Origin: Gammaproteobacteria bacterium
Lineage (GTDB): Bacteria; Pseudomonadota; Gammaproteobacteria; Eutrophobiales; Eutrophobiaceae
Assembly (NCBI GenBank): GCA_016193395.1
Contig: JACPSH010000046.1
Coordinates: 1-64,000, forward strand
Direction of reading: 5' to 3'
Length of the DNA stretch: 64,000 nt
Numbering within the stretch: position 1 is the stretch's first letter; each line of letters opens with the position of its first letter. The translations under genes and the position numbers were made by a program. A model generated the notes under the pieces. The model made no database searches. It was not told the DNA's origin and saw only the letters and a list, made by a program, of their open reading frames with translations. Of this stretch, positions 1-64,000 are shown piece after piece.

Positions 1-1
1 C

Positions 2-778
2 ACCTTGCTCAATATCGAGAACGTCATTGGGACGGCGTTTGATGATGAAATCTCGGGAGACGGCAATGGCAATGTTCTGACAGGTGGGAACGGCAGCGAC
101 ACGCTGCTGGGACGCGGAGGCGCCGACATGCTGTATGGCGGGGATGGTAACGACTCCCTGCTGGGGCAGGCTGGCGATGACACGCTGAACGGTGGTGATG
201 GTGACGATGCACTTCTAGGTGGTGCCGGCGCGGATACATTGGTGGGCGCCGACGGCAATGATTCGCTGCTTGGCCAGAGTGGCGAAGATGCGCTCTATGG
301 AGGGGCGGGCGATGACACACTCGAAGGCGGTGCAAACACGGACCTGCTGGTTGGCGGCGATGGCAACGATACTTTGCTCGGGCAGAGTGGCGGCGACACG
401 CTGAACGGCGGTACCGGCAGCGACATTCTCAACGGCGGCGCGGGTAACGATATCTTCGTGTTCAATGAAGCTCTGGGCGAAGACAACGTTGATTCGATCC
501 TGGGCTTCGCCGGCGCCGGCGCGGCTGTGAAGGACGCGATCGAACTGGATGATGCCACCTTCAGCATGCTTTCGCCGGGTGCGCTTGCGACGGGGAGTTT
601 CGTCTCGGCTGCCAGCGGTCCGGTCGCCACTGACGCGGATGACTACATTCTTTACGATAGGAGTACCGGCGAACTGTACTACGACGCTGATGGCAACGGC
701 GCTGGCGTGGCAGAATTGTTTGCCGTGCTTGACACGGATCCTGATGCCCTGGCTGCCTCGGACTTCATAGTCGTGTAA
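2..778 (+). CDS. RTX calcium-binding repeat protein, C-terminal part (5' end outside window)
   Basis: The reading frame is open from the window edge, so only the C-terminal ~258 residues are seen. Residues from about 20 to 145 are a run of glycine/aspartate nonapeptides of the GGxGxDxL type (for example GGDGNDSLLGQAGDD), the parallel beta-roll that binds Ca2+ in proteins secreted by type I systems. After the repeats comes a ~110-residue acidic tail ending in DFIVV, which resembles the uncleaved C-terminal secretion signal of this class. The N-terminal effector domain is off the window, so the activity (protease, lipase, adhesin) cannot be told. No T1SS genes are visible downstream. Confidence 0.9.
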   Translation, partial: TLLNIENVIGTAFDDEISGDGNGNVLTGGNGSDTLLGRGGADMLYGGDGNDSLLGQAGDDTLNGGDGDDALLGGAGADTLVGADGNDSLLGQSGEDALYGGAGDDTLEGGANTDLLVGGDGNDTLLGQSGGDTLNGGTGSDILNGGAGNDIFVFNEALGEDNVDSILGFAGAGAAVKDAIELDDATFSMLSPGALATGSFVSAASGPVATDADDYILYDRSTGELYYDADGNGAGVAELFAVLDTDPDALAASDFIVV

Positions 779-900
779 ACAATCGCGGAGAGGCGCTCTC
801 TTCCGGACGGGGTGCAGTGGTCCGGTTGACGCGCCCCCGGCAACGTTTTGGCTGAAAGCGGGGTCAGACTGCGATTTCTGGATCCTCGGCAGTGCGCAGC

Positions 901-1380
901 ATGCTGAAAATTGTGTCCGGCGGCCAGACTGGAGTGGACCGCGGCGCGCTGGACGCGGCATTGGATAATGGATTCCCCGCCGGCGGCTGGTGTCCGGAAG
1001 GACGCAAGGCGGAGGATGGACCGATCCCCGATCGATACCCGGTCATGGAATTGCCTGGCGCGGATTATCTCGATCGCACCCGCCAGAACGCCATCGACAG
1101 CGACGCGACCGTCATCATCCATTTCGGACTGCTCACCGGCGGCACGGAATCGACGCGCGACTTCTGTCTCCGCTATGAAAAGCCGCTGCTGTTGATCGAT
1201 GCTTCGACTGCGAGTGAACAACTTGCCGTGGAACAGCTTGCCGGATTTGTGAGGCGTCACGGCGTCCGCGTGTTGAACGTCGCGGGTCCCAGGGCGAGCA
1301 AGTCGCCCGCCGCCCATGCGTATACGTTCCATGTCGTCAGCAGCCTGCTCCAGACTTTGGACTCGGCCGGCGGGCCTTGA
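901..1380 (+). CDS. Putative molybdenum carrier / YpsA-like Rossmann protein
   Basis: A ~160-residue protein opening with the glycine-rich motif SGGQTGVDRGALDAAL, followed by GGWCPEGRKAEDG and a later GGTESTRDF segment. This order is typical of the family annotated as putative molybdenum carrier (SLOG/LOG-like Rossmann fold, thought to bind a nucleotide or cofactor). ATG at 901 puts the SGGQTG motif at residue 6, as usual for the family; a GTG at 892 is the alternative start. The gene stands alone between the RTX gene and an oppositely oriented CoA-transferase. The biochemical function of the family is not established. Confidence 0.75.
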   Translation: MLKIVSGGQTGVDRGALDAALDNGFPAGGWCPEGRKAEDGPIPDRYPVMELPGADYLDRTRQNAIDSDATVIIHFGLLTGGTESTRDFCLRYEKPLLLIDASTASEQLAVEQLAGFVRRHGVRVLNVAGPRASKSPAAHAYTFHVVSSLLQTLDSAGGP

Positions 1381-1405
1381 GGAGAGGGAACACGGCTGCA
1401 ATCGC

Positions 1406-2629
1406 TCAAATTGCCTGCTTTTCGCGCAACTTCGCAATATCGTCCGGTGATTTCCGCAGGACGTTCGTGAGAACGCGCTCCGTATCCTCGCCCAACAGCG
1501 GCGGCGCCTTGCGGTAGTCCAGTCGCGTCTCCGAGAATTTGATCGGACTCCCGACGCCTGGCACCTTCCCGGAAAGCGGGTGGTTCAGCTCGACTTTCAT
1601 CCCGCGGTGGAGTACCTGCGGATCGTTGAAGGCCTGCTCGATGCTGTTGATCGGGCCGCACGGGACTGAAGCCGCCGAGAGGGCCTTCATCCATTCCGCG
1701 CTGTTGCGCGTCAGCATAACTTTCTCCAGCGCTTCGATCAGTGGCTTGCGGTTGACGATCCGATCCGGGTTGGTGCGGAAGCGCGCGTCCTCCGCAAGTT
1801 CCGCACAGCCCACTTCCTTGCAGAAGCGATGGAACTGGCTGTCGTTGCCGATGGCGACGATCACGTAGCCGTCCTTCGTCGTGAACGGCTGATAGGGCGC
1901 GAGGTTCGGATGCTGCGCGCCGGTACGCGTCGGACATTGGCCGCTGATGAAATAATTGAGCGCCTGGTTCGCGAGCCAGCTCACCTGCGTATCCATGAGC
2001 GCGAGGTCGATATGTTGGCCCTGCTCCGATCCCGCGCGGTGCAAGAGGGCGGCGAGAATGGCAATGGAGGCATACATGCCTGTGGTGAGATCGCTCACCG
2101 CGACGCCGACGCGCTGCGGGCCCGCGCCAGGTTCGCCGTCGGCGTTGCCGGTGATGCTCATCAATCCCGCCATGCCTTGAATCAAATAATCGTAGCCGGC
2201 TTCATGGGCGCGCGGACCCGACTGGCCGAAGCCTGTGATGGAACAGTAGACGATGCGCGGGTTGATCTCGCGGACGCTGGCATAGTCGAGCCGCTTGATC
2301 GCCAGCCCGCCGGTCTTGAAGTTCTCGACCAGTACATCGGAGACGGCGGCCAGTTCGTGGATGAGGGCCTGGCCTTCCGGCTCGCGGATGTCCACGGTGA
2401 TGGAATGTTTGCCGCGGTTGCAGCTCAGGTAATAGGCCGCCTCGCGGGTTTCCTTGCCGTCCCGGTCGCGCAGCCAGGGCGGTCCCCACTGGCGCGTCTC
2501 GTCGCCTTCGCCCGGTCGCTCGACCTTGATGACTTCCGCGCCCAGGTCCGCGAGGATCTGGGTGCACCAGGGACCCGCCAGCACCCGGCTGAGGTCGAGG
2601 ACGCGAATGCCGCGCAATGGTCCAGACAT
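1406..2629 (-). CDS. CaiB/BaiF family (formyl-CoA-transferase-like) CoA-transferase
   Basis: 407 residues, the normal length for class III CoA-transferases. The N terminus PLRGIRVLDLSRVLAGP and following GAEVIKVERPGEGD are the family signature; the segment VAVSDLTTGMYAS around residue 178 carries the Asp (D180) that aligns by eye with the catalytic aspartate forming the acyl anhydride. The C-terminal RAPPLLGEDTERVL-type motif appears as KAPPLLGEDTERV. It would move CoA between carboxylic acids; the substrate cannot be read. It is divergent from the thiolase gene at 2701, and the two may share a catabolic role. Confidence 0.9.
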   Translation of the reverse strand: MSGPLRGIRVLDLSRVLAGPWCTQILADLGAEVIKVERPGEGDETRQWGPPWLRDRDGKETREAAYYLSCNRGKHSITVDIREPEGQALIHELAAVSDVLVENFKTGGLAIKRLDYASVREINPRIVYCSITGFGQSGPRAHEAGYDYLIQGMAGLMSITGNADGEPGAGPQRVGVAVSDLTTGMYASIAILAALLHRAGSEQGQHIDLALMDTQVSWLANQALNYFISGQCPTRTGAQHPNLAPYQPFTTKDGYVIVAIGNDSQFHRFCKEVGCAELAEDARFRTNPDRIVNRKPLIEALEKVMLTRNSAEWMKALSAASVPCGPINSIEQAFNDPQVLHRGMKVELNHPLSGKVPGVGSPIKFSETRLDYRKAPPLLGEDTERVLTNVLRKSPDDIAKLREKQAI

Positions 2630-2651
2630 GAATGATCTCCTCCAGTCAATC

Positions 2652-2694
2652 GGCAGGCAGCAGGTAGAATATAGAATATAGAATATAGGGGTTC
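2652..2694 (+). repeat. Dispersed repeat with three ATATAGA-type heptamers
   Basis: The intergenic stretch holds GGCAGCAGGTAGAATATAG followed by further tandem ATAGAAT units and ending in ATAGGGGTTC. The same end sequences recur in reverse orientation at 12736-12766 with only one heptamer, so the unit number varies between copies. The AGGGG near its end lies about 10 bases before the GTG start of the thiolase and may serve as its ribosome-binding site. Confidence 0.6.
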
Positions 2695-2700
2695 GATGAA

Positions 2701-3906
2701 GTGAACGAAGTATTCATCTTTGCAGGCATCCGTACTCCATTCGGCCGGCACGGCGGCGCGCTGGCGAAAATCCGCCCCGACGATCTCCTGGCCGCGACGA
2801 TTCGTGAAGTAGTGGTCCGCGCCGGCATCGACGGCAGCCTCATAGAGGACGTCATCGCGGGCGATACGAACCAGGCCGGCGAAGACAGCCGCAACGTCGC
2901 GCGCAATGCCGCTCTGCTCGCCGGGTTGCCCGAGATGATCGGCGGGATCACGGTCAACCGCCTGTGCGGCAGCGGCATCGCCGCGGTATTGGATGCCGCC
3001 CGTACATTGCGTTGCGGGGAGGGCAATCTGGTGATCGCCTGCGGCGTGGAAAGCATGAGCCGCTCGCCGTGGGTGTTATCGAAGGCGGACGCCGCATTCT
3101 CGCGCACGCAGGAGATTTACGACTCCACCATCGGCTGGCGCTTTCCCCATCCACGTTTCCTCGCGCAGTTCGGCAGCGACTCCATGCCCGAGACCGCGGA
3201 TAACATCGCGCGCGACTTCGGCGTCACGCGCGAGGATAGCGACAGCTTCGCGTTTCAATCGCAGCAGAAGTACACACATGCGAAGGCTGGGGGATTTTTC
3301 GTGGAGGAAATTCTGTCGGTTGAAAGTCCGAGTGCGCGCGGGAAGGGACCCGCGCTGCGCATCAGCGAGGACGAACCGCCGCGTCCGGACACAACGCTCG
3401 AATCCCTGGCACGGCTCAAGCCGCTGCAGCAAGGCGGTGTTGTCACCGCGGGCAACGCCTCTGGTATCAATGACGGCGCCGGCGCGTTGCTGCTGGGCAC
3501 CGGAGAAATGGGAAAGAAACTGGGACTGAAGCCGCGCGCCAGAATTGTTGCCGGAGCGATCGCCGGCGTCACGCCCCGGGTCATGGGACTGGGGCCGGTG
3601 CCGGCATCCCAGAAGGTGCTCGAACGCGCCGGTCTTGGTCTCGGTAATATGGATGTGATAGAGATCAACGAGGCTTTCGCAACGCAGGTGCTGGGCTGCC
3701 TCAAGCAACTGTCGCTGCCGTTCGACGACCCACGCATCAATCCGAACGGCGGCGCCATCGCCGTCGGCCATCCGCTCGGGGCATCCGGGATCCGGCTGGT
3801 CCTGACCGCCATGCGCCAGTTGGAACAAACACGGGGCCGGTATGCCCTGGCCACCATGTGCATCGGCCTGGGGCAGGGGATCGCGGTCGTCCTGCAACCC
3901 GCGTGA
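2701..3906 (+). CDS. Acetyl-CoA C-acyltransferase (thiolase), beta-ketoadipyl-CoA thiolase-like
   Basis: 401 residues with all thiolase motifs: VNRLCGSG with nucleophile Cys89, NEAFA, GHPLGASG and the C-terminal CIGLGQGIA carrying the second cysteine. The pattern of conserved segments (NQAGEDSRNVAR, GVESMSR, TIGWRF, SMPETADNIA) is strongly like PcaF/PaaJ beta-ketoadipyl-CoA thiolases, which cleave 3-oxoadipyl-CoA to succinyl-CoA and acetyl-CoA. Start is GTG at 2701, because the ATG four bases earlier runs into a stop. No other beta-ketoadipate genes are nearby, so a general beta-oxidation role is possible. Confidence 0.93.
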   Translation: MNEVFIFAGIRTPFGRHGGALAKIRPDDLLAATIREVVVRAGIDGSLIEDVIAGDTNQAGEDSRNVARNAALLAGLPEMIGGITVNRLCGSGIAAVLDAARTLRCGEGNLVIACGVESMSRSPWVLSKADAAFSRTQEIYDSTIGWRFPHPRFLAQFGSDSMPETADNIARDFGVTREDSDSFAFQSQQKYTHAKAGGFFVEEILSVESPSARGKGPALRISEDEPPRPDTTLESLARLKPLQQGGVVTAGNASGINDGAGALLLGTGEMGKKLGLKPRARIVAGAIAGVTPRVMGLGPVPASQKVLERAGLGLGNMDVIEINEAFATQVLGCLKQLSLPFDDPRINPNGGAIAVGHPLGASGIRLVLTAMRQLEQTRGRYALATMCIGLGQGIAVVLQPA

Positions 3907-4022
3907 GCCTGCGGGGTCCAATGCCTGCAGGAGGGTCCGCGCGGGGCATCCGGTCTGCTATTCTTTAAAAGTTGCTTCTGAGGGAGACGTTTCAGGGCGT
4001 CCCCCACACGCGCCTCTTTTGA

Positions 4023-6458
4023 ATGGCTTGCCGCCGCAGGACCCCGCCGGTAAGAGAAGAGGAGAAAGTGCACGTGCCTTCCCTGGCGCTGAAAAATCTC
4101 GGCAGCCGGATCGTCGTTTTCTTTTCGCTGCTGCTGGCGGCCGTGCTTGCCGTTGTCTTCGCGCTGGTGACGACCTCCAGCTACCAGATCGCTCGCCAGC
4201 AGAACAGCGAGGAACTCGCGCTCGGCGAACGCGTGTTCCGCCAGCTCCTCACGCAAAACCGCAACCAGTTGACCCAGACGGCGCGGATCCTGACCGCCGA
4301 TTTCGCGTTCCGCGAGGCCGTGACCAGCAACGATCTCGATACGGTCCTGTCGGCGCTGGACAATTTCGGCCGGCGCATCGACGCCGACACCATGATGCTG
4401 ATCTCGCTGGACGGGATTCTTGCCGCGGATACGCTGCACCCGGAGCGCGTCGGGCAATCGGCGCCGGTGGGGGAGCTGATCCGCGTGGCCGAGCTTCAGG
4501 GTTCGGCGGCCAGCGTGATGCGGATGCGCGACGAGATCTACCAGGTCGTCGTTGTCCCGGTGCTGGCGCCCGAGCCGGTCGCCTGGGTGACGTTGGGGTT
4601 CATCATTGACAACGCTCTCGCCCTGGATTTGCAGAAACTCACATCGTTGCAGGTCAGCTTTCTCAGCCGCGAGGAAGACGGGCACTGGTCGCTGCTTGCC
4701 TCCACCCAGCCGGCGCCGGAGCAAGCCGCGCTTAGCAGGAGTTTCAACGAAGGATATTTGGGAGACGATGCGGAGCGGTTGTTGTTACCGGGATTCGCAT
4801 CCCTGGTCTCGCCGCTGGAGGAGAAAGGCACAGTGGTCGCGGTATTGCAGCGTTCCATCGATCAGGCCGTGGCGCGTTTCGACCCCCTGCGCGCCACGCT
4901 CCTGGTGCTCGCCATGGTCAGCTTGCTGATCACGGTTGCCGGCAGCGTGGTCATTGCGCGCCGGATTACCCGCCCGATCAACGCGCTCGCCGGCATCGCC
5001 CGCCGCATCCAGGCGGGAGATTACACCGAGGGCGCGGTCGAGGGCGACCCCGGCGAGATCGGCGCGCTCGCCGCGAGCTTCAACCACATGCGTAAGGCCA
5101 TTGCCTCGCGCGAATCGGAGATCCGGCGCCTGGCCTTCGAAGACACGCTGACCGGCCTGCCGAACCGCGCAATGTTCAACGCGCAATTGAACCAGGTGTC
5201 GAAACTGGCGCAGCGCACCGGCGAGCCGTTCAGCGTCCTGGTCATCGACCTGGATCGCTTCAAGATTATCAATGACACGCTCGGGCACGAGGCCGGGGAC
5301 CAGGTGCTGCAGGTCGTCGCGGGACGCCTGCGCGGCGTCACCCGCGATGCCGACATCCTCGCCCGATTCGGCGGCGACGAATTCGTGGTGTTGCTCCCGG
5401 CAACCGACAGGCAGCGGGTCGGAGCCATCGTGACCCGGATCCTTCTCGCCCTCGATCAGCCCATCCAGATTGAGAACCAGCCCGTGGACACCGGCGGCAG
5501 TATCGGCGTCGCCAGTTTCCCTGGCGATGGCAAGGACCCGAGCGTGCTGATGCGGCGCGCGGACATCGCGATGTACTCGGCCAAGCGATCACACACGGGG
5601 TTTGCGTCGTACGACGCGAGTCTCGACGAGCACCGGCAGGAGCACCTCCACCTGCTCGGCGAACTGCGCAAGGCGGTCGACGAGAACGAATTGCAGCTGT
5701 ACTTCCAGCCCAAGGTGGATCTGGTCGCCCGCGAGACCGTGGGCGTTGAGGCCTTAGTCCGCTGGCACCACTCCGTTCGCGGCCTGATCCCGCCGTCGGA
5801 ATTCATCCCGTTTGCCGAGCACACCGGCTCCATTCGCATCGTGACCCGCTGGGTGTTGCGCGAAGCGATACGTCAGTGTGGTACATGGCTGGCGCGCGGC
5901 CTTTCGCTCCGGATGTCCCTCAACATTTCGGCGCGCGACCTGGTCGATGCGGAACTCCCCGACGCGGTGGATGCCGAACTACGCCGGAGCAAGGTGCCGC
6001 CGGGCCTGGTGTGTCTGGAGATCACCGAAAGCGCGTTGATGGAGGATCCCGGGCAGGCGCAGGAGACCGTGCGCCGGCTGCACAAACTTGGGGTTCAACT
6101 TGCGATCGACGATTACGGCATTGGCCATTCCTCGCTTGCTTACGTAAAGAATCTGCCGGTCAACGAGCTCAAGATTGACCGCACGTTTGTCATGAACCTG
6201 TCCTCGAAGAACGCGGACAAGGCCATCGTGCGATCCGCCGTCGAACTGGGACACAACCTGGGATTGCGCGTCGTCGCGGAGGGAGTGGAGAGCGAGCGGG
6301 AGCTGCAACTGCTGCGCGAACTCCGCTGCGACCTGGCGCAGGGCTATCTGATCAGCAAGCCGTTGCCGGAGCGGGATTTTGATGCGTGGCTCGAAAAAGG
6401 GAGCTGGTTGGTCCAGCGTCGCGCACCACGTGACCGCGGGGAGATCGCGCATGTCTGA
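4023..6458 (+). CDS. Membrane-bound GGDEF-EAL c-di-GMP turnover protein
   Basis: 811 residues: a membrane segment near residues 32-52, a periplasmic sensor region to about 285, a second membrane segment, HAMP (~310-365), GGDEF (motif at 450-454) and EAL (576-578). The GGDEF domain has the inhibitory RxxD site (RDAD, five residues before the motif), so cyclase activity with product inhibition is plausible. The EAL domain keeps EALVR, NISARD, EITES, DDYGIGHSS and AEGVES, the set expected for a working phosphodiesterase. GTG at 4068 is an alternative start. It overlaps the next gene and forms an operon with a barrel-like protein and a cupredoxin. Confidence 0.92.
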   Translation: MACRRRTPPVREEEKVHVPSLALKNLGSRIVVFFSLLLAAVLAVVFALVTTSSYQIARQQNSEELALGERVFRQLLTQNRNQLTQTARILTADFAFREAVTSNDLDTVLSALDNFGRRIDADTMMLISLDGILAADTLHPERVGQSAPVGELIRVAELQGSAASVMRMRDEIYQVVVVPVLAPEPVAWVTLGFIIDNALALDLQKLTSLQVSFLSREEDGHWSLLASTQPAPEQAALSRSFNEGYLGDDAERLLLPGFASLVSPLEEKGTVVAVLQRSIDQAVARFDPLRATLLVLAMVSLLITVAGSVVIARRITRPINALAGIARRIQAGDYTEGAVEGDPGEIGALAASFNHMRKAIASRESEIRRLAFEDTLTGLPNRAMFNAQLNQVSKLAQRTGEPFSVLVIDLDRFKIINDTLGHEAGDQVLQVVAGRLRGVTRDADILARFGGDEFVVLLPATDRQRVGAIVTRILLALDQPIQIENQPVDTGGSIGVASFPGDGKDPSVLMRRADIAMYSAKRSHTGFASYDASLDEHRQEHLHLLGELRKAVDENELQLYFQPKVDLVARETVGVEALVRWHHSVRGLIPPSEFIPFAEHTGSIRIVTRWVLREAIRQCGTWLARGLSLRMSLNISARDLVDAELPDAVDAELRRSKVPPGLVCLEITESALMEDPGQAQETVRRLHKLGVQLAIDDYGIGHSSLAYVKNLPVNELKIDRTFVMNLSSKNADKAIVRSAVELGHNLGLRVVAEGVESERELQLLRELRCDLAQGYLISKPLPERDFDAWLEKGSWLVQRRAPRDRGEIAHV

Positions 6459-7377
6459 ACGTGCTGCGCCTGGCGCGAAGAGCTTCGGCAGTCGCGGATA
6501 TCCTGCGAACGCAATTCTTCTCGCGTCCCTTCTCGCTTCCTGCAACGCGCGCGCGGAGTGGTTTGTGGACGCCACGCTGGGCGCTGATTACGACAGCAAC
6601 GTACCGCGCGCCCAACGCAACAGCGACATCGAAGAAGACGGAGCATTGACGCTGGAGGTCGCGCCCGGGTACCACTTCCAGCTGACCGATCGCGTCGGGC
6701 TCGCGCTCAGCGCCAGGCTGGGCGGAACCAAAGTCTTTGATTTCGACGGTCTCGACAATGTCTCGGCGGGCGGGGCAGCCGCGCTGCGCGTCAAACTCGG
6801 CGTGGGCGCGCAGGCGCCCTGGGTACGGGCGTCCGTGACAATCGTCCATGACGACTACGATCACGCTTTGCGCGATGCCTGGCGCCGGACCGCATCCGTC
6901 TCCGCCGGTCTCCGCGTCGGTGAGCGCTGGAGCTGGCAACTCGGCTACTTCCACGAACATCGCCGCGCGGACCATATCGAGGATATTCCGTTTCTGGTCG
7001 ACTTCTTCGGTATCGGCGGCGAGGCCTGGGATATCGATGCCCACAACGTGACGGCGAGCGGGATATTCGACATCAACGGCAACTGGTCTCTCCTGTTCGG
7101 CTTTACGCGGCGCATGGGCGAGGTCACGTCCACCACACGCATTGGGCCTGAAATTTTCGAGGCCTCGGACGCGATAGCGCCGGACGAGGTATTCGGCGCC
7201 GATCGCTTCGCCTACCGGATTGACGCGGACACGAACATCTTCTCCATTGGATTGAGCCGGGCCGTCGGCGATCATGTCTCGATCAACGTGGGATATGAGT
7301 ACCAGGACAGCGACGCATACGAAGAGCTGAACTATGCAAACCACATCGGGCACGTCTCGCTGCAGTTCAGCTACTGA
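6451..7377 (+). CDS. Putative outer-membrane beta-barrel protein
   Basis: 308 residues from the ATG at 6451, which overlaps the end of the GGDEF-EAL gene by eight bases (translational coupling). An N-terminal signal-like stretch (ANAILLASLLASC) is followed by alternating-residue amphipathic strands rich in Gly, Tyr and charged residues, and the chain ends in SLQFSY. A terminal aromatic residue is the usual signal for barrel insertion. It resembles surface proteins found beside sensor cyclases, but I do not recognise a named family. The next gene starts inside its 3' end. Confidence 0.6.
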   Translation: MSERAAPGAKSFGSRGYPANAILLASLLASCNARAEWFVDATLGADYDSNVPRAQRNSDIEEDGALTLEVAPGYHFQLTDRVGLALSARLGGTKVFDFDGLDNVSAGGAAALRVKLGVGAQAPWVRASVTIVHDDYDHALRDAWRRTASVSAGLRVGERWSWQLGYFHEHRRADHIEDIPFLVDFFGIGGEAWDIDAHNVTASGIFDINGNWSLLFGFTRRMGEVTSTTRIGPEIFEASDAIAPDEVFGADRFAYRIDADTNIFSIGLSRAVGDHVSINVGYEYQDSDAYEELNYANHIGHVSLQFSY

Positions 7378-8029
7378 CGTGTTTGTCCGTGCTACGCTGT
7401 TCGTATCCGCGTTGGGGATGGCGCCGTGCGCCATCGCCGCTGAATTGCACGCGAGCGTGCATACCGTGACACGCGAGGCCGTTGCGGATGCCGTGGTCAT
7501 TGTGACGCGCATGGATGGCAATGCGCCAGCCGGGAATCCCGCCCCGGATACCGTCGATCAGGTCGACAAGCAGTTCGTGCCCTACGTAAGACCGATCCAC
7601 GTGGGTTCCGAAGTCACTTTCCCGAACAGTGACAACATCCGCCACCAGGTCTACTCGTTTTCGCCGGCCAAACGTTTCGAACTGCCGCTCTACCGGGAGA
7701 ACCCGGGGCCGCCGGTCCTGTTCGACAAGCCAGGGGTGGTCGCGCTGGGCTGCAACATCCACGACTGGATGATCGGCTATATCTACGTCTCCGAAAGCCC
7801 GTGGTTCGCGAAGACCGCCGAAGGCGGCGCGGCGACGATCGCGGACCTGCCTGAAGGGAATTACCGGGCGAGGATCTGGCACCCGCAGATGGATGGGACT
7901 GAGGAAAGCACGGTTCGCGAATTCGCCGTGTCCGGCGCGGGGAATGTCGAGGTGGATTGGGAACTGACGCTGAAACCCGAGTTGCGCCCGCGTCGCGCCC
8001 CGCTCGGCCGCGAACCGGGCTACCGGTGA
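7334..8029 (+). CDS. Periplasmic plastocyanin-like (cupredoxin) protein, 'methylamine utilization' type
   Basis: 231 residues with an export signal (LFVSALGMAPCAIAA, cleavage near residue 36). The type-1 copper ligands are visible: a His in SDNIRHQVYSFSP and the C-x2-H-x3-M-like cluster GCNIHDWM. Such proteins are commonly annotated as methylamine utilization protein although no mau genes are present here. The ATG at 7334 lies 44 bases inside the barrel gene, so the three genes from 4023 are co-translated. The set suggests that copper or redox chemistry in the periplasm is linked to c-di-GMP signalling; that link is inference. Confidence 0.8.
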   Translation: MQTTSGTSRCSSATDVFVRATLFVSALGMAPCAIAAELHASVHTVTREAVADAVVIVTRMDGNAPAGNPAPDTVDQVDKQFVPYVRPIHVGSEVTFPNSDNIRHQVYSFSPAKRFELPLYRENPGPPVLFDKPGVVALGCNIHDWMIGYIYVSESPWFAKTAEGGAATIADLPEGNYRARIWHPQMDGTEESTVREFAVSGAGNVEVDWELTLKPELRPRRAPLGREPGYR

Positions 8030-8059
8030 TCGATGCGGAACGGCAATAGCGCTGGTAAA

Positions 8060-8380
8060 TCAGTACTGGGAGATGGGCGTGCGCACCACGAGCCCGTCGA
8101 GTTCATCGGTGATCCTGAGCTGGCAACTCAGGCGGCTGGTGGGCTGCGGATCGATCACGAATTCCAGCATGTCCTTCTCGGTGCCCTGCGGTTCCGGCAG
8201 CTTCCCAACCCACGCCGGATCGACGTGCACGTGGCAGGTGGCGCAGCTGCACGCCCCGCCGCATTCCGCGACAATCCCGGCGACGCCGTTGTTGACAGCC
8301 GCCTGCATGACGCTGATGCCGTTCTGCGCCTCGACTTCGGTGGTAGTGCCGTCGCTGGCGATGTAAATGATCTTTGCCAT
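8060..8380 (-). CDS. 2Fe-2S ferredoxin
   Basis: 106 residues, typical of adrenodoxin/putidaredoxin-type ferredoxins. The cluster ligands are Cys40, Cys46, Cys49 (CGGACSCATCHVHV) and Cys86 (LSCQLRITDELDG), spaced C-x5-C-x2-C-x36-C; Cys44 is extra. MAKIIYIASDGT at the N terminus fits the family start. It would deliver single electrons to a partner such as a P450 or a ring hydroxylase. A matching FAD-dependent ferredoxin reductase is encoded at 15244-16461, and the two may be partners although they are 7 kb apart. Confidence 0.93.
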   Translation of the reverse strand: MAKIIYIASDGTTTEVEAQNGISVMQAAVNNGVAGIVAECGGACSCATCHVHVDPAWVGKLPEPQGTEKDMLEFVIDPQPTSRLSCQLRITDELDGLVVRTPISQY

Positions 8381-8458
8381 CGGGGGAGCGGTTCCTGTTT
8401 CGCGCGAAAGCCGCGGATTATAGAGATCGGCCAGCCGCAGGTGAAATGATTCCGCGGG

Positions 8459-9439
8459 TCATTGCGCGATCAGGACAATCTTGCCGATGTGTTCCCCGGC
8501 CTCCATCAGCCGGTGTGCCTCCGCGGCCTGATCCAGCTTCAAGGTCGTGTAAATGACCGGCCTCACGGTTCCGGTTTCCAGCAGCGGCCATGCGTACTGC
8601 TTCAGGCTCCGGGCGATCGCCGCCTTGAATTGCACAGAGCGGTTGCGCAGGGTCGAGCCCGAAAGCGTGATCCGCTTGCGCATCAGCGGCAGGAAATTGA
8701 CTTCCGCGTTAAAGCCGCGCAGGCCGGCGATGATGACGATGCGTCCATCCTCGGCTGCCGCATGCAGGTTGCGCTGGATATAATCGCCCGCGACCATGTC
8801 CAGGATCACGTTCACGCCTTGCCCGTCCGTGGCCGCCTCGCATTCCGCCACGAAATCCTGCGTGTGGTAGTTGAACGCCCGCTCGGCGCCGAGTTTGACG
8901 CAGGCCGAGCATTTCTCGTCCGAGCCCGCCGTGGCGAACACGCGCGCTCCAAATGCGCGTGCAAGCTGGATCGCGGTAGTGCCTATGCCGCTGGTGCCGC
9001 CATGGACAAGGAAGGTTTCGCCCGGCTTGAGCGCCGCGCGATCGAACACGTTGCTCCAGACGGTGAAGAAGGTCTCCGGGATCGCGGCAGCCTCCGCCGG
9101 CGTCAACCCCTTTGGAACTGGCAGGCAGACGGCCGCGTCCGCCACGGCGTACTCCGCATATCCGCCGCCCGTGATTATCGCGCAGACCTGATCGCCGCGC
9201 TTCGGCAGGGTCACGGCGGCACCGACCGCGGTAACTTCACCCGCCACTTCCAGGCCCGGAATGTCAGACGCGCCGGGAGGCGGCGGGTAAATACCCTGGC
9301 GCTGGAACACGTCGGGCCGGTTCACTCCGGCCGCGTGGACCTTGATCAGCACCTGGCCGGCGCCGGGGACGGGCGCATCGCGCTCTGCCGGCTCCAGGAC
9401 CTCCGGCCCGCCGAATTTCCTGATCGCGATATGCTTCAT
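8459..9439 (-). CDS. NAD(P)H-quinone oxidoreductase, zinc-free MDR family (PIG3-like)
   Basis: 326 residues from the ATG at 9439 (MKHIAIRKFGGPEVL), the normal start for the family; a longer frame to 9556 lacks family similarity. The segments GYAEYAVADA, HGGTSGIGTTAIQLA (NADPH-binding Rossmann loop) and the C-terminal GKIVLIAQ are those of the PIG3/quinone oxidoreductase branch of medium-chain dehydrogenases. The catalytic-zinc ligands of alcohol dehydrogenases are absent. It most likely reduces quinones or enones in the cytoplasm. It lies 78 bases from the ferredoxin gene on the same strand. Confidence 0.9.
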   Translation of the reverse strand: MKHIAIRKFGGPEVLEPAERDAPVPGAGQVLIKVHAAGVNRPDVFQRQGIYPPPPGASDIPGLEVAGEVTAVGAAVTLPKRGDQVCAIITGGGYAEYAVADAAVCLPVPKGLTPAEAAAIPETFFTVWSNVFDRAALKPGETFLVHGGTSGIGTTAIQLARAFGARVFATAGSDEKCSACVKLGAERAFNYHTQDFVAECEAATDGQGVNVILDMVAGDYIQRNLHAAAEDGRIVIIAGLRGFNAEVNFLPLMRKRITLSGSTLRNRSVQFKAAIARSLKQYAWPLLETGTVRPVIYTTLKLDQAAEAHRLMEAGEHIGKIVLIAQ

Positions 9440-9593
9440 GGTCCGGCCAGTATGCCAAGGAATGATCCCGGCCAAAGCGCCGGATCGGTGATGCGTCACG
9501 GGAGTCCCGGCCTTTTCCGATGCCCTGTCCGGCGGTCTGGCGGCATAATAAATCAATTCGCCGGCTGTAAGTTTCGGGGGATTCGGGCGACCA

Positions 9594-10232
9594 ATGGTGA
9601 ACAGACCGCGGGTGGAGCAGACGATGGGAGTCGGGGTGGGCGCGTTGACGCCGCTGTCACCGGGACAGGCGGCCGCAGCCGCTGATCCAGCCGCCTGGCT
9701 GGATGTGCACGGCGATGCCCTGTACGCCTATGCTCTGACGCGCGTTCGCGTCCCGGCCGTGGCCGAGGACATGGTGCAGGAGACGCTGCTGGCCGCGCTG
9801 GGATCGGCCGACCGTTTCCGGGGCGAATCCACCGAGCGAACCTGGCTGATCGGGATCCTGAAGCACAAGGTGCTGGATCATCTGCGCCGCTCGATCCGGG
9901 AGCAGCCGCTGGACGAACAGGTCGAGGAAGATACGGGCCACGTGGCCGGCTATTTCGACCACACTGGGCACTGGGCGGATCAGCCCGGCGCCTGGGGCGA
10001 TCCGGAAGGCGCCCTGCAGCAGGAGCAGTTCTGGAATGTTTTGTCGGACTGCATGGAACGGCTGCCGGAACGGTTGCGCACGCTTTATGCCTTGCGCGAG
10101 CTCGACGGCCTGGAGACGGAGGAATTGATGCGGGTGCTGAACATTTCCAGCCGCAACAATCTGTGGGTCATGCTGTCGCGCACGCGCCTGCAACTGCGGC
10201 AGTGCCTGGAAGCGAACTGGTTCAGTCCCTGA
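9594..10232 (+). CDS. ECF-type RNA polymerase sigma factor
   Basis: 212 residues (or 202 from ATG at 9624). Region 2 is seen as WLDVHGDALYAYALTRVRV...AEDMVQETLLAAL and WLIGILKHKVLDHLRR, and region 4 as LPERLRTLYALRELDGLETEEL...SSRNNLWVMLSRTR. There is no region 3, as expected for extracytoplasmic-function sigma factors. The stop overlaps the start of a small zinc-finger protein (TGATG), the usual sigma/anti-sigma arrangement. The stimulus and regulon are unknown; the small exported protein at 10627 is a candidate target. Confidence 0.92.
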   Translation: MVNRPRVEQTMGVGVGALTPLSPGQAAAAADPAAWLDVHGDALYAYALTRVRVPAVAEDMVQETLLAALGSADRFRGESTERTWLIGILKHKVLDHLRRSIREQPLDEQVEEDTGHVAGYFDHTGHWADQPGAWGDPEGALQQEQFWNVLSDCMERLPERLRTLYALRELDGLETEELMRVLNISSRNNLWVMLSRTRLQLRQCLEANWFSP

Positions 10233-10492
10233 TGAATCTCGCCATCAAATGCAGCGAACTCGCGCGGCTCGCCTCCGAGGGCCGGGATCGCGGCCTGAAC
10301 TGGCGTGAACGCCTGTCCGTCGCCGTCCACTTGCTGTTCTGTCAGCCGTGCCTGCGGTTGAGGCGCCAGCTCGACTTTCTCGGGAAGGCGGCGAAATCCG
10401 CCGGCGCGGGCGAGGCTCCGATTGCGGGCGCCAGGCTGGACGACGGTGCCCGGGAGCGGATCCGGCGCAGTCTGCAACGCCGAGGATCCTGA
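10232..10492 (+). CDS. Small zinc-finger anti-sigma factor (zf-HC2 type)
   Basis: 86 residues. The N terminus IKCSELARLASEGRDR and the H-x3-C-x2-C cluster in VHLLFCQPCLRLRRQ are the signature of zinc-binding anti-sigma domains. Translation starts at the ATG that shares its A with the stop of the sigma gene, so the two are coupled. No transmembrane helix follows, so this is a soluble cytoplasmic regulator that probably senses oxidants or metals through the zinc thiolates. Pairing with the ECF factor is inferred from position. Confidence 0.82.
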   Translation: MNLAIKCSELARLASEGRDRGLNWRERLSVAVHLLFCQPCLRLRRQLDFLGKAAKSAGAGEAPIAGARLDDGARERIRRSLQRRGS

Positions 10493-10626
10493 CGGTCGTT
10501 CCCGTCCGCCCGCGCGGACCGTCTTCTTCCGCAGATCGATTTCCACGGGACGTGTAAGGTCCGGCCGCGTCGAACGACTCATTCACGAATCCACTTTCCG
10601 TTCAACCTGAATTGAGGAGATTTGAC

Positions 10627-10896
10627 ATGAAAAATCTTGTTGCGACTTTGATCCTTGCCGCGGCCGCGGGCCAGGTGCATGCGGACGGCTTCTACCAGGC
10701 GGTCACCGATCAGACGGCGCGCGCCGTGAACGAGGCGGTGAGTGGCGAGCGCACCGAGTTCGCGTACAGCCCCCTGTACCTGCAGGTGGTCGGCAACGGC
10801 AAGCGCGCGCTGGAACTGGATGCAGGCCCGGCTGTCGCCGTCGCGGAGTTCAGCTACACCCCGCTGTACCTGGTGGTCACCGGCCGGAACAGCTGA
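10627..10896 (+). CDS. Small exported protein with a duplicated FxYxPLYLxV motif
   Basis: 89 residues from ATG 10627, preceded by GAGGAG nine bases upstream. Residues 1-18 form a clear Sec signal peptide (NLVATLILAAAAGQVHA). The mature ~70 residues contain two copies of one motif, FAYSPLYLQVVGNGK and FSYTPLYLVVTGRN, about 33 residues apart. No cysteines and no known domain are seen. It follows a sigma/anti-sigma pair and ends just before a strong hairpin. The function is unknown; a small periplasmic or surface repeat protein is the most that can be said. Confidence 0.75.
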   Translation: MKNLVATLILAAAAGQVHADGFYQAVTDQTARAVNEAVSGERTEFAYSPLYLQVVGNGKRALELDAGPAVAVAEFSYTPLYLVVTGRNS

Positions 10897-10919
10897 CCAG
10901 CCCGCTGGCCCGCGGACGT

Positions 10920-10954
10920 GGGGACGGATTTGAAATCCGTCCCCATTTCTTTTT
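10920..10954. terminator. Bidirectional rho-independent terminator
   Basis: Twelve-base arms GGGGACGGATTT and AAATCCGTCCCC flank a single G, followed by a T-rich run ATTTCTTTTTTC. It sits between convergent genes (small exported protein and ABC permease) whose stops are 58 bases apart. Confidence 0.8.
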
Positions 10955-11761
10955 TCACGCGATCAACCGCCGGCGCGTGAGGACGGCCGCCAGGTAAAAG
11001 CCAAGCAAAGCATAGGCGCTCAGCACCGCGACGTGCAGCGCTACATGATCCAGCGGTAGTCCTGCGGCCAGCGGCCGGATCAGGGCGACCGCATGGGTCA
11101 GCGGCAGGATGCCGACCACGTCCTGTACGCCGCCGGGCAGGGACGACGTCGGGTAGAACACGCCGCAGAAGATGAACATGGGCGTGATCGCGAGCGTCAC
11201 GTAATAGGCAAAGATGTCCCAGGAGCGCGCGAGGGAGGCCACCAGCAGCGCCGGACCGGCAAAACACAGCCCCACCAGCATGAAGGCGGGTAGGCACCAC
11301 AGCGCCTGCCAGGAATCGATCGCTCCGAGCAGCACCGCCACCAGCAGGATCGCCGCGCTGCTGATCAAACCCTTGGTCGCACACCACATCATTTCGCCGG
11401 CGACGATGTCGTCTACTTCCAGCGGCGTGGCCAGCATGCCGTCGTAGGTCTGCTGCGGCACCATGCGCGTGTACACGGAATAGGACCCCTCCATGCTGGC
11501 GGTCGTCATGGATGACGAGGCGAGCAAGCCCGTGGCGAGAAACGTGCGGTAAGGCAGGCCGCCCATTTCGCCGATGAACATACCGAGCCCGTAGCCGAGC
11601 CCGACCAGGTAGATGAGCGGCTCGCCGAAATTGAACAGCAGGCTGGCCCCCATCATCTTGCGCCAGACGAGCAGGTTGCGCCGCCACACGGCCAGGGCGC
11701 CGCCTCCCGGCGCGGGCAGGCGCCAGCTCAGATCGTGGAATGCGCCCTTCCGTCCGATCAT
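10955..11761 (-). CDS. ABC-2 type transporter permease, NodJ-like
   Basis: 268 residues from the ATG at 11761, whose ATGA overlaps the stop of the ATPase gene. About six membrane segments are visible. Segments such as LLFNFGEPLIYLVGLGYGLG, TRMVPQQTYDGMLATPLEVDDI and GVFYPTSSLPG are characteristic of the NodJ/DrrB branch of ABC-2 permeases, which export polysaccharide, drugs or lipo-oligosaccharides. It forms the membrane part of an exporter with the ATPase at 11758-12678. The cargo cannot be predicted from the sequence. Confidence 0.9.
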   Translation of the reverse strand: MIGRKGAFHDLSWRLPAPGGGALAVWRRNLLVWRKMMGASLLFNFGEPLIYLVGLGYGLGMFIGEMGGLPYRTFLATGLLASSSMTTASMEGSYSVYTRMVPQQTYDGMLATPLEVDDIVAGEMMWCATKGLISSAAILLVAVLLGAIDSWQALWCLPAFMLVGLCFAGPALLVASLARSWDIFAYYVTLAITPMFIFCGVFYPTSSLPGGVQDVVGILPLTHAVALIRPLAAGLPLDHVALHVAVLSAYALLGFYLAAVLTRRRLIA

Positions 11762-12678
11762 TCGCGCAGGTCCCGGCCGGTGAGTTTGAGAAAGACGTCC
11801 TCCAGGTTCGCGGGACGGTGCAGGTAGCTGATCTCCGGCGACTGTTTCAGGCACAAGGCCAGCGCCTGTGCATCGGCGGTGTACACGTAGGTGGTCTCGC
11901 CGAAGATCTCAAGCCGGCCGGCGTTCGCGGCCGTGAGTCCCGCGTGCAACGGCGGCGGACAGCCTTGTATTTCGATCACGTCCGGTTCGACGAACTGCCG
12001 GATGACGGCGCGCGGCGAGCCCTGCGCGATGATCCGGCCGTGGTCCATGATGGCCAGCTCGTCGCAGAGCCTTTCCGCCTCTTCCATGTAGTGCGTGGTG
12101 AGGAGGAGGGTCTTGCCCGAGCGTTTGAGTTCGCGGAGCCGCGTCCAGAGCAGGTGGCGCACCTGCGGATCGAGCCCGGTCGTCGGCTCGTCGAGGATCA
12201 ACAGCTCCGGATCGTTGATCAATGCGCGCGCGACGCTGAGCCGCCGCTTCATGCCGCCGGATAGTTCGCCGATGTGCGTCGCGGCGCGATCCGAAAGCCC
12301 GACGAAGTCCAGCAACTCGTCGATGCGTTCTCGCGCCAGGGGCCGCGCGATCCCGAAGTAGCTCGCATAGACCAGCAGGTTTTCGTACACGGTAAAATCC
12401 GGATCCAGGTTGTCGGCCTGCGGCACCACTCCCATGCGCCGGCGGATTTTCCTTCCCTGTTGCGGCATGGCCATGCCGAGCACGCGGAGTTCGCCGCCGC
12501 TCTTGTGGCACTGCCCCAGGAACATCTTCAGGGTCGTGGTCTTGCCTGCGCCGTTCGGGCCGAGCAGGCCGAAGCAGACGCCGCGCCGCACATCCAGATC
12601 GATGCCGCGCACGGCCGCCAGGCCGTTGAAGTTCTTGCAGAGGCCGCGGGCCAGGATGACGGGATCGGGGGAGTGCAT
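11758..12678 (-). CDS. ABC transporter ATP-binding protein, NodI-like
   Basis: 306 residues. Walker A is GPNGAGKTTT, the signature motif is LSGGMKRRLS, Walker B is LLILDEPTTGLD and the switch His is in LLTTHYMEEAERL. The C-terminal ~80 residues form the extra domain typical of DrrA/NodI subunits. It is the first gene of a two-gene operon with the permease. A repeat-rich hairpin lies immediately upstream of its start (12683-12764). Confidence 0.93.
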   Translation of the reverse strand: MHSPDPVILARGLCKNFNGLAAVRGIDLDVRRGVCFGLLGPNGAGKTTTLKMFLGQCHKSGGELRVLGMAMPQQGRKIRRRMGVVPQADNLDPDFTVYENLLVYASYFGIARPLARERIDELLDFVGLSDRAATHIGELSGGMKRRLSVARALINDPELLILDEPTTGLDPQVRHLLWTRLRELKRSGKTLLLTTHYMEEAERLCDELAIMDHGRIIAQGSPRAVIRQFVEPDVIEIQGCPPPLHAGLTAANAGRLEIFGETTYVYTADAQALALCLKQSPEISYLHRPANLEDVFLKLTGRDLRE

Positions 12679-12682
12679 GCGG

Positions 12683-12764
12683 AGCAGGTAGCAGGTAGAA
12701 GTTGGAATGTAGGGAGGATGAGACGCGTCTATACTGAACCCCTATATTCTACCTGCTGCCTGCT
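12683..12764. repeat. Imperfect inverted repeat of the GCAGGTAGAA family
   Basis: The 18-base arm AGCAGGTAGCAGGTAGAA at 12683-12700 matches in reverse complement 12747-12764 with one mismatch; inner parts (TAGGG / CCCTA) also pair. The right arm belongs to the same repeat family as 2652-2694. It fills most of the 145-base gap between two divergent genes. Confidence 0.65.
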
Positions 12765-12823
12765 GCATTCTCTCCCTCCGGAGTTTCACTCGGGCCGCGA
12801 GATGCGCAGGACAGGGAATCCGC

Positions 12824-13840
12824 TTGACGACCCGATACGCACTGTTGACCATCGTGCTGGGCGTGCTGCTCATGCTCGGAAGTTGCGTCCCATGGGGGAT
12901 GGGGATGTGGCGCGGGCTGTTTGCCGAACCGGGCACCACGATCAGTATCAAGCCGGACAGCACGCAGCAGAACGAAGTTCTCTCCGTCGCGCCGCGGCGG
13001 CCCGCGCGGATCGCCCTGCGCGGAAGGGTGACGACCCCATCCGTGCAGGAGGATAAACCTGAAGGCGGATCCGGCGCCGTCGAATACGAGGCCCGCTACC
13101 GCTTTCCGTTCAAGGTGCAGATCACCGATGCAAACGGCGGGCCGGTGTGGTCGCAAGAATCCACGCTTGCCTGGGATGAGGGCAGCCGCTCGGTCTCGGA
13201 CGAGTCCGTGTCATCCACCGGCGGGGTTCTGACGGTGCGCTGGATGCAGGATCGGTTCACGGCGCCGGCGTCCGGCAGAATCGTGGTGCAGGCCGCGCTG
13301 GAAGGCGACGCGACCTACGGGGCGCAGCTCGGGGACCTGCAACTGGAAGTTTTCGACGACTTGGCCGAGACGCGATGGTACATGCTGGCCGGCGCAGCCG
13401 CGTGGATCGTCGGGCTGTTGCTCGTCGCCTTCGGCGTGGTGTTCGCGATCGCCGGCGCGGCGAACGCTCCCGCAGGCAGCGGCGCAGGACCGGGCGCGGT
13501 CCCCGAATCGGCGCGCCAGCGGGCCATGTGGTGCCATCTCTCCGGGCTGGCCGGCTACGCCATCCCCTTTGGCAGCATCGTCGCGCCGATCGCCCTCTGG
13601 ATCGCGTGGCGCGGCGAGGATGCCTATATCCTCGAACAGGGACGGGAAGCGGTCAATTTCCAGCTTTCGGTTTTCATCTACGCACTGGTCAGCGTCGTGC
13701 TGATGCTGGTGCTGGTCGGGTTCATATTGATTTTCGTCCTGGCAGCGTTCCAATTCGTCATGACCATCATCGGGGCCGTGCGTGCGTCCGCCGGGGAACC
13801 GTTCCGCTATCCGGTGACCCTACGCTTCGTCCGCCCGTAA
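12824..13840 (+). CDS. DUF4870-containing membrane protein
   Basis: 338 residues. The N terminus has one membrane segment (residues ~7-25) followed by a ~170-residue extracytoplasmic region of beta character and a second membrane segment near 190-210. The last ~110 residues match DUF4870 (MWCHLSGLAGYAIPFGSIVAPIALW ... EAVNFQLS ... YPVTLRFVR) with two to three more helices. DUF4870 proteins are small membrane proteins of unknown role; the large N-terminal domain fused here is unusual. The start is uncertain: TTG at 12824 or ATG at 12872. Confidence 0.75.
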   Translation: MTTRYALLTIVLGVLLMLGSCVPWGMGMWRGLFAEPGTTISIKPDSTQQNEVLSVAPRRPARIALRGRVTTPSVQEDKPEGGSGAVEYEARYRFPFKVQITDANGGPVWSQESTLAWDEGSRSVSDESVSSTGGVLTVRWMQDRFTAPASGRIVVQAALEGDATYGAQLGDLQLEVFDDLAETRWYMLAGAAAWIVGLLLVAFGVVFAIAGAANAPAGSGAGPGAVPESARQRAMWCHLSGLAGYAIPFGSIVAPIALWIAWRGEDAYILEQGREAVNFQLSVFIYALVSVVLMLVLVGFILIFVLAAFQFVMTIIGAVRASAGEPFRYPVTLRFVRP

Positions 13841-13877
13841 TCCGCCGCGACCCCCGCGACCGGCATGGTGGCCTGAG

Positions 13878-15164
13878 ATGAAGGAGAGGGATCGGCAGCT
13901 CGTCGAGCGCGACCGCGCCTGCGTCTGGCATCCCTATTCCAGCATGGTGGATGCGCCGCCCGTGTTTCCCGTGGTCTCCGCCTCGGGCGTCCGCATCCGG
14001 CTCGCGGATGGAAGGGAGCTGATCGACGGCATGGCTTCATGGTGGTCCGCCATCCACGGCTACAACCATCCGGAGCTGAATCGCGCGATCGCGGCGCAAC
14101 TGCAATCGATGGCGCACGTCATGTTCGGCGGCCTCACCCACGAACCGGCCGTGCGGCTCGCGGAAACACTCGTGGATATCACGCCGTCGGGGCTCGAGAC
14201 GGTATTTTTCTCGGATTCCGGCTCAGTTTCAGTCGAAGTCGCGATCAAGATGGCGATCCAGTACCAGGCCGCGCGCGGAAAGCCGGAAAAGCAAAAGCTG
14301 GTCGCGCTGCGCGGCGGCTATCACGGCGACACGCTGGGCGCGATGGCGGTATGCGATCCGGTTACCGGCATGCACGCCCTGTTCAATCAGGCGCTGACGA
14401 AGCACTGGTTCGCCGATCGGCCGAAGGTGCGCTTCGGCGATGCTTGGAACCGCCGCGATGTGGACTCACTGACCCGTATCCTCGAAGAACGCCACGCGGA
14501 GATCGCCGCGCTCATCCTCGAGCCCATCGTGCAGGGGGCGGGCGGCATGTGGTTCTATCACCCGGAATTCCTGCGCACCGCGCGAGCACTCTGCGACGCG
14601 CATGACGTGCTGCTGATCGCGGACGAGATCGCGACCGGCTTCGGCCGCAGCGGCAGGCTGTTCGCCTGCGAGCACGCCGGGATCGCGTCGGACATCCTGT
14701 GCCTCGGCAAGGCGCTGACCGGCGGCTATATGACCCTCGCGGCGACGCTGGTCACGCGCAAGGTCGCGGAAGCCATATCGGATGGCGGCCGGGGCACGTT
14801 CATGCATGGCGCGACCTTCATGGCGAGCCCGTTGGCCTGCGCGACGGCATCCGCCAGCATCGACCTGCTGCTGTCGTCGGACTGGAGGGCCAATGTCGCG
14901 CGCATTGAAAAGCAATTGCGTACCGAACTCGAACCCTGCCGGGGGATGCCGCGGGTCGCGAACGTGCGCGTGCTTGGTGCGATCGGCGTCGTCGAGATGG
15001 AACAGCCGGTGGACATGCGCGTGGTGCCGCATGAATTCGTCCGGCGCGGCGTCTGGGTCAGACCCTTCGGCAAGCTCGTTTACGTCATGCCGCCCTATGT
15101 GATCGGCGCGGAGGATCTGTCTCGCGTGACCTCGGTCATCTGCGAAGTGGTCAGCGCGCCATGA
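13878..15164 (+). CDS. bioA: Adenosylmethionine-8-amino-7-oxononanoate aminotransferase
   Basis: 428 residues, the usual length. Recognised by HPYSSMVDAPPVFPV, GMASWWSAIHGYNHPELN, the glycine-rich RGGYHGDTLGAM, the DEIATGFGRSG stretch and the PLP lysine in CLGKALTGGYMTLAAT. The enzyme uses S-adenosylmethionine as amino donor to make 7,8-diaminononanoate in biotin synthesis. Other bio genes are not in the window, so bioA is separated from the rest of the pathway. It is preceded closely by the DUF4870 gene, with 37 bases between. Confidence 0.95.
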   Translation: MKERDRQLVERDRACVWHPYSSMVDAPPVFPVVSASGVRIRLADGRELIDGMASWWSAIHGYNHPELNRAIAAQLQSMAHVMFGGLTHEPAVRLAETLVDITPSGLETVFFSDSGSVSVEVAIKMAIQYQAARGKPEKQKLVALRGGYHGDTLGAMAVCDPVTGMHALFNQALTKHWFADRPKVRFGDAWNRRDVDSLTRILEERHAEIAALILEPIVQGAGGMWFYHPEFLRTARALCDAHDVLLIADEIATGFGRSGRLFACEHAGIASDILCLGKALTGGYMTLAATLVTRKVAEAISDGGRGTFMHGATFMASPLACATASASIDLLLSSDWRANVARIEKQLRTELEPCRGMPRVANVRVLGAIGVVEMEQPVDMRVVPHEFVRRGVWVRPFGKLVYVMPPYVIGAEDLSRVTSVICEVVSAP

Positions 15165-15177
15165 CCCGCGAGAATCC

Positions 15178-15217
15178 GTCATTCCGGAAGCGCCGAAGGC
15201 GCTATCCGGAATCCACG
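15178..15217. repeat. Palindromic GTCATTCCGG...CCGGAATCCA repeat
   Basis: ATTCCGG and CCGGAAT flank an inner AGCGCC-GAA-GGCGCT hairpin, giving a nearly perfect stem. This class of GTCATTCC...GGAATCCA elements is dispersed in many proteobacterial genomes. A second, longer copy is at 27511-27581. Here it follows bioA and could stop transcription. Confidence 0.65.
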
Positions 15218-15243
15218 CTTGACTCGATCCATTCCTTCCGGCC

Positions 15244-16461
15244 ATGACCCGAACCTGCCTCATCGTCGGAGCGAGCCACGCGGGCTCGCAACTGGCGATC
15301 AGTCTGCGCCAGGAAGGCTGGGACGGCCGCATCGTCCTCATCGGCGAAGAGCCGCATTTGCCCTATCACCGGCCGCCGCTGTCCAAGGAATACCTCGCGG
15401 GCCGGAAGTCCGTGGAAGAAATCTCGATCCGTCCCGCCGCCGTATACGGGAAGGCGCAAATCGAATTGCTGCCCGGCCGGCAGGTGAATCGAATTGACCG
15501 CGCCGCCAGGCGAATCATCCTGGAGGGCAATGAAGCGCTCGGCTACGACAAGCTGGCGCTCGCCATTGGTTCACGCGCGCGGCGCGTGGATCTGCCCGGG
15601 GCCGATCTGGCCGGCGTGCATTACCTGCGCACGATCGCGGACGTCGATCGCATCCGCGCGGACATCTCCCACGACGGCCGTGCCGTGATCGTCGGCGGCG
15701 GATACATCGGGCTCGAAACCGCCGCGGTGCTGCGCAAGCTGGGCATGGACGTGACCGTTGTCGAAATGATGGAGCGCGTCATGCAGCGCGTGACGGCGCC
15801 GGAAGTCTCCGCCTTCTTCACCCGCATCCACGCGGAGGAGGGTGTGACGGTTCTGTGCGGCGCGGGCGTCGCGGGATTCGACGGCGCGGGAAAGGTCGAA
15901 TCCGTGCGGCTGAGCGACGGACGCATCCTGCCGGCGGAACTGGTCATCATCGGCGTAGGCATCGTCCCCAATATCGAACTCGCGCGCGCTGCGGGATTGA
16001 CAGTGGACAACGGTATCGTCGTCGACGAATACGCATGTACATCTGATCCCGATATCGTCGCGGCGGGGGACTGCAGCTGGTACTACAACGCGCTCTATCA
16101 GCGCTGGATCCGACTCGAATCCGTTCAGAACGCCACCGAGCAGGCGCGCATCGCCGCAGCGACCCTCTGCGGGAAAGCGCAGGACTACAACGCGCTGCCG
16201 TGGTTCTGGTCCGATCAATACGATCTGAAGCTCCAGATCGCCGGCTTGTCCCAGGGCTACGATGAAATCGTGACGCGCGGGGATGCGAAGGAGGGTCGCA
16301 GCTTCGCCGCCTTCTACCTTAAACAGGGGACAGTGATCGCAGTGGATGCCGTCAACAAGGCCGCGGAATTCATGCAGGGCAAGAAGCTGATTACCGAGAA
16401 GAGACGCATGGACACGGCAAGGCTCGCCGACACTTCGATCGCCATGCGCGATATCGCATAG
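15244..16461 (+). CDS. FAD-dependent ferredoxin/rubredoxin-type reductase
   Basis: 405 residues. The FAD motif (IVGASHAGSQLAISLRQ), LPYHRPPLSKEYL, the NAD motif VIVGGGYIGLETAAVLRKLG and the VAAGDCS motif followed by the ESVQNATEQARIAA stretch define the oxygenase-coupled ferredoxin reductase family (putidaredoxin and rhodocoxin reductases). It passes electrons from NAD(P)H to a 2Fe-2S ferredoxin, and the ferredoxin at 8060 is the nearest candidate partner. No P450 or ring hydroxylase gene is in the window, so the terminal acceptor is unknown. ATG 15244 was chosen because the FAD motif begins at residue 5. Confidence 0.92.
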   Translation: MTRTCLIVGASHAGSQLAISLRQEGWDGRIVLIGEEPHLPYHRPPLSKEYLAGRKSVEEISIRPAAVYGKAQIELLPGRQVNRIDRAARRIILEGNEALGYDKLALAIGSRARRVDLPGADLAGVHYLRTIADVDRIRADISHDGRAVIVGGGYIGLETAAVLRKLGMDVTVVEMMERVMQRVTAPEVSAFFTRIHAEEGVTVLCGAGVAGFDGAGKVESVRLSDGRILPAELVIIGVGIVPNIELARAAGLTVDNGIVVDEYACTSDPDIVAAGDCSWYYNALYQRWIRLESVQNATEQARIAAATLCGKAQDYNALPWFWSDQYDLKLQIAGLSQGYDEIVTRGDAKEGRSFAAFYLKQGTVIAVDAVNKAAEFMQGKKLITEKRRMDTARLADTSIAMRDIA

Positions 16462-16685
16462 GCGGGTGGAAACGTTGCTGTGCTGTCCGCGCCGGGGCTA
16501 ATATTGAGGGCATATCGGCATGTGGCCGGCCTTGCGATGCGAATCGACTGGAGATATACCGCTCATGCAATGGGGATATAGCGTGGATTCAAGTGGATGT
16601 TAAGCCCCGCGTGCGTTATACCGCCGCCGTCCGTGTTACAACGCCGCTCCCATCCACCTATTTATAATAGTTGTGCCCCACACAG

Positions 16686-16720
16686 TTGACACGTCTATTT
16701 ATCGTATATACGATAAATAG
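16686..16720 (+). promoter_or_regulatory. brnTA promoter overlapped by a perfect 26-bp palindromic operator
   Basis: TTGACA at 16686-16691, a 17-base spacer and TACGAT at 16709-16714 form a good sigma-70 promoter. The bases 16695-16720 are a perfect palindrome with half-site CTATTTATCGTAT that covers spacer and minus-10 and ends one base before the GTG start of brnT. This is the expected place for autorepression by the ribbon-helix-helix antitoxin BrnA or its complex with BrnT. The leader would be very short or absent. Confidence 0.8.
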
Positions 16721-16999
16721 GTGGCCATCACTTATGACCCGGACAAGAACGAGAAGAACATTGCCCTGCGGGGCATCTCGTTCGATCGGGCGGCCGACTT
16801 CGACTGGTCGAGCGCGTTAGTCGTTGAAGATACCCGCAAAGACTACGGCGAACCTCGGTTTCAGGCTCTCGGATCCATTGAAGGGAGGCTGCATGTGTTG
16901 GTGTTCTCTCCACGGGCAGGCGATACACACGTCATCAGCCTGCGGAAAGCGAACAAACGTGAGGTGAAGAGATATGAAGCGAAACAAGCGCAATCCTGA
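16721..16999 (+). CDS. brnT: BrnT family ribonuclease toxin
   Basis: 92 residues. The family pattern is plain: ITYDPDKNEKNIALRGISFDRA at the start, DTRKDYGEPRF in the middle, and HVLVFSPR...HVISLRKANKREVKRYE at the end. BrnT toxins are RelE-fold RNases that stop translation and are neutralised by BrnA. The start is GTG at 16721 directly after the operator palindrome. The 3' end overlaps brnA by 26 bases, toxin first, as in known brnTA operons. It lies in an integron cassette. Confidence 0.93.
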   Translation: MAITYDPDKNEKNIALRGISFDRAADFDWSSALVVEDTRKDYGEPRFQALGSIEGRLHVLVFSPRAGDTHVISLRKANKREVKRYEAKQAQS

Positions 17000-17252
17000 G
17001 CGCGCCGGACGCGATAACCCGGTTTGGACCAAGGAAACCTTCGCGCGTGCGCGTCCGGCGCGCGAAGTTCTGCCCAAACTGTTTGGCAACGCCGCCGCGG
17101 AGGAAATGCTTCGGCCCAGGGGGCGTCCCAAAACGGGCAACGCCCGCGTCGCCATTTCGCTGCGGCTGCCCCCCGAAACTCTGGCGCGCTGGAAAGCCAC
17201 GGGGCCAGGATGGCAGACCCGAATGGCCGAAAAACTGAAGAGAGCGGTTTAA
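16974..17252 (+). CDS. brnA: BrnA family antitoxin
   Basis: 92 residues, rich in basic residues. The C-terminal part KTGNARVAISLRLPPETLARWK...WQTRMAEKLKRAV is the ribbon-helix-helix DNA-binding region of BrnA antitoxins (the RLPPE stretch is characteristic); the N-terminal part would wrap the toxin. It starts inside brnT and ends ten bases before attC site 1. It is expected to bind the palindrome at 16695-16720 as a dimer. Confidence 0.9.
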   Translation: MKRNKRNPERAGRDNPVWTKETFARARPAREVLPKLFGNAAAEEMLRPRGRPKTGNARVAISLRLPPETLARWKATGPGWQTRMAEKLKRAV

Positions 17253-17261
17253 AGAAGTGGG

Positions 17262-17333
17262 GCACAACCAGCGGTTCCACGCGACGATCCTCGCGCTGCG
17301 CGTTCGGCCCGCGCGTGAACCGCGACGTTGGGC
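17262..17333 (+). other. attC recombination site 1
   Basis: R'' GCACAAC (17262-17268), L'' GCGGTTCCACGCG (17271-17283), a 28-base variable loop, L' CGCGTGAACCGC (17312-17323) and R' GTTGGGC (17327-17333, exact GTTRRRY). L'' and L' pair completely except for one extra C in L'', the extrahelical base that marks attC folded strands. The 2-3 base spacers between boxes also fit. It separates the brnTA cassette from the transporter cassette. Confidence 0.82.
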
Positions 17334-18017
17334 GTGATCGAGACGATGGACGATTGCTGCATCGAAAAGACCTCCGCCATCGAGCGGCTGCGCGAGCGCC
17401 AAACGGCGACTCTTCGCCTCGTTCTGCTTGTGAACGCTGCGATGTTCGTCGTAGAGCTCGCGTCGGGCTTGCTTGCCGGGTCCGTGGCCCTGCTCGCGGA
17501 CTCCCTCGACATGCTCGGCGACGCGCTCGTCTATGGCTTCAGTCTCTACGTCGTCGCGCGCGGTCCCCTCTGGAAAGCGCAAGCCGCGGTGGCCAAGGCA
17601 GTGGTGATGGGGCTGTTCGGCGTGTTCGTCTTTGGGCAGCTCGTGTACAAGCTTCTCTATCCTCAGCTCCCGACGGTCGAGACCATGGGTGGTGTCGGTG
17701 CTCTTGCACTCGTCGCGAACGGCGTTTGCTTTGCCATGCTTTGGCGCCACCGTGCCGAGGACATCAACATGCGGTCGGTCTGGCTCTGCTCGCGAAACGA
17801 CCTCATCGCTAACGTCTCGGTGTTGTTGGCGGCGTTGGCGGTGTGGATGACGCTTTCTCCTTGGCCGGACATCGTGGTTGGCGCGCTTATCTGCGCCGTG
17901 TTCCTTCGTTCGGCGTTCCTTGTTGCTGGTGAAGCGCGTGCCGAGCTGGGGCTGAATCACGCCCAACCACCCGCTGCAGCGGACGGGCCGCAAGCGGCGC
18001 GGCGCTGAGCGGCAACG
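17328..18017 (+). mobile_element. Integron-type gene cassette 2 (cation transporter)
   Basis: The start GTTGGGCGTGAT at 17327-17338 is exactly complementary to ATCACGCCCAAC at 17956-17967, the R'' side of attC site 2. This is the same circular-cassette signature as in cassette 1. The cassette is almost filled by one open reading frame, with 18 bases before its ATG, as is normal for cassettes. Confidence 0.78.
17346..18008 (+). CDS. CDF-like cation efflux / cation transporter family protein
   Basis: 220 residues with five to six membrane segments. The first half has LVLLVNAAMFVVELASGLLAGS and LLADSLDMLGDALVYGFSLY, the motif that carries the zinc-site Asp residues of cation diffusion facilitators. 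A second similar half has AEDINMRSVWLCSRNDLIANVSVLLAALAVWMT. The C-terminal cytoplasmic domain of classical CDF exporters is missing, as in the short cation-transporter group. It would move Zn2+, Co2+ or similar ions out of the cell. The end of the gene runs through attC site 2, so the last residues are encoded by the recombination site. Confidence 0.85.
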   Translation: MDDCCIEKTSAIERLRERQTATLRLVLLVNAAMFVVELASGLLAGSVALLADSLDMLGDALVYGFSLYVVARGPLWKAQAAVAKAVVMGLFGVFVFGQLVYKLLYPQLPTVETMGGVGALALVANGVCFAMLWRHRAEDINMRSVWLCSRNDLIANVSVLLAALAVWMTLSPWPDIVVGALICAVFLRSAFLVAGEARAELGLNHAQPPAAADGPQAARR

Positions 18018-18023
18018 TTAGAA
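17961..18023 (+). other. attC recombination site 2
   Basis: R'' GCCCAAC (exact RYYYAAC), L'' CCGCTGCAGCG (17971-17981), a ~21-base loop, L' CGCTGAGCGG (18003-18012) and R' GTTAGAA (one base off GTTRRRY). L'' and L' pair perfectly apart from one extrahelical G in L'', the canonical attC feature. Half of the site is inside the 3' end of the transporter frame. Confidence 0.8.
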
Positions 18024-18039
18024 CGCGGCTCTATCCCGG

Positions 18040-18264
18040 GTGGCAGTGAAGGCCGCCCTGGAGACGCACCTGCGGCATGATCCCGGCAAGACCAGTCGCA
18101 GTCGCATCAAACGGCTACGTGGCTTGTCCCGACCTCAATACCGGTTGCGGGCCGGTGACATCCGGGTGTTCTATGACATTGTTGATGGCGCCGTCGAAGT
18201 ACTCGCCATCGTTCCAAAGTCGGAGACCTTAGCATGGCTAGATCAGTTCGGAAAACTTCAGTAA
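18040..18264 (+). pseudogene. RelE/ParE-family toxin, 5'-truncated at the cassette boundary
   Basis: 74 residues from the only usable start (GTG 18040). The sequence VKAALETHLRHDPGKTSRSR...YRLRAGDIRVFYDIVDGAVEVLAIV matches the central and C-terminal part of RelE/ParE toxins, but the usual first ~25 residues (beta strand and first helix) are missing. Upstream in frame is a stop created by the attC R' sequence (TAG at 18019-18021), so the head of the gene appears to have been replaced when the cassette joined. The antitoxin gene overlaps its 3' end by 31 bases. It may be inactive, or a shorter active form. Confidence 0.6.
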
Positions 18265-18506
18265 AGAAAGTGCCGCTCGCACGGGTCAAGGATGATCTGT
18301 CGCGCTACCTGAAGGAAGCGGCGAATCGTGAGATCGTGATTACGCGGCATGGCAAGCCGGCCGGGGTGCTTATAGGTTTTAGATCCGAGGATGAATGGCT
18401 GGAGTATCGCCTGGAGAATGACCCGCGCTTCCTTGCGCGGATCGCCAGGGCGCGGGCTAGTATGCGCGCTCGCCGCGGAGTTCAACTTGAGGATGTTGAG
18501 CTGTAA
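18234..18506 (+). CDS. Phd/YefM-family antitoxin
   Basis: 90 residues. VPLARVKDDLSRYLKEAANREIVITRHGKPAGVLIGF is the Phd/YefM DNA-binding domain in nearly complete form; the C-terminal tail (RASMRARRGVQLEDVEL) is the flexible toxin-wrapping part. It overlaps the toxin gene, in toxin-first order. With a truncated toxin it could still act as an antidote or repressor in trans. No attC was found after it by eye. Confidence 0.88.
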   Translation: MARSVRKTSVKKVPLARVKDDLSRYLKEAANREIVITRHGKPAGVLIGFRSEDEWLEYRLENDPRFLARIARARASMRARRGVQLEDVEL

Positions 18507-18588
18507 TCAGTCTGTATCTGCGCGATTGTGCCGACAATGCACGGAAGCTCAGGTTCAATTGGAAGTAGAAGGTGTATAACCTTTCACT

Positions 18589-18616
18589 TCAGCCGACCGC
18601 CTTTGGCGGCGGCTGA
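18589..18616. terminator. Hairpin after the Phd antitoxin gene
   Basis: TCAGCCGACCGCC and GGCGGCGGCTGA pair around a TTT loop with one bulged A, followed by TTTCATT. It fits a weak terminator. The single bulge also recalls an attC stem, but the flanking R boxes do not match. Confidence 0.45.
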
Positions 18617-18731
18617 TTTCATTGTCAAGCGCATGGCGTATGGCGGCTTCACGGTCGACGTCGACGCCTAGCGGCTGAATCTCTCCCTGGCCCGGGTTGT
18701 CTTATCCGGTGACCTGGGCGAGTATCCCGCC

Positions 18732-19451
18732 ATGGAACGCCCGGTCCGGATCAAAACCATCGGCATCCTCGGCGGCATGAGCGATCAGGCCACGGCCGAG
18801 TACTACCGCCTCATCAACGCGGCCGTGAACGAGCGTCTGGGCGGGTGGGACATCGCCGAGACCCTCATCGCCGGCTGCAACTTCGGAAACATCGAGCACT
18901 TCGTCCGGAACGATCTCTGGGAGGAGGCCGGCGAGTATCTTGCCGGCAAGGCCCGCGCGCTAGAGCGGGCGGGCGCCGATCTGCTGGTCTGCGTTTCCAA
19001 TACGGCGCATCGGGTCTCCGACCGGTTCTGCGCGGGGCTCGGCATTCCCTTTCTGCACATTGCCGATCCCACGGGCGCGGCGATCCGCGCGGCCGGACTG
19101 TCGCGCGTCGCCCTGCTCGGAACGAAGGCGACCATGTCGGCGCCGTTCCTGAGGGACTATTACAGCTCGAAGTTCGGGATTGATATCGTTGTGCCCGACG
19201 AGGAGGGACAGGTGCTGGTAAACCGCGTCATCTGGGACGAACTGGTGCGCGGGGCAGTGACCCAGGATTCGAAGCAGGCCATTCTGCGGGTTTGCGATCG
19301 CCTGCGGGCGCACGGCGCCCAGGGCGTGATCCTCGGCTGCACGGAGCTGTTCCTGTTGATCGTGCAGGCCGATCGGCCGGACTTTCCGATGTTCGACACC
19401 ACCTCGCTGCACGTCGCCGCCATCGTCGAGCAGGCATTGTCCACGACGTGA
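18732..19451 (+). CDS. Aspartate/glutamate racemase family protein
   Basis: 239 residues: IGILGGMSDQATAEYYRLIN at the start, CNFGNIE, the first active-site region LLVCVSNTAHRV and the second GVILGCTELFLLI. The overall pattern is that of PLP-independent Asp/Glu racemases, which use two cysteines. The second cysteine is in place; the first lies three residues before Asn (C-V-S-N), whereas the usual motif has none or one residue between. The enzyme may therefore have a changed mechanism or substrate. Its stop overlaps the start of the antiporter gene (GTGA). Confidence 0.85.
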   Translation: MERPVRIKTIGILGGMSDQATAEYYRLINAAVNERLGGWDIAETLIAGCNFGNIEHFVRNDLWEEAGEYLAGKARALERAGADLLVCVSNTAHRVSDRFCAGLGIPFLHIADPTGAAIRAAGLSRVALLGTKATMSAPFLRDYYSSKFGIDIVVPDEEGQVLVNRVIWDELVRGAVTQDSKQAILRVCDRLRAHGAQGVILGCTELFLLIVQADRPDFPMFDTTSLHVAAIVEQALSTT

Positions 19452-20377
19452 GCGACTATCTCGCCCTGCTACTTGGCGTCGTATTCGCAGGCGCGGGCGG
19501 CGAGCTGTTCGTCCGCGGCGCCGTCGGACTTGCGCGCTGGCTGCGGATCTCTCCGGGGATCATCGGCGCGACGGTCGCTGCCTTTGCGACTTCGAGCCCG
19601 GAACTCTCGGTGGCGATCAGTTCCGCGCTGGCCGGCGACCCGGCGATCGCACTCGGCGACGGTCTGGGCAGCAACGTCGTCAACGTGGCATTGATCCTGG
19701 GCGCGGTCCTTCTCATCTCCGGGATCCATGCGCCCCGCCAAAGTGTGAAGCGGGATTTTCCGGTGGCACTGCTCGTCCCCGTGGTGACGGCTGCACTGGT
19801 CGTCGACGGCGAATTATCCCGGATCGACGGGTCTTTGATGCTCGGTATGTTCCTCGCCTGGATCTCGGCTACGGTCATCGAGGCACGCCGTCAACACAGT
19901 GCCGCCGGGCAGGTCCTCGGCGAGCACAAGCGGGGCCTGGCGATCGCCGCCTGCGTCGTGGGACTCGCTTTCCTTGTCAGCGCGGGGATCCTAATCGTCA
20001 GGGGTGCCAAGGGCATAGCCGTAGATTTCGGCATCGACGAATTCATCGTCGGGGCAACGGTGGTCGCTATCGGCACTTCCGCTCCCGAGCTGGCGACTTC
20101 CATCGTCGCCAAGCTGCGCGGTCATGACGAAGTCGGACTTGGGACAATCCTGGGCAGCAACATCTTCAACGGCCTGTTCATCATTTCCGTGGCGGCGGTG
20201 ATTCATCCCATTGCCGTCGCGTGGCGGGAAATACTCATCGCGCTGGTCTTCGGTGTCGTTTCGCTGGCGTTCACGATTCCGCCGGCGTCGGGATACATCG
20301 AACGCAGGCGCGGCATCGCCCTGTTGATGCTGTACACCGCCTACCTGGGGGTCTTGTTTCGATGGAGAACGGCCTGA
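19448..20377 (+). CDS. Calcium/sodium antiporter (CaCA family, YrbG-like)
   Basis: 309 residues from GTG 19448, which overlaps the racemase stop by four bases. About ten membrane helices are visible. The two inverted family repeats carry ATSSPELSVAISSAL and IGTSAPELATSIVAKLRG, each paired with an Asn motif (GLGSNVVNVALILG and ILGSNIFNGLFIIS). These are the cation-binding repeats of K+-independent Na+/Ca2+ exchangers. The protein would exchange Ca2+ for Na+ or H+ across the inner membrane. Longer in-frame starts inside the racemase gene are not used. Confidence 0.92.
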   Translation: MSDYLALLLGVVFAGAGGELFVRGAVGLARWLRISPGIIGATVAAFATSSPELSVAISSALAGDPAIALGDGLGSNVVNVALILGAVLLISGIHAPRQSVKRDFPVALLVPVVTAALVVDGELSRIDGSLMLGMFLAWISATVIEARRQHSAAGQVLGEHKRGLAIAACVVGLAFLVSAGILIVRGAKGIAVDFGIDEFIVGATVVAIGTSAPELATSIVAKLRGHDEVGLGTILGSNIFNGLFIISVAAVIHPIAVAWREILIALVFGVVSLAFTIPPASGYIERRRGIALLMLYTAYLGVLFRWRTA

Positions 20378-20391
20378 GCGGAGGAGGGATC

Positions 20392-20799
20392 ATGCATACG
20401 GGAAGCTGTCTTTGCGGAAGCATCCGCTACGAAGTTGACTCCGAACTCGGCGACTTCGGCTTTTGTCATTGCAGGAGTTGCCGCAAGGCGAGCGGATCGG
20501 CGTTTTCCGCCAATGCGTCGGTGGATCGCAAGCGTATCCGTTTTCCGGGCGGGACGGCGACGCTGCGCGCGTACGAATCGTCGCCGGGTAAGTTCAGGGC
20601 ATTCTGCTCGCAGTGCGGATCGCCGATCTACGCATGGCTCGAATCGAGCCGGGACACGCTGCGGCTGCGGCTGGGAAGCCTGGATACGCCTTATACCGGA
20701 CAGCCGAAATTCCACATCTTCGTGTCCGACAAGGCGCCGTGGGACACGATCACCGACGAGGTTCCACAATATCCGGAATGGCGGTCCAGCCCGGGTTAG
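20392..20799 (+). CDS. GFA family (CENP-V-like) zinc protein
   Basis: 135 residues from ATG 20392, preceded by GAGGAGGG. Zinc ligands are visible in TGSCLCGSIRY, CHCRSCRKASGS and FCSQCGSPIY, the arrangement of the glutathione-dependent formaldehyde-activating enzyme (Gfa) fold. Most family members have no proven Gfa activity and are named only by fold. It follows the antiporter by 14 bases on the same strand and may be co-transcribed. Confidence 0.92.
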   Translation: MHTGSCLCGSIRYEVDSELGDFGFCHCRSCRKASGSAFSANASVDRKRIRFPGGTATLRAYESSPGKFRAFCSQCGSPIYAWLESSRDTLRLRLGSLDTPYTGQPKFHIFVSDKAPWDTITDEVPQYPEWRSSPG

Positions 20800-20929
20800 T
20801 CATCGACTGCGAATTGTTGAGCGGTCGGGTGGCACCGGGTACCTTCGTCCGCGCGCAGCGGAAGGGCCCCGCTGGGGGAGGGTTGGATCGAGCACGGACG
20901 GAGGTGCCCGGTGACAGGACCCGGCCGCG

Positions 20930-22999
20930 TCAGCACTTGCGTTTCTTGAGCCGCGGTTCGCCGGTGCGCACCCAATAATCGAGCCGCTTCTGCTCTTCGG
21001 GGCTCACGGTCTTGATACGTTCCTTGAGTTCCACCATGGCGTAGTCCGCGATTTCCCATTTACCGAGGGTGCAGGCGGTGGCCATGATACCGGCGGAATT
21101 GGACGCAAGCCGGCGGTTACGTTCGGCGTCGCTGATATCGACGTCCTCGGTCAGCCGGTACGCCAGATCGTAATGGAAATACGACTCCGGATATTTGTAC
21201 TGATCCCAGTAGAAATCCCCGAGCGCGCGCGCGACCACCTCCTTGTCGATACTCCCGCCAAGTTCAGCGAGGTCGTTTTTCGGGCTTTGCTGAAGGATAG
21301 CCAGCGCGCGCAGCCAGACCTGTTCCTGCTCCTTCGGCCGCTTGTTGGTCTGGTCATTGACGCCCATCTGGTAGAGCACGATCGCGATTGCCGGATGATT
21401 CGGGCCGTAGGCCTGCTCCGCGGTCGCGAGCGACTGTTGCAGCATCTGATCGGTTTCCGCGAAGGCGTCCTTTTTGGCCGGCGGCGAAACGCGATCCGGC
21501 TGCGCGGTTCGGCGCTCCGCGGTGCGCGGGGATTCGGAAGGCGCCGCAGCCTCGTCGGTAGTGCCGGGGAGGAATCTGTCAAGTACGCCGTTCTGGTAGA
21601 GCACGAAGATCAGTGCGGCGAGGCCGACCAGCGAAACCGCCCAGGCGCCTCCCGACTTGCGCTGAACCCTGCCCGGCTGCATGGAGTCATCGGGGACAGG
21701 CGCCGCCGCCGGCATCTCCCGGGCGGCCGGCCTGGCCCGGGGCGGGGACGGCGCCGGACTGGCGGGCGTGCCAGTCACGTCGGATGTGAGCATGTGAACG
21801 ATTGCGTTGCGCAACCACACCTTCTCGGCGCGCACCAGCGATTCCCCCAGCTCGACGGAGCCGCGGTCAGTCCGGACGACCACACTGCCGGCATCGATGT
21901 TGTACTGGCCGAGGAACTTCGCCGCGCCGATCAACTTCGGCGCCACCCGTCGCAACTGCTCGCGATGCTTCAGGCTCAGGTTGCCTGAATCGCGCAAGAC
22001 CTGTTCGGCCAGTGTGTCGGGGTTGTCGGTTTTCGAGCCCGTCGTTTCGACTTCCTCGATCTCGGGCGCAGGAAAATCCAGCGTCCTGACGCCGAAGAAA
22101 CCCTGCTTCCGGATCTGTACCCCGGCAGGCGACACGGTAACCCGCTGCCGCGATGTGGCTGCCCGCAACATTGCGAGCAATGCCCCGCCGACCGGGAGCG
22201 CAAGGAAGAACAGGCCGATAAAGCCGACGAAAAACCAGTTTTCGACGCCGAACCCGTCCTCCAGCATCGGGCGGAGGAACCCGAAAAGAACGAACCCCGC
22301 GAGAATCAGCGCGCCAATCAGTCCGGCAACGGGCGCACCGGCGATCCCTGCGGGCGGGATCTCTATGACGCTGGTGGAGCGGGGTCCACCATACTGGATC
22401 GTGCACACGGCCCGCGGCGGTTGGGCAGGAAGCGGCGTTGCAATGTGGAGCCGCCGGGCGCGCGCCTGGACCGACTCATCCAGCGTGCCGGCCTCGCGTA
22501 CGACTTCCTCGCTGCCGGTGAGGTCGTGGATTGCCAGGCCGAAGAACTTGGCGGTTTCCTCGGCCATTCTCCGCGATTCGTCAAAATCCCTCGACATACC
22601 GCCCGACACACTGAGGCCCTCGCCCCTGATCAGGACCGGGAAGACGATGTAGGTACTGTTCTTGCTGCGGCGCACTTCCCTGGTGACGATCACGTGCGCG
22701 TCCCGGCCGATTTGATAGGGCGTGCTGAAGAACGGCACAAGCAGCCCCCACCACGAGGTAAGAGTACGCCGGCGCCGGTCGAGGATTGTTCCGGAGCGCC
22801 CGAACACGAAGCCCGCGCCGACGAGCGCGAACACGCCTCCCACCAGTGCGCCGACCCAGGGTTCACCGGACGTTTTCATGCCGTCCGGCGGTGAGAGAAA
22901 CAGGAAGACCAACAGCAGTCCCATGCCGAGAAACGGCAGGCCGAAAAGAGCGAGGAAACCCCCGCCGTGCGTGATCTTTTTGATATCCGGGTCCGACAC
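20930..22999 (-). CDS. Large membrane protein with C-terminal TPR-like region, unknown function
   Basis: 689 residues that I cannot assign to a named family. Two membrane helices lie at ~14-70, a beta-rich cytoplasmic region follows (ILDRRRRTLTSWWGLLVPF is typical of DUF-type PH-like domains), then two more helices near 225-285 and a second region repeating that plan. A Pro/Ala-rich linker precedes a single helix (~465-485, GGAWAVSLVGLAALIFVLYQ). The last ~150 residues contain TPR-like helices (AEQAYGPNHPAIAIVLYQMG). The gene is convergent with the GFA gene and lies 17 bases from the M20 peptidase gene. Confidence 0.7.
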   Translation of the reverse strand: MSDPDIKKITHGGGFLALFGLPFLGMGLLLVFLFLSPPDGMKTSGEPWVGALVGGVFALVGAGFVFGRSGTILDRRRRTLTSWWGLLVPFFSTPYQIGRDAHVIVTREVRRSKNSTYIVFPVLIRGEGLSVSGGMSRDFDESRRMAEETAKFFGLAIHDLTGSEEVVREAGTLDESVQARARRLHIATPLPAQPPRAVCTIQYGGPRSTSVIEIPPAGIAGAPVAGLIGALILAGFVLFGFLRPMLEDGFGVENWFFVGFIGLFFLALPVGGALLAMLRAATSRQRVTVSPAGVQIRKQGFFGVRTLDFPAPEIEEVETTGSKTDNPDTLAEQVLRDSGNLSLKHREQLRRVAPKLIGAAKFLGQYNIDAGSVVVRTDRGSVELGESLVRAEKVWLRNAIVHMLTSDVTGTPASPAPSPPRARPAAREMPAAAPVPDDSMQPGRVQRKSGGAWAVSLVGLAALIFVLYQNGVLDRFLPGTTDEAAAPSESPRTAERRTAQPDRVSPPAKKDAFAETDQMLQQSLATAEQAYGPNHPAIAIVLYQMGVNDQTNKRPKEQEQVWLRALAILQQSPKNDLAELGGSIDKEVVARALGDFYWDQYKYPESYFHYDLAYRLTEDVDISDAERNRRLASNSAGIMATACTLGKWEIADYAMVELKERIKTVSPEEQKRLDYWVRTGEPRLKKRKC

Positions 23000-23016
23000 G
23001 CGGACCTCCAGACTGC

Positions 23017-24324
23017 TTATTTCGTCAGGTAGTCGACGGCGATTGCAACCATGGCGCGCACGCCGACGATCAGTGCGTTCTCATTAATATAGAACAACGG
23101 CGAGTGGTTCGGCGCCGCTTCCCAGTCTCCGACGCCTTCCTTGTTGATGCCGAGAAAGAAATACACGCCGGGGATGCGTTCCTGGAAGCGCGAGAAATCC
23201 TCGGCGCCCGCGATTACGCCGATTGCCTTGAAGCGATTGGCGCCAGCGGCCCAGGCAAGCGATGGGGACATACGCCCGGTCAAGGCGGGATCGTTATAGG
23301 TCACCGGTGCGTAGGGCTCGATCCGGACTTCGGCGCTGGCGCCCGCGCTGCTGGCGATATCCATTACCGTGCGCCGGACCCGCGCCTGGATGTCTTCCTG
23401 CATCGCGCGGTCGAACGTGCGGATGGTGCCCTCGATTTCCACGTTGTCCGGGATGATGTTGCCGCGGTTGCCGCCGTGGATGCTGCCGGCCGAGATCACG
23501 GCGGGCGCCAGAGTCAGATCGACCTGGCGGCTCGTGATGGTCTGCAGCGCCAGCAGGATCTGGGCGGCGATCGTGATGGGATCGACGCCGCGCCATGGCA
23601 TGGAGGCATGCGTCTGCTGGCCCCTGATGGTGATCGCCAGTTCATCCGCAGCGGCCATGGCGCCTTCCGGCTTCACGTACAGGCGGCCGGTCTCCAGAGG
23701 CAGCACGTGCAAACCGAAAATCGCCTCTGGCGCATCCGGGCCATCCAGCACACCCTCCGCGATCATGAGTTTCGCTCCGCCTTCCTCGCCTTCGGGCGGA
23801 CTCTCCTCGGCGGGCTGGAAGATGAACTTCACCGTGCCGGGCAATTGCTCGCGAACCCCGGCCAGCGCTTCGGCGGCTCCCATCAGTATGGCGACGTGGG
23901 CGTCGTGGCCGCAGGCGTGCATGACGCCGGTTTCCTGCCCCTTCCACATGGTTTTCACCTTCGAGGCGAAGGGCAGACCCTCCGGCTCGGCCACCGGCAG
24001 GGCGTCCATGTCGGCGCGCAGGGCAACGACCGGCCCGGGCCTGCCTCCGCGCAGCGTGCCGACAACGCCGGTATAAGCGACCGCGGTGCGAACTTCCATG
24101 TCGAGCGTGCGCAGATGATCGGCCACGAGTTTCGCGGTGCGCACCTCACGGTTGCCGAGCTCAGGGTGCTCGTGGATATTGCGCCGCCATGCAATAACCT
24201 TCGCCGCAACGCCGTCCAGCGCCGGCTCGATTTGCGTCTTCAAATCCCCGGCCGAGAGCACTCCCGGGGCAAGAACGGCGGACAGAAAAATGGCGGCATG
24301 GCAGAGACACGGCAGTCTGCTCAT
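23017..24324 (-). CDS. Exported M20 family amidohydrolase (hippurate hydrolase / AmhX-like)
   Basis: 435 residues from ATG 24324; residues 1-25 are a signal peptide (AAIFLSAVLAPGVLSA). Family marks are RRNIHEHPELGNRE, ALRADMDALPVAE, HACGHDAHVAILMGAA (metal-binding Cys/His), FQPAEESPPEGEEGGA with the catalytic Glu, and the late GAEDFSRF. These di-metal enzymes release amino acids or IAA-type acids from N-acyl conjugates. Periplasmic location is predicted. It lies 11 bases downstream of dacB on the same strand, so the two may be co-transcribed. Confidence 0.93.
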   Translation of the reverse strand: MSRLPCLCHAAIFLSAVLAPGVLSAGDLKTQIEPALDGVAAKVIAWRRNIHEHPELGNREVRTAKLVADHLRTLDMEVRTAVAYTGVVGTLRGGRPGPVVALRADMDALPVAEPEGLPFASKVKTMWKGQETGVMHACGHDAHVAILMGAAEALAGVREQLPGTVKFIFQPAEESPPEGEEGGAKLMIAEGVLDGPDAPEAIFGLHVLPLETGRLYVKPEGAMAAADELAITIRGQQTHASMPWRGVDPITIAAQILLALQTITSRQVDLTLAPAVISAGSIHGGNRGNIIPDNVEIEGTIRTFDRAMQEDIQARVRRTVMDIASSAGASAEVRIEPYAPVTYNDPALTGRMSPSLAWAAGANRFKAIGVIAGAEDFSRFQERIPGVYFFLGINKEGVGDWEAAPNHSPLFYINENALIVGVRAMVAIAVDYLTK

Positions 24325-24335
24325 CGGTCGATTCC

Positions 24336-25784
24336 TTATTGCTGGTAGGCCCACTGGATCAGCGTGTTCCACAACTGGCTTCCTGCACCCAGGTGCACGT
24401 TCGGGTGATTGAGCAGGCCAACCACGACCAGCTTGCGGTTCGATTTCGCATCCACGTATCCCGCGATCGCGGAGACGTTGTCAATGGTGCCCGTCTTGAT
24501 ATGCGCGTGCCCCGCCTCGCGCCGCAAACGCAGCCGGTTCTTGGCCGTCCCGTCCATGCCGATGATGGCGAGCGAGGAAACGAACTCCGGCATGTAGGGG
24601 GTCGAGTACGCGTGCAACAGCAGGTCCGCCAGCAGGCGCGCCGAGATGCGTTCGTCCCGGGACAGGCCCGCGCCGTTCTCGAGGTGCAGCGAGTTCGGGT
24701 CCATGCCGCGCTCGAGCAGGAACCGGTTGATGGCGTTGACGCCGCCCGCGACCGTGCCGGGGGTCCCCTCGAGCTCTGCTCCCAGGGTCAGCAACAGCAG
24801 CCGCGACATCACGTTGTTGCTGTTCTTGTTGACGAGTCGGATGATTTCCCCGAGCGGGCGCGAGTGCCAGGTCAGCACCTGCCGGTTGCCGGACGCGACC
24901 TGTCCCAGGCGCACACCGCCGGCGATGCTGCCGCCAAGCTGGCGCCATAGCGACGCAAAAACTCCGAAGGCGAAGGTCGGCGGCGTGAGCAGGGACCGAA
25001 TCATCGTGTAACCGCCGCAGGATTTCGCGAACTGGCCGTCGAATACGACCCGATCGGCGCTCGCGGGATCAGTGACGACCATGGCGATGCCGCGCTGGTA
25101 GCCGCCGCAACGGCCGTCGATTCCCTTGACCCGATTGTCGATTTGCAGGTTGGGCAATTCCGGCTCCGACTTGATCACGACGGCGCCGTTGCTCCCCGAA
25201 TAAAAATGGAACGTCGCCGCCTTGAAGTTCACCAGGAAAGCATCGGGCACCACGTTGTAGGGATGGAACGGCCGGTTGTCGAAGGCCCCCGGGTCCTCGG
25301 GGAGGATCTGGAAATGACTGTTGTCGATGACCAGATCGCCCTGGATATCCTTGATGCCTTGAAGCTGCAGGGCCTGCAGCATCTTCCAGAATTCTTCCGT
25401 GACGAAATACGGATCGCCGTAGCCCTTGATGATCAGGTCGCCGTTCAGGGTGCCGTTTTCCACGGGCCCGTTGACGTACACTTCGGTGGGCCAGACATAG
25501 GCCGGTCCGAATTCCTCGAGCACGGCGAGGGTGGTCAGTACCTTGATCGCCGAGGCCGGGTTGCGCGCGACCAGGGGGTTGATCGAGACCAGCGGCGCCG
25601 TGGAACCGACCTCCTGGACGATGACCCCCATGTCCGCGGCCGGGAGCTGATAGCGCACCGCCACGCGCTGAACGTCCGCCGGCAGGATTGTGGATGTCTC
25701 CGCGCCAGGCGCGGAGGGCGGCGAAACGGCAAGGCAAATCAACGCCAGCAGTCTGACTGCAGCAAGAAATCCGGACTGATTCAT
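24336..25784 (-). CDS. dacB: D-alanyl-D-alanine carboxypeptidase/endopeptidase (PBP4 class)
   Basis: 482 residues from ATG 25784 with a signal peptide (LAAVRLLALICLAVSPPSAPGA). The three serine-transferase motifs are present: SAIK (nucleophile Ser78, Lys81), SNN in NKNSNNVMSRLL and KTG in AHIKTGTIDNVSAIAGY. The long insertion between SxxK and SxN is the mark of class C PBPs such as DacB. It trims and cleaves cross-links of peptidoglycan in the periplasm. It is divergent from the ThDP-enzyme gene at 25949. Confidence 0.93.
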   Translation of the reverse strand: MNQSGFLAAVRLLALICLAVSPPSAPGAETSTILPADVQRVAVRYQLPAADMGVIVQEVGSTAPLVSINPLVARNPASAIKVLTTLAVLEEFGPAYVWPTEVYVNGPVENGTLNGDLIIKGYGDPYFVTEEFWKMLQALQLQGIKDIQGDLVIDNSHFQILPEDPGAFDNRPFHPYNVVPDAFLVNFKAATFHFYSGSNGAVVIKSEPELPNLQIDNRVKGIDGRCGGYQRGIAMVVTDPASADRVVFDGQFAKSCGGYTMIRSLLTPPTFAFGVFASLWRQLGGSIAGGVRLGQVASGNRQVLTWHSRPLGEIIRLVNKNSNNVMSRLLLLTLGAELEGTPGTVAGGVNAINRFLLERGMDPNSLHLENGAGLSRDERISARLLADLLLHAYSTPYMPEFVSSLAIIGMDGTAKNRLRLRREAGHAHIKTGTIDNVSAIAGYVDAKSNRKLVVVGLLNHPNVHLGAGSQLWNTLIQWAYQQ

Positions 25785-25948
25785 GCCCTGTCTTCTTCCC
25801 CCTCCGAGCGCGATTGGGCATCCCCGCGGCGACACAGTTTATACGCTAAACCGGTGATCTTGCGATCCGGTAGAATTCCGGCGTCCGTCTCCGGTGCTCT
25901 GGATCGATCCGGAAACCGTGCGGGTGCGGCACACCAGGAGGGTTAGCG

Positions 25949-27499
25949 ATGAACGGCGCTGAATCCCTGCTTCGCACGCTGGTCAACGGCGGTGTGGAGG
26001 TGTGCTTCATGAACCCCGGCACCTCGGAGATGCATTTCGTCGCGGCGGCAGACCGTGTCCCGGACATGCGCTGCGTCCTCGGCCTCTTCGAGGGCGTGGT
26101 GAGCGGCGCCGCCGATGGCTATGCGCGGATGGCCGATCGGCCCGCCGCGACGCTGCTCCACTGCGGTCCCGGACTGGGCAACGCGCTCGCCAACCTGCAC
26201 AACGCGCGGCGCGCGCGAGTGCCCGTCGTCAATATCGTCGGCGATATCGCGACCCACCATCGCGCGTATGACGCGCCGTTGCAATCCGACATCGCCGCGA
26301 TCGCGGGCGCCGTTTCCGGCTGGGTCCGCGAAGTGCGCGACGCCATGGAGATCCCGGAGGCGGCGCATGCCGCGATCGGCGAATCGCTTCGCCCACCCGG
26401 ACAGATCGCCACGCTGATCGTGCCGGCGGACTGCGCCTGGAACGAATCCACAGAACCGTTCACCGATCCCGTGATCGTGCCGGAACCCGAGCGGAGCGCG
26501 GACGCGCAGATCCGCGAAGCCGCCGCGGCGCTACGGTCGGGCAGGCCCGCCGCGCTGCTGATCTCCGGCCTGGCGCTGCGCGAACGCGGCCTGGCGCTCG
26601 CCAGCCGCATCGCGCAGGCGAGCGGCGCGCGGCTCTGGTGCGACACTTTCAACACAAGGCACGAGCGCGGCGCGGGGCGCGTTGCGATTGCGCCGCTGTC
26701 ATACTTCCCGGAGCGCGCGCAGGAAGCGCTCCAAAATCTGGAACACCTGGTGGTCGCCGGCACACGCGCCCCGGTCGGATTCTTCGCCTATCCCGGAGTA
26801 CGCGGGACGATCGCGCCGCCCGATTGCGCCATCCACGTGCTGGCCTCGCCCGAGGCCGACGGCCTGGACGCGCTCGAACGGCTGGTGGCCGAACTGGGCG
26901 CGGAGAAATTCGAGCCGATCCCGCAGCCGCTCGAAAGGCCGGATCTGTCCCGCGGCGCACTGACGCCGGAAGCCATTGCGCGCGCCCTGGCCGTGCTGTT
27001 GCCCGAGGACGCGGTCGTGGTCGACGAAGCGATTACCGGCGGTTCAGCGCTGCTGTCAATGACCGCCACCGCCGCGCCCCACGACTGGTTGTCCATTACC
27101 GGCGGCGCGATCGGACAGGCATTGCCGGTGGCGGTGGGCGCCGCGATCGCCGCCCCGGACCGAAGCGTGATCTGCCTCGAGTCGGACGGCAGCGCGATGT
27201 ACACGCTGCAATCGCTGTGGACGCAGGCACGGGAGTCGCTCAATGTCACGAACGTGATCTTCTCCAACGCCGAGTACCGCATTCTGAGCATCGAGCATCA
27301 ACGGGTCGGCGCCGGGAAGCCGGGACCGAAGGCTCGGGAACTGTTCTCGCTGCGCGCGCCGGATCTCGACTGGGTGCGGCTGGCCCTGGGAATGGGCGTG
27401 CCGGCGCGGCGGGCGACGACCGCGGAGGAGTTCATCCGCGCGCTGGCGGAATTCCTCAAGGAGCCGGGCCCGGGCCTGATCGAAGCGGTGATCGACTAA
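25949..27499 (+). CDS. Thiamine-diphosphate-dependent enzyme, acetolactate synthase large-subunit-like
   Basis: 516 residues, three ThDP domains. The N-terminal PYR domain has FMNPGTSEMHFVAA and GLFEGVVSGAADGYARM with the cofactor-activating Glu; the C-terminal PP domain has ESDGSAMYTLQSLWTQAR...NVIFSNAEYRIL, a GDG-type metal site in which the first Gly is replaced by Ser. This branch is annotated as acetolactate synthase but lacks the FAD-binding pattern of true IlvB and no small subunit follows. A benzoylformate-decarboxylase-like or other 2-oxoacid role is as likely. It is a single gene. Confidence 0.85.
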   Translation: MNGAESLLRTLVNGGVEVCFMNPGTSEMHFVAAADRVPDMRCVLGLFEGVVSGAADGYARMADRPAATLLHCGPGLGNALANLHNARRARVPVVNIVGDIATHHRAYDAPLQSDIAAIAGAVSGWVREVRDAMEIPEAAHAAIGESLRPPGQIATLIVPADCAWNESTEPFTDPVIVPEPERSADAQIREAAAALRSGRPAALLISGLALRERGLALASRIAQASGARLWCDTFNTRHERGAGRVAIAPLSYFPERAQEALQNLEHLVVAGTRAPVGFFAYPGVRGTIAPPDCAIHVLASPEADGLDALERLVAELGAEKFEPIPQPLERPDLSRGALTPEAIARALAVLLPEDAVVVDEAITGGSALLSMTATAAPHDWLSITGGAIGQALPVAVGAAIAAPDRSVICLESDGSAMYTLQSLWTQARESLNVTNVIFSNAEYRILSIEHQRVGAGKPGPKARELFSLRAPDLDWVRLALGMGVPARRATTAEEFIRALAEFLKEPGPGLIEAVID

Positions 27500-27510
27500 A
27501 GCGTCATTCC

Positions 27511-27581
27511 GTCATTCCGGCCAAGGCTGCGAGTAAGCCGCAGCCCCGGCGCAGGCCGGGGAGCCGCGCGCCGGAATCCAG
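27511..27581. repeat. GTCATTCCGG...CCGGAATCCAG palindromic repeat, long copy
   Basis: It begins GTCATTCCGGCC and ends GCGCCGGAATCCAG, with an inner CCCCGGCGCAGGCCGGGG hairpin. It is the second member of the family at 15178-15217. The remaining 130 bases of this gap show a CCCCTGGATTCCGGAGCC remnant and nothing else recognised. Confidence 0.6.
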
Positions 27582-27712
27582 CCCTCATGCCGCATGATTT
27601 GCAATGCCGCCCACTTTGCACCGGTATGCCCGATGATCGATGGCCTCGCGAGTGGCTGGACTGCTCTGCGCGACCCCTGGATTCCGGAGCCTCGACGAAG
27701 GTCAAACCGCGC

Positions 27713-28621
27713 CTAACCCATCCTTTCGCTCGCCTCCACCTCGAGCTGCGGGATCGTCCGCCCGTGGGTGACGACGTAGATCCCCGCGGTCACGATGACC
27801 AGGATGCCGATCCAGGTGATCGCCCCCGGCCATTCTCCCCAGATGAAATAGCCGAGCAGCGTGATCCAGACGAGGCGCGTGTAATCCAGCGGCGCAATGG
27901 TCGCGGGACGGGCATGGCGCATGGCCTGCAGGCCGCACGCTACGGCCAGCGTCGAGGTGAGCCCGATTGCGAAGAGCAGCAGCCAGTCCGTCGCCGTCGG
28001 CGGCACCCAGTCGCGGATCGCCCACCCGGTCGGGACGATGATGTTCAGCGGGTACATGTAGAAGTTGAGCGCAAGCGGGGTCTCGGACGTCGACAGGTAG
28101 CGCGCGGAGACAACCAGTATGGCTATGAGCGCTGTGACACTTAGGGTCGTGAGGTGGGCGATATGGAAATGTCCGGGCGCGGGGTGCGCCACCAGCAGGA
28201 TGCCCACGAAGCCGAGTGCGATCGCGATCCAGGAGCGCCGCGACACGTGCTCGCTGAGGAACCGCGGCGACAGCAGCGCGATGAAAAACGGGGCGGAGAA
28301 GACGATCGCGATAAACTCCGCCAGCGGGATGTGCTTCAGCCCGTAAAAGAGGCCAATCATCGCCGCCACGCTCAGCACCCCGCGGAACAGGTGCCAGCCC
28401 GGCTGGCGCGTGCGCAGTTGCCCTGTGCAGCCGGTGGCGATTGCGAAAACGGCGATGAGTGTAATGCCGAAGATGCTGCGCACGAACGCGATCTGCATGA
28501 TGGGATAGGAGGCTGTCAGCCACTTGCCGAGCGCGTCGGTCAGGGCGATGAAGACCGTGCCGATCAGGATGAAGCTGATGCCGAGCGCCAGATTGTGCCT
28601 GCGTGAAGCCGCGGCGCGCAC
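27713..28621 (-). CDS. DMT superfamily (EamA) transporter
   Basis: 302 residues with ten hydrophobic helices in two EamA halves. The N-terminal half has DALGKWLTASYPIMQIAFVRSIFG and the second has LALNFYMYPLNIIVPTGW and PLDYTRLVWITLLGYFIWGEWP. It is a paralogue of the next gene upstream: both share VEAIGHAAPF/AEFIAIVFSAPFF-like helices and the same length. Such proteins export metabolites or amino acids; the substrate is unknown. The gene ends next to a repeat-containing spacer. Confidence 0.9.
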   Translation of the reverse strand: MRAAASRRHNLALGISFILIGTVFIALTDALGKWLTASYPIMQIAFVRSIFGITLIAVFAIATGCTGQLRTRQPGWHLFRGVLSVAAMIGLFYGLKHIPLAEFIAIVFSAPFFIALLSPRFLSEHVSRRSWIAIALGFVGILLVAHPAPGHFHIAHLTTLSVTALIAILVVSARYLSTSETPLALNFYMYPLNIIVPTGWAIRDWVPPTATDWLLLFAIGLTSTLAVACGLQAMRHARPATIAPLDYTRLVWITLLGYFIWGEWPGAITWIGILVIVTAGIYVVTHGRTIPQLEVEASERMG

Positions 28622-29521
28622 TCAGTGTTCCGTGGTCTGCACGATGCTCTCGTCGATTTTGCGGGTGCTGTGTCGGACGATGTAGATGCCGCTCGCGACG
28701 ATGAACACGATGCCGATGGTGGAAATGGGATCGGGATACTCATGCCAGATCAGGATCCCGAGCAGCAACACCCAGACCAGCGTGAAATAATCCAGCGTTG
28801 CCGCGAGGGTCGCATCCACCTGGCGCAATCCGCCGAGGAATAGCAGGATTGCGGAGGTGTTGCAGAGGATGAACACTCCGAACAGCAGCCAGTGAACCGG
28901 CGTGGGCGCGATCCATTCCTGCTGCGTCGGGATCGCGGTAACCACCGTCGCCAGCGGATAGATATAGAAATTGAGGGCGAAGATGGATTCGGTGCTGGTC
29001 AGCAGGCGAGCGATCAGGATCAGCACGGCATAGCCAATCGCGTTGCCGAACATGTACAGGTGCGCGACGTGGAAGTGCGCCGGGTCGGGGCGCAGGATGA
29101 TGATGACGCCGAGGAAGCCGACGGCGATGGCGAGCCAGTTATGCCCGGTCACGCGTTCCCGGAGGAACACGGGCGAGAGCAGCGCGACGAAAAACGGCGC
29201 GGCGTGCCCGATGGCCTCGACTTCCACCATCGGTATGTGTCCCAGGGCAAAGAATGCGGAAAGCATGACAAAGGTGACGAGCACGGCACGCGCCATGTGC
29301 CAGTGCATTCGCTTCGTGCGCAGCGCGTTCAGCCGGCCGGTCGCGGCCAGGAAGAGCAGCACCAGGATCAACCCGCCCAGGCAGCGGATGAAGGTCACCT
29401 CGTAGGTCGGGTATGTCGTCCGCAGCCATTTGACCGAGGCATCGCCGACGGACACCAGCAGGGTGCCGGCGACCAGGAGCGCGGCGCCCCGGCGCACGTC
29501 GTGCTGGACTTTGCCTGTCAT
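28622..29521 (-). CDS. DMT superfamily (EamA) transporter, paralogue of neighbour
   Basis: 299 residues, ten helices. Conserved stretches VGDASVKWLRTTYPTYEVTFIRCLGG, LSPVFLRERVTGHNWLAIAVGFLGV and ALNFYIYPLATVVTA align with the 302-residue neighbour, so the pair arose by tandem duplication. The two genes abut without a gap and are probably one transcript. Upstream, 12 bases separate it from etfA, which may read through into it. Confidence 0.9.
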   Translation of the reverse strand: MTGKVQHDVRRGAALLVAGTLLVSVGDASVKWLRTTYPTYEVTFIRCLGGLILVLLFLAATGRLNALRTKRMHWHMARAVLVTFVMLSAFFALGHIPMVEVEAIGHAAPFFVALLSPVFLRERVTGHNWLAIAVGFLGVIIILRPDPAHFHVAHLYMFGNAIGYAVLILIARLLTSTESIFALNFYIYPLATVVTAIPTQQEWIAPTPVHWLLFGVFILCNTSAILLFLGGLRQVDATLAATLDYFTLVWVLLLGILIWHEYPDPISTIGIVFIVASGIYIVRHSTRKIDESIVQTTEH

Positions 29522-29533
29522 GCGACGGGACGC

Positions 29534-30475
29534 TCAGGGGCGCTTGTCGAGAGCGGCGGACAGCTCCGGCAGCGCCTTGAACAGGTCCGCCACCAGGCCG
29601 TAGTCCGCGATCTCGAAAATCGGCGCCTCCGCGTCCTTGTTGATGGCAACGATGACCTTGCTGTCTTTCATCCCGGCAAGGTGCTGGATGGCGCCGGAGA
29701 TCCCGACCGCGATGTAAAGTTCCGGCGCCACGACCTTGCCGGTCTGTCCCACCTGGTAGTCGTTCGGCACGTAGCCGGCGTCCACTGCCGCGCGCGAGGC
29801 GCCGATCGCCGCGCCGAGCTTGTCCGCAATCTGCTCGATGAGGCGGAAATTCTCCGCGCTGCCGAGCCCGCGCCCGCCCGATATCACGACCTTGGCATCG
29901 GTCAACTCGGGCCTTGAAGAGACGGTCAGTTGCGCGCTGATGAACGTTGACAGCCCGACTGGCGTGGCAGCGGCCAGCAATTCGACAATTGCCGAGCCGC
30001 CTCCAGGGGCCGCAGCGGCAAAGGCCGTGGCGCGCACCGTCAGCACCTTGACGGGCTCCGGGCACTGCACGGTCGCCATGGCGTTGCCCGCATAAATCGG
30101 CCGCACGAAGGTATCCGGCGATTCGATTCTCACGACGTCCGCGACCGGCGCCACGTCGAGCAGGGCGGCCGCGCGCGGCATGACATTCTTGCCGAAGGTC
30201 GTCGCCGACGCGATGAGGTGCGTGATGCCCGCGGCCGCGTTCACGATGAGCGGCGCCAGCTCCTCCGCCAGCGCGTGCTCGTAATGTACGGCGTCCGCGT
30301 GCAATACCTTGCCCACGCCGGCGATCTTCGCCGCCTCTTCCACCACGCTTTTGCAGTTCCAGCCCGCCACAAGCACGGTCACATCGTCCGTAATCGCGCG
30401 TGCCGCCGTTACCGCGGCGAGCGTCGCCTTGCGCAGGGCGCGGTTATCGTGCTCGGCGATAATCAGCGCGCGCAT
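29534..30475 (-). CDS. etfA: Electron transfer flavoprotein alpha subunit
   Basis: 313 residues. The C-terminal FAD domain is clear: [44 protein letters not shown] and [20 protein letters not shown]. With EtfB it takes electrons from acyl-CoA dehydrogenases and passes them to ETF-quinone oxidoreductase. The gene follows etfB by one base, as in most proteobacteria. The acyl-CoA dehydrogenase at 40745 is one possible donor. Confidence 0.96.
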
Positions 30476-30476
30476 C

Positions 30477-31226
30477 TCAGATCACCTTGGCCTCGTTGCG
30501 CAGTTTGTCCACCAGTGCCTGCGCGGACTCGACCTTGATGCCGGCCTTGCGTTTCGATGGCTCCGCGACCTTGACGATTTTCAGCCGCGGTGCGAGGTCC
30601 ACGCCCAGATCGACGGGCTTGACGATGTCAAGCCGTTTCTTTTTCGCCTTCATGATGTTCGGGAGTTTCACGTAACGCGGTTCGTTCAGGCGCAGGTCCG
30701 TCGTAATCACCGCAGGAAGCTTCAATGACACGGTTTCAAGCCCGCCGTCAATCTCGCGCATCACGTTCACGCGACCGTCCACCGGCTCGACCTTCGAGGC
30801 AAACGTCCCCTGTGGCCAGCCAAGCAGGGCGGCCAGCATCTGCCCGGTCTGGTTGTTGTCGTCATCGACGGCCTGCTTGCCGAGCATGAAGAGATCCGGC
30901 TTCTCCCGCTCCGCAAGCGCGCGCAGTGTCTTGGCGACGCCGAGTGGCTGCGTTTCGAGATCGGTTTCGACGAGAATGGCGCGGTCCGCGCCGATAGCGA
31001 GCGCGGTGCGCAGGATGTCCTGGCAGTTGCCGGCGCCCACGGATACGGCAACGATCTCCCTGGCTTTCCCGGCCTCCTGGAGACGCACCGCCTCCTCGAC
31101 GGCGATCTCGCAGAACGGGTTCATGGCCATCTTGACGTTGGCCATCTCCACGCCGGCGCCATCGCTGCGCACGCGAACGCGGACGTTGGCGTCGATGACA
31201 CGCTTGATGGCGACGAGGATTTTCAC
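30477..31226 (-). CDS. etfB: Electron transfer flavoprotein beta subunit
   Basis: 249 residues from GTG 31226 ([12 protein letters not shown]), the standard start and length; a longer open frame to 31448 is not coding. Family marks are [62 protein letters not shown] and [23 protein letters not shown], the recognition-loop region that docks on dehydrogenases. It binds AMP and shares the flavin site with EtfA. It is divergent from gabD with a 160-base spacer. Confidence 0.95.
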
Positions 31227-31386
31227 GTTCTGTCCGGGTCCGGTGATGCGCGGGCGCCGCAACCCTGGCGAAGGAAGGGGCGATCCGGCGATTGACGCGA
31301 TGCGATAGGATACACGGGATGCAGTAAAATGAGCGAATGAGCGGGGCCGCGACGCGTCCTTTCGGGCGGCCCCAGGAGGTCGTCCC

Positions 31387-32877
31387 ATGACTGTCATAAA
31401 ACTGAATCCACAGATCGGCACCCTCAAGGATTCCGCGCTGTTCCGCACGTTGGCCTACGTCAACGGCCAATGGGTCGGTGCCGACCAGGGCGGCGCCATT
31501 ACCGTCACCAATCCGGTCGACGGCGCGACGCTCGGCACGGTCCCGAAGCTCGGCCGGGATGAAGTGCGGCGCGCGGTTGACGCCGCCAACGCCGCCTGGC
31601 CGGCGTGGCGCAGGATGCTCGCCAAGGACCGGGCGCGCCTGCTCCGCAAGTGGTATGAACTCATGGTCGAGCACCAGCAGGACCTCGCCGTGCTGATGAC
31701 GCTGGAGCAGGGCAAGTCGCTCGGCGAATCGAAGGGCGAAATTGCCTACGCGGCCTCGTTCGTCGAGTGGTTCGCGGAAGAAGCGAAGCGCGTGTACGGC
31801 GACACAATCCCGCAGCACATGGCCAACCGGCGCATCGTCGTGACCAAGGAGCCGGTCGGCGTGTGCGCCGCGATCACGCCGTGGAACTTTCCTTCCGCGA
31901 TGATCACGCGCAAGTGCGCCCCGGCGCTGGCCGCCGGCTGCACGGTCGTGGTCAAGCCCGCGAGCGAAACACCTTATTCGGCGCTCGCGCTCGCGGAACT
32001 GACGCATCGCGCGGGGATCCCCGCAGGCGTCTTCAATGTCGTGACCGGCACCGCCAGCGAAATCGGCGCGGAGCTGACCTCGAACCCGATCGTGCGCAAG
32101 CTGAGCTTCACCGGCTCGACCGTGATCGGCGCGAAGCTCATGGCGCAGTGCGCGCCGACCGTGAAGAAGCTGTCGATGGAACTCGGCGGGAATGCGCCCT
32201 TCATCGTCTTTGATGACGCGGATCTGGATGCCGCCGTCGCCGGCGCGGTCGTTTCCAAGTACCGTAACAGCGGTCAGACCTGCGTATGCGCCAACCGGCT
32301 TCTGGTGCAGGACGGTGTCTATGACGAATTCGCGAAGCGCTTCGGCAAGGCCGTGCAGCAGCAGCTCAAGGTCGGCAGTGGCCTGGACGAGGGCGTGACG
32401 CAGGGACCGCTGATCAACATGGCGGCGGTGGAGAAGGTCGAGGAACACATCCGCGACGCAGTGAGCAAGGGCGCACGCGTAGCGGCGGGCGGCCAGCGCC
32501 ACGCGCTCGGCGGGACGTTTTTCGAGCCGACTGTTCTGACCGATGTCACGCCGCTGATGACCGTCGCCCGCGAGGAAACCTTCGGGCCGGTCGCGCCGCT
32601 GTTCCGCTTCAAGACGGAGGACGAGGCGATCCGGATGGCCAACGATACGGAGTTCGGGCTGGCCGCGTATTTCTATACGCGCGATCTGGGACGGACCTGG
32701 CGCGTCGCCGAGGCGCTCGAATACGGCATGGTCGCGATCAACACGGGCATACTGTCCACGGAAGTTGCGCCCTTCGGCGGCATGAAGCAGTCCGGATTCG
32801 GTCGCGAGGGATCGAAGTACGGGATGGAGGAATACCTGCAGGTGAAGTATTGGTGTATCGGGGAAATCGATAAATGA
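31387..32877 (+). CDS. gabD: NAD(P)-dependent succinate-semialdehyde dehydrogenase
   Basis: 496 residues. [59 protein letters not shown], the catalytic Glu in [17 protein letters not shown] and the catalytic Cys in [15 protein letters not shown] are as in GabD. It oxidises succinate semialdehyde to succinate. AGGAGG at 31374-31379 gives a strong ribosome-binding site. The stop overlaps the start of gabT (ATGA), so the two are coupled. Confidence 0.96.
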
Positions 32878-34154
32878 CAACCAACGCTGATCTCCTGAAG
32901 CGCAGAGAGATCGCCGTCGTTCGCGGCGTTACCAATATCCTGCCGGTGTACGCCGAGCGGGCGCTGGGCGCCGAAATCTGGGACGTCGAGGGCAAACGCT
33001 ACATCGACTTCGCCGCGGGCATCGCCGTGGTCAACACGGGACACAACCATCCGAAGGTCAAGGCCGCCGCCGCCGCGCAGCTCGAGAAGTTCAGTCACAC
33101 CTGCTTCCAGGTGACGCCGTACGAGTCCTACATCGCGCTGGCGGAAAAGCTCAACCAGATCGCGCCCGGGGGCACGCCTAAGAAGACCATCTTCCTGACC
33201 ACGGGTGCGGAGGCAGTGGAGAACGCGATCAAGATCTCGCGTTTCCACACCGGCCGCCCCGGCGTCATCGCCTTCAGCGGCGGATTCCACGGCCGCACCC
33301 TGCTCGCTTCGGGGCTCACGGGGAAGGTGAATCCGTACAAGGCGGGTTTCGGCCCGTTCCCCGGCGAGATCTACCACGCGCCATTCCCCATTGCCTATCA
33401 CCACGTGAGCGTGCACGACTCGATCAAGGCGGTCGATGAACTGTTCCTGACGGACGTGGACCCGAAACGCGTCGCGGCCATGATCATCGAGCCGGTGCTG
33501 GGCGAGGGCGGGTTCTACGTTGCCCCGCCGGAGTTCCTGCAGCGGCTGCGTCGGATGTGCGACGACCACGGGATCGTGTTCATCGTGGACGAGATCCAGA
33601 CCGGCTTTGCCCGGACCGGAAAGATGTTCGCGATTGAATACGCCGGCCTCGAGCCGGACATCCTGACCCTGGCCAAGAGCCTGGCCGGCGGGTTCCCGCT
33701 TTCTTCGGTGACCGGCAAGGCGGAGATCATGGACGCGCCGAACCCCGGCGGCCTGGGCGGCACCTACGCGGGATCGCCGATCGCCTGTGCGGCGGGACTG
33801 GCCTCGATCAAGGTCATCGAGGAAGAGAAACTGGCCGAGCGCGCCGTGCAGATCGGCGAATTGATCCAGTCGCGCCTGAACGAGATGGCGAAAAAGTTTG
33901 TCTGCATCGGCGAGGTGCGCGGGCTGGGCGCGATGGCCGCCATGGAACTCGTCAAAGACCGCAAGACCCATGAACCGGATGCCGACCTGACGAAAGCCGT
34001 CGTGCAGGAGGCGGCAAAGCGCGGTGTCGTGCTGCTGCCTTGCGGCGTGCGGGGCAACGTGATCCGATTTCTGCCGCCGCTGACCATCCGCGACGATCTG
34101 CTCCACGAAGGGCTCGATGCCGTCGCCGCGACGCTGGGAGCGATGACGAAGTGA
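32874..34154 (+). CDS. gabT: 4-aminobutyrate aminotransferase
   Basis: 426 residues. Motifs: DVEGKRYIDFAAGIAVVNTGHNHP, FLTTGAEAVENAIKISR, GFHGRTLLASGLTGKVNPYK, DEIQTGFARTGKMFA and the PLP lysine in LAKSLAGGFPLSSVTGK. It moves the amino group of GABA (or 5-aminovalerate) to 2-oxoglutarate, giving the substrate of GabD. Together the two genes feed GABA carbon into succinate. The downstream lhgO links this operon to the glutarate branch of lysine breakdown known from E. coli. Confidence 0.96.
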   Translation: MTTNADLLKRREIAVVRGVTNILPVYAERALGAEIWDVEGKRYIDFAAGIAVVNTGHNHPKVKAAAAAQLEKFSHTCFQVTPYESYIALAEKLNQIAPGGTPKKTIFLTTGAEAVENAIKISRFHTGRPGVIAFSGGFHGRTLLASGLTGKVNPYKAGFGPFPGEIYHAPFPIAYHHVSVHDSIKAVDELFLTDVDPKRVAAMIIEPVLGEGGFYVAPPEFLQRLRRMCDDHGIVFIVDEIQTGFARTGKMFAIEYAGLEPDILTLAKSLAGGFPLSSVTGKAEIMDAPNPGGLGGTYAGSPIACAAGLASIKVIEEEKLAERAVQIGELIQSRLNEMAKKFVCIGEVRGLGAMAAMELVKDRKTHEPDADLTKAVVQEAAKRGVVLLPCGVRGNVIRFLPPLTIRDDLLHEGLDAVAATLGAMTK

Positions 34155-34170
34155 GCAAGGAACAGAGCGA

Positions 34171-34203
34171 CCCCTAAATTCTGTATTCTGCATTCTGAAT
34201 ATT
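34171..34203. repeat. Degenerate copy of the CCCCTA(T/A)ATTCT repeat
   Basis: CCCCTAAATTCTGTATTCTGC resembles the right part of the 12736-12766 element (CCCCTATATTCTACC) and again contains heptad-spaced TATTCT units. It separates gabT from lhgO and touches the possible TTG start of lhgO. Confidence 0.4.
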
Positions 34204-35410
34204 GTCTTCCCCGTCAACCGTGATCCGCGACGTGATCATCATCGGCGGCGGCATCGTCGGCGCATCCACCGCCTGGCAACTAAAGCAGCGCTTCCCCGGC
34301 CGCAGCGTCCTGCTGCTGGAGAAGGAAGCCGGATTCGGCTTCCACCAGACCGGGCATAACAGCGGCGTCATCCATGCCGGTGTTTACTACGAGCCTGGCA
34401 GCCTGAAGGCGCGCTTTTGCCGCGAAGGGCTGACTGCCACGCTGGGCTTCTGCAGGCGCGAAGGGATCCCGCACGAGCAGTGCGGCAAGCTCATCGTCGC
34501 CGTCGAGGATGCCGAATTCTCGCGACTCGAAGCACTGTACGACCGCTGCTGGCGGAATGGCGTGCGGGCCGAACGCCTGGATGCCGTGGCGCTCCGTGAA
34601 CGGGAGCCGAACGTCGACGGTCGCGCGGCGATCTTCGTGCCGGAAACCGGGATCGTCGATTACGGCGCGGTATGCCGCAGGATGCTGGAGAAATTCCGCG
34701 CCGCCGGCGGTCAGTGCAGGACAAATACCGAGGTCACCGCCATCCGTGAAGACAATAACAGGGTGGAAGTGGCCACCTCCGCGGGCAGCTTCCAGGGGGA
34801 ACGCCTGGTCGCCTGCGCGGGCCTGATGTCCGATCGGCTGGCGCTCGAACAAGGATTGAAGATCGATTTCCGCATTGTTCCCGTCCGCGGCGAGTTCTAC
34901 CGCTTGCCGGACAACCGGCGCGGGTTCATCAAACACCTGATCTATCCCGTCCCCGATCCGGCGCTGCCGTTCGTCGGCGTGCATCTGACGCGCACCGTCG
35001 ACGGCGGGATCACCGTCGGCCCGAACGCCGTGCTGGGCTGGAAGCGTGAAGGCTACGGGCAATTCAACTTCAACGCGGCGGACGCACTCGATGTAGTGCG
35101 CTTTCCCGGATTCTGGAAACTGGCCGCCCGTCACTGGCGGCACGGGATTTCAGAATATGCCAATGCCCTCTGGAAGCGCGGTTATCTGAAGCAGGTGCAG
35201 CGCCTGTGTCCGGAACTGACGCTGGATGATCTGCTGCCGCATCCAGCAGGCATCCGCGCCCAGGCCGTGAAAACCGACGGCACGCTGGCGCATGATTTCC
35301 TGTTCGCGGAGAGCCCACGCTCGCTGCACGTCTGCAACGCGCCGTCGCCCGCCGCCACCTCCGCCATCCCCATCGGCGCTCACATCTGCGACAAGATCGA
35401 CCAAGTCTAG
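34202..35410 (+). CDS. lhgO: L-2-hydroxyglutarate oxidase
   Basis: 402 residues. The FAD motif DVIIIGGGIVGASTAWQLKQ is followed by GFHQTGHNSGVIHAGVYYEPGSLKA, the segment that identifies LhgO/L2HGDH in the DAO superfamily, and PVPDPALPFVGVHLTR with the C-terminal DFLF...NAPSPAATSAIPIG. It oxidises L-2-hydroxyglutarate to 2-oxoglutarate and passes electrons to quinone. In E. coli it works after glutarate hydroxylase CsiD in csiD-lhgO-gabDTP; csiD is not here. The start is unsure: TTG 34202 or GTG 34220. Confidence 0.94.
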   Translation: MSSPSTVIRDVIIIGGGIVGASTAWQLKQRFPGRSVLLLEKEAGFGFHQTGHNSGVIHAGVYYEPGSLKARFCREGLTATLGFCRREGIPHEQCGKLIVAVEDAEFSRLEALYDRCWRNGVRAERLDAVALREREPNVDGRAAIFVPETGIVDYGAVCRRMLEKFRAAGGQCRTNTEVTAIREDNNRVEVATSAGSFQGERLVACAGLMSDRLALEQGLKIDFRIVPVRGEFYRLPDNRRGFIKHLIYPVPDPALPFVGVHLTRTVDGGITVGPNAVLGWKREGYGQFNFNAADALDVVRFPGFWKLAARHWRHGISEYANALWKRGYLKQVQRLCPELTLDDLLPHPAGIRAQAVKTDGTLAHDFLFAESPRSLHVCNAPSPAATSAIPIGAHICDKIDQV

Positions 35411-35412
35411 GG

Positions 35413-35464
35413 CCGCTGTCAGCAGGCTGTTGAAAGAGCCTTTTCAACAGCCTGCTGACAGCGG
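35413..35464. repeat. Perfect 23-bp-arm palindrome (CAACAGCCTGCTGACAG family)
   Basis: CCGCTGTCAGCAGGCTGTTG plus three A at 35413-35435 is exactly complementary to 35442-35464 with a six-base loop. A single TTTTTCAACATCTTGTTAG half-like sequence follows at 35482-35500. It starts two bases after the lhgO stop, so it may end transcription, but there is no T-run. It resembles the palindrome at 36943-36994 in core sequence. Confidence 0.75.
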
Positions 35465-35534
35465 TACAGGATGCACCGCCATTTTTCAACATCTTGTTAG
35501 TGCGTCGGCGCAGGCGCTCCGACCCCCATGTTGT

Positions 35535-36155
35535 TTACGTCACAGGGTCCCACTGAAGTCGAAAATGAATGAACCGCTGCTCGGCGCCCCACGGCGTGAC
35601 ATGGGTCTCGAGTCGGACCTCGTGTAGCCGGAACTCCGGACCCAGTTCGGCGAGCATCGACCGTTGGTCGTAACGCACCACGTCGAGGCCGCTGCACATG
35701 GACGGCCCCTCCGGCGCAAAAGTGGAAATAATCACAGCACCCCCGGGCTGCAAAGTACGCCGCAGCGTTGCCACATAGCCGCGCCGATCCTCGGCCGCCG
35801 TCAGGAAATGAAACACGGCCCGGTCATGCCACAGGCCGAAGCGATGCGGGGGGTCGAAGGTCGTCACGTCCGCCTCGAACCATTCGACGGTGCCGGCCCG
35901 GCCGCCGAGCCGCCCCCGGCTCCGGTTTAACGCAATGCGGGACAGGTCAAGCACCGCAAGCCGCGTATAGCCCGCATCAAGCAGGCAATCGACCAGCGTA
36001 GATGCCCCGCCCCCCACGTCAATGATGCCGTCGTGCTTGCCCGCGCCGGAGGCGGCAATGAGGGCTAGCGAAACATCCGGGCGCCGCTGATACCAGCTGA
36101 CGTCCTCCGCGCCCCTGGCCTCGTACACCTGGTTCCAGTGCTGCTGACGGTCCAT
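35535..36155 (-). CDS. Class I SAM-dependent methyltransferase
   Basis: 206 residues from ATG 36155 (MDRQQHWNQVYEARGAEDVSWYQ), the usual start of this group. IIDVGGGASTLVDCLLDAG is motif I, YTRLAVLDLSRIAL motif II, and FGLWHDRAVFHFLT the post-motif region; the last strands have FRLHEVRLETHVTPWGAEQRFIHFR. The DVSWYQ...PWG...FxYxxF plan is that of the thiopurine-methyltransferase-like small methyltransferases of bacteria, substrate unknown. It is convergent with lhgO. Confidence 0.88.
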   Translation of the reverse strand: MDRQQHWNQVYEARGAEDVSWYQRRPDVSLALIAASGAGKHDGIIDVGGGASTLVDCLLDAGYTRLAVLDLSRIALNRSRGRLGGRAGTVEWFEADVTTFDPPHRFGLWHDRAVFHFLTAAEDRRGYVATLRRTLQPGGAVIISTFAPEGPSMCSGLDVVRYDQRSMLAELGPEFRLHEVRLETHVTPWGAEQRFIHFRLQWDPVT

Positions 36156-36224
36156 GCGGTGACAGTATAGTTGACCTAATTCTGAGCCATTTCCCCGGTT
36201 TTCCGGCGGGTGGCAGATCACCTT

Positions 36225-36266
36225 TTGACCCAGATCAAAACGGAACCGTCACGCGTGGAGTATAAG
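36225..36266 (+). promoter_or_regulatory. FNR/ANR-type box with class-II spaced minus-10 upstream of hsp20
   Basis: TTGACCCAGATCAA at 36225-36238 fits TTGAY-N4-ATCAA. TATAAG at 36261-36266 follows 29.5 bases from the box centre. With a start site near 36273 the box is centred at about -41.5, the class II activation position. Confidence 0.6.
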
Positions 36267-36307
36267 GGGGTCAAGGCAATATGAATGCCGGCTGGAGGTA
36301 CTCGAAT

Positions 36308-36850
36308 ATGGCTGAAACTGCAACAAAACTCCCCGTGAAAACCCTGGAAAAGAAGGCTGAAGAGGCGTCGAAAGCCGAGGCGCGGCAGCCCATTGACTTG
36401 CTTCGGCGGGAAGTGGATCGACTGTTCGACGACTTCGGCAGCGGTTTCTGGCGCTGGCCGTTCCGCCGCTCCCTGCTCGAGTTCGAGCCGGTCTGGCGGA
36501 CGGAGCTGTCGTTTGGGACCGTCCCGGCCGTGGATATCGTCGAGAAGGACAAGGAGTACGAGATCAGCGCGGAACTGCCCGGGATGGAGCCGGGCAACAT
36601 CGAGATCAACCTCGTCAATGGCGGCCTGACGATCAAGGGAGAGAAGAAGGAGGAAAAGGAGGAGAAAAAGAAGGACTACTATCTTTCCGAGCGCCGCTAC
36701 GGCTCATTTGAACGCAGTTTCTGTGTGCCGGAAGGCGTGGACACGGACAGGATCGACGCGAGTTTCAAAAAGGGCGTGCTCAGGGTGACGCTGCCCAAGA
36801 CGCCCGCGGCGCAGAAGCCGGAAAAGAAGATCAGCGTCAAAGGAGACTGA
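36308..36850 (+). CDS. Small heat-shock protein, Hsp20/alpha-crystallin family
   Basis: 180 residues from ATG 36308, which has GGAGG ten bases upstream (36293-36297); an in-frame ATG at 36281 lacks such a site. The alpha-crystallin domain spans about residues 75-170: PAVDIVEKDKEYEISAELPGMEPGNIEINLVNGGLTIKGEKK and the end strand GVLRVTLPKTP. A Lys/Glu-rich loop (KKEEKEEKKKDYY) is typical. It forms oligomers that hold unfolded proteins. No heat-shock sigma-32 promoter is apparent; an FNR-like promoter lies upstream. Confidence 0.95.
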   Translation: MAETATKLPVKTLEKKAEEASKAEARQPIDLLRREVDRLFDDFGSGFWRWPFRRSLLEFEPVWRTELSFGTVPAVDIVEKDKEYEISAELPGMEPGNIEINLVNGGLTIKGEKKEEKEEKKKDYYLSERRYGSFERSFCVPEGVDTDRIDASFKKGVLRVTLPKTPAAQKPEKKISVKGD

Positions 36851-36942
36851 AGAGCCTCCATTTGCGGGCCATCCGCCCGCTGTTCGTCCAGCGTGGCCGG
36901 GGTTGGGACATCACGGTCCGCCCCGGTCCCGTTGCGACCGTT

Positions 36943-36994
36943 CTAACAGGTTGATGCAAAAGTCCGTCCATGGACTTTTGCATCAACCTGTTAG
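36943..36994. repeat. Perfect 23-bp-arm palindrome (CTAACAGGTTGATGC family)
   Basis: CTAACAGGTTGATGC followed by AAAAGTCC at 36943-36965 is exactly complementary to 36972-36994, with GTCCAT as the loop. It lies between hsp20 and the next gene, 93 bases after the hsp20 stop. The TTTTGCATCAACCTGTTAG end is like the TTTTTCAACATCTTGTTAG sequence at 35482. Confidence 0.75.
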
Positions 36995-37072
36995 GGCCCG
37001 ACGCCCCCGCTCCGCCAACCGCCGTCAATTTCGTATACTGTCCCCGGATATGCCGCGCACCGGGGGAGCCGC

Positions 37073-38470
37073 ATGGCCGAGAGCGAATCCTCTTCAAACA
37101 CTCCGCGGGAGCCCGCAACTTCAGGCTGGCGCGAGTTGTATCTGAAGGAGGACTGGTGGGCGGTCTGGCTCGGGCTCGCCATCATCCTCGCGGCCTGGTA
37201 CTTCTTCGCGCAGGGTTCCTCGATCAAGTGGCTGGCCGTCATGCCGGCGAAGTGGTCGGCGCTGCCGCAGCTTGCTGCGCATCTCGCCGTCGAGGTTCCC
37301 CGCTACCTCGCGCAGTTCGTGTTCTGGCTCGCGGCCTTCGCGATCAGCGTAAAGGTCATGGGCCACAGGCTGCGCGAATTCATCCCGGCCTTCATCTTCG
37401 TATACCTGCTCGCGCTCGCCGTCAGTTGCATCGGCGCGTGGGAATTCGCCTCGCGCTACAATCTCGAGCCGCCGCTGCTCGCGCTTGTGTTCGGCATGCT
37501 GATCTCGAACTTCACCAGCCTGCCGCGCTGGATGGATGCGGGCTTCCGCGTCGAGTACTACATCAAGACCGGCATCGTGCTGCTCGGCGCGACCCTGCCG
37601 CTGACGCTGATCGCCTGGGCCGGTCCCATCGCCATCGCGCAGGCCACGATTGTTTCCGTCATCACCTTCCTCGTGATCTACTGGACCGGCAAGCGGCTCG
37701 GCCTGGATCGCAGGCTGTGCGCGACCATGGGGGCGGGCGGGGCGGTGTGCGGCGTGTCCGCCGCGATAGCCATCTCCGCCGCGGTAGGCGCGAAGAAGGA
37801 GCACGCGCCGATCGCCATCACGCTGGTCATCCTCTGGGCCATCGTCATGATCTTCTTCCTGCCGCTCTGTTCCCGCGCACTCGGATTGCACGCCGGTGTG
37901 GCCGGGGCCTGGATCGGCACCTCGGAATTCGCGGACGCGGCCGGGCTTGCCGCGGCGCAGACCTACGGCAACCTGGCGGACGCCCTGCCGGACATCGAGG
38001 GGACCTCCGAGCAGGCGGTGCAGGCGTTCACGTTGATGAAGGTCGTCGGCCGCGACGTCTGGATCGGGATCTGGGCGTTCATTCTTTCCATCATCGCGAC
38101 GACGCGGTGGGAAGAGGGCGGCGGTACCGCGAAGCCGCAGGCGGGTCAGATCTGGCAGCGCTTCCCGAAATTCGTGATCGGATTCGCGGTCGCCTCCGCG
38201 CTGGTGACCGCGATCGCCGCCGGCTACAGCATGCAGGACTTCGACCAGACCGTGACGCCCGCCCTCGTCGCCCCGGTCAAGACACTGCGCACCTGGGCGT
38301 TCATCTTCTGCTTCATCAGCATCGGGCTCACGACGCGCTTCCGTGAACTGGCCGCGGTGGGGAGACAACCTTTCCTGGCGTTTACGACGGGCGTTGCTGT
38401 GAACGTCGTGATGGGTTACATCCTGTCGGTTTTCGTCTTCGGAACTTATTGGGCGAGTCTGGGCGATTAA
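37073..38470 (+). CDS. YeiH-family putative sulfate/anion exporter
   Basis: 465 residues with about eleven membrane helices. ALVFGMLISNF...LPRWMDAGFRVEYYIKTGIVLLGATLPLTL, MGAGGAVCGVSAAIAISAA and the late FIFCFISIGLTTRFRELA are the conserved blocks of the UPF0324/YeiH family. This is the longer version, with an N-terminal extension of about 100 residues (WWAVWLGLAIILAAWYFFAQG). Transport activity in the family is poorly proven. It is a single gene. Confidence 0.88.
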   Translation: MAESESSSNTPREPATSGWRELYLKEDWWAVWLGLAIILAAWYFFAQGSSIKWLAVMPAKWSALPQLAAHLAVEVPRYLAQFVFWLAAFAISVKVMGHRLREFIPAFIFVYLLALAVSCIGAWEFASRYNLEPPLLALVFGMLISNFTSLPRWMDAGFRVEYYIKTGIVLLGATLPLTLIAWAGPIAIAQATIVSVITFLVIYWTGKRLGLDRRLCATMGAGGAVCGVSAAIAISAAVGAKKEHAPIAITLVILWAIVMIFFLPLCSRALGLHAGVAGAWIGTSEFADAAGLAAAQTYGNLADALPDIEGTSEQAVQAFTLMKVVGRDVWIGIWAFILSIIATTRWEEGGGTAKPQAGQIWQRFPKFVIGFAVASALVTAIAAGYSMQDFDQTVTPALVAPVKTLRTWAFIFCFISIGLTTRFRELAAVGRQPFLAFTTGVAVNVVMGYILSVFVFGTYWASLGD

Positions 38471-38568
38471 CCGCATTGCGGGCCGCGCCTGGACTGCTCC
38501 ACCCCCTGATTCACGGATTTCCGCCGGGCCGGATCCTTTCGGTCATCCAGCCGACTCGCGTATGCGCG

Positions 38569-38610
38569 TTGACCCAGATCACAACGAGATTGAAATCGAG
38601 TAAATACAAT
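38569..38610 (+). promoter_or_regulatory. FNR/ANR-type box with class-II spaced minus-10 upstream of fadJ-like gene
   Basis: TTGACCCAGATCAC at 38569-38582 shares 13 of 14 bases with the box before hsp20. TACAAT at 38605-38610 begins 29.5 bases from the box centre, exactly as at hsp20. A start site near 38617 would leave a 38-base leader to the ATG at 38655. Confidence 0.6.
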
Positions 38611-38654
38611 CACTCTCGACTGCGCTTATTCATCCAACCAGCAGGAATACGTCC

Positions 38655-40748
38655 ATGCCTGATGTTGTCAGCTACATACGTGAAGAAAACATCGCTGTAA
38701 TCATGATTGATAATCCGCCGGTAAACGCCATGTCGCATGCCGTCAGGAAAGGTGTTTGGGAAGCCATGGATAAGCTGAATGCAGATGAAGGGGCCGATGC
38801 GGCGGTACTGATATGCGCCGGCCGGACCTTCATTGCCGGTGCGGATATCACTGAATTTGACAAGCCGCCGGAGGACCCTCGGTTACCGGACCTGATTGCC
38901 AGAATGGAGCAATCTCCCAAATTGCTCGTCGCGGCTATGCACGGCACGGCATTGGGCGGCGGTCTGGAAACGGCTTTGGGATGTCACTATCGATGCGCCC
39001 TCGCAACGGCACAAGTCGGTTTGCCGGAGGTTAACCTGGGTTTGCTGCCCGGCGCAGGCGGGACCCAGCGATTGCCCCGCCTTGCGGGCGTCGAGACGGC
39101 GCTGGAGTGGATCCTGTCCGGCAGGCATGTCAGCGCGGCGGAGGCAGCTAGACATGGCGTGATCGACGAGATCGTCGCGGGCGATCTGCGGGAAGACGCG
39201 GTTGCCTATGCGAAGAGACTGCTGCAGTCGGGCGCGCCCGTGCGACGCGTCCGCGAGATGAAGATTGACCGGACGGGGATCAGCGAAGATTTCTTCGCCG
39301 GCTATCGCCCGCAATTGGCAAAGCAGCATCGTGGTTTTTATTCTCCTCCCCGCATCCTGGACTGCGTCCAGGCCGCCGTTGAGCTGCCGTTCGACGAGGC
39401 GCTGCGGCTCGAGCGGATGCTGTTTGACGAGTGCAAGGCTTCGCCGCAATCCAGGGCGCAACGGGCCTTGTTTTTTGCCGAACGCACCATCAGCAAGATT
39501 CCTGATGTTCCCAAGGACACCCCGACTCGGGACATAAACAAGGTCGCTATAATCGGCGCCGGCACCATGGGAGGCGGTATAGCCATGTGTTTTGCCAATG
39601 TCGGGATGCCCGTCGAATTACTTGAACTTCAGCAGGATGCGCTTGATCGCGGGATCGGGACCATACGCAGAAATTATGAAGCGACCGTAAAAAGGGGCCG
39701 TCTGACCGGTGAGCAAGTGCAGGAACGCATGGCTTTGATCAAGGGCGCTCTCGATTATTCAGATATCGCCGACGCCGATCTGGTCATCGAGGCGGTATTT
39801 GAGAATATGGACATCAAGAAAGAGGTGTTCTCCAAACTTGATGGTTTGTGCAAGCAGGGCGCAATCATGGCAAGCAATACGTCAACTTTGGACGTGAACG
39901 AGATCGCGGCCGTGACGGCGCGTCCGGAAGACGTAATTGGTCTGCATTTCTTCGCCCCGGCGAATGTCATGCGCCTGCTCGAGGTCGTGCGGGGCGCGAA
40001 GACCGCCAGGGACGTCATCGCATCGGCGATGGCGCTGGGCAAACGGTTGAAGAAGAACAGCGTGCTGGTCGGCGTCTGCTTCGGCTTTGTGGGCAACCGC
40101 ATGTTTTTCCCATACCTGCGCGAGGCGCAGAGGATGATGCTGGAAGGGGCCGCGCCCGAACGGATCGACAAAGTCGCCTACGACTGGGGCATGGCGATGG
40201 GTCCTCATGCCGTGGCGGACCTGTCCGGGCTCGATGTGCTCTACAAGGTCATCGAGGAATGGGATTACAAACCGGACGATCCGACCTTTTTCCGCGTGAC
40301 GAAGCTCCTTCATGACATGGGGAGGTATGGCCAGAAGACCGGGGCGGGAATATTCAAGTATGAAGGCAGGACGCCGATGCCCGATCCGCAAGTGGCGGAA
40401 GCAGTCGGCAGAGAAGCGGCGAAGCTCGGGATCGAACAGCGTGACATCCGTGACGACGAGATCATCGAGCGGCTGTTCTATTCCATGATCAACGAAGGCG
40501 CGCTGATCCTGGAGGAAGGCATTGCCCTCCGGGCGGGGGACATCGACGTCGTCTGGACCAGCGGCTATGGCATGCCTCGGTATCGCGGCGGCCCGATGAC
40601 CTATGCCGACATGACAGGTCTGAAGAACGTCCGCGCCGCCATGTTGAAATACCGCGACCGGTATGGCGATCGATACTGGCGGCCCGCCCCATTGCTGGAA
40701 AGGCTGGCACGCGAAGGAAACACCTTTTCCGGCTGGAGGGCGGCCTAG
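38655..40748 (+). CDS. Bifunctional enoyl-CoA hydratase / 3-hydroxyacyl-CoA dehydrogenase (FadJ/FadB-like)
   Basis: 697 residues. The N-terminal crotonase domain (1-190) has GRTFIAGADITEF for the oxyanion hole and two catalytic Glu in GGGLETALGCHYR and GLPEVNLGLLPGAGGTQRLPR. The dehydrogenase domain starts near 296 with AIIGAGTMGGGIAMCFA and has the catalytic His in GLHFFAPANVMRLLEVV. The C-terminal half is complete. It does two steps of beta-oxidation. The stop shares the CTAG with the stop of the convergent acyl-CoA dehydrogenase gene. Confidence 0.95.
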   Translation: MPDVVSYIREENIAVIMIDNPPVNAMSHAVRKGVWEAMDKLNADEGADAAVLICAGRTFIAGADITEFDKPPEDPRLPDLIARMEQSPKLLVAAMHGTALGGGLETALGCHYRCALATAQVGLPEVNLGLLPGAGGTQRLPRLAGVETALEWILSGRHVSAAEAARHGVIDEIVAGDLREDAVAYAKRLLQSGAPVRRVREMKIDRTGISEDFFAGYRPQLAKQHRGFYSPPRILDCVQAAVELPFDEALRLERMLFDECKASPQSRAQRALFFAERTISKIPDVPKDTPTRDINKVAIIGAGTMGGGIAMCFANVGMPVELLELQQDALDRGIGTIRRNYEATVKRGRLTGEQVQERMALIKGALDYSDIADADLVIEAVFENMDIKKEVFSKLDGLCKQGAIMASNTSTLDVNEIAAVTARPEDVIGLHFFAPANVMRLLEVVRGAKTARDVIASAMALGKRLKKNSVLVGVCFGFVGNRMFFPYLREAQRMMLEGAAPERIDKVAYDWGMAMGPHAVADLSGLDVLYKVIEEWDYKPDDPTFFRVTKLLHDMGRYGQKTGAGIFKYEGRTPMPDPQVAEAVGREAAKLGIEQRDIRDDEIIERLFYSMINEGALILEEGIALRAGDIDVVWTSGYGMPRYRGGPMTYADMTGLKNVRAAMLKYRDRYGDRYWRPAPLLERLAREGNTFSGWRAA

Positions 40749-42535
40749 AACTGCCCGGCCGCCATGGTCAGGCAGGTATCATCGAGCTTTTGCAGCAGGC
40801 TCATCTGCGCGCGTGCCCTGGGTAGTTCATAGACGAAGAAATAGCGGCAGGCCTTGAGCTTGCCGCGATAGAACTCCGGTTCCTGATCGGGCGAACTCGC
40901 CAGGTGCCGGGAGGCGCAGTGCGCCTGTTTCAGCCACATCCAGGCTATGACGATATGCCCCACCATATCCAGGTAGATCGTCGCATTGGCCAGCGAGCGT
41001 TCGAGATCCCCGCACCCGATCAGCACGCGTGTCGTCACTTCCAGTTCCCCGACGGCGGCCGCGAGATCGGACGCATATTCATGCAATGATTCGATGCTCG
41101 CCGCCGCATCGATGTCGGCCCGGATCAACCGGCACAAGGCCGTGAAACAGGCGCCCTCGGCGATCCGCACCTTCCGTCCCAGCAGGTCCAGGCCGTGGAT
41201 GCCGTGCGTGCCCTCGTGGATCGGATTCAAGCGGTTGTCCCGGTACAGGCGTTCCACCGGGTAATCGCGCGCATAGCCGTATCCGCCCAGCACCTGGATG
41301 GCATGTTTGTTGGCTTCCAGGCAGAACTCCGAGGGCCAGGACTTCGCGATCGGCGTCAGGATATCGAGCAGCAAGGCGATTTCCCTCCGTCGGGCCGGAT
41401 CGCCGGCGGTCTTCTGTTCATCCACCAGGCGGGCGCAATACAGCAGCAAGGCCAGCGCGCCCTCGACGTAGGACTTCTGCGTGAGCAGCAGGCGCTTGAT
41501 GTCGGCATGCTCGATGATCGGCACCGGGGGCGATGCCGGATCCTTGTCCCGCATACGGCGGCCCTGGGGGCGGCCCTTCGCGTATTCGAGGGCGTACAGA
41601 TAGCCGGCACAGCCCGCAGACGCCGCTCCCATGCCGACGGCGATACGCGCCTCATTCATCATGTGAAACATGGTTTGCAGGCCCTTGTGCCGCTCCCCGA
41701 CCAGGGTGCCGTGGCATTCGCCGCTCTCGCCGAAGTTGAGCAGCGTGTTGACGGTGCCGCGGTAACCCATTTTGTGGTTCAGCCCGGCCAGCGCGATGTT
41801 GTTCGGACCGCCAATCGCGCCATCCGGCCCGACCCGCAATTTGGGCACGATAAAAAGAGAAATACCTTTCACGCCGGCCGGCCCGCCGGGGATCTTCGCC
41901 AGCACCATGTGGACGATGTTCTCGCAGAGCTCGTGCTCGCCGCCGGAGATCCACATCTTCGTGCCGGAGATGAGGTAATGGCCCGCGCCGGCCGGTGTCG
42001 CCTTCGTGCGGATATCGGCCAGCGAAGATCCGGCCTGCGGCTCGGAGAGGCACATCGTGCCGAAGAAGCGGCCATCCAGCAGCGGCGGGAGGAACAGCGC
42101 CTTCTGTTCCGGTGAGCCATACGCGCACAGCAAATTGGCGACGCCGGTGGTGAGCAGCGGATAGGCCGCGATACTGATGTTGGCGCCATAGAACATCGCG
42201 CCGGCCGCCTGCGCCACCACGCAGGGCAACTGCAGGCCGCCGGCCTCGTAATCGAAGCTTGCGGCTGGAAATCCGGCCTGCGAATAGGCATCCAGCGCCG
42301 TCTTGACCTGCGGGATGATGCTGACCCCGCGGCCGTCGAAGACAGGCTCATTGGCATCCAGCTCGGCGGCGCAGGCCTGGAATTGCTCCACCGCGATCTT
42401 CTCCGCCGTGTCGAGCACGGCATCGACGACCGCGCGATCGTGCTTCGCGTAGCGCGGCTGCGCCAGCAACCCTTCCAGGTCGAGGAATTCGTACAGCAGG
42501 AAATCGAGATCCCTTCGGTTGAATGTCGCAGTCAT
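40745..42535 (-). CDS. Acyl-CoA dehydrogenase, long form (DmdC-like, C-terminal extension)
   Basis: 596 residues, about 200 more than classical enzymes, with the extra C-terminal domain of the 3-methylmercaptopropionyl-CoA dehydrogenase-like group. MCLSEPQAGSSLADIRTKA binds flavin, and the base Glu is in NPIHEGTHGIHGLDLLGRK; GGYGYARDYPVERLYRDNR is the flavin-binding helix. It oxidises a CoA thioester to the enoyl-CoA, giving electrons to ETF (etfAB at 29534-31226). It likely acts before the FadJ-like protein. Confidence 0.94.
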   Translation of the reverse strand: MTATFNRRDLDFLLYEFLDLEGLLAQPRYAKHDRAVVDAVLDTAEKIAVEQFQACAAELDANEPVFDGRGVSIIPQVKTALDAYSQAGFPAASFDYEAGGLQLPCVVAQAAGAMFYGANISIAAYPLLTTGVANLLCAYGSPEQKALFLPPLLDGRFFGTMCLSEPQAGSSLADIRTKATPAGAGHYLISGTKMWISGGEHELCENIVHMVLAKIPGGPAGVKGISLFIVPKLRVGPDGAIGGPNNIALAGLNHKMGYRGTVNTLLNFGESGECHGTLVGERHKGLQTMFHMMNEARIAVGMGAASAGCAGYLYALEYAKGRPQGRRMRDKDPASPPVPIIEHADIKRLLLTQKSYVEGALALLLYCARLVDEQKTAGDPARRREIALLLDILTPIAKSWPSEFCLEANKHAIQVLGGYGYARDYPVERLYRDNRLNPIHEGTHGIHGLDLLGRKVRIAEGACFTALCRLIRADIDAAASIESLHEYASDLAAAVGELEVTTRVLIGCGDLERSLANATIYLDMVGHIVIAWMWLKQAHCASRHLASSPDQEPEFYRGKLKACRYFFVYELPRARAQMSLLQKLDDTCLTMAAGQF

Positions 42536-42630
42536 GTGCCGCCGTTCCCGATGAGCGCGCCGCGCGCGTTGACAACGGCTCCGATATTTTCAAGGATCGG
42601 CGCTCATTGCATCCCTTTGCATGAGGGGGG

Positions 42631-42644
42631 TTGATCGTGATCAA
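42631..42644. promoter_or_regulatory. Perfect FNR-type palindrome at the start of the EthD gene
   Basis: TTGATCGTGATCAA is an exact TTGAT-N4-ATCAA palindrome. It lies 96 bases upstream of the acyl-CoA dehydrogenase start and overlaps the GTG start of the EthD gene. It could activate the first or repress the second; coding constraint alone could also explain it. Confidence 0.4.
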
Positions 42645-43308
42645 CGCAGTGACCCTGCTGAAGCGCAAACCCGGCCTGTCGGTCGAAGAGTTCCAGCGTT
42701 ATTGGCGGCACGAACATGCCGGGGTGATCGCGCGCCTGCCGGGGGTCCAGCGCTATGTCCAGTCCCATCCGCTGGATGAAAGTTATGCGGATCGGGAACC
42801 GCTCTACGACGGGTTCGCCGAGCTGTGGGCCCGCGACAGCCAGGCGTTCCGGAATATTGCCGCGAGTGAGGCCTATGCTGCGGTCCAGGCCGATGAAGAG
42901 AAATTTCTCGATCGCAAGGCCAACGCCTTGGTCCTGACCGACGAATACTTCATCAAGCGCGGCACGGTTGCGGCCAATGCCGTCAAGCGCATCAGGTTTT
43001 TCAGCCGCAGACCCGACTTGCCTGTCGAAAAGTTTCAAGCGTACTGGCGCGACGCGTATGGACCACTGATGGTGACATTGCCGTCGCTCGATCGTTACGC
43101 CCAGTATCACGCCCGTCTCGGCGGTTACGCGCACGGCCGGCAGCCCGCCTACGACGGATTCGACATTTCCTGGTTCGAATCCACCGAAGTGCTGCGCGGG
43201 GCCATGGATTCCCCGGTCTGCGCCCGCTGCCACGAGGATGAGAAGGACTTTCTGGCCAACGACGGCGGCCCGGATTTGCTCGCCAGGGAATTCGTGATGC
43301 TCGGCTGA
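42637..43308 (+). CDS. Tandem EthD-domain protein
   Basis: 223 residues from GTG 42637, which has GAGGGGGG six bases upstream; TTG 42631 is the alternative. Two copies of the EthD dimeric-barrel domain are seen: VTLLKRKPGLSVEEFQRYWRHEHAGVIARLPGVQRYVQ and IRFFSRRPDLPVEKFQAYWRDAYGPLMVTLPSLDRYAQYH. In the second copy the usual HGP/EHA His is replaced by Ala-Tyr. Most EthD proteins have one domain and dimerise, so this is an internal dimer. EthD helps degrade ethyl tert-butyl ether in Rhodococcus, but its role is unknown. The domain often appears with catabolic genes. Confidence 0.85.
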   Translation: MINAVTLLKRKPGLSVEEFQRYWRHEHAGVIARLPGVQRYVQSHPLDESYADREPLYDGFAELWARDSQAFRNIAASEAYAAVQADEEKFLDRKANALVLTDEYFIKRGTVAANAVKRIRFFSRRPDLPVEKFQAYWRDAYGPLMVTLPSLDRYAQYHARLGGYAHGRQPAYDGFDISWFESTEVLRGAMDSPVCARCHEDEKDFLANDGGPDLLAREFVMLG

Positions 43309-43345
43309 AGGCGTCTCGCGCAGGTTTCGTAGCCTGCTAGCCCTC

Positions 43346-43359
43346 AAGTTAATTAACTT
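43346..43359. promoter_or_regulatory. AT-rich 14-bp perfect palindrome
   Basis: AAGTTAATTAACTT stands in an otherwise GC-rich 368-base spacer (43309-43676), 38 bases after the EthD stop. It could be an operator for the GntR regulator of the cluster or a weak terminator part. The rest of the spacer holds only the FNR box described separately. Confidence 0.3.
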
Positions 43360-43593
43360 CTCCTGCGCCGGCGATCGGCCCCGGCGACCGTCCTGAATCG
43401 CAAGAGTGGACACCGCAGGCTGGCGCGCGTGCCGCGCTCAGCTCCACAATCAACACAATCTCGTTGAAAAATAAGGCAATTATCGAAACGCCCGGTTGAT
43501 GGAGGCGCGCATTCACCGCCAGCCTCGTCAGCGGCGCTCTTCAGGACGGCCTTCCCGCGCCCAGCGCTTTCGGCGCCATCGCACGTCGATCTC

Positions 43594-43607
43594 TTGATAA
43601 AAATCAA
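43594..43607 (+). promoter_or_regulatory. Perfect FNR/ANR box upstream of the nine-gene catabolic cluster
   Basis: TTGATAAAAATCAA is an exact FNR consensus palindrome, in an AT-rich pocket 70 bases before the nitroreductase ATG. By class II geometry the start site would be near 43642. No good minus-10 is seen at the exact position, so the polymerase contact is less certain than at hsp20 and fadJ. Confidence 0.6.
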
Positions 43608-43676
43608 AAGATTTAATTTTCGCTCTGCAAGCATTTCCGGCAGTGACGTTTCCTGATCAGACAAAAGGGCGGGCGC

Positions 43677-44396
43677 ATGGGCGACATACTCGAGGTCATC
43701 AGCAGCCGCAAGAGCATCCGGCGCTTCAAGACGGATCCGGTCCCGGAGCAGATGATCTACAAGATCCTGGAAGCGGCGCGCTGGGCGCCCACCGGGGAGA
43801 ACTATCAACCGTGGCGGTTCATCGTCGTCAGGAACCAGGAAGCCAGGAACAGGATCGCCGACCTGGCCAAAGTCGGCAGCGGCTCGCGGATGACCGCCTG
43901 GTATTGCCTGGGCCACATGCAGGAGCGGTTCGAAAAAATTGAAGACCCGGTGAAGCGGGCCGAAGTGCTGCGGTTCATGTATTCGGGCGAAGTGTCGGCT
44001 TTCGCCCGCGTGGCGCCGCTCGTAATCGCGGTGCTCGGCAGCCTGCGGATCGGCTCGGTGGACGTCCCTTACGATCTCTCCGCCGCCATCGAGAACATCC
44101 TGCTGGAAGCGCACTCGCTCGGCCTGGGGGGGTGCTGGGTGCACGGCCCGGTGGCCAGTTCCAGGGACGCCGTCAAGTTCAAGAAGATCCTGAATATCCC
44201 CCTCGAAATGAGCGCCTACAAGGTCATCGCCTATGTCGCCATCGGCTGGGCCCTGGAGCAGCGCAGGCACCCGCGGCCCAAGCTGCCGCTCGAAGAACTG
44301 GTCTACTGGGAAGAATACGGCAAGACCACCCGGCCCAAGCTGCCGCTCGATGATCTCGTTTATTACGAAAAGTACGGCGAGAAGGAGAAACGGTAA
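43677..44396 (+). CDS. Nitroreductase-family flavoprotein with duplicated C-terminal segment
   Basis: 239 residues. ISSRKSIRRFKTDPVPEQ, EAARWAPTGENYQPWRFIVV and the C-terminal AYKVIAYVAIGWA are the FMN-binding pattern of nitroreductases. It has a central insertion (residues ~80-110) and an unusual tail where RPKLPLEELVYWEEYGK is followed at once by RPKLPLDDLVYYEKYGE, an in-frame duplication of about 19 residues. Substrate is unknown: quinone, enoyl or aromatic reductions are possible. First gene of a compact operon; the next begins with no gap. Confidence 0.88.
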   Translation: MGDILEVISSRKSIRRFKTDPVPEQMIYKILEAARWAPTGENYQPWRFIVVRNQEARNRIADLAKVGSGSRMTAWYCLGHMQERFEKIEDPVKRAEVLRFMYSGEVSAFARVAPLVIAVLGSLRIGSVDVPYDLSAAIENILLEAHSLGLGGCWVHGPVASSRDAVKFKKILNIPLEMSAYKVIAYVAIGWALEQRRHPRPKLPLEELVYWEEYGKTTRPKLPLDDLVYYEKYGEKEKR

Positions 44397-44924
44397 ATGG
44401 ACAAGATCGCTTACTGCAACGACCTGCTGGCCAGGATGGAGGAGCTCTTCTTCCACGAGCTGTCCGATTGCGCCGGCTGGAAAACCGAGTTCGTCGGCGT
44501 CGATTTCATCCAGTCGAAAAACATCGAAGGCAGGAGCCGCGAGGAAATCATCGAGAGCTGCATCCGTGAAATCGCGCGGGCCGGACTGGCCAGGGAAGCG
44601 TCCTATGCGATCGCCGGCAGGGACATCCTGCTTTGCCTGAAAGTGAAGGGCTGTGTCCACCTCGGCAAGGAAGCCAGGCTCAGGGAACGGGGGATCAAGG
44701 TCTACAACTGCCTGATCGCCAACATGATCAACGATCAGCTCATAGAAAAACTGGGTTACGAGACCACCTATGTCGCGAGCATCGACGTGGACGAGAGAGA
44801 CGGACTGTGCCGGTTGAAGATCGCCATTTATGAAACACCGGAGAAGGTGGGTTGCGTCAGCAACTGGTCCGAGGAATGGCGGCGGATCGACGAGAACAGG
44901 CTGTGGGTCACCATAACAAATTGA
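44397..44924 (+). CDS. Unknown cysteine-rich protein of the catabolic cluster
   Basis: 175 residues that I do not recognise. Eight cysteines are visible (7, 25, 55, 80, 86, 105, 138, 153); the group Cys80-x5-Cys86-x-His88 and Cys105 in ILLCLKVKGCVHLGKE and VYNCLIANMI could bind a metal or cluster. The predicted mix of alpha and beta looks like a small sensor or ligand-binding fold. It begins at the base after the nitroreductase stop and ends 29 bases before the carboxyltransferase, so it is translated with them. It could be an accessory or redox partner of the nitroreductase. Confidence 0.7.
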   Translation: MDKIAYCNDLLARMEELFFHELSDCAGWKTEFVGVDFIQSKNIEGRSREEIIESCIREIARAGLAREASYAIAGRDILLCLKVKGCVHLGKEARLRERGIKVYNCLIANMINDQLIEKLGYETTYVASIDVDERDGLCRLKIAIYETPEKVGCVSNWSEEWRRIDENRLWVTITN

Positions 44925-44953
44925 GTCGCGCAGCCTGAGAAGGCGGGTCGTTC

Positions 44954-46516
44954 ATGTCATCCGAACAAAGCTGGAAGGAAGCGCTTGCCAGGCGCCGGTC
45001 CGTGGAAACGGAAGCATTGCAGGCGGGTGGGGAGGCGCGACCGGCAAAGCAGGAAGTCGGGCGCAAGTTGTCCGCCCGCGCCCGCATCGTAACTCTCCTC
45101 GATGCCGGAAGTTTCACGGAATTGAACATGCTGGCGGAACACCAGTGCCGAGATTTCGGAATGGAGAAGCGGAAAGTGCCCGGAGACGGCGTCGTCACGG
45201 GGCACGGGAGCATCGGTGGACGCCGGGTCTTCATCTACGCCGAAGACGAGAACGTGCTCGGCGGTTCGACCGGCAGGACCCACGGCGCGAAGATCCAGCA
45301 CGTGCTGCGTCTCGCCCGGGACACGCGGGTTCCGGTCATCTGCCTGAACGCCTCGGCAGGCGCGCGCATCCAGGAAGGCATGGACAATGTCTATGGCATC
45401 ACCGGCATGTTTCATCAGAACGTGCTGAATTCCGGTGTCGTGCCGCAGATCGCGGCTGTCATGGGAACCTGCAGCGGGGGCGCAGCCTACAGCTCGGCCC
45501 TGTGCGATTTCCTCATCCAGGTCGAGAACGCACCCCTGTTCATCACCGGTCCGGCGGTGGCGAGGGAAATCACCGGCGAAGAGGTTTCCACCGAGGATTT
45601 GGGAGGCGCCGGTCTCCACGGCCAGTTCTCGGGTGTTGCTCATCTCACCGCCAGGGATGACCGGGAATGTCTCGATCTCGTCCGGCGCCTGCTCGACTTT
45701 CTGCCGCAGAACAACCGGGAGACGCCGTCAAGGCGCGACTGCCGGGACGCGGCGGACCGGCAGACGGCCGAGCTGCTCGAGATCGTGCCGATCGAAGGAT
45801 CGAAAACTTACGACATGAAGGAGGTCGTTCGCGTTCTGGTCGATGAGGGGGATTTTTTCGAGATCCATCCCGCATTCGCCAGGAACCTCGTGGTCGGGTT
45901 CGCCAGGATGGGCGGGGCGGTCATGGGCATCGTCGCCAACAACCCCCGGCACCTGGACGGCTTCCTGGATGTCGACTCCTCGAACAAGGGCGCGCGGTTC
46001 ATCCGCATCTGCGATGCCTTCAACATCCCGCTGCTGTCCCTGGTGGATTCGCCCGGCTTCCTGCCGGGGCTGCAACAGGAACGCGGCGGCATCATCCGGC
46101 ACGGGGCCAAGCTGCTTTATGCCTGGAGCGAGGCGGCTGTGCCGAAAATCGCGGTTGTCCTCAGGAAGATGCACGGCGGGGCCATCCCGGCCATGGGCGT
46201 CCACGAGATCGGATTCGACCAGGTCTTCGCCTGGCCTTCCGCCGAGATGCAGATCATCGCCGCCGGATCGGCCGTCAAAATCCTCTACCGCAGGGAACTG
46301 GAGAACGCCGGCAACCCCGCCGCGCTCTTCGACGAGAAGGTCAGGGAATACCAGGAAGGTTGTGCATCTCCCTACCACGCCGCTTCGCGTTCGGTAGTGG
46401 ACGCGGTCATCGAACCGGGGGACACGCGGCGGGTGATCGTCTCCGCGCTGCGCATGCTGGAAGGCAAACGGGCGACGCCGCGCGCCGGCCGCAGGCACGG
46501 AAACATCCCGCTGTAG
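44954..46516 (+). CDS. Acyl-CoA carboxylase/decarboxylase carboxyltransferase subunit (PccB/MmdA-like)
   Basis: 520 residues with both crotonase-fold halves. CoA site: GGSTGRTHGAKIQHVL and ASAGARIQEGMDNVYG; biotin side: DSPGFLPGLQQERGGIIRHGAKLLYAWSEA; the end RRHGNIPL is the family tail. The specificity loop is HGGAIPAMGVHEIGFDQVFAWPSAEMQ in place of the GGAY-type sequences of propionyl- or acetyl-CoA carboxylases, so the substrate may differ. No biotin carboxylase, BCCP or membrane decarboxylase gene is near. It lies five bases before the mutase gene. Confidence 0.92.
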   Translation: MSSEQSWKEALARRRSVETEALQAGGEARPAKQEVGRKLSARARIVTLLDAGSFTELNMLAEHQCRDFGMEKRKVPGDGVVTGHGSIGGRRVFIYAEDENVLGGSTGRTHGAKIQHVLRLARDTRVPVICLNASAGARIQEGMDNVYGITGMFHQNVLNSGVVPQIAAVMGTCSGGAAYSSALCDFLIQVENAPLFITGPAVAREITGEEVSTEDLGGAGLHGQFSGVAHLTARDDRECLDLVRRLLDFLPQNNRETPSRRDCRDAADRQTAELLEIVPIEGSKTYDMKEVVRVLVDEGDFFEIHPAFARNLVVGFARMGGAVMGIVANNPRHLDGFLDVDSSNKGARFIRICDAFNIPLLSLVDSPGFLPGLQQERGGIIRHGAKLLYAWSEAAVPKIAVVLRKMHGGAIPAMGVHEIGFDQVFAWPSAEMQIIAAGSAVKILYRRELENAGNPAALFDEKVREYQEGCASPYHAASRSVVDAVIEPGDTRRVIVSALRMLEGKRATPRAGRRHGNIPL

Positions 46517-46521
46517 CAGCC

Positions 46522-48234
46522 ATGTCCTCGGTACGGGAACAGGCGGCATCCGGAAACGACATGAAGGCGATGAACAAGCTGAAGTCGGCCAGCGAGCGCT
46601 GGCAGGACACGATCCTGAAAGACCAACTCGCCCGGGCGCCGGAACTGCGCGATGGCTTCACCACCGAGAGCGGCATCCCGGTCAAGCGACTGTACACGCC
46701 GCTTGACGTGGAGGAGATCGATTACCTTTCCGATATCGGCTTTCCCGGCGAATTCCCCTACACGCGCGGCGTCTATCCGACCATGTATCGCGGCCGCCTG
46801 TGGACCATGCGCATGTATGCCGGTTTCGGCACGGCGGAGGATACCAATCGCCGCTTCCGTTACCTCCTGCAACAGGGGATGCCCGGCCTGTCGATGGCCT
46901 TCGACCTGCCGACGCAGCTCGGCTATGACTCCGATGATCCGCTGGCGCAGGGCAGCGTCGGCCGCGTCGGCGTCGCCGTGGATACGCTCGCGGACATGGA
47001 GATCATCTTCAGGGGGATACCGCTGGATCAGGTCTCCACCTCGATGACGATCAACGCCCCGGCCACGGTCCTTCTCGCCATGTACATCGCGCTCGGCGAG
47101 AAGCAGGGCGTCAAGCCTGAACAACTGACAGGCACCACGCAGAACGACATATTGAAGGAATTCATCGCCAGGGGAACCTACATCTTCCCGCCCGGCCCCA
47201 GCATGAAACTGGCCATGGATGTGGTGGAGTACTGTTTCGAGCGCCTGCCGAAATGGAACACGATGAGCATCACCGGTTACCACATCCGCGAAGCCGGCGC
47301 CGATGCCGTGCAGGAGCTGGCGTTTACGCTCGCCAATGCCATCGCCTATATCGAAGCGGCGCGGAGCAGGGGGCTGGATGTCGATGATTTCGCCGCGCGG
47401 CTTTCATACAGTCTCGGTTGTCATCGGGACCTGTTTGAAGAAGTAGCGAAGTTCCGGGCCTCCCGCCGGATCTTTGCCCGGATCATGAAGGACCGTTTCC
47501 AGGCGAAGGACCCAGGCAGTTATCTGTTCAGAACCTTCAGCGGTTCCTGCGGCTCGACGCTGGTCGCGCAGCAGCCGCTCAACAACACGGTCCGGATCAC
47601 GATGCATGCCCTCATGGGGATCCTGGGGGGACATCAGGCCATCCATACCGCGAGCTGGGACGAAGGCCATGCGCTCCCCGCTGAAGACGCTTCCAAGTTG
47701 TCGTTGCGCACGCAGCAGATCCTCGCCCACGAATCCGGACTGTGTAACACCATCGATCCCCTGGCCGGTTCCTACTACGTGGAGTCATTGACGGACGAGA
47801 TCGAAAAGAGGGTCACGGCGTACCTGCGGAAGATAGACCAGCACGGCGGCATGCTCAAAGCCATCGAAAGCGGCTATATCGCCGGGGAAATACAGCAATC
47901 AAGCCTGAAATCGCAACAGGCGATCGAATCCGGGGAAAGGGTAATCGTCGGCGTAAACAAATACGCCGAAGAAGAGGAAGACCATGGGGAGCAGTACCTG
48001 CATATCGATCAGGGCATAGATGAACAGCAAAGCCGGAAACTGGCGGAGATCAGGGCGCGTCGGGATTCCGCCGCCGTCCGGAGGACGCTGCGGGCGCTGG
48101 AAGGGGCGATCGATCGCAACGACAACCTCATGCCCGCCATGATCGAAGCGGTCAGATGCTACGCGACCATAGGGGAGATCTGCGCCGTCATGCGTAACCG
48201 GTGGGGAGAGTTCAGTGATGCGTCGATTCCGTGA
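46522..48234 (+). CDS. B12-dependent acyl-CoA mutase large subunit (methylmalonyl-CoA mutase-like)
   Basis: 570 residues from ATG 46522. The TIM-barrel substrate domain is complete; the cobalamin domain is a separate gene. Residues known from Propionibacterium methylmalonyl-CoA mutase are conserved with a constant offset of ten: Tyr99 (Tyr89) in RMYAGFGTAEDTN, Gln207 (Gln197) in GTTQNDI, Arg217 (Arg207) in FIARGTYIFPP and His254 (His244) in TGYHIREAGA. Tyr and Arg hold the substrate carboxylate, and isobutyryl- and 2-hydroxyisobutyryl-CoA mutases have other residues there. A carboxylated acyl-CoA (methylmalonyl/succinyl or substituted form) is therefore expected. Confidence 0.94.
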   Translation: MSSVREQAASGNDMKAMNKLKSASERWQDTILKDQLARAPELRDGFTTESGIPVKRLYTPLDVEEIDYLSDIGFPGEFPYTRGVYPTMYRGRLWTMRMYAGFGTAEDTNRRFRYLLQQGMPGLSMAFDLPTQLGYDSDDPLAQGSVGRVGVAVDTLADMEIIFRGIPLDQVSTSMTINAPATVLLAMYIALGEKQGVKPEQLTGTTQNDILKEFIARGTYIFPPGPSMKLAMDVVEYCFERLPKWNTMSITGYHIREAGADAVQELAFTLANAIAYIEAARSRGLDVDDFAARLSYSLGCHRDLFEEVAKFRASRRIFARIMKDRFQAKDPGSYLFRTFSGSCGSTLVAQQPLNNTVRITMHALMGILGGHQAIHTASWDEGHALPAEDASKLSLRTQQILAHESGLCNTIDPLAGSYYVESLTDEIEKRVTAYLRKIDQHGGMLKAIESGYIAGEIQQSSLKSQQAIESGERVIVGVNKYAEEEEDHGEQYLHIDQGIDEQQSRKLAEIRARRDSAAVRRTLRALEGAIDRNDNLMPAMIEAVRCYATIGEICAVMRNRWGEFSDASIP

Positions 48235-48255
48235 CCATCCGGGAGCCGCCGCGTG

Positions 48256-48684
48256 ATGGCAGAGAACCGGACACGCGTCCTCATTTCAAAACTGGGTCTG
48301 GACGGACATGACCGCGGCGCGAAACTCGTCGCCCATGCCCTGAAACAGGAGGGGATGGACGTGATCTACCTTGGCATCCGGCACACCATTGGCCAGGTCG
48401 TCGATATGGCGATACGCGAAAAGGCGGAGTACGTCGGCCTGAGTTTTCTCGCCGGCGATCACATGACCTGGGTCCCGAAAGTAATCCGTGAATTCAGGGA
48501 ACAGCAGGCGGACCACATCAAGCTCATCATCGGCGGGATCATTGCGAAGGAGCAGATCCCGGAGCTGAAATCCATGGGCGTCGAGCAGGTGTTCCTGCCG
48601 GGCACGCCGCTCAAGGAAATCGCGAACTACATCAAGGCGCATGCAACGGCCGCGGAAGCACGGGAGAACGGGAATGATCATTGA
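48256..48684 (+). CDS. B12-binding small subunit of acyl-CoA mutase
   Basis: 142 residues. The base-off cobalamin motif is DGHDRGAK with His18 in GLDGHDRG (D-x-H-x2-G), followed by the LSFLAGDH loop and GG in LIIGGII. This is the separate B12 domain of heteromeric mutases; it pairs with the large subunit 21 bases upstream. GTG at 48253 is an equal start. No MeaB-type G-protein chaperone or adenosyltransferase gene is present in the window. Its 3' end overlaps the amidohydrolase gene by 11 bases. Confidence 0.95.
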   Translation: MAENRTRVLISKLGLDGHDRGAKLVAHALKQEGMDVIYLGIRHTIGQVVDMAIREKAEYVGLSFLAGDHMTWVPKVIREFREQQADHIKLIIGGIIAKEQIPELKSMGVEQVFLPGTPLKEIANYIKAHATAAEARENGNDH

Positions 48685-49585
48685 CGCGCACGTTCATCTA
48701 ACCCGGCCCGGATACGTCAAGAAGAAGTTCCTGTGCGGCAACTCGCGCATGGCGGCCTCGCTCTATAACCGGGTGCACAAGACCAGCATCACGCCGGACG
48801 ATTACATCGAAATGGTGAAACACCGGATCGACCCCACCGGGGAGAAACTGATCGCGGAAATGGATGACGCCGGAGTCGACAAGAGCGTCATTTTCGGCGT
48901 CGACTGGGCCTACGGCGTCACCGGCGAGCCGAAGGTGAGCAACCGCGAGCAGAACCGGTATCTCGCCGACTTCGCGAAAGCGAATCCAGGGCGGTTCATA
49001 CCTCTCGCCGCGCTGGATCCGCGGCGGCCGGACGTCATCGAGCAGGCGACCGAGGCCATCGATGAGTGGGGGATGAAGGGATTCAAGCTGATGCCCTCCG
49101 CCGGCTTCAAGCCCAACGATCCCGTGTGTTTTCCGTTTTACGAGAAGTGCGCCGCGTGGGGCGTCCCCATCATGTTTCACAGCGGCGGGCTGGAATTCAA
49201 CTGGGAATACAGTTCGCCGAATCTGATCGCCTCGGCCGCCGAGGAATTTCCCGACGTGAAGATGATCATGGCCCACGCCGGGCTCGAGTCCTGGGAACAA
49301 TGCCGGCTCGCCTGCGCCGCGCTGCCGAACGTCTACATGGACATTTCCATCCGCCAGTTCGATTACCAGATCAACCGGCAGAAGTTCTACCAGTGGCTTC
49401 GCGACATGATCGACTGGACCGGCCCCTGGAAAATCCTGTTCGCCACCGATGCGCCTCTGCCGACCTTCTACCTGCCGACCAGGGAATGGGTGGAGGCCAT
49501 CCGCTATCCGAAAACCGACATCAAGTTCGACCGTGAAGAACTGGAGATCATCCTGGGGCGCGCGGCGGAAGCGGTCTTTCAATGA
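48674..49585 (+). CDS. Amidohydrolase_2 family protein (ACMSD/decarboxylase-like)
   Basis: 303 residues from ATG 48674 (MIIDAHVHLTRPG), overlapping the small mutase subunit. Metal ligands are visible: H-x-H in DAHVHL, His in PIMFHSGGLEFNW, His in KMIMAHAGLESW and Asp in ILFATDAPL. This is the PF04909 class, which includes aminocarboxymuconate-semialdehyde and resorcylate decarboxylases and hydrolases. It can decarboxylate or hydrolyse a cyclic or aromatic intermediate; the choice is open. Fits a catabolic role between CoA ligase and mutase. Confidence 0.88.
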   Translation: MIIDAHVHLTRPGYVKKKFLCGNSRMAASLYNRVHKTSITPDDYIEMVKHRIDPTGEKLIAEMDDAGVDKSVIFGVDWAYGVTGEPKVSNREQNRYLADFAKANPGRFIPLAALDPRRPDVIEQATEAIDEWGMKGFKLMPSAGFKPNDPVCFPFYEKCAAWGVPIMFHSGGLEFNWEYSSPNLIASAAEEFPDVKMIMAHAGLESWEQCRLACAALPNVYMDISIRQFDYQINRQKFYQWLRDMIDWTGPWKILFATDAPLPTFYLPTREWVEAIRYPKTDIKFDREELEIILGRAAEAVFQ

Positions 49586-49627
49586 GACCTGCCACTTGAT
49601 TCAACGGGCTGCTGAGACCGAACGAAG

Positions 49628-50401
49628 ATGACGGGATTGCCTTACTTCGATCTGACCGGCCGGGTCGCGATTGTCACCGGCGGGGCGACCGGCATCGGCA
49701 GGGGCATCGCCGAGGGGCTGGCGGAAGCGGGGGCGGATATCGTCATAGGCTCGAGACGCCTGGAAAAGTGCGCTGAGGCTTGCCGTGAAATCGGGAGACG
49801 AACCGGCGTGCAAACCTTGCCGTTGGCTGTTGATGTAAAGAACGCGGATGGCGCGGAAAAATTCGTTGACGACATAGTCAAGGCAATGGGGCACATCGAC
49901 ATTCTTGTCAATAACGCCGGGGTCATTGATGAAAAACCCATCCTCGAAATGGAAGAAGCGGATTGGGATCTCATGCTGGATACAAATCTCAAGGGGGTCT
50001 TCACGCTTTCCAGGGCGGTCGTTCGGAGAATGGTCGAGCGGAACAAGGGCGGAAAGATCATCAACGTCGCTTCCATCGCCGGGATCATCGCCTGGCCGAA
50101 AATGGCCGCGTACTGCGCAAGCAAGGGAGGCTGCATCCAGTTGACGAAGGTCATGGCGCTCGAATGGGCCCGCTACGACATCCAGGCAAACGCGATCCTG
50201 CCGGGATATTTCCTGACCCCCATGAGTGCGGACTTTGTCGGCAGCGATGAAGGTCAGCAGGCCGTCAAAAGCCATATACCCATGCGCAGAGCCGCCCGGA
50301 TCGACGAGATCAAGGGCGTGGCCGTCTTGCTCGCTTCGCAGGGATCGAGCTTCATCACCGGCGCTTCGTTCGCCGTCGATGGCGGCCAGGCATGCAGATA
50401 G
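49628..50401 (+). CDS. SDR-family NAD(P)-dependent oxidoreductase
   Basis: 257 residues, classical SDR. TGGATGIGRGIAEGL is the cofactor motif, NNAG lies in ILVNNAGVIDEKP, catalytic Ser is in INVASIAGI, and Tyr/Lys in YCASKGG. The C-terminal GASFAVDGGQA is usual. GSRRLEKC after strand 2 points to NADPH use (Arg-Arg after the acidic place). It likely oxidises or reduces a hydroxy or keto CoA ester in the pathway. It lies 42 bases after the amidohydrolase and 22 before the GntR gene. Confidence 0.93.
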   Translation: MTGLPYFDLTGRVAIVTGGATGIGRGIAEGLAEAGADIVIGSRRLEKCAEACREIGRRTGVQTLPLAVDVKNADGAEKFVDDIVKAMGHIDILVNNAGVIDEKPILEMEEADWDLMLDTNLKGVFTLSRAVVRRMVERNKGGKIINVASIAGIIAWPKMAAYCASKGGCIQLTKVMALEWARYDIQANAILPGYFLTPMSADFVGSDEGQQAVKSHIPMRRAARIDEIKGVAVLLASQGSSFITGASFAVDGGQACR

Positions 50402-50423
50402 ACGAACACGGACGACTGAATAA

Positions 50424-51098
50424 ATGGAACAAAGGAGAATGCTGATCGAGGAGGCCTACCGGAAGATCAAGGACATGATCTTCAGCCAGGAGCTCGCGCC
50501 CGGCCAGAAACTGACCTACGGCGACCTCGGCAGGACACTCGACATGTCGCCCACGCCGGTCATCAACGCGCTGCATCGCCTGGAGCACGAAGGCTTCGTG
50601 GTGTCCGTCCCGTTCAAGGGGTTCAACGTCAAGAAGATCGGGCTGCAGGAAGCCTGGGATCTCTTCGGGGTCCGCGAGGCCCTGGAAACCTACATGGTGG
50701 AGCAGGTGATACTGGTCGCGGAAGCTGGGGAGATGCCGCTGCTGGAGGAAAAATTCGCCATGCATGCTGCATACCGGCCAAAGGTGTACGACCGCAAGAG
50801 ATTTCACCTGGACAGCGAATTCCATCTGCAACTCGCCTCCATGAGCAGGAACTGGGTGCTCGCCCGGCAATTGTCCGCGACGCTCGAGCATTTCTACATA
50901 CGCTTCAGGTTCGAGACGATATCGCTGGACAGGCTGCAAAGCTCGGTCGAGGAACACCGGCAGATCATCGACCGGATTAAGAGAAAGGATATCAACGGCA
51001 GCCGCGAGGCCATGCGCAACCATATCCAGAATGCCAGGAATCACATCATACAAAGTCTCAGCGACGAACCGATCCTGGAACGGTCGTCGACGCCATGA
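50424..51098 (+). CDS. GntR-family transcriptional regulator, FadR/FCD subfamily
   Basis: 224 residues. The winged helix is EEAYRKIKDMIFSQELAPGQKLTYGDLGRTLDMSPTPVINALHRLEHEGFVV, and the FCD effector domain follows with LFGVREALETYMVE, FHLDSEFHLQLA and EEHRQIIDRIKRKD, which carry the metal-binding Asp/His residues. Such regulators sense carboxylic acids or CoA esters and repress the cluster they sit in. It overlaps the CoA ligase by four bases. A likely target is the spacer 43309-43676. Confidence 0.94.
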   Translation: MEQRRMLIEEAYRKIKDMIFSQELAPGQKLTYGDLGRTLDMSPTPVINALHRLEHEGFVVSVPFKGFNVKKIGLQEAWDLFGVREALETYMVEQVILVAEAGEMPLLEEKFAMHAAYRPKVYDRKRFHLDSEFHLQLASMSRNWVLARQLSATLEHFYIRFRFETISLDRLQSSVEEHRQIIDRIKRKDINGSREAMRNHIQNARNHIIQSLSDEPILERSSTP

Positions 51099-52771
51099 AC
51101 GCCATCACCGTCCAGGAACGCCGCGCGGCGCAAGCCCCCGGCAGCGTCCCCTCCGCTCACGCCGATCGATTCCTCTATACGATGATGCCGCCCAGGGAGA
51201 CCTGGCCGGTGTTCGATTACTCAGCGGGTCGCCTCGCGGGCTTTCCGGACTACATGAATGCGGCGCAGGCATTGCTGGATGCGGCGGTGGAGGGAGGATT
51301 CGGGGACAAGCCCGTGTTCCACTTCGAAAGGCAGAGCTGGTCCTATAGCCAGCTCCAGGAACATGTGGACCGGATCGCGCGCGTGCTGGTCGAGGATTAC
51401 GGACTGGTCCCGGGTAACCGCGTCCTGCTGCGATCCGGGAACTGCCCGATGCTGGCGGCCTGCTGGCTCGCGGTGCTGAAGGCGGGCGGGATCGGCATCA
51501 CCACCATGCCGCTGCTGAAGGCGCAGGAACTGGTGTTCATCCTCGATCGCGTCAGGGTGCGCCTTGCGCTTTGCGAGGAGACGCTGGTGGATGAGCTGGC
51601 CGCCGCGGCCCGATCGGCCGGGACGCTGGAGAAGATCGCCTGCTTTGCGCCGCTCGGATCAGCCGGGCCGCGGACCGCCGAGCTTGACCGGGCCGTGGCG
51701 AGCAAGACGGCGGGGTTCGCCGCTGTGAAGACCGCCGCCGATGATATCGCCATCGTCACCTTCACTTCCGGCACTACCGGCAAGCCGAAAGCCGCCGTCC
51801 ATTTCCACCGCGATCTCCTGGCCATCGCGGAGTGCTATCCGCGCGCCTACACGGTGGATGCCGATGAAGTCGTTTGCGGCTCGCCCTCCATGGCTTTTAC
51901 CTACGGCCTGGCGGTGTTACTCATTTATCCCCTCCGTTACCGGGCGACCGTGGCCTATGTATCCCGTCCTACGCCCGAGCATATCCTGCGTGCCGTCGAG
52001 CAACACCGGGTCACCAGCCTCTACGGCGTGCCGACCTCGTACCACCAGTTGCTCGACGGTCTGGATCGCTTCGATATCACCAGTCTGCGCAAGTGCGCTT
52101 CCTCCGGCGAGAACCTGCAAACGCCGCTCTGGGAAGCCTGGCGCGAACGGACCGGGATCCGGCTCGTGAATGGATTCGGCGCCACGGAACTGATTTGTAC
52201 TGTCCTGTCCGAATCCCTGGCGGTCGACCGGATCGGCTCCACCGGAAAAGCAGTGCCGGGCTATACGGCCCGCCTGATCGACAAGGAGGGCGACCCGCTG
52301 CCGCTCAATTCCCGGGGCCGGCTCGCCATCCGCGGGCCGACTGGGTGCCGTTATCTCGATGATCTGAAACAGCAGAAGGCGTTTGTCGTGGATGGCTGGA
52401 ACGTGACCAGCGATCTGTTCGTGCAGGACGGGGACGGCTACTTCTGGTACGTGGATCGGACCGACGACATGATCGTCTCGTCCGGGTACAACATCTCGCC
52501 CCAGGAAGTGGAGCGCGCGCTGGCCGCCCATCCGCTGGTCCGGGAATGCGCCGTGGTCGGCGTCGACGACGCCGCCCGGGGCAAGCTCGTGCGGGCCTGC
52601 GTCGTCCTGCATGATCCGGAGCGCGCAACGCCGCAGACCATCGCCGAGCTGCAGGAGTTCGTGAAACACCGCATCGCGCCATACAAGTATCCCAGGGACG
52701 TCCGCTTCTACACGGAGCTGCCCAAGACCCACACGGGCAAGATCCAGCGGCAGCGGCTGCGCATGAGATAA
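51095..52771 (+). CDS. Aryl-acid CoA ligase (2-aminobenzoate/benzoate-CoA ligase family)
   Basis: 558 residues. SAHADRFLYTMMPPRETWP is the N-terminal sequence typical of 2-aminobenzoate-CoA ligases. The AMP motifs are FTSGTTGKPKAAVHFHRD, GFGATEL and SSGYNISPQEVE; the end lysine is in KTHTGKIQRQRLR. VPGNRVLLRSGNCPMLAACWLAVLKAGG is likewise of the benzoate-CoA-ligase branch. It makes the acyl-AMP and then the aryl-CoA in the cytosol. It is the last gene of the nine-gene cluster and starts inside the GntR gene. The acid used is unknown. Confidence 0.93.
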   Translation: MNAITVQERRAAQAPGSVPSAHADRFLYTMMPPRETWPVFDYSAGRLAGFPDYMNAAQALLDAAVEGGFGDKPVFHFERQSWSYSQLQEHVDRIARVLVEDYGLVPGNRVLLRSGNCPMLAACWLAVLKAGGIGITTMPLLKAQELVFILDRVRVRLALCEETLVDELAAAARSAGTLEKIACFAPLGSAGPRTAELDRAVASKTAGFAAVKTAADDIAIVTFTSGTTGKPKAAVHFHRDLLAIAECYPRAYTVDADEVVCGSPSMAFTYGLAVLLIYPLRYRATVAYVSRPTPEHILRAVEQHRVTSLYGVPTSYHQLLDGLDRFDITSLRKCASSGENLQTPLWEAWRERTGIRLVNGFGATELICTVLSESLAVDRIGSTGKAVPGYTARLIDKEGDPLPLNSRGRLAIRGPTGCRYLDDLKQQKAFVVDGWNVTSDLFVQDGDGYFWYVDRTDDMIVSSGYNISPQEVERALAAHPLVRECAVVGVDDAARGKLVRACVVLHDPERATPQTIAELQEFVKHRIAPYKYPRDVRFYTELPKTHTGKIQRQRLRMR

Positions 52772-52832
52772 GTTGGCTGCCTGAAACCGGGAGCGGATTC
52801 CTTAGAGCGAAGCCCGGATCCGGGCGCGCGAT

Positions 52833-54155
52833 TCAGTCCGGCGCCTGGAGCTTGCCCATGATCAGGGCAGCGAGAAACATCGGCACGGAGAAAATGACGA
52901 AGGTCCAGCCGATGGATACGCCGGCTCCCAGGATGAATCCGGCCACGGCGGGCCCGAGGATCGCCCCCGCCCGGCCTGCGCCGATGGACCAGCCGACGCC
53001 GGTGGTCCTGATTTCCGTGGGGTAAAGCTTCGCGGCGACGGCATACAGACCGGTGAAGGCGCCCTGGGTGAAGTACATCAGTATGAAGATCAGGATCAGG
53101 ACGAATGCCACCGAAGTCCTGACGAAACCGTACGGGATGATGATGAAGGCCGCCATGAGAAAATAGACTGCGATGACTCTCTTCAGGCCCGCCTTCATGG
53201 ACAGGAAGCCCACGGTGATCGAGCCGCAGAACGCGCCCAGGTTCATCGACACGCCGGCGTAGATTGCATCCCTGATGTCGAGGCCGGAATCCACGGCCAG
53301 CTTGACCACCCAACTGAACAGGAAGTAAAGGGTGGCGAAGCTCAACATGAACACCACCCACAGCATCAGGGTGGGCGTCCTTCTCTCGCCGGAAAGCAGA
53401 ACGCCCACACCGATGCCCTGAACGTGGGCTATTTCCTGTTCGGGCAGCCTGTCCAGCAGGGGACGCCCCATCTTCCGCAGAATCTGGTTGCAAAGCTCGA
53501 GCGAGCCGCGCGGCTGTTTCTTCAGCAGAAACTCGATCGATTCCGGAACCAGGAAGTAAACCAGCGGAATGGCGGACAGCGACACACACCCGGCGAAGAA
53601 GAACAGCGTGCGCCAGCCGAAGGCGGGCAGCATCCAGGCGGCGACGAAGCCCATCAACATCGCGCCGATAGGGTAGCCGGCGGAATAGAAGAGGATGTTG
53701 AAATTCCGGTATTTCTCCGGCGAGTATTCGGACACGAGCGAGGTAAGGCTCGCCAGGATCGAGCCGATGCCGAGCCCCGCGACCAGTCGCAGGATCATCA
53801 GTTGCGTGACCGACTGAGCGGCCGCCGTGGCGAGCATGCCCACGCCGATGATGACGAGGCTCAGCAGGATGATTCTGCGCCTGCCAATCACGTCCGAAAA
53901 CGGCGAGATCCCCACGGCCCCGATCGCCATGCCGGCCAGCGCCGCGCTGAAGACGATGCCGAGCTCCTGCGGGGAAATGGTCCAGTCGCGCGCGATGATG
54001 GGAGCGGCGAACGAGATCGCGAGCACGTCCATGCCGTCGAGCATGTTGAGCACGAAGCACATCCCGACGATCCAGATCTGCAATCTGCTCAGCGGGTAGG
54101 CGTCCATGGTGGAGCGGGTGATCATTGAATTGATCTCGCTGATTTTGCCGGCCAT
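52833..54155 (-). CDS. MFS transporter, aromatic acid:H+ symporter (AAHS)-type
   Basis: 440 residues with twelve helices. GMCFVLNMLDGMDVLAISFAAPI is the helix 1 motif with the D-G-x-D residues of AAHS carriers, and GSPFSDVIGRRR-like loop 2-3 appears as GISPFSDVIGRRRIIL. LYPTEIRTTGVGWSIGAGRAGAILGP is the 8-9 motif. Family members import benzoate, 4-hydroxybenzoate and similar acids with protons. It faces the CoA ligase gene (61 bases between stops), which points to uptake of its substrate. Confidence 0.92.
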   Translation of the reverse strand: MAGKISEINSMITRSTMDAYPLSRLQIWIVGMCFVLNMLDGMDVLAISFAAPIIARDWTISPQELGIVFSAALAGMAIGAVGISPFSDVIGRRRIILLSLVIIGVGMLATAAAQSVTQLMILRLVAGLGIGSILASLTSLVSEYSPEKYRNFNILFYSAGYPIGAMLMGFVAAWMLPAFGWRTLFFFAGCVSLSAIPLVYFLVPESIEFLLKKQPRGSLELCNQILRKMGRPLLDRLPEQEIAHVQGIGVGVLLSGERRTPTLMLWVVFMLSFATLYFLFSWVVKLAVDSGLDIRDAIYAGVSMNLGAFCGSITVGFLSMKAGLKRVIAVYFLMAAFIIIPYGFVRTSVAFVLILIFILMYFTQGAFTGLYAVAAKLYPTEIRTTGVGWSIGAGRAGAILGPAVAGFILGAGVSIGWTFVIFSVPMFLAALIMGKLQAPD

Positions 54156-54342
54156 CGTCTCGCATACAACTTCACAGACTCAAACTTACCAAACCTACCG
54201 CTCGATTCCAGATTTATCCAGGCAGGATCGGCAGCTTCATCCACGCTATAGCTTCATGTTCACGAATAGCTCCCATTCCGGGTCACGCGACGGTGCTGGA
54301 CCAAGGGCCGGGAAACCGTTGTCAGCCCCCGAAATCGGGGAA

Positions 54343-54627
54343 TCACGATTCTGCCGCGAGCGCGGCCTTCGCCTTGCTCGGCAGATCGAGCGGGACAAAA
54401 TATGCCTCGGGATAGACGAACTTTTCCTTGAATTCCTCGACGGTAAGCCCGGCATCCTTGGCGATGCCGCCCATCGTGTGCGCGTCGATCGGGTTCGCAC
54501 GCGGAATGGTGAGAATGCGCGTGCCGTCGGACATGACGATGTGTTTTCCCTGACGCCTGATCTCGAACCCTGCCTTTTGCAGAGCTCGAACCGCAGCCTG
54601 GTGCGAAACGCCGGGAATCTTCGGCAC
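54343..54627 (-). CDS. hicA: HicA-type mRNA interferase toxin
   Basis: 94 residues, longer than the usual 60-80. VSHQAAVRALQKAGFEIRRQGKHIVMSDGTRILTIPRAN is the double-stranded-RNA-binding-like HicA fold with the catalytic His in GKHIVM. The tail after VEEFKEKF is an extra ~25 residues. It is preceded by hicB with two bases between, so the antitoxin is made first, a common order for this pair. Confidence 0.88.
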   Translation of the reverse strand: MPKIPGVSHQAAVRALQKAGFEIRRQGKHIVMSDGTRILTIPRANPIDAHTMGGIAKDAGLTVEEFKEKFVYPEAYFVPLDLPSKAKAALAAES

Positions 54628-54629
54628 AA

Positions 54630-54827
54630 CTAACCCGCGATGTCTATTTCGCGGATCTCTGCGCCTTCAACCATCTCGTTTGCTACAGCCAGGTATGAAG
54701 CTATCGCATCCTTGACGTTTTCCAGTGCTTCCGCTTCCGTTGCGCCTTGCGACCAGCAACCCGGCAGGCCGGGTACGGACACGCTGAATCCCTCGTCCGT
54801 CTTCAACAGGGCAATCTTGTATTTCAT
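54630..54827 (-). CDS. hicB: HicB-type antitoxin (partial-RNase-H fold)
   Basis: 65 residues from ATG 54827 (MKYKIALLKTDEG); the longer frame to 54869 has no similarity. FSVSVPGLPGCWSQGATEAEALENVKDAIASYL is the HicB core. No separate DNA-binding domain is seen, so this is the short HicB form. The gene leads the hicBA pair on the minus strand. A possible minus-10 (TATATTTT) lies just upstream of the start. Confidence 0.9.
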   Translation of the reverse strand: MKYKIALLKTDEGFSVSVPGLPGCWSQGATEAEALENVKDAIASYLAVANEMVEGAEIREIDIAG

Positions 54828-54884
54828 GGGCAAAATATAGCCTCTCGGACGTTCACAGTCTAACGGCACTTTGAAGCCAAGGTG

Positions 54885-55592
54885 CTATTGCGCGGATGTA
54901 GCAGATCCCCCGTCACCCTCAAAGATCGACCTCGAATTCAGGCTGGCAGCCAGGTCGAGCGCCGACTTGCGCCACTGATCCGCCAGGTGTGGATCGATCG
55001 GCAGGTCGAGGCCACCCGCGCGGTACGCCTCCGCCAGCTCCTCGCGCGCCGCTAGCGAACCGGCTTCCGCGGCTTCGTGCAACAGCTCCTGGCCACGCTT
55101 GAGATCCTTCTCGATGTAAGTGCCGTTCATCAGGTGAAAGGCGAACAGGGCCCTCGCGTCCGCATTCTTGTGCGCCACTGCCCGCTTCAGCCAGATCATG
55201 CCCTTTACTACATGCCCGGAATTCTTCTCGTCGGCCGGCGTTTCATCCGCGGCCGCGCCGAGATGCTCGACCGCAAGATACAACTCCGCGTCCGAGCTTC
55301 CCTGCTTCGCGGCAACCTTGAGCTTCTGGTAATGATCCTCCCGCGACTTGATGCCATAACTGTCGTCGAGGCACCTGCCCACCGCGTAGGCCCTGGGCGC
55401 GGCATAGGCATAGGGGCTCAACTCCGCCCACTTTTTCACTGCCTCCGCCAAGCTGCCGAATTCCGCAGCTTCCTTGCCGGGGGAACAGCGGGTGAGGGGG
55501 AAGTCAGTCCAGGGTTCATCCGCGGCATGTGCGCAAAGCAGGAGGCACGTAGACCAGATCCAAGACAGAAGAATGGTCGGAAGCCGACTCAT
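54885..55592 (-). CDS. Exported Sel1-repeat protein
   Basis: 235 residues with a signal peptide (ILLSWIWSTCLLLCAHA). Two or three Sel1/TPR-like helix pairs are visible, for example GMIWLKRAVAHKNADARALFAFHLMNGTYIEKDLKRGQELLHEAAEAGSLAAREELAEAY written in the usual 36-residue rhythm. Sel1 proteins serve as scaffolds or Ca-signal adaptors. It begins directly after the ybdD stop, last gene of the M48-cstA-ybdD operon. Specific function unknown. Confidence 0.82.
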   Translation of the reverse strand: MSRLPTILLSWIWSTCLLLCAHAADEPWTDFPLTRCSPGKEAAEFGSLAEAVKKWAELSPYAYAAPRAYAVGRCLDDSYGIKSREDHYQKLKVAAKQGSSDAELYLAVEHLGAAADETPADEKNSGHVVKGMIWLKRAVAHKNADARALFAFHLMNGTYIEKDLKRGQELLHEAAEAGSLAAREELAEAYRAGGLDLPIDPHLADQWRKSALDLAASLNSRSIFEGDGGSATSAQ

Positions 55593-55880
55593 TCAGCAGC
55601 AACGGGTCACGCCACGCCAGCGCTGGTCCAGCCGCTGCCGGAAATAGTCGCCACGGGGCAGCGGCGTCGCGCCGGCGTGGTCGTGGCGCAGGTGTTCGAG
55701 GTAAGCCTCGTAGGCGTCGTCACCCGTGAGCTGGCGGAGGAAGGACCAGGCGCGGGAGGCACATTCCTGAACGGAGGCGAGCAAGCGACTGACAGACGGG
55801 GTCAGAGCTAAAGAGAAGCTCTGAGCCCGCCACCGACCCTGCGGATGGTGGGACAAGTCCCACCCTACGTTTGTATTCAT
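55593..55880 (-). CDS. YbdD/YjiX family protein with a repeat-derived N terminus
   Basis: 95 residues. The C-terminal ~55 residues, LRQLTGDDAYEAYLEHLRHDHAGATPLPRGDYFRQRLDQRWRGVTRCC, with the terminal RCC, are standard YbdD. The family is usually near 65-80 residues and found after cstA. The start ATGA overlaps the cstA stop. Residues ~5-25 (GWDLSHHPQGRW) are encoded by a dispersed GGTGGGACAAGTCCCACC-type repeat, so the N terminus seems built from inserted repeat DNA. Role: small partner of CstA/BtsT carriers. Confidence 0.88.
   Translation of the reverse strand: MNTNVGWDLSHHPQGRWRAQSFSLALTPSVSRLLASVQECASRAWSFLRQLTGDDAYEAYLEHLRHDHAGATPLPRGDYFRQRLDQRWRGVTRCC
55847..55864. repeat. GGTGGGACAAGTCCCACC palindromic repeat inside ybdD
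   Basis: Eight-base arms GGTGGGAC and GTCCCACC around AA, followed by CTACG. GTAGGGTGGGACTTGTCCCACC-like elements are dispersed in several gammaproteobacterial genomes. Here it is in frame in the 5' part of ybdD. Confidence 0.6.
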
Positions 55881-57961
55881 GAGTGGCTGGCGGTCGTCAC
55901 GACCACAACCTCGATGCGTGTCTGGACGTAGGAGGACTCGGACAGCGGTGGCGCCTGACCGCCGCGGATAAAGCGCCTGCTGACGCGCAGCATCTCCAGG
56001 ATCACGATCCAGAGCACGACGGCGAAGATGATTGTCAGCACGGCGTCAATGCGCTGGCCGATGATGAGCTGCGGAGCGACCACGGCTTTGTCCGGCGGCA
56101 ATGCGCCGGCGGCGAGTTTCGCCGCCATGTCACTCGCGCCGGAGAGGAAGCCAATGGCCGGGTTGGGGCTGAACACTTTCTCCCACGCCGCCGTCGTGCA
56201 GACGATGGCGAGCCAGGTGAGCGGTACGCCGGTGACCCAGGCGTAACGCATTCGGCCCATCTTGATCAGGATCCCGGTGGCGACCGTCAGCGCGATGCCG
56301 GCTAGCAACTGGTTCGCGATCCCGAACATCGGCCAGAGGATGTTCACGCCGCCGAGCGGATCGCGCACGCCCTGCACCAGGAAATACCCCCAGGCGGCGA
56401 CGAACAGGATGCTCGCGGCGACGGTCGAGGGATAGGAGGATACGTTCCCGAATGGCGCCCACACGTGCTTGAGTAAATCCTGGAGGATGAAGCGGCCGAC
56501 GCGCGTGCCGGCGTCCAGCACGGTGAGGATGAACATCACTTCGAACATGATCGCAAAGTGGTACCAGAGCGCGAGCAGCGTGCCGCCGAACATGTCGCTG
56601 AAGATGGTGGCCATGCCGACCGCGAGCGAGGGCGCGCCGCCGGTGCGGGCGAACAGCGTCTTCTCGCCGACTTCGCGCGCGAGCCCATCCATCGTTTCGA
56701 CACTGACCGGGAAGCCCCAGGACGAGATCGTCGCGACTGCGTCCGCCGCCGCGGCGCCGACCACGCCGCCGGGACTGTTGATCGCGAAGTACACGCCCGG
56801 ATCAAGCACGCAGGCGGCGACGACCGCCATGATCCCGACGAAGGATTCGAGCGCCATGCTGCCGTAGCCGATCATGCGGATCTCGCGCTCGTTCGCAATC
56901 AGCTTGGGCGTCGTGCCTGAGGCGATCAGCGAGTGGAAGCCGGAGACAGCGCCGCAGGCGATCGTGATGAACACGAAGGGGAACAGCTCGCCTTTGAAGA
57001 TGGGACCCGTGCCGTCGATGAACTGGGTGAGCGCCGGCATCTGCACCTCCGGCGCGAGCAGCAGGATGGAGATCGCGAGCAGGAACACCACGCCGAGCTT
57101 GAGAAAGGTGGAAAGATAATCGCGCGGAGCGAGCAGCAGCCAAACCGGCAGCGTCGCCGCGGCGAAACCGTAGATCATCACGAACCAGGCGCAGGTCATG
57201 CCGTCCCAGTCGAACCAGCCGCGCAGCGCCGCGTTCTGATCCACCCAGCCGCCGCCGACGACGCAAACCAGCAGCAGCACGATGCCGATGAGCGATCCCT
57301 CGAGTATGCGACCCGGCCGGATGCCGCGCATGTAGAGGCCGATGAGCATGGCTACCGGGATCGTGCCGAGGACGGTGGAGGTCGCCCATGGGCTGTGCTT
57401 CATCGCATTTACGATCACGAGACCGAGCACGGCGATCAGGATCACGGTGATGGTCATGACGCCGAGCAGCACGGACCAGCCGCCGATCGGCCCCAGCTCG
57501 TCGCGCGCCATGCGGCCCAGGCTGTTGCCGTCGCGGCGCGTGGAGCAGAACAGGGTCACCAGGTCCTGCACGCACCCGCCGAGCACCGCGCCGGCCAGGA
57601 GCCAGAGCGTGCCGGGGAGATAACCGAACTGCGCAGCGAGTGTCGGGCCGATCAGCGGTCCCGGCCCGGCGATCGCGGCAAAATGATGGCCGAACACGAT
57701 CCACTTGTTGGTGGGCACGAAATCGCGGCCGTTGTTGAAGCGTTCGGCCGGTGTCGCGCGCGTCGGGTCGAGTACCAGCACCTTTGCGCAGATCCAGGCG
57801 CTGTAGAAGCGGTAGGCGACGAGGTAGACGCAGATCGCCGCGGTGATGAACCAGACGGCGTTGATGGATTCGCCGCGGTGCGTGGCAATGCTGCCGACGG
57901 CCCAGGCGCCAAGGATGGCAATTCCGAGCCAAGCGGCCTTCCGCAACACGCTGGAATTCAT
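55877..57961 (-). CDS. cstA: Carbon starvation protein A (peptide/pyruvate transporter)
   Basis: 694 residues with about 16-18 membrane helices. VPTNKWIVFGHHFAAIAGPGPLIGPTLAAQFGYLPG is the hallmark of CstA, followed by FCSTRRDGNSLGRMARDELG, and GIANQLLAGIALTVATGILIKMGR. CstA imports peptides or pyruvate under carbon starvation. The ATG overlaps the M48 gene stop by four bases and its stop overlaps ybdD, so all are coupled. No CRP site was recognised. Confidence 0.96.
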   Translation of the reverse strand: MNSSVLRKAAWLGIAILGAWAVGSIATHRGESINAVWFITAAICVYLVAYRFYSAWICAKVLVLDPTRATPAERFNNGRDFVPTNKWIVFGHHFAAIAGPGPLIGPTLAAQFGYLPGTLWLLAGAVLGGCVQDLVTLFCSTRRDGNSLGRMARDELGPIGGWSVLLGVMTITVILIAVLGLVIVNAMKHSPWATSTVLGTIPVAMLIGLYMRGIRPGRILEGSLIGIVLLLVCVVGGGWVDQNAALRGWFDWDGMTCAWFVMIYGFAAATLPVWLLLAPRDYLSTFLKLGVVFLLAISILLLAPEVQMPALTQFIDGTGPIFKGELFPFVFITIACGAVSGFHSLIASGTTPKLIANEREIRMIGYGSMALESFVGIMAVVAACVLDPGVYFAINSPGGVVGAAAADAVATISSWGFPVSVETMDGLAREVGEKTLFARTGGAPSLAVGMATIFSDMFGGTLLALWYHFAIMFEVMFILTVLDAGTRVGRFILQDLLKHVWAPFGNVSSYPSTVAASILFVAAWGYFLVQGVRDPLGGVNILWPMFGIANQLLAGIALTVATGILIKMGRMRYAWVTGVPLTWLAIVCTTAAWEKVFSPNPAIGFLSGASDMAAKLAAGALPPDKAVVAPQLIIGQRIDAVLTIIFAVVLWIVILEMLRVSRRFIRGGQAPPLSESSYVQTRIEVVVVTTASHS

Positions 57962-58737
57962 TGACTCCCGTCCTTTCCCAACCTCCTCGCCAGCGACTTC
58001 AGGATCGCGATCCGTTCCGTCGAGGAGGGATGCGATCCCACGAACGCGCCGCCTTTGAACTTGGAGTTCTTGTAAAGCAATTCCTGAAGTCTGACAGCGC
58101 CTTGAGGGTCATAGCCCGCTTCCACGCTCCACACGGTGCCGAGATAATCCGCCTCGCGCTCGTTGTCACGGCTGTACTTGGTGTTCGCCGCGGTGTGCAT
58201 GGCCGTCCTCGGATCCTTGTGCTCCGCTTCCTCGCCATGATTCAGCTTCAGGTGCGCGAGTTCATGGCCGATCAGCGCCGCCATCATGTGCACGTCCATG
58301 CCGAGCATGTCCAGCATGGCGAAATTGATGCCCATCATGTTCACATCGACGAGATTCTCCTTGTCCTTGGACTCCTCGGTCTGGACCGGTTTTCCGCGCA
58401 GGGCCGCCTGTTCATCTTGTGGCGGCTCGCTGCCTTCGGGAATCAACTGCGCCTTGCCTTTCGTGGCGAAGGCATTGGGTTCCTCGCCGTCGACGATGAA
58501 TACTTCCGCGTTGAGTTCCGCCGCTTCCTTGATGGCCTGTGCGGCGGAGTAGATATAGAGAAGCTGGTCCGTGTTGACCCGTTTCAGGATCCTGCCCTTG
58601 TCATCACGCAGCTCAATCGTCCCTTCGCCTGATCTGACGACTTCAGCCAGGTGCCAGGTGTAGGACACCGGTCCGGCATGCGATCCCCTGGCGAGACAGA
58701 GAATCAGCAGTATCGATAATGCGGTTTTGCCGAGCAT
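57958..58737 (-). CDS. Exported M48-family metallopeptidase
   Basis: 259 residues from ATG 58737 with signal peptide (TALSILLILCLARGSHA). The zinc site is HELAH in ALIGHELAHLKLNHG, with the third ligand Glu in NEREADYLGTVWSVEAGYDPQGA. The end SHPSSTERIAILKSL is typical of BepA/LoiP-like periplasmic M48 enzymes. It would cleave misfolded outer-membrane or envelope proteins. It leads the operon with cstA. Fusion with a signalling role is not seen. Confidence 0.92.
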   Translation of the reverse strand: MLGKTALSILLILCLARGSHAGPVSYTWHLAEVVRSGEGTIELRDDKGRILKRVNTDQLLYIYSAAQAIKEAAELNAEVFIVDGEEPNAFATKGKAQLIPEGSEPPQDEQAALRGKPVQTEESKDKENLVDVNMMGINFAMLDMLGMDVHMMAALIGHELAHLKLNHGEEAEHKDPRTAMHTAANTKYSRDNEREADYLGTVWSVEAGYDPQGAVRLQELLYKNSKFKGGAFVGSHPSSTERIAILKSLARRLGKDGSQ

Positions 58738-58930
58738 GGGGCGGTTTGACGGGGATTTCGCGGCCCGTAACGGGGCGTTGCAGAGTATAGACATTCGAAT
58801 CCGGCGTTCCATATATAATAATTATCGAGTTGGCCCTGTTTCCCGGCGGCCTCCTGCCTGGCGGGCGGGGAACAAAAGTCCGACCCGATATTCTAATTTG
58901 ACTACTGGCAGGGGCGGTTTTCTTACCGAG

Positions 58931-59797
58931 ATGAACGATTCAGGCAAAGCCAGGCGCAATCTGCAATTCCTGCTGTTCGGGCTCATGCTTGCCCTGCAGA
59001 GCGGCTGCGTCTCTACTTCTGCCCGATCTTCCCTCGGACTGCCTGGCGGGCCGCCGGCTACGCCTTCAGCGGGGGTGCCGGGTGGAACGCCAAGCCTGCC
59101 TTCCGGTTCGACCGGTGGCGCCCCGGGGATTCCCTCCGGCACGGATTCCGGTGACGCGACCGCGGGGACAGGGAATGACCCGGCTTCCTCGACGGGGAGC
59201 GGAGAAGCGCAGAAACCCGAAACTTCGGGAGAGCTAGACGCCGCCGGCAAGACCGACGATGAAATCCTTGCCGAGGCATTGGAGGAGTTTAACCGGCAGA
59301 AGGGCGCGCCGGCCGGAGAATCAGAGGGATCCGCCGAGGGAAATCTGCCGGGCACTGAACCGTCCACCACCGGCTCGGAAAAAGTCGCGGCCCTGAACGA
59401 CAAACTGAGCGGTGAATTCGAGGAGTTCGATCGCAAGATGTTGAGCGAACGCGACCTGGTGCGGAGCAAGGACAACGTCGAAGGCAACCGTGGATTCGAC
59501 GATCGGGACAGTTTCGAAACCGCGGAGGGCGGCGGCAGCGGAGAGGGCGAGGCGGCCGAAGAAACACAGACCGCCATGGCCGACCGCGACTTGCCGGCGA
59601 GAGATTCAGCCTCCCTGAAAGCCGAAGGCGATACTCCGGCAAATTCAACCAGCAACATCCCCGACGACCTGGTGAGCGGGGAGGGCGACGACATCATCGC
59701 GCGCCAGCTCCGGGAGGCCGCGATGAAGGAGTCCGATCCGAAACTCCGGGAGAAGCTCTGGGAAGAGTATCGAAAGTACAAGAGAGACCAGAAATGA
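58931..59797 (+). CDS. Low-complexity lipoprotein
   Basis: 288 residues from ATG 58931. The N terminus FLLFGLMLALQSGC ends in a lipobox with the lipidated Cys near residue 22. The next ~90 residues are Gly/Pro/Ser/Thr-rich (LPGGPPATPSAGVPGGTPSL) and probably unstructured. The middle is acidic (EEFNRQKG..., EFEEFDRKML), and the C terminus has a helix DDIIARQLREAAMKESDPKLREKLWEEYRKYKRDQK. No known domain is seen. Its stop overlaps the next gene (ATGA), making it the first of a four-gene operon. Confidence 0.7.
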   Translation: MNDSGKARRNLQFLLFGLMLALQSGCVSTSARSSLGLPGGPPATPSAGVPGGTPSLPSGSTGGAPGIPSGTDSGDATAGTGNDPASSTGSGEAQKPETSGELDAAGKTDDEILAEALEEFNRQKGAPAGESEGSAEGNLPGTEPSTTGSEKVAALNDKLSGEFEEFDRKMLSERDLVRSKDNVEGNRGFDDRDSFETAEGGGSGEGEAAEETQTAMADRDLPARDSASLKAEGDTPANSTSNIPDDLVSGEGDDIIARQLREAAMKESDPKLREKLWEEYRKYKRDQK

Positions 59798-60984
59798 ACA
59801 CGGCGCGCGCAGCACGGTACGTCGCGGCCGCGCTGCTCGGCATCATGGCGGCCGGTTGCAACACCACCACGGTCAAGACCACCGAGCACGAACAGGTCCG
59901 CACCGAGCCTGTCCCGATCGCGGAGAACCTGCTGCTTGACGTAGGCATCGGCATTTTCAACCCGGGAGTCGGCGGCCTGGGCGACGAGGACGAGGCGGTG
60001 TTTGCCAGGATCCGCGAAGCCGAGGCCCGTTTCATGCCATTCAAGCTGGCGGAAACCCTGCAGAACAGCGGCAACTGGGGCGCGGTCCGCGTCATCCCGG
60101 ATCGGCAGAGCGAAATGGATGTCTGGGTGGACGCTGAAATCCTGAAATCGGACGGGGCCACCCTGGTCCTGCAGGTCAGCGTGGAAGACGCATCGGGCAG
60201 GCAGTGGTACACGAAGAGATACGAAGAGTCCGCGAGCAAGTACTCCTACGCGGATGACCTGGCGACGCGCATGGAGCCGTTCCAGGGGACCTATAACCAG
60301 ATTGCGAACGACATGCTGGTGTTCCGCCAGCGGCTGAACGCGGCCGACGTGGCGGCGATCCGCCAGATCTCCGAACTGAAATTCGCGAAGGAATTTTCGC
60401 CCGAGGCATTCAGCAATCACCTGGAAGTGGATGACCGGGGGGACTACCACATCAAGCGGCTGCCGGCGGCCAACGATCCCATCCTGGTCCAGGTCCGGCA
60501 GATCCGCGAGCGCGACTACGTGTTCGTCGATACCTTGCAGGAATACTACGCGTCATTCGTCCGTCAGATGGAAGAGCCGTACCGGGAGTGGCGCGAAGCC
60601 TATTACGTGGAAAGCAAGGCATTGAAGGAGGTCCAGGCCAAATCCAACGCCCGCCTGATTGGCGGCGCGCTCGCCGTGCTGGCGGGCATCCTGGCGCAGG
60701 GCGTGGACAGCCGCACCGCCAATGCCGCCGGTTGGGTCGGCATCGGCGCTGGCGCCACGGCCGTGATGAGCGGCCTCAACAAGCGTGAAGAAGCCAAGAT
60801 CCACATCGAGGCTCTGGAAGAAATCTCCGCATCCCTCAACTCCGAGATCGAACCGCACACGATCACACTCGAGGATCGCACCGTGACCCTTACCGGGACC
60901 GTGACCGAGCAATACCATCAGTGGCGCCAGATCCTGAAGGACCTTTACGCCGCCGAAACGGGAAAGGCCCCGGCGACGAATTGA
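59794..60984 (+). CDS. Unknown lipoprotein with C-terminal glycine-zipper-like helix
   Basis: 396 residues. LLGIMAAGC is a lipobox (Cys22). The mature part starts with paired strands (FMPFKLAETLQNSGNWGAVRVIP and DVWVDAEILKSDGATLVLQVSVEDA), then a helical region with DYVFVDTLQEYYASFVRQMEEPYREWR, and a hydrophobic Gly/Ala-rich segment (LIGGALAVLAGILAQG ... AAGWVGIGAGATAVMSGL). The last 60 residues are beta again (ITLEDRTVTLTGTVTEQY). I do not recognise a named family. It starts inside the first gene and is coupled to it. Confidence 0.72.
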   Translation: MNTARAARYVAAALLGIMAAGCNTTTVKTTEHEQVRTEPVPIAENLLLDVGIGIFNPGVGGLGDEDEAVFARIREAEARFMPFKLAETLQNSGNWGAVRVIPDRQSEMDVWVDAEILKSDGATLVLQVSVEDASGRQWYTKRYEESASKYSYADDLATRMEPFQGTYNQIANDMLVFRQRLNAADVAAIRQISELKFAKEFSPEAFSNHLEVDDRGDYHIKRLPAANDPILVQVRQIRERDYVFVDTLQEYYASFVRQMEEPYREWREAYYVESKALKEVQAKSNARLIGGALAVLAGILAQGVDSRTANAAGWVGIGAGATAVMSGLNKREEAKIHIEALEEISASLNSEIEPHTITLEDRTVTLTGTVTEQYHQWRQILKDLYAAETGKAPATN

Positions 60985-60993
60985 CCCGGTGAT

Positions 60994-62553
60994 ATGGCTC
61001 CCGCGCAGGAGGAGGGTTCCAGCCCTGGTTTTGCGAAGATCAGGCCGGTCAGCCTGGATCTGACCGCCCGATCGTCCGCACCCGCTCCGGAAAAGTCGCA
61101 AAAGCGCCCGCCGCAACACCTTCTGTTGTGGATCGGCCTCGGCGTATTGTCGGTGTGCGTCGCCGCCGTCATTTTTGTTCTCCCGAACTGGTTTGAAACC
61201 TCAGCCCCCGCGTCTGGGCCCGCCGCGCTGCCTGCAGAACCCGCGGCCGTGCCCCCGCAGAAACAGGCAGCACCGGTGACCGCGGCCGATGCGCCCTGGC
61301 GGCGTGTGCAGCAGACGGAGCTGCGCCGCGAGGCGCAGGAGATCCTTCAGCAGATGTTGGACGCGCAGAAGCTTCTCACGGAGAAGGGCGTCACCTCCTG
61401 GGCCGGAGAGGAGTACGCGGCGGCGCTGGAGCATGCGGAAGCGGGCGATGCGGAGTACGCCCAGCAGAATTTCGAACAGGCCAATATCGAATACAAGGAG
61501 GCATTCCAGATCCTCACGCAGCTCACCGAGAGGATCGAGCCCCTGTTCCAGCAGTCGATCAAGCAGGGAAACCAGGCGCTGGAAGAGGGCAATTCGAAAA
61601 AAGCGAAGGCGGCCTTCAACCTCGCGCTGACGATGGACAGGATCGATCGCGCGGCGCTTCAGGGACTCGCGCGGGCCGATTCCCTGGATGAGGTGTTTGC
61701 GCTCATCAACCAGGGCGACGATCTCGCGGCGGCCGGGAAGCTGGAGGACGCGCGGGCGGCATACCGGAAGGCGCTGGAATTGGACGGCCTTTCGGCCAGG
61801 GCAAAGGAGAAGCTCGACGGCGCCGCTGCGCTGATCAGGGATCGGGACTTCAGCCGCAGCATGTCGGTGGCCTTCGGCTTGCTGGAGCAGAATCAGCTCG
61901 ATCAGGCGCGCAAGGGCTTCTCGGAAGCGCTGCGCATCAAGCCCGGCGCCCGCGAGGCGCTCGCGGGGCTCGAACAGGCCGAGGGAGGTCTCAGGGCAAA
62001 CCGGATCGACGCCCTGCTCTCACAGGCAAAGGATCTCGAAACGCAGGAACGGTGGCGCGAGTCCCAGGAGAAGTATGAATCGGTATTGGCGCTGGACGCG
62101 GGCATGTCCGTGGCGCAGCAGGGCAAAGAGCTGACCGCGACGCGGGCCGGCATCCACGATCGCCTGGAGGGAATCCTGGCGCAGCCGGCGCGGATCTACG
62201 ATGAGGCGGTCTATGCGGAAACTGCGGCCTTCCACCGAAAGCTGCGTGGCCTCGCCAATCCGGGTCCGACATTGAGCAGGCAACTGGCCTCGCTCGAAGG
62301 GTTCCTGAACAAGGCCGTCACGCCGGTGGGTGTGCAACTCGTATCCGATAACCTGACCCAGGTGACACTGCACAAGGTCGGTGATCTCGGCGCGTTTACG
62401 ACCCGCAAGGTATCCCTGCGGCCGGGCCGCTACGTGGTCGCGGGGTACCGCGAAGGCTACCAGGATGCCCGCCGGGAGTTTTTCGTGGATCCGGACAAAC
62501 CGGTGGAGGCCATCACGATCCAGGCCGATCAGAAGATTGCGCTGGGACGCTGA
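60994..62553 (+). CDS. Membrane-anchored TPR-like protein
   Basis: 519 residues. One membrane helix (HLLLWIGLGVLSVCVAAVIFVL, residues ~42-65) follows a cytoplasmic N terminus. A proline-rich linker leads to a region of helix pairs with TPR rhythm (EEYAAALEHAEAGDAEYAQQNFEQANIEYKEAF; GDDLAAAGKLEDARAAYRKALELDGLSARAKEKLDGA). The final ~100 residues form a beta domain (DNLTQVTLHKVGDLGAFTTRKVSLRPGRYVVAGYREGY), like a PEGA domain. It would work in the periplasm with the next gene's PEGA protein. Ten bases follow the previous gene. Confidence 0.75.
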   Translation: MAPAQEEGSSPGFAKIRPVSLDLTARSSAPAPEKSQKRPPQHLLLWIGLGVLSVCVAAVIFVLPNWFETSAPASGPAALPAEPAAVPPQKQAAPVTAADAPWRRVQQTELRREAQEILQQMLDAQKLLTEKGVTSWAGEEYAAALEHAEAGDAEYAQQNFEQANIEYKEAFQILTQLTERIEPLFQQSIKQGNQALEEGNSKKAKAAFNLALTMDRIDRAALQGLARADSLDEVFALINQGDDLAAAGKLEDARAAYRKALELDGLSARAKEKLDGAAALIRDRDFSRSMSVAFGLLEQNQLDQARKGFSEALRIKPGAREALAGLEQAEGGLRANRIDALLSQAKDLETQERWRESQEKYESVLALDAGMSVAQQGKELTATRAGIHDRLEGILAQPARIYDEAVYAETAAFHRKLRGLANPGPTLSRQLASLEGFLNKAVTPVGVQLVSDNLTQVTLHKVGDLGAFTTRKVSLRPGRYVVAGYREGYQDARREFFVDPDKPVEAITIQADQKIALGR

Positions 62554-62583
62554 CACCACCGGCATTTTCGCCTCCGGGACAAG

Positions 62584-64000
62584 ATGGACTTGAAGGGGGA
62601 CAACCTGGGACTTGGGGCGGCGGCCGGCCGCGACGAAATCGTCAGGCCGGTGAATTTCGAACCGCACCGTCAACACAAAGCGGGGGCGCGCATTGCGATT
62701 GCGCCCCGCACCTGGCTGATTGCCGTTCCGTTCGCCGTTGTCGCGTTGATTGCCTGGTTTATGTTCGCGGCAAGGGCCGTCTATATCGAGGTCAGCCCCG
62801 AGGACTCCGATGTCGGTATCGACGGTGTCCTGAAATTGCGGCTGGGTGATCGCTTCCTGCTGTTGCCGGGTGAATACGCGCTGGTCCTCTCCGCGGAGGG
62901 GTACCGTCCGCTCACCGAGGCGCTCCCGATCGGGGACGCCCCGGATCAGCATTTCACCTACGAGTTGCAGCGCCTTCCCGGACACCTGGCCGTCGATACC
63001 GGGCCGGTCATGGGCGCGGAGGTCTTCGTCGACGGCAAGTCGCGTGGCAAGACGCCGGTGACGATCCGGGATCTTGCGCACGGACGGCACCAGGTCCGGA
63101 TCACCGCGGACAGGTACGCGCCGCATGAAGAGTCTGTAGAGATGGAAGGTCTGGACAAGTCGCAATCGTTGAAAGTGACCCTGGCGCCGGCCTGGGCGGA
63201 CGTGACCCTCAAGTCCGAGCCGGCCGGGGCGGAAGTGCTTGTCGACGATCAACCGGCTGGCGTCACGCCCGTGACCGCGCCGATCATCGAAGGCACGCAC
63301 AGCGTGCGCGTGCGTTCGCCCGGGTACAAGGACTGGCAGAAAGAACTAAGAGTCGCGGCGGGCGAGCCGCAGAGTCTGGAGGACATCCGGCTGGAACTCG
63401 CCGAAGCGGTCGTATTCCTGAGTTCGGAGCCTTCCGCCGCGAGTGTCACCGTCGATGGCGAGTACCGGGGACTGACCCCTCTGGAGTTGGCGCTCACGCC
63501 GGGACGCACCAGCACCGTCCGCCTGTTCAAGCAGGGCTACAAGGGCGCCGTGCGCGAGATCAGCGCGAAACCGCGCGACAGCCTGCGCGTTGCGGTGCCG
63601 ATGCAGCCGGAGCTGGCCACGGTCGAAGTCACGGTCGAGCCGGCGGACGCGAGCATTTTTGTCGACGGCGTATTGAAGGGGATCGGCCGGCAGATGTTGC
63701 AGCTGCCAGCCCGGAAGCATCAGATCGCGGCCCGCAAGGACGGATATGTCGACTACCAGATCGCGGTGACGCCGCACACGGATTTCACCCAGCAGGTCAA
63801 GATTAAACTGCAGTCGCAGCAGCAGGCGCGGCAGGCCGCGATCAAGTCCGCCATCCGGACGGCGCAGGGACAGGAATTGAAGCTGTTTCGCCCCGGCACC
63901 TTCACCCTGGGGGCGTCCCGCCGAGAGCCGGGCCGGCGGGCGAACGAAACCCTGCTGACGGTCAGGCTGACGCGGCCGTTCTACCTGGGGCTGAAGGAAG
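62584..64000 (+). CDS. PEGA-repeat membrane protein fused to a formylglycine-generating-enzyme-like domain (3' end outside window)
   Basis: At least 472 residues, open to the window end. A membrane helix lies near residues 42-62 (WLIAVPFAVVALIAWFMF). Then come four or five PEGA repeats of ~70 residues, each with a GxEVFVDGKSRGKTPV-type core (VTLKSEPAGAEVLVDDQPAG, VFLSSEPSAASVTVDGEYRG, VTVEPADASIFVDGVLKG). The last ~45 residues, LKLFRPGTFTLGASRREPGRRANETLLTVRLTRPFYLG, begin an FGE-sulfatase/SUMF1-type domain. These domains oxidise cysteines or iron-bind, but most bacterial copies are unproven. It ends the operon starting at 58931 within the window. Confidence 0.85.
   Translation, partial: MDLKGDNLGLGAAAGRDEIVRPVNFEPHRQHKAGARIAIAPRTWLIAVPFAVVALIAWFMFAARAVYIEVSPEDSDVGIDGVLKLRLGDRFLLLPGEYALVLSAEGYRPLTEALPIGDAPDQHFTYELQRLPGHLAVDTGPVMGAEVFVDGKSRGKTPVTIRDLAHGRHQVRITADRYAPHEESVEMEGLDKSQSLKVTLAPAWADVTLKSEPAGAEVLVDDQPAGVTPVTAPIIEGTHSVRVRSPGYKDWQKELRVAAGEPQSLEDIRLELAEAVVFLSSEPSAASVTVDGEYRGLTPLELALTPGRTSTVRLFKQGYKGAVREISAKPRDSLRVAVPMQPELATVEVTVEPADASIFVDGVLKGIGRQMLQLPARKHQIAARKDGYVDYQIAVTPHTDFTQQVKIKLQSQQQARQAAIKSAIRTAQGQELKLFRPGTFTLGASRREPGRRANETLLTVRLTRPFYLGLKE

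Follow-up and report, generated by a model that had tools for sequence, protein, structure and literature searches.

A cluster of integron cassettes lacking an integrase gene and probably headed by an orphan attI site in a gammaproteobacterial chromosome

Integrase-less integron cassettes (CALINs) are common (PMC9024848). A typical CALIN has at least two attC sites and cassettes in one orientation without an intI gene nearby, and it is accepted that CALIN attC sites can be excised in trans by an integrase (PMC9668308; PMC12444791). The Shewanella prophage M16-3 carries one complete integron and, in addition, one CALIN at whose head the same attI is found (PMC9892861). Other chromosomal arrays with a truncated or absent intI are the decayed integrons and CALINs of Xanthomonas, where the integron occupies the ancestral ilvD locus and CALINs are found at relatively conserved positions (PMC12444791). 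An attI can also be displaced from intI in the delta-attI-type cassettes, in which a partial attI, still usable by IntI, replaces attC at the 3' end of the cassette (PMC12901181).

Here we describe a locus in a 64-kb window, the whole stretch of DNA that was analysed (positions 1 to 64,000 of contig JACPSH010000046.1, assembly GCA_016193395.1, Gammaproteobacteria bacterium; a draft of 60 contigs). With considerable confidence, we interpret it as an attI-headed CALIN, which consists of an attI, two intact cassettes, one with brnTA and one with a cation efflux gene, and a probable third cassette with parE/phd and a lost attC, without intI. Like a typical CALIN, it bears two attC sites and cassettes in one orientation with no intI nearby, so the label fits, but its first element is an attI-like site. 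Such a feature would escape IntegronFinder, which detects no attI outside class 1. Just like the Shewanella prophage, the source genome combines a complete integron with an attI-headed CALIN. However, both Shewanella arrays reside in one prophage and share the same attI, whereas the source genome has separate chromosomal loci and two intI-less attI copies, and the cognate attI is 62% identical. Unlike in Xanthomonas, an intact-looking intI is present alongside the several loci, and in contrast to the delta-attI cassettes, the attI in the window stands ahead of cassette 1 and borders on the chromosome. The attI-headed CALIN is thus already known from one published precedent, the Shewanella prophage M16-3, and the window provides a good new example.

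All features described below lie on the forward strand. Cassette 1 (16670..17326, 657 bp, brnTA) opens with the core site GTTGTGC and cassette 2 (17327..18016, 690 bp, cation efflux) with GTTGGGC, the boundaries being taken from the core sites. The absence of intI from the window, as the earlier note had claimed, was borne out by a TIGR02249 search, which found no integron integrase in the 64-kb window or elsewhere on its contig (C37). The earlier note had also proposed to look for intI elsewhere and to search the whole genome for attC sites. An intI on contig C5 (C5:38454-39398) scored 465 bits against a cut-off of 265, has an open frame with readable R, HxxR, GH and Y motifs, and seemingly encodes an intact IntI. 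A second integron integrase on C34 (C34:148757-149510; L039, L081), 50-60% identical to the C5 IntI, is split into two frames, with a pair of attC sites on the side of its attI; this locus is a decayed second integron of a different IntI lineage. The covariance model located attC sites only on C5, C1, C31, C34, C27 and C37, with eight on C5 and two to three each on C1, C31, C34 and C27. TIGR02249 did not match any integrase on C11 or C27. The window array thus sits in a genome whose resident integron looks active and has attC sites of the same type.

What lies directly to the left of cassette 1 distinguishes this locus. The attI-like sequence there, like the probable third cassette to the right and the integrase on another contig, goes beyond what the earlier note had seen. 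The attI-like site (16615..16669) is composed of a 52-bp unit (16615-16666) and three extra bases, ATA (16667-16669), that separate it from the first core site. When the genome was searched with 3 kb around the locus, the unit turned out to be identical at 50/52 positions (96%) to C27:148-199 (L040). This second intI-less attI copy is followed by GTTAGATC and then by a brnTA cassette different from that in the window, and it heads an array with at least three attC sites. One ORF just behind a C27 attC (L040:2398-3202) is 95% identical to G019:C56:7822-8626 in another genus of this family, where the background identity is 65-75%, and is a probable recent cassette transfer judging from this identity. 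Compared with the attI of C5, the window unit shares 32/52 positions without gaps (62%). This identity was reached by none of 200,000 shuffles (maximum 29), and among 640 kb of fetched sequence the highest score of any unrelated stretch was 29/52. The arrangement GYTATACCGC...GTGTTAYAAC...TTATA|GTT is common to the copies, and in C5 it immediately precedes the first cassette, with the start of intI about 95 bp away. GTTAY and the core site are 32 nt apart in both C5 and C27, and 35 nt apart in the window, where ATA is added; by our own count the spacing is 32 nt in the attI1 of one class 1 integron.

Allowing two mismatches, the attI pattern occurs in exactly three places in 53 family genomes, namely C5, C27 and the window, all of them in the source genome and directly before a cassette. 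Since the pattern was drawn from these copies and is fitted to them, its weight lies in its absence from the other 52 genomes. It was not found in viral contigs, an exact 28-bp core of the unit had no match in genome_contigs, and no unit similar to the window attI was detected near other IntI relatives among the fetched loci. We read the 52-bp unit as a putative attI, a divergent paralogue of the attI in C5. About 40% of the positions differ between the two, so this assignment depends on the anchored blocks, the spacing and the position rather than on close identity. The unit is homologous to an attI that adjoins an intI but does not itself adjoin one: between the end of a reductase gene at 16461 and the attI start at 16615, neither intI nor a remnant of it was found, and we call the site an orphan for this reason. 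Since a brnTA cassette follows the unit in the window as well as on C27, and CTATTTAT-type boxes occur in both copies, its 3' end could consist in part of operator sequence. A brnTA-linked leader as an explanation of the unit is less likely, as the unit occurs on C5 without brnTA and is lacking in the brnTA homologue of the relative G036. The paralogous attI, together with the 88% identity of the first attC site to an attC of the resident array (C5:41876-41940), places the window locus in the integron family of C5.

The surroundings of the array differ among relatives. In G019:C4 and G003:C108, the left (window 8-16.46 kb) and right (23.02-26 kb) flanks are collinear with the window, but are separated by about 0.5 kb with one small gene instead of 6.5 kb. 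The block 16468-23020, which holds the attI, the cassettes, an Asp/Glu racemase, a Na/Ca exchanger, a GFA enzyme and a TPR protein, is thus variable. The vertical conservation in all relatives that the earlier note had named as evidence against captured cassettes was not observed, the block being absent at the same place in these two syntenic genomes. The compared relatives belong to other genera, which limits the view of recent cassette turnover. The small gene between their flanks, which we take to be PH-domain-like, was not found elsewhere in the source genome in a search run without a positive control. A similar picture emerged around the other orphan attI. C27 overlaps C11 by 54 bp, and genes of C11 and a methyltransferase-like gene of C27 are about 0.5 kb apart in G019:C84, whereas the same interval in the source genome spans about 8 kb and is headed by the orphan attI. 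Within the window block, a sequence of 110-140 bp (20789-20928) is repeated at 83-88% identity on C4, C48 (twice) and C28 and several times in G003, and by this distribution is apparently a member of an interspersed repeat family.

We considered whether a resident IntI could have put circular cassettes into an ordinary non-attI site, an attG-type insertion by which CALINs can arise de novo. Such insertion has been documented (Loot et al. 2024, as cited in PMC12444791), an intact-looking IntI is present in the genome, and the absence of the block from two relatives would be expected of an insertion of this kind as well. The target, however, would be a sequence unrelated to attI or attC, and the 52 bp to the left of cassette 1 are attI-like, recurring before the C27 array and, more distantly, at the cognate attI of C5 but in no other genome of the family. 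The earlier note had described the host sequence as an ordinary chromosomal interval; the host is chromosomal indeed, yet cassette 1 docks on sequence homologous to the resident attI and the interval is not ordinary in this respect. The attG-type insertion is the main alternative and ranks second, but we consider it unlikely, and it fits less well than the attI-headed CALIN.

It is less probable still, and in our view very doubtful, that a fragment of the C5 array was relocated by homologous recombination or transposition, or that the locus is a product of misassembly. The 88% identity between the attC sites could be taken as a trace of such a move, and the assembly is a draft of 60 contigs. 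However, both flanks lie on one 75-kb contig and are syntenic with the relatives on either side, the window attI is closer to that of C27 than to that of C5, and no cassette gene of C5 is duplicated at the window locus.

The attI-headed CALIN further depends on the attC sites, for which we constructed a covariance model (model R1) of our own, not that of IntegronFinder. It was given the canonical structure and built from 12 attC sites that aligned without shifts, taken from the rest of the genome, relatives and class 1 integrons on plasmids, with no window sequence included. The model also recovered attC sites outside its training set on C5, C31, G019 and plasmids. In the window, it matched attC1 (17262..17333; R'' GCACAAC, R' GTTGGGC) with 68.6 bits (E 2.4e-14) and attC2 (17961..18023; R'' GCCCAAC, R' GTTAGAA) with 34.6 bits (E 4.4e-6), and no third site anywhere in the 64 kb at E-values of up to 5. 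The scores were strong where the earlier note had allowed that they might fall far below threshold, and both sites lie where it had placed them, according to the model and a motif scan. Both have RYYYAAC/GTTRRRY boxes, with one purine within YYY in the R'' of attC1, paired inner arms and an extrahelical base, which the motif scan assigned to the L'' arm of each site, in line with the single base per inner stem seen earlier. An Rfam search of the window gave no match. Chance palindromes or transcription terminators in a GC-rich genome, attC sites being palindromic themselves, can practically be discarded as an explanation, refuted by these held-out covariance scores and by the concordance of boxes, spacers, extrahelical base and circle complementarity. 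A near-perfect 56-bp palindrome at 36941-36996 (TTCTAACAGGTTGATGCAAAAGTCC...GGACTTTTGCATCAACCTGTTAGGG) has attC-like boxes but no covariance match and is possibly a terminator or a mobile-element end.

The cassette starts bear the trace expected of a circular form. As the earlier note had observed, the start of each cassette is complementary to the R'' region at its own end, and we found this complementarity to be exact over 12 nt in both (GTTGTGCCCCAC/GTGGGGCACAAC and GTTGGGCGTGAT/ATCACGCCCAAC). In the intact C5 array, it extends over 8-14 nt in seven of the eight cassettes, and reads 1 in the eighth, where the predicted boundary is one base off. The 12 nt in the window are thus at the high end of the range in the resident array, whereas several cassettes of C27 and C31 retain just 2-5 nt, and the window cassettes are well preserved by this measure. 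Beside the C31 array, an ORF (L077, 925-1743) looks transposase-like by eye.

The genes in the two cassettes are those that the earlier note had proposed for an integrase-less cluster, and brnT, brnA and the cation efflux gene all gave Pfam matches above the cut-off. Cassette 1 encodes the BrnT toxin (16721..16999, GTG start; PF04365, E 2.3e-23) and the BrnA antitoxin (16974..17252; PF14384, E 2.3e-17). Cassette 2 encodes a CDF-type cation efflux transporter (17346..18008; PF01545, E 4.7e-17), the frame of which opens at TTG 17328, with ATG 17346 as the likelier start. Ahead of brnT, within 16686..16720, a promoter-like site TTGACA-17-TACGAT (16686-16714) overlaps a perfect 26-nt palindrome (16695-16720, self-match), which is likely the operator at which BrnA would act as autorepressor. 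The sequence of the promoter and palindrome is also recognisable in the G036 homologue. With both domains, the promoter and the predicted autoregulatory site, the pair has the features of a BrnTA type II toxin-antitoxin system. As the cassette has its own promoter and operator, brnTA could be expressed without an integron promoter and may serve as a stabilising toxin-antitoxin cassette that selects against loss. The -10 box ends 7 nt ahead of the GTG start of brnT (16709-16723), so the transcript may be leaderless. The locus had no match in phages, and its match to plasmids was limited to the cation-transporter part at about 70%.

A third cassette probably follows (18017..18506), without a recognisable attC. 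It contains a ParE-like toxin gene (18040-18264; PF05016, a sub-threshold match), which opens 23 nt past the first base of the core site ending attC2, and a Phd/YefM antitoxin gene (18234-18506; PF02604, above the cut-off). In G019 (L042), the parE/phd homologue is itself a cassette flanked by two attC sites (5257-5346 and 5931-5990), and the array to which it belongs has an intI of its own. The covariance model found no attC above noise for the window copy. A hairpin at 18573-18633 (CAGCCGAC...CGGCTGA) has attC-like spacing but unpaired outer arms; in a search of 2.4 kb with the filters switched off it scored 11.8 bits (E 0.06), which is not significant, and as a remnant of attC3 it is suggestive only. 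From position and homology, parE/phd is likely a third cassette whose attC has decayed.

How could such an array have formed? The boundaries, attC folds and circle-closing complementarity suggest that IntI would have closed each cassette into a circle via its attC and inserted the circles through recombination of attC with attI, or with another attC, at G^TTRRRY, with the newest cassette entering first in line at the attI. The C5 integrase could still act in trans and excise the cassettes. The window attI may be a poor target for further insertions, since its body is set apart from the core site by the three additional bases. The array itself could be either the relic of a second integron minus its intI or a segment of attI plus cassettes copied to a new place; neither a remnant of intI nor a donor was found. 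The window and C27 copies of attI are near-identical and yet their left flanks differ abruptly, which favours a shared recent origin or copying. We also entertain, as an unlikely scenario, a distributed integron. In it, the C5 integrase would serve several dispersed attI sites in trans, with cassettes captured and swapped at several chromosomal loci, and the 96%-identical attI of the window and C27 would have dispersed as units sharply bounded at a G|TT, the integrase itself being a possible agent.

Two orphan attI copies in one genome are what adds interest to this attI-headed CALIN. They are recognisable because the genome keeps a cognate attI beside intI, and they suggest that two separate CALINs originated from an attI. 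We suggest deriving the attI of each resident intI and searching the remaining genome for orphan copies. The genome also offers a natural system to ask whether one integrase acts on several attI copies in trans.

Follow-up and report, generated by a model that had tools for sequence, protein, structure and literature searches.

Among the closest described systems to the locus reported here is rlv_1399 of Rhizobium leguminosarum UPM791, a small heat-shock protein (sHSP) gene that is induced approximately 50-fold under microaerobic conditions (1% oxygen) in an FnrN-dependent manner (PMC11784457). Its published boxes coincide with those found on R. leguminosarum RLV_RS11965, which are centred at -87.5 and -143.5 from the ATG. 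In Azoarcus sp. CIB, the AcpR-dependent bzd PN promoter of anaerobic benzoyl-CoA catabolism is served by an FNR-superfamily activator at -41.5 (PMC6678401). In the case of Pseudomonas, the ANR regulon consists of low-oxygen and anaerobic targets, and its TTGAT-N4-ATCAA operator is the same as that found here (PMC6588701). As the terms fad, fatty acid, beta-oxidation, and Hsp are absent from the main text of that report, the hsp20 and fadJ genes considered below fall outside the ANR members discussed there.

The analysed DNA, hereafter the window, was a stretch of 64,000 nt with 63% GC from contig JACPSH010000046.1 of assembly GCA_016193395.1, a Gammaproteobacteria bacterium (Eutrophobiaceae). 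The FNR/ANR operator consensus used was TTGAY-N4-RTCAA, and the relevant features were as follows.

36225–36238, plus strand: hsp20 promoter box of the FNR/ANR type, TTGACCCAGATCAA, a perfect match with its centre at 36231.5
36261–36266, plus strand: hsp20 -10 hexamer, TATAAG, at class II distance, which puts the box centre at -41.5
36281–36850, plus strand: hsp20, small heat-shock protein with a long N-terminal extension (PF00011, E 2.3e-27)
38569–38582, plus strand: fadJ promoter box, FNR-like, TTGACCCAGATCAC, with its centre at 38575.5 and one mismatch
38605–38610, plus strand: fadJ -10 hexamer, TACAAT, at class II distance
38655–40748, plus strand: fadJ-like fused enoyl-CoA hydratase / 3-hydroxyacyl-CoA dehydrogenase, 697 aa (PF00378, PF02737, PF00725)
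42631–42644, no strand assigned: perfect box TTGATCGTGATCAA, a pattern match over the start of an EthD-domain gene (GTG at 42637)
43594–43607, plus strand: perfect box TTGATAAAAATCAA ahead of the nine-gene operon, with its centre 76.5 bases upstream of the ATG
43612–43617, plus strand: TTTAAT, score 7.9, the sole strong -10-like element in the vicinity of the operon box
43677–52771, plus strand: nine-gene catabolic operon

The first-pass annotation had claimed boxes before hsp20, fadJ, and the operon, the first two with a -10 whose distance from the centre of the box is exactly 29.5 bases, and all three boxes were located, the one before the operon being perfect as claimed. The spacing was also exact. 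From the box centre to the first base of the -10, the distance was 29.5 bases for hsp20 (36261 minus 36231.5), where a consensus operator precedes TATAAG (score 6.0, background p 0.0016), and again 29.5 bases for fadJ (38605 minus 38575.5), where the operator carries one mismatch and TACAAT (score 7.7, background p 0.0005) is the second-best -10 among all boxes listed. However, the repeated geometry did not extend to the operon box, where the class II offset (35/36) holds only AAGCAT (score 1.8, p 0.047).

The claimed excess over chance was borne out. Three perfect TTGAYNNNNRTCAA boxes were present in the 64-kb window compared with 0.12 expected, a count matched in 0 of 100 shuffles. Genome-wide counts were obtained by pattern searches with the reversed motif as a control. 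Across the whole genome, 21 perfect boxes were found against 2 reversed motifs, and 255 against 71 when up to one mismatch was allowed. Moreover, composites of a box (up to one mismatch) and a class II -10 numbered 14, those of hsp20 and fadJ included, against 0 for the reversed pattern.

The genome was also searched for the FNR, ANR, or DNR homologue that such sites would need according to the first-pass annotation. Only two HTH_Crp_2 proteins are encoded, and one of them, at C55:51904-52728, is of the FNR/ANR type and exceeds the NCBIfam Fnr cut-off (259 bits vs 228). This protein aligns over nearly its full length to FNR structures, begins with ISCQKCRLSELC, and has an ETVSR recognition helix (FNR-type E..SR). 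Its three N-terminal cysteines and one internal cysteine are arranged, judging by the protein sequence, as in [4Fe-4S] FNR. The other protein passes the CRP cut-off; a DNR- or NnrR-type second reader was considered and rejected, as the search returned FNR and CRP only. Elsewhere in the genome, boxes precede genes for a nirS-like cytochrome cd1, Usp, a cytochrome c, a class II RNR, and a CcoI-like ATPase. As at bzd PN, anaerobic benzoyl-CoA genes are included, a ligase/had/oah/dch cluster being preceded by a perfect box (C55:39334). The PN promoter differs in also having a BzdR repressor, and the genes at issue in the window are hsp20 and fadJ. By its predicted targets, the box set is a normal denitrifier FNR regulon.

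The window hsp20, with its anaerobox at 36225, falls in the RLV_1399 group by alignment and by a tree that includes RLV_RS11965. Besides membership of this group, the two genes share a similar N-terminal motif (MAxxATKL) and an upstream TTGA-N6-TCAA box. The translation start of hsp20 is either the ATG at 36281 or a later internal ATG that aligns with the RLV_1399 start. The differences lie in the promoter, the regulator, and the setting: two boxes are present in Rhizobium, whereas here there is one, followed at class II spacing by a textbook -10; FnrN is the regulator there, whereas the protein here is an FNR/ANR-type regulator that bears a cysteine cluster at its N-terminus; and the setting here is a MAG with denitrification genes. 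A perfect upstream box was found for 26 of 37 close hsp20 orthologues compared with 5 of 39 distant sHSPs (Fisher p 4e-7); 11 of the 37 lacked a perfect box, and 7 lacked even a one-mismatch box. When -10 scores were averaged over 29 orthologue promoters, the maximum was at offsets 35/36, the class II position. In the sHSP tree, box-bearing proteins clustered with RLV_1399, and none of 500 label shuffles was as clustered. The RLV_1399-type group consisted of 41 rows with support of 94/83, and 30 of these rows, including RLV_1399, had a perfect box.

Because the site and its spacing recur before hsp20 in many other bacteria, the hsp20 box is almost certainly a genuine FNR-type site. That the window boxes are chance palindromes was considered very improbable. 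In its favour, the genome has some perfect boxes within genes (e.g., C34:100658, C51:15462, and C55:41623), and the 42631 box overlaps a start codon. However, a chance origin was rejected on the reversed-motif and shuffle controls; the enrichment over the reversed motif, the class II composites, and the hsp20 conservation all speak against it, and for hsp20 it is already contradicted. Even less probable is a promoter of the heat-shock (sigma-32) type at hsp20 with an incidental box. The family is named for heat shock, and the relatives' other sHSPs mostly have no boxes, but the box and its spacing recur among the hsp20 orthologues and the experimentally tested homologue, RLV_1399, is FnrN-dependent (PMC11784457). 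The TTGACC within the box itself was tried as a -35 and excluded, as it lies 30 bases from TATAAG, too far for a -35/-10 pair. The cross-genus footprinting, together with the tested published homologue, gives strong support to low-oxygen control of hsp20.

From the observed boxes, spacing, enrichment, regulator gene, and hsp20 conservation, we infer how oxygen sensing, FNR binding, the direction of regulation, and the transcription starts may fit together. Very likely, the window boxes serve the genome's single FNR/ANR protein as operators, in class II fashion at hsp20 and fadJ. At low oxygen, this protein would dimerise and bind TTGAY-N4-RTCAA. In the hsp20 and fadJ promoters, the dimer would be centred at -41.5, over the site of the missing -35, and would recruit RNA polymerase to TATAAG or TACAAT, respectively. 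The regulon that fadJ would join extends to denitrification and to the anaerobic benzoyl-CoA pathway. On this reading, hsp20 would be a member of a widespread low-oxygen sHSP group.

In the case of fadJ, the gene is a FadJ/FadB-like paralogue and not a canonical FadJ by profile comparison, because the best NCBIfam FadJ model (NF008363) scores 490 bits, below its cut-off of 869; TIGR02440 is likewise below its cut-off (415 vs 968). Among fadJ orthologues of at least 49% identity, no promoter box with zero or one mismatch was found in the upstream regions, which were searched to -300; FNR-type proteins are encoded in 9 of the 11 relatives searched. The nearest orthologue (74%, genome G015) has a two-mismatch TTGATCTACCGCAA with GATAAT at the same offset. 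This degenerate site is only suggestive, because it is one of approximately nine such sites across the fadJ upstream regions and an equally good -10 occurs at approximately 1.2% of upstream positions. No common partner was found among the fadJ neighbours looked at in the relatives; of the relatives looked at, an acyl-CoA dehydrogenase gene follows fadJ in genome G017 only. The literature searched on FNR or ANR and beta-oxidation held, in its titles and abstracts, no report of an FNR-controlled fadJ. On its promoter anatomy and the genome statistics, low-oxygen FNR control of fadJ is probable, and the gene is probably a lineage-specific recruit to the low-oxygen regulon.

The nine operon products are, in order, a nitroreductase-fold protein, an unknown protein of 175 aa, a carboxyltransferase, a methylmalonyl-CoA-mutase-type large subunit, a B12-binding subunit, an amidohydrolase-2, an SDR, a GntR regulator, and a benzoate-CoA-ligase-like enzyme. 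The best structure match of the mutase was 2-hydroxyisobutyryl-CoA mutase (4r3u). Despite this match, that assignment was rejected, as the aligned substrate positions are Tyr/Ala/Arg, which we take to mark methylmalonyl-CoA mutase, and not Ile/Asp/Gln, which we take to mark 2-hydroxyisobutyryl-CoA mutase. The operon box is probably bound by FNR, which may activate, repress, or merely assist there.

Other readers may be proposed for both of these sites. At fadJ, cAMP-CRP (a CRP/Vfr site) might activate from -41.5 and place beta-oxidation under carbon-source control. The right half of the box can be read as TCACA, a perfect CRP half site, the whole scores 8/10 against TGTGA-N6-TCACA, CRP is encoded in the genome, and CRP-like sites are enriched (119 vs 62 with up to two mismatches). 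However, the FNR consensus is matched at 9/10 positions, the FNR boxes (21 vs 2) and class II composites (14 vs 0) are far more specifically enriched, and even a weak CRP-like site is seen in just one fadJ orthologue (L035, G017); CRP control is a live rival but is judged unlikely. At the operon, a non-activating box, at which FNR represses or for which the operon's GntR or sigma-70 polymerase is the real reader, is a strong contender that falls just short of being probable. With TTTAAT beginning 18 bases from the box start, the distance is much too short for class II activation and would place the box near -24, a repressing position. A GntR gene lies within the operon, and G015 and G017 share the AT-rich ATTTAATT stretch by the box but not the perfect box itself, G017 having none. 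Against this, a perfect box is unlikely by chance at the expected density, and G015 retains a one-mismatch box, TTGACTTAAATCAT, beside the same AT-rich stretch. Low-oxygen induction of the operon is plausible but less certain, being one of several readings, because its perfect box is without a good class II -10 and is conserved only partly. The low-oxygen induction proposed in the first-pass annotation for chaperone, beta-oxidation, and catabolic cluster together hence stands best for hsp20, is probable for fadJ, and is one option for the operon.

With these results, the low-oxygen regulon of an uncultured bacterium that has denitrification genes gains an sHSP and, probably, a beta-oxidation enzyme. 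By sequence, the FnrN-controlled sHSP of Rhizobium is part of a wider group whose promoters retain the operator and its spacing to the -10 but have otherwise diverged. We tentatively propose, without considering it the probable outcome, that an sHSP group with an FNR/FixK-type class II promoter spans several proteobacterial lineages as a low-oxygen chaperone module and that the same switch newly captured a fused beta-oxidation enzyme here. If true, chaperone supply in a denitrifying aromatic degrader would be tied to the last stage of anaerobic aromatic or fatty-acid breakdown. The operator and spacing may also serve as a simple marker for low-oxygen chaperones, the role of which is testable outside nodules.

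On neither strand does the box at 42631 have a usable class II -10; it is located 96 bases upstream of the start of a divergent acyl-CoA dehydrogenase gene. Overlooked in the earlier reading, it is the fourth site in the stretch and the third perfect one.

The first-pass annotation had placed FNR/ANR palindromes (boxes) before hsp20 (36281..36850), fadJ (38655..40748) and the nine-gene catabolic operon (43677..52771), and had read them as putting all three under low-oxygen induction. The three box positions were borne out by sequence match, and a fourth box, absent from that annotation, was found.

Boxes in the window, compared with the palindrome TTGAYNNNNRTCAA
36225-36238, hsp20 box, TTGACCCAGATCAA, perfect match
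38569-38582, fadJ box, TTGACCCAGATCAC, one mismatch
42631-42644, fourth box, perfect
43594-43607, operon box, TTGATAAAAATCAA, perfect match

The perfect boxes in the window numbered 3, compared with 0.12 expected from shuffles, and those in the 2.7 Mb genome numbered 21, compared with 2 for the motif read backwards. The frequency had correctly been described as far above chance. When one mismatch was allowed, the genome-wide counts were 255 and 71, respectively. The described -10 spacing was also exact, as TATAAG (36261, hsp20) and TACAAT (38605, fadJ) start 29.5 bases from the box centres, which is the class II position (box centred at -41.5). The box at 42631-42644 overlaps the start codon of an EthD-domain gene and lies 96 bases from a divergent acyl-CoA dehydrogenase; a class II -10 was sought in both directions from it, and none was found.

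A class II composite was defined as a box separated by 22 free bases from TANNNT, one mismatch being allowed at most; 14 were counted genome-wide, and the reversed motif gave 0. For every perfect box, taken on both strands, and for the fadJ box, the -10 at offsets 35/36 downstream was scored with a matrix built from approximate textbook frequencies. The fadJ promoter ranked second (7.7) and hsp20 fifth (6.0); the remaining top-five sites face an outer-membrane-protein-like ORF, the usp gene and the cytochrome c gene. The operon box scored 1.8 at this offset, and box 42631 scored 0.1 or less.

An FNR/ANR/DNR homologue, whose absence was to count against the low-oxygen reading, was found on contig C55 (51904-52728). 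This FNR-type protein has an N-terminal ISCQKCRLSELC cysteine cluster, a further cysteine inside the chain and ETVSR in its recognition helix. It exceeds the NCBIfam Fnr cut-off (259 vs 228 bits) and can be aligned with solved FNR structures over nearly its full length. The Crp-type HTH family search returned only one other protein in the 96.65% complete genome, namely CRP (322 vs 266 bits cut-off). Thus, the predicted boxes would have one obvious reader. The low-oxygen reading was judged right for hsp20, as predicted FNR control, probable for fadJ and possible for the operon.

All orthologue sets were picked by bit score; related species in them are not independent counts and, with starts inferred from alignments, some boxes may be off by a few codons. 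Among the 37 close hsp20 orthologues whose upstream DNA was usable, 26 had a perfect box (-300 to +60), and 30 had a box with at most one mismatch. Among distant sHSPs, a perfect box was found in 5 of 39 (Fisher p 4e-7). In 29 box-bearing promoters including the query, the mean -10 score peaked sharply at offsets 35 and 36 (range 14 to 69) in a single analysis using the perfect box nearest the start, and the peak persisted without the query. On the sHSP tree, the box label was clustered, needing 13 changes compared with 24.3 for shuffled labels, and none of 500 shuffles gave so low a number. One group (support 94/83), which spans Alpha- and Betaproteobacteria as well as the window's own family, held most of the box-bearing proteins. 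Since only one of 36 same-family relatives searched, G003, has a full-length homologue this close, horizontal spread of hsp20 is suggested. The group also includes RLV_RS11965 of R. leguminosarum UPM791, with box centres at -87.5 and -143.5 relative to the ATG; by box positions and strain, it matches the published rlv_1399, which is induced approximately 50-fold microaerobically in an FnrN-dependent manner (PMC11784457).

The fadJ promoter anatomy was excellent, its class II composite having no reversed-motif counterpart of equal stringency in the genome. CRP is a genuine rival to FNR as reader of this box because TCACA, which forms its right half, corresponds to a CRP half site. Also counting against FNR control, no perfect or one-mismatch box was found in the promoters of fadJ orthologues of at least 49% identity, although FNR-type proteins were present in 9 of 11 relatives searched. 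In relative G015, the nearest orthologue (74%) carries TTGATCTACCGCAA, followed by GATAAT precisely at offset 36. As about nine two-mismatch sites occur across all fadJ upstreams and such a -10 has a 1.2% chance, this degenerate site is only suggestive of conserved control. On balance, predicted FNR control of fadJ was considered fairly probable. The product is FadJ/FadB-like and below the FadJ cut-offs. Elsewhere, the genome encodes another fused hydratase/dehydrogenase (C54:2467-4512), which shares 59% identity with the fadJ product.

The perfect operon box begins 83 bases upstream of the ATG, and the sole strong -10-like hexamer nearby is too near the box for class II. The G015 operon has a one-mismatch box (TTGACTTAAATCAT) adjoining a shared AT-rich stretch, and no box was found upstream of the operon in relative G017. 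The operon box is a possible but somewhat doubtful activating FNR site. The operon encodes a carboxyltransferase, a mutase, a separate B12 subunit, an amidohydrolase, an SDR, a GntR regulator and a benzoate-CoA-ligase-like enzyme. The mutase large subunit and B12 subunit (46360-48684) have 2-hydroxyisobutyryl-CoA mutase as the closest solved structure, but the aligned active-site and substrate residues fit methylmalonyl-CoA mutase.

Elsewhere in the genome, perfect boxes lie close upstream of genes for a nirS-like cytochrome cd1, a B12-binding protein, a universal stress protein, a class II ribonucleotide reductase, a CcoI-like P-type ATPase, a molybdopterin oxidoreductase and a cytochrome c. 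On one side of the box at C55:39334 (position 3335 of locus L018) is the cytochrome c gene, for which GATAAT stands at the class II offset; on the other is a divergent cluster in which a ligase precedes 6-hydroxycyclohexenecarbonyl-CoA dehydrogenase, the ring-opening hydrolase and dienoyl-CoA hydratase (had/oah/dch). All three had/oah/dch products exceed their NCBIfam cut-offs and belong to the anaerobic benzoyl-CoA pathway. In Azoarcus, an FNR-type protein whose centre is at -41.5 activates this pathway (PMC6678401). Judged from its genes rather than from growth, the organism therefore appears to be a denitrifier capable of anaerobic aromatic catabolism, whose FNR/ANR regulon is an ordinary one. 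Three perfect boxes (C60:56426, 56481 and 56650; locus L022) lie within 240 bases between the nirS-like gene and the divergent B12-binding-protein gene.

Long near-perfect inverted repeats were also observed in the window at 36943-36994 and 35413-35464 (ctaacaggttgatgcaaaag... and ccgctgtcagcaggctgttgaaa...). Because a similar gatgcaaaa...ttttgcgtca repeat follows a C60 box (L022 near 5030), the two could be copies of a palindromic repeat element, or else terminators.
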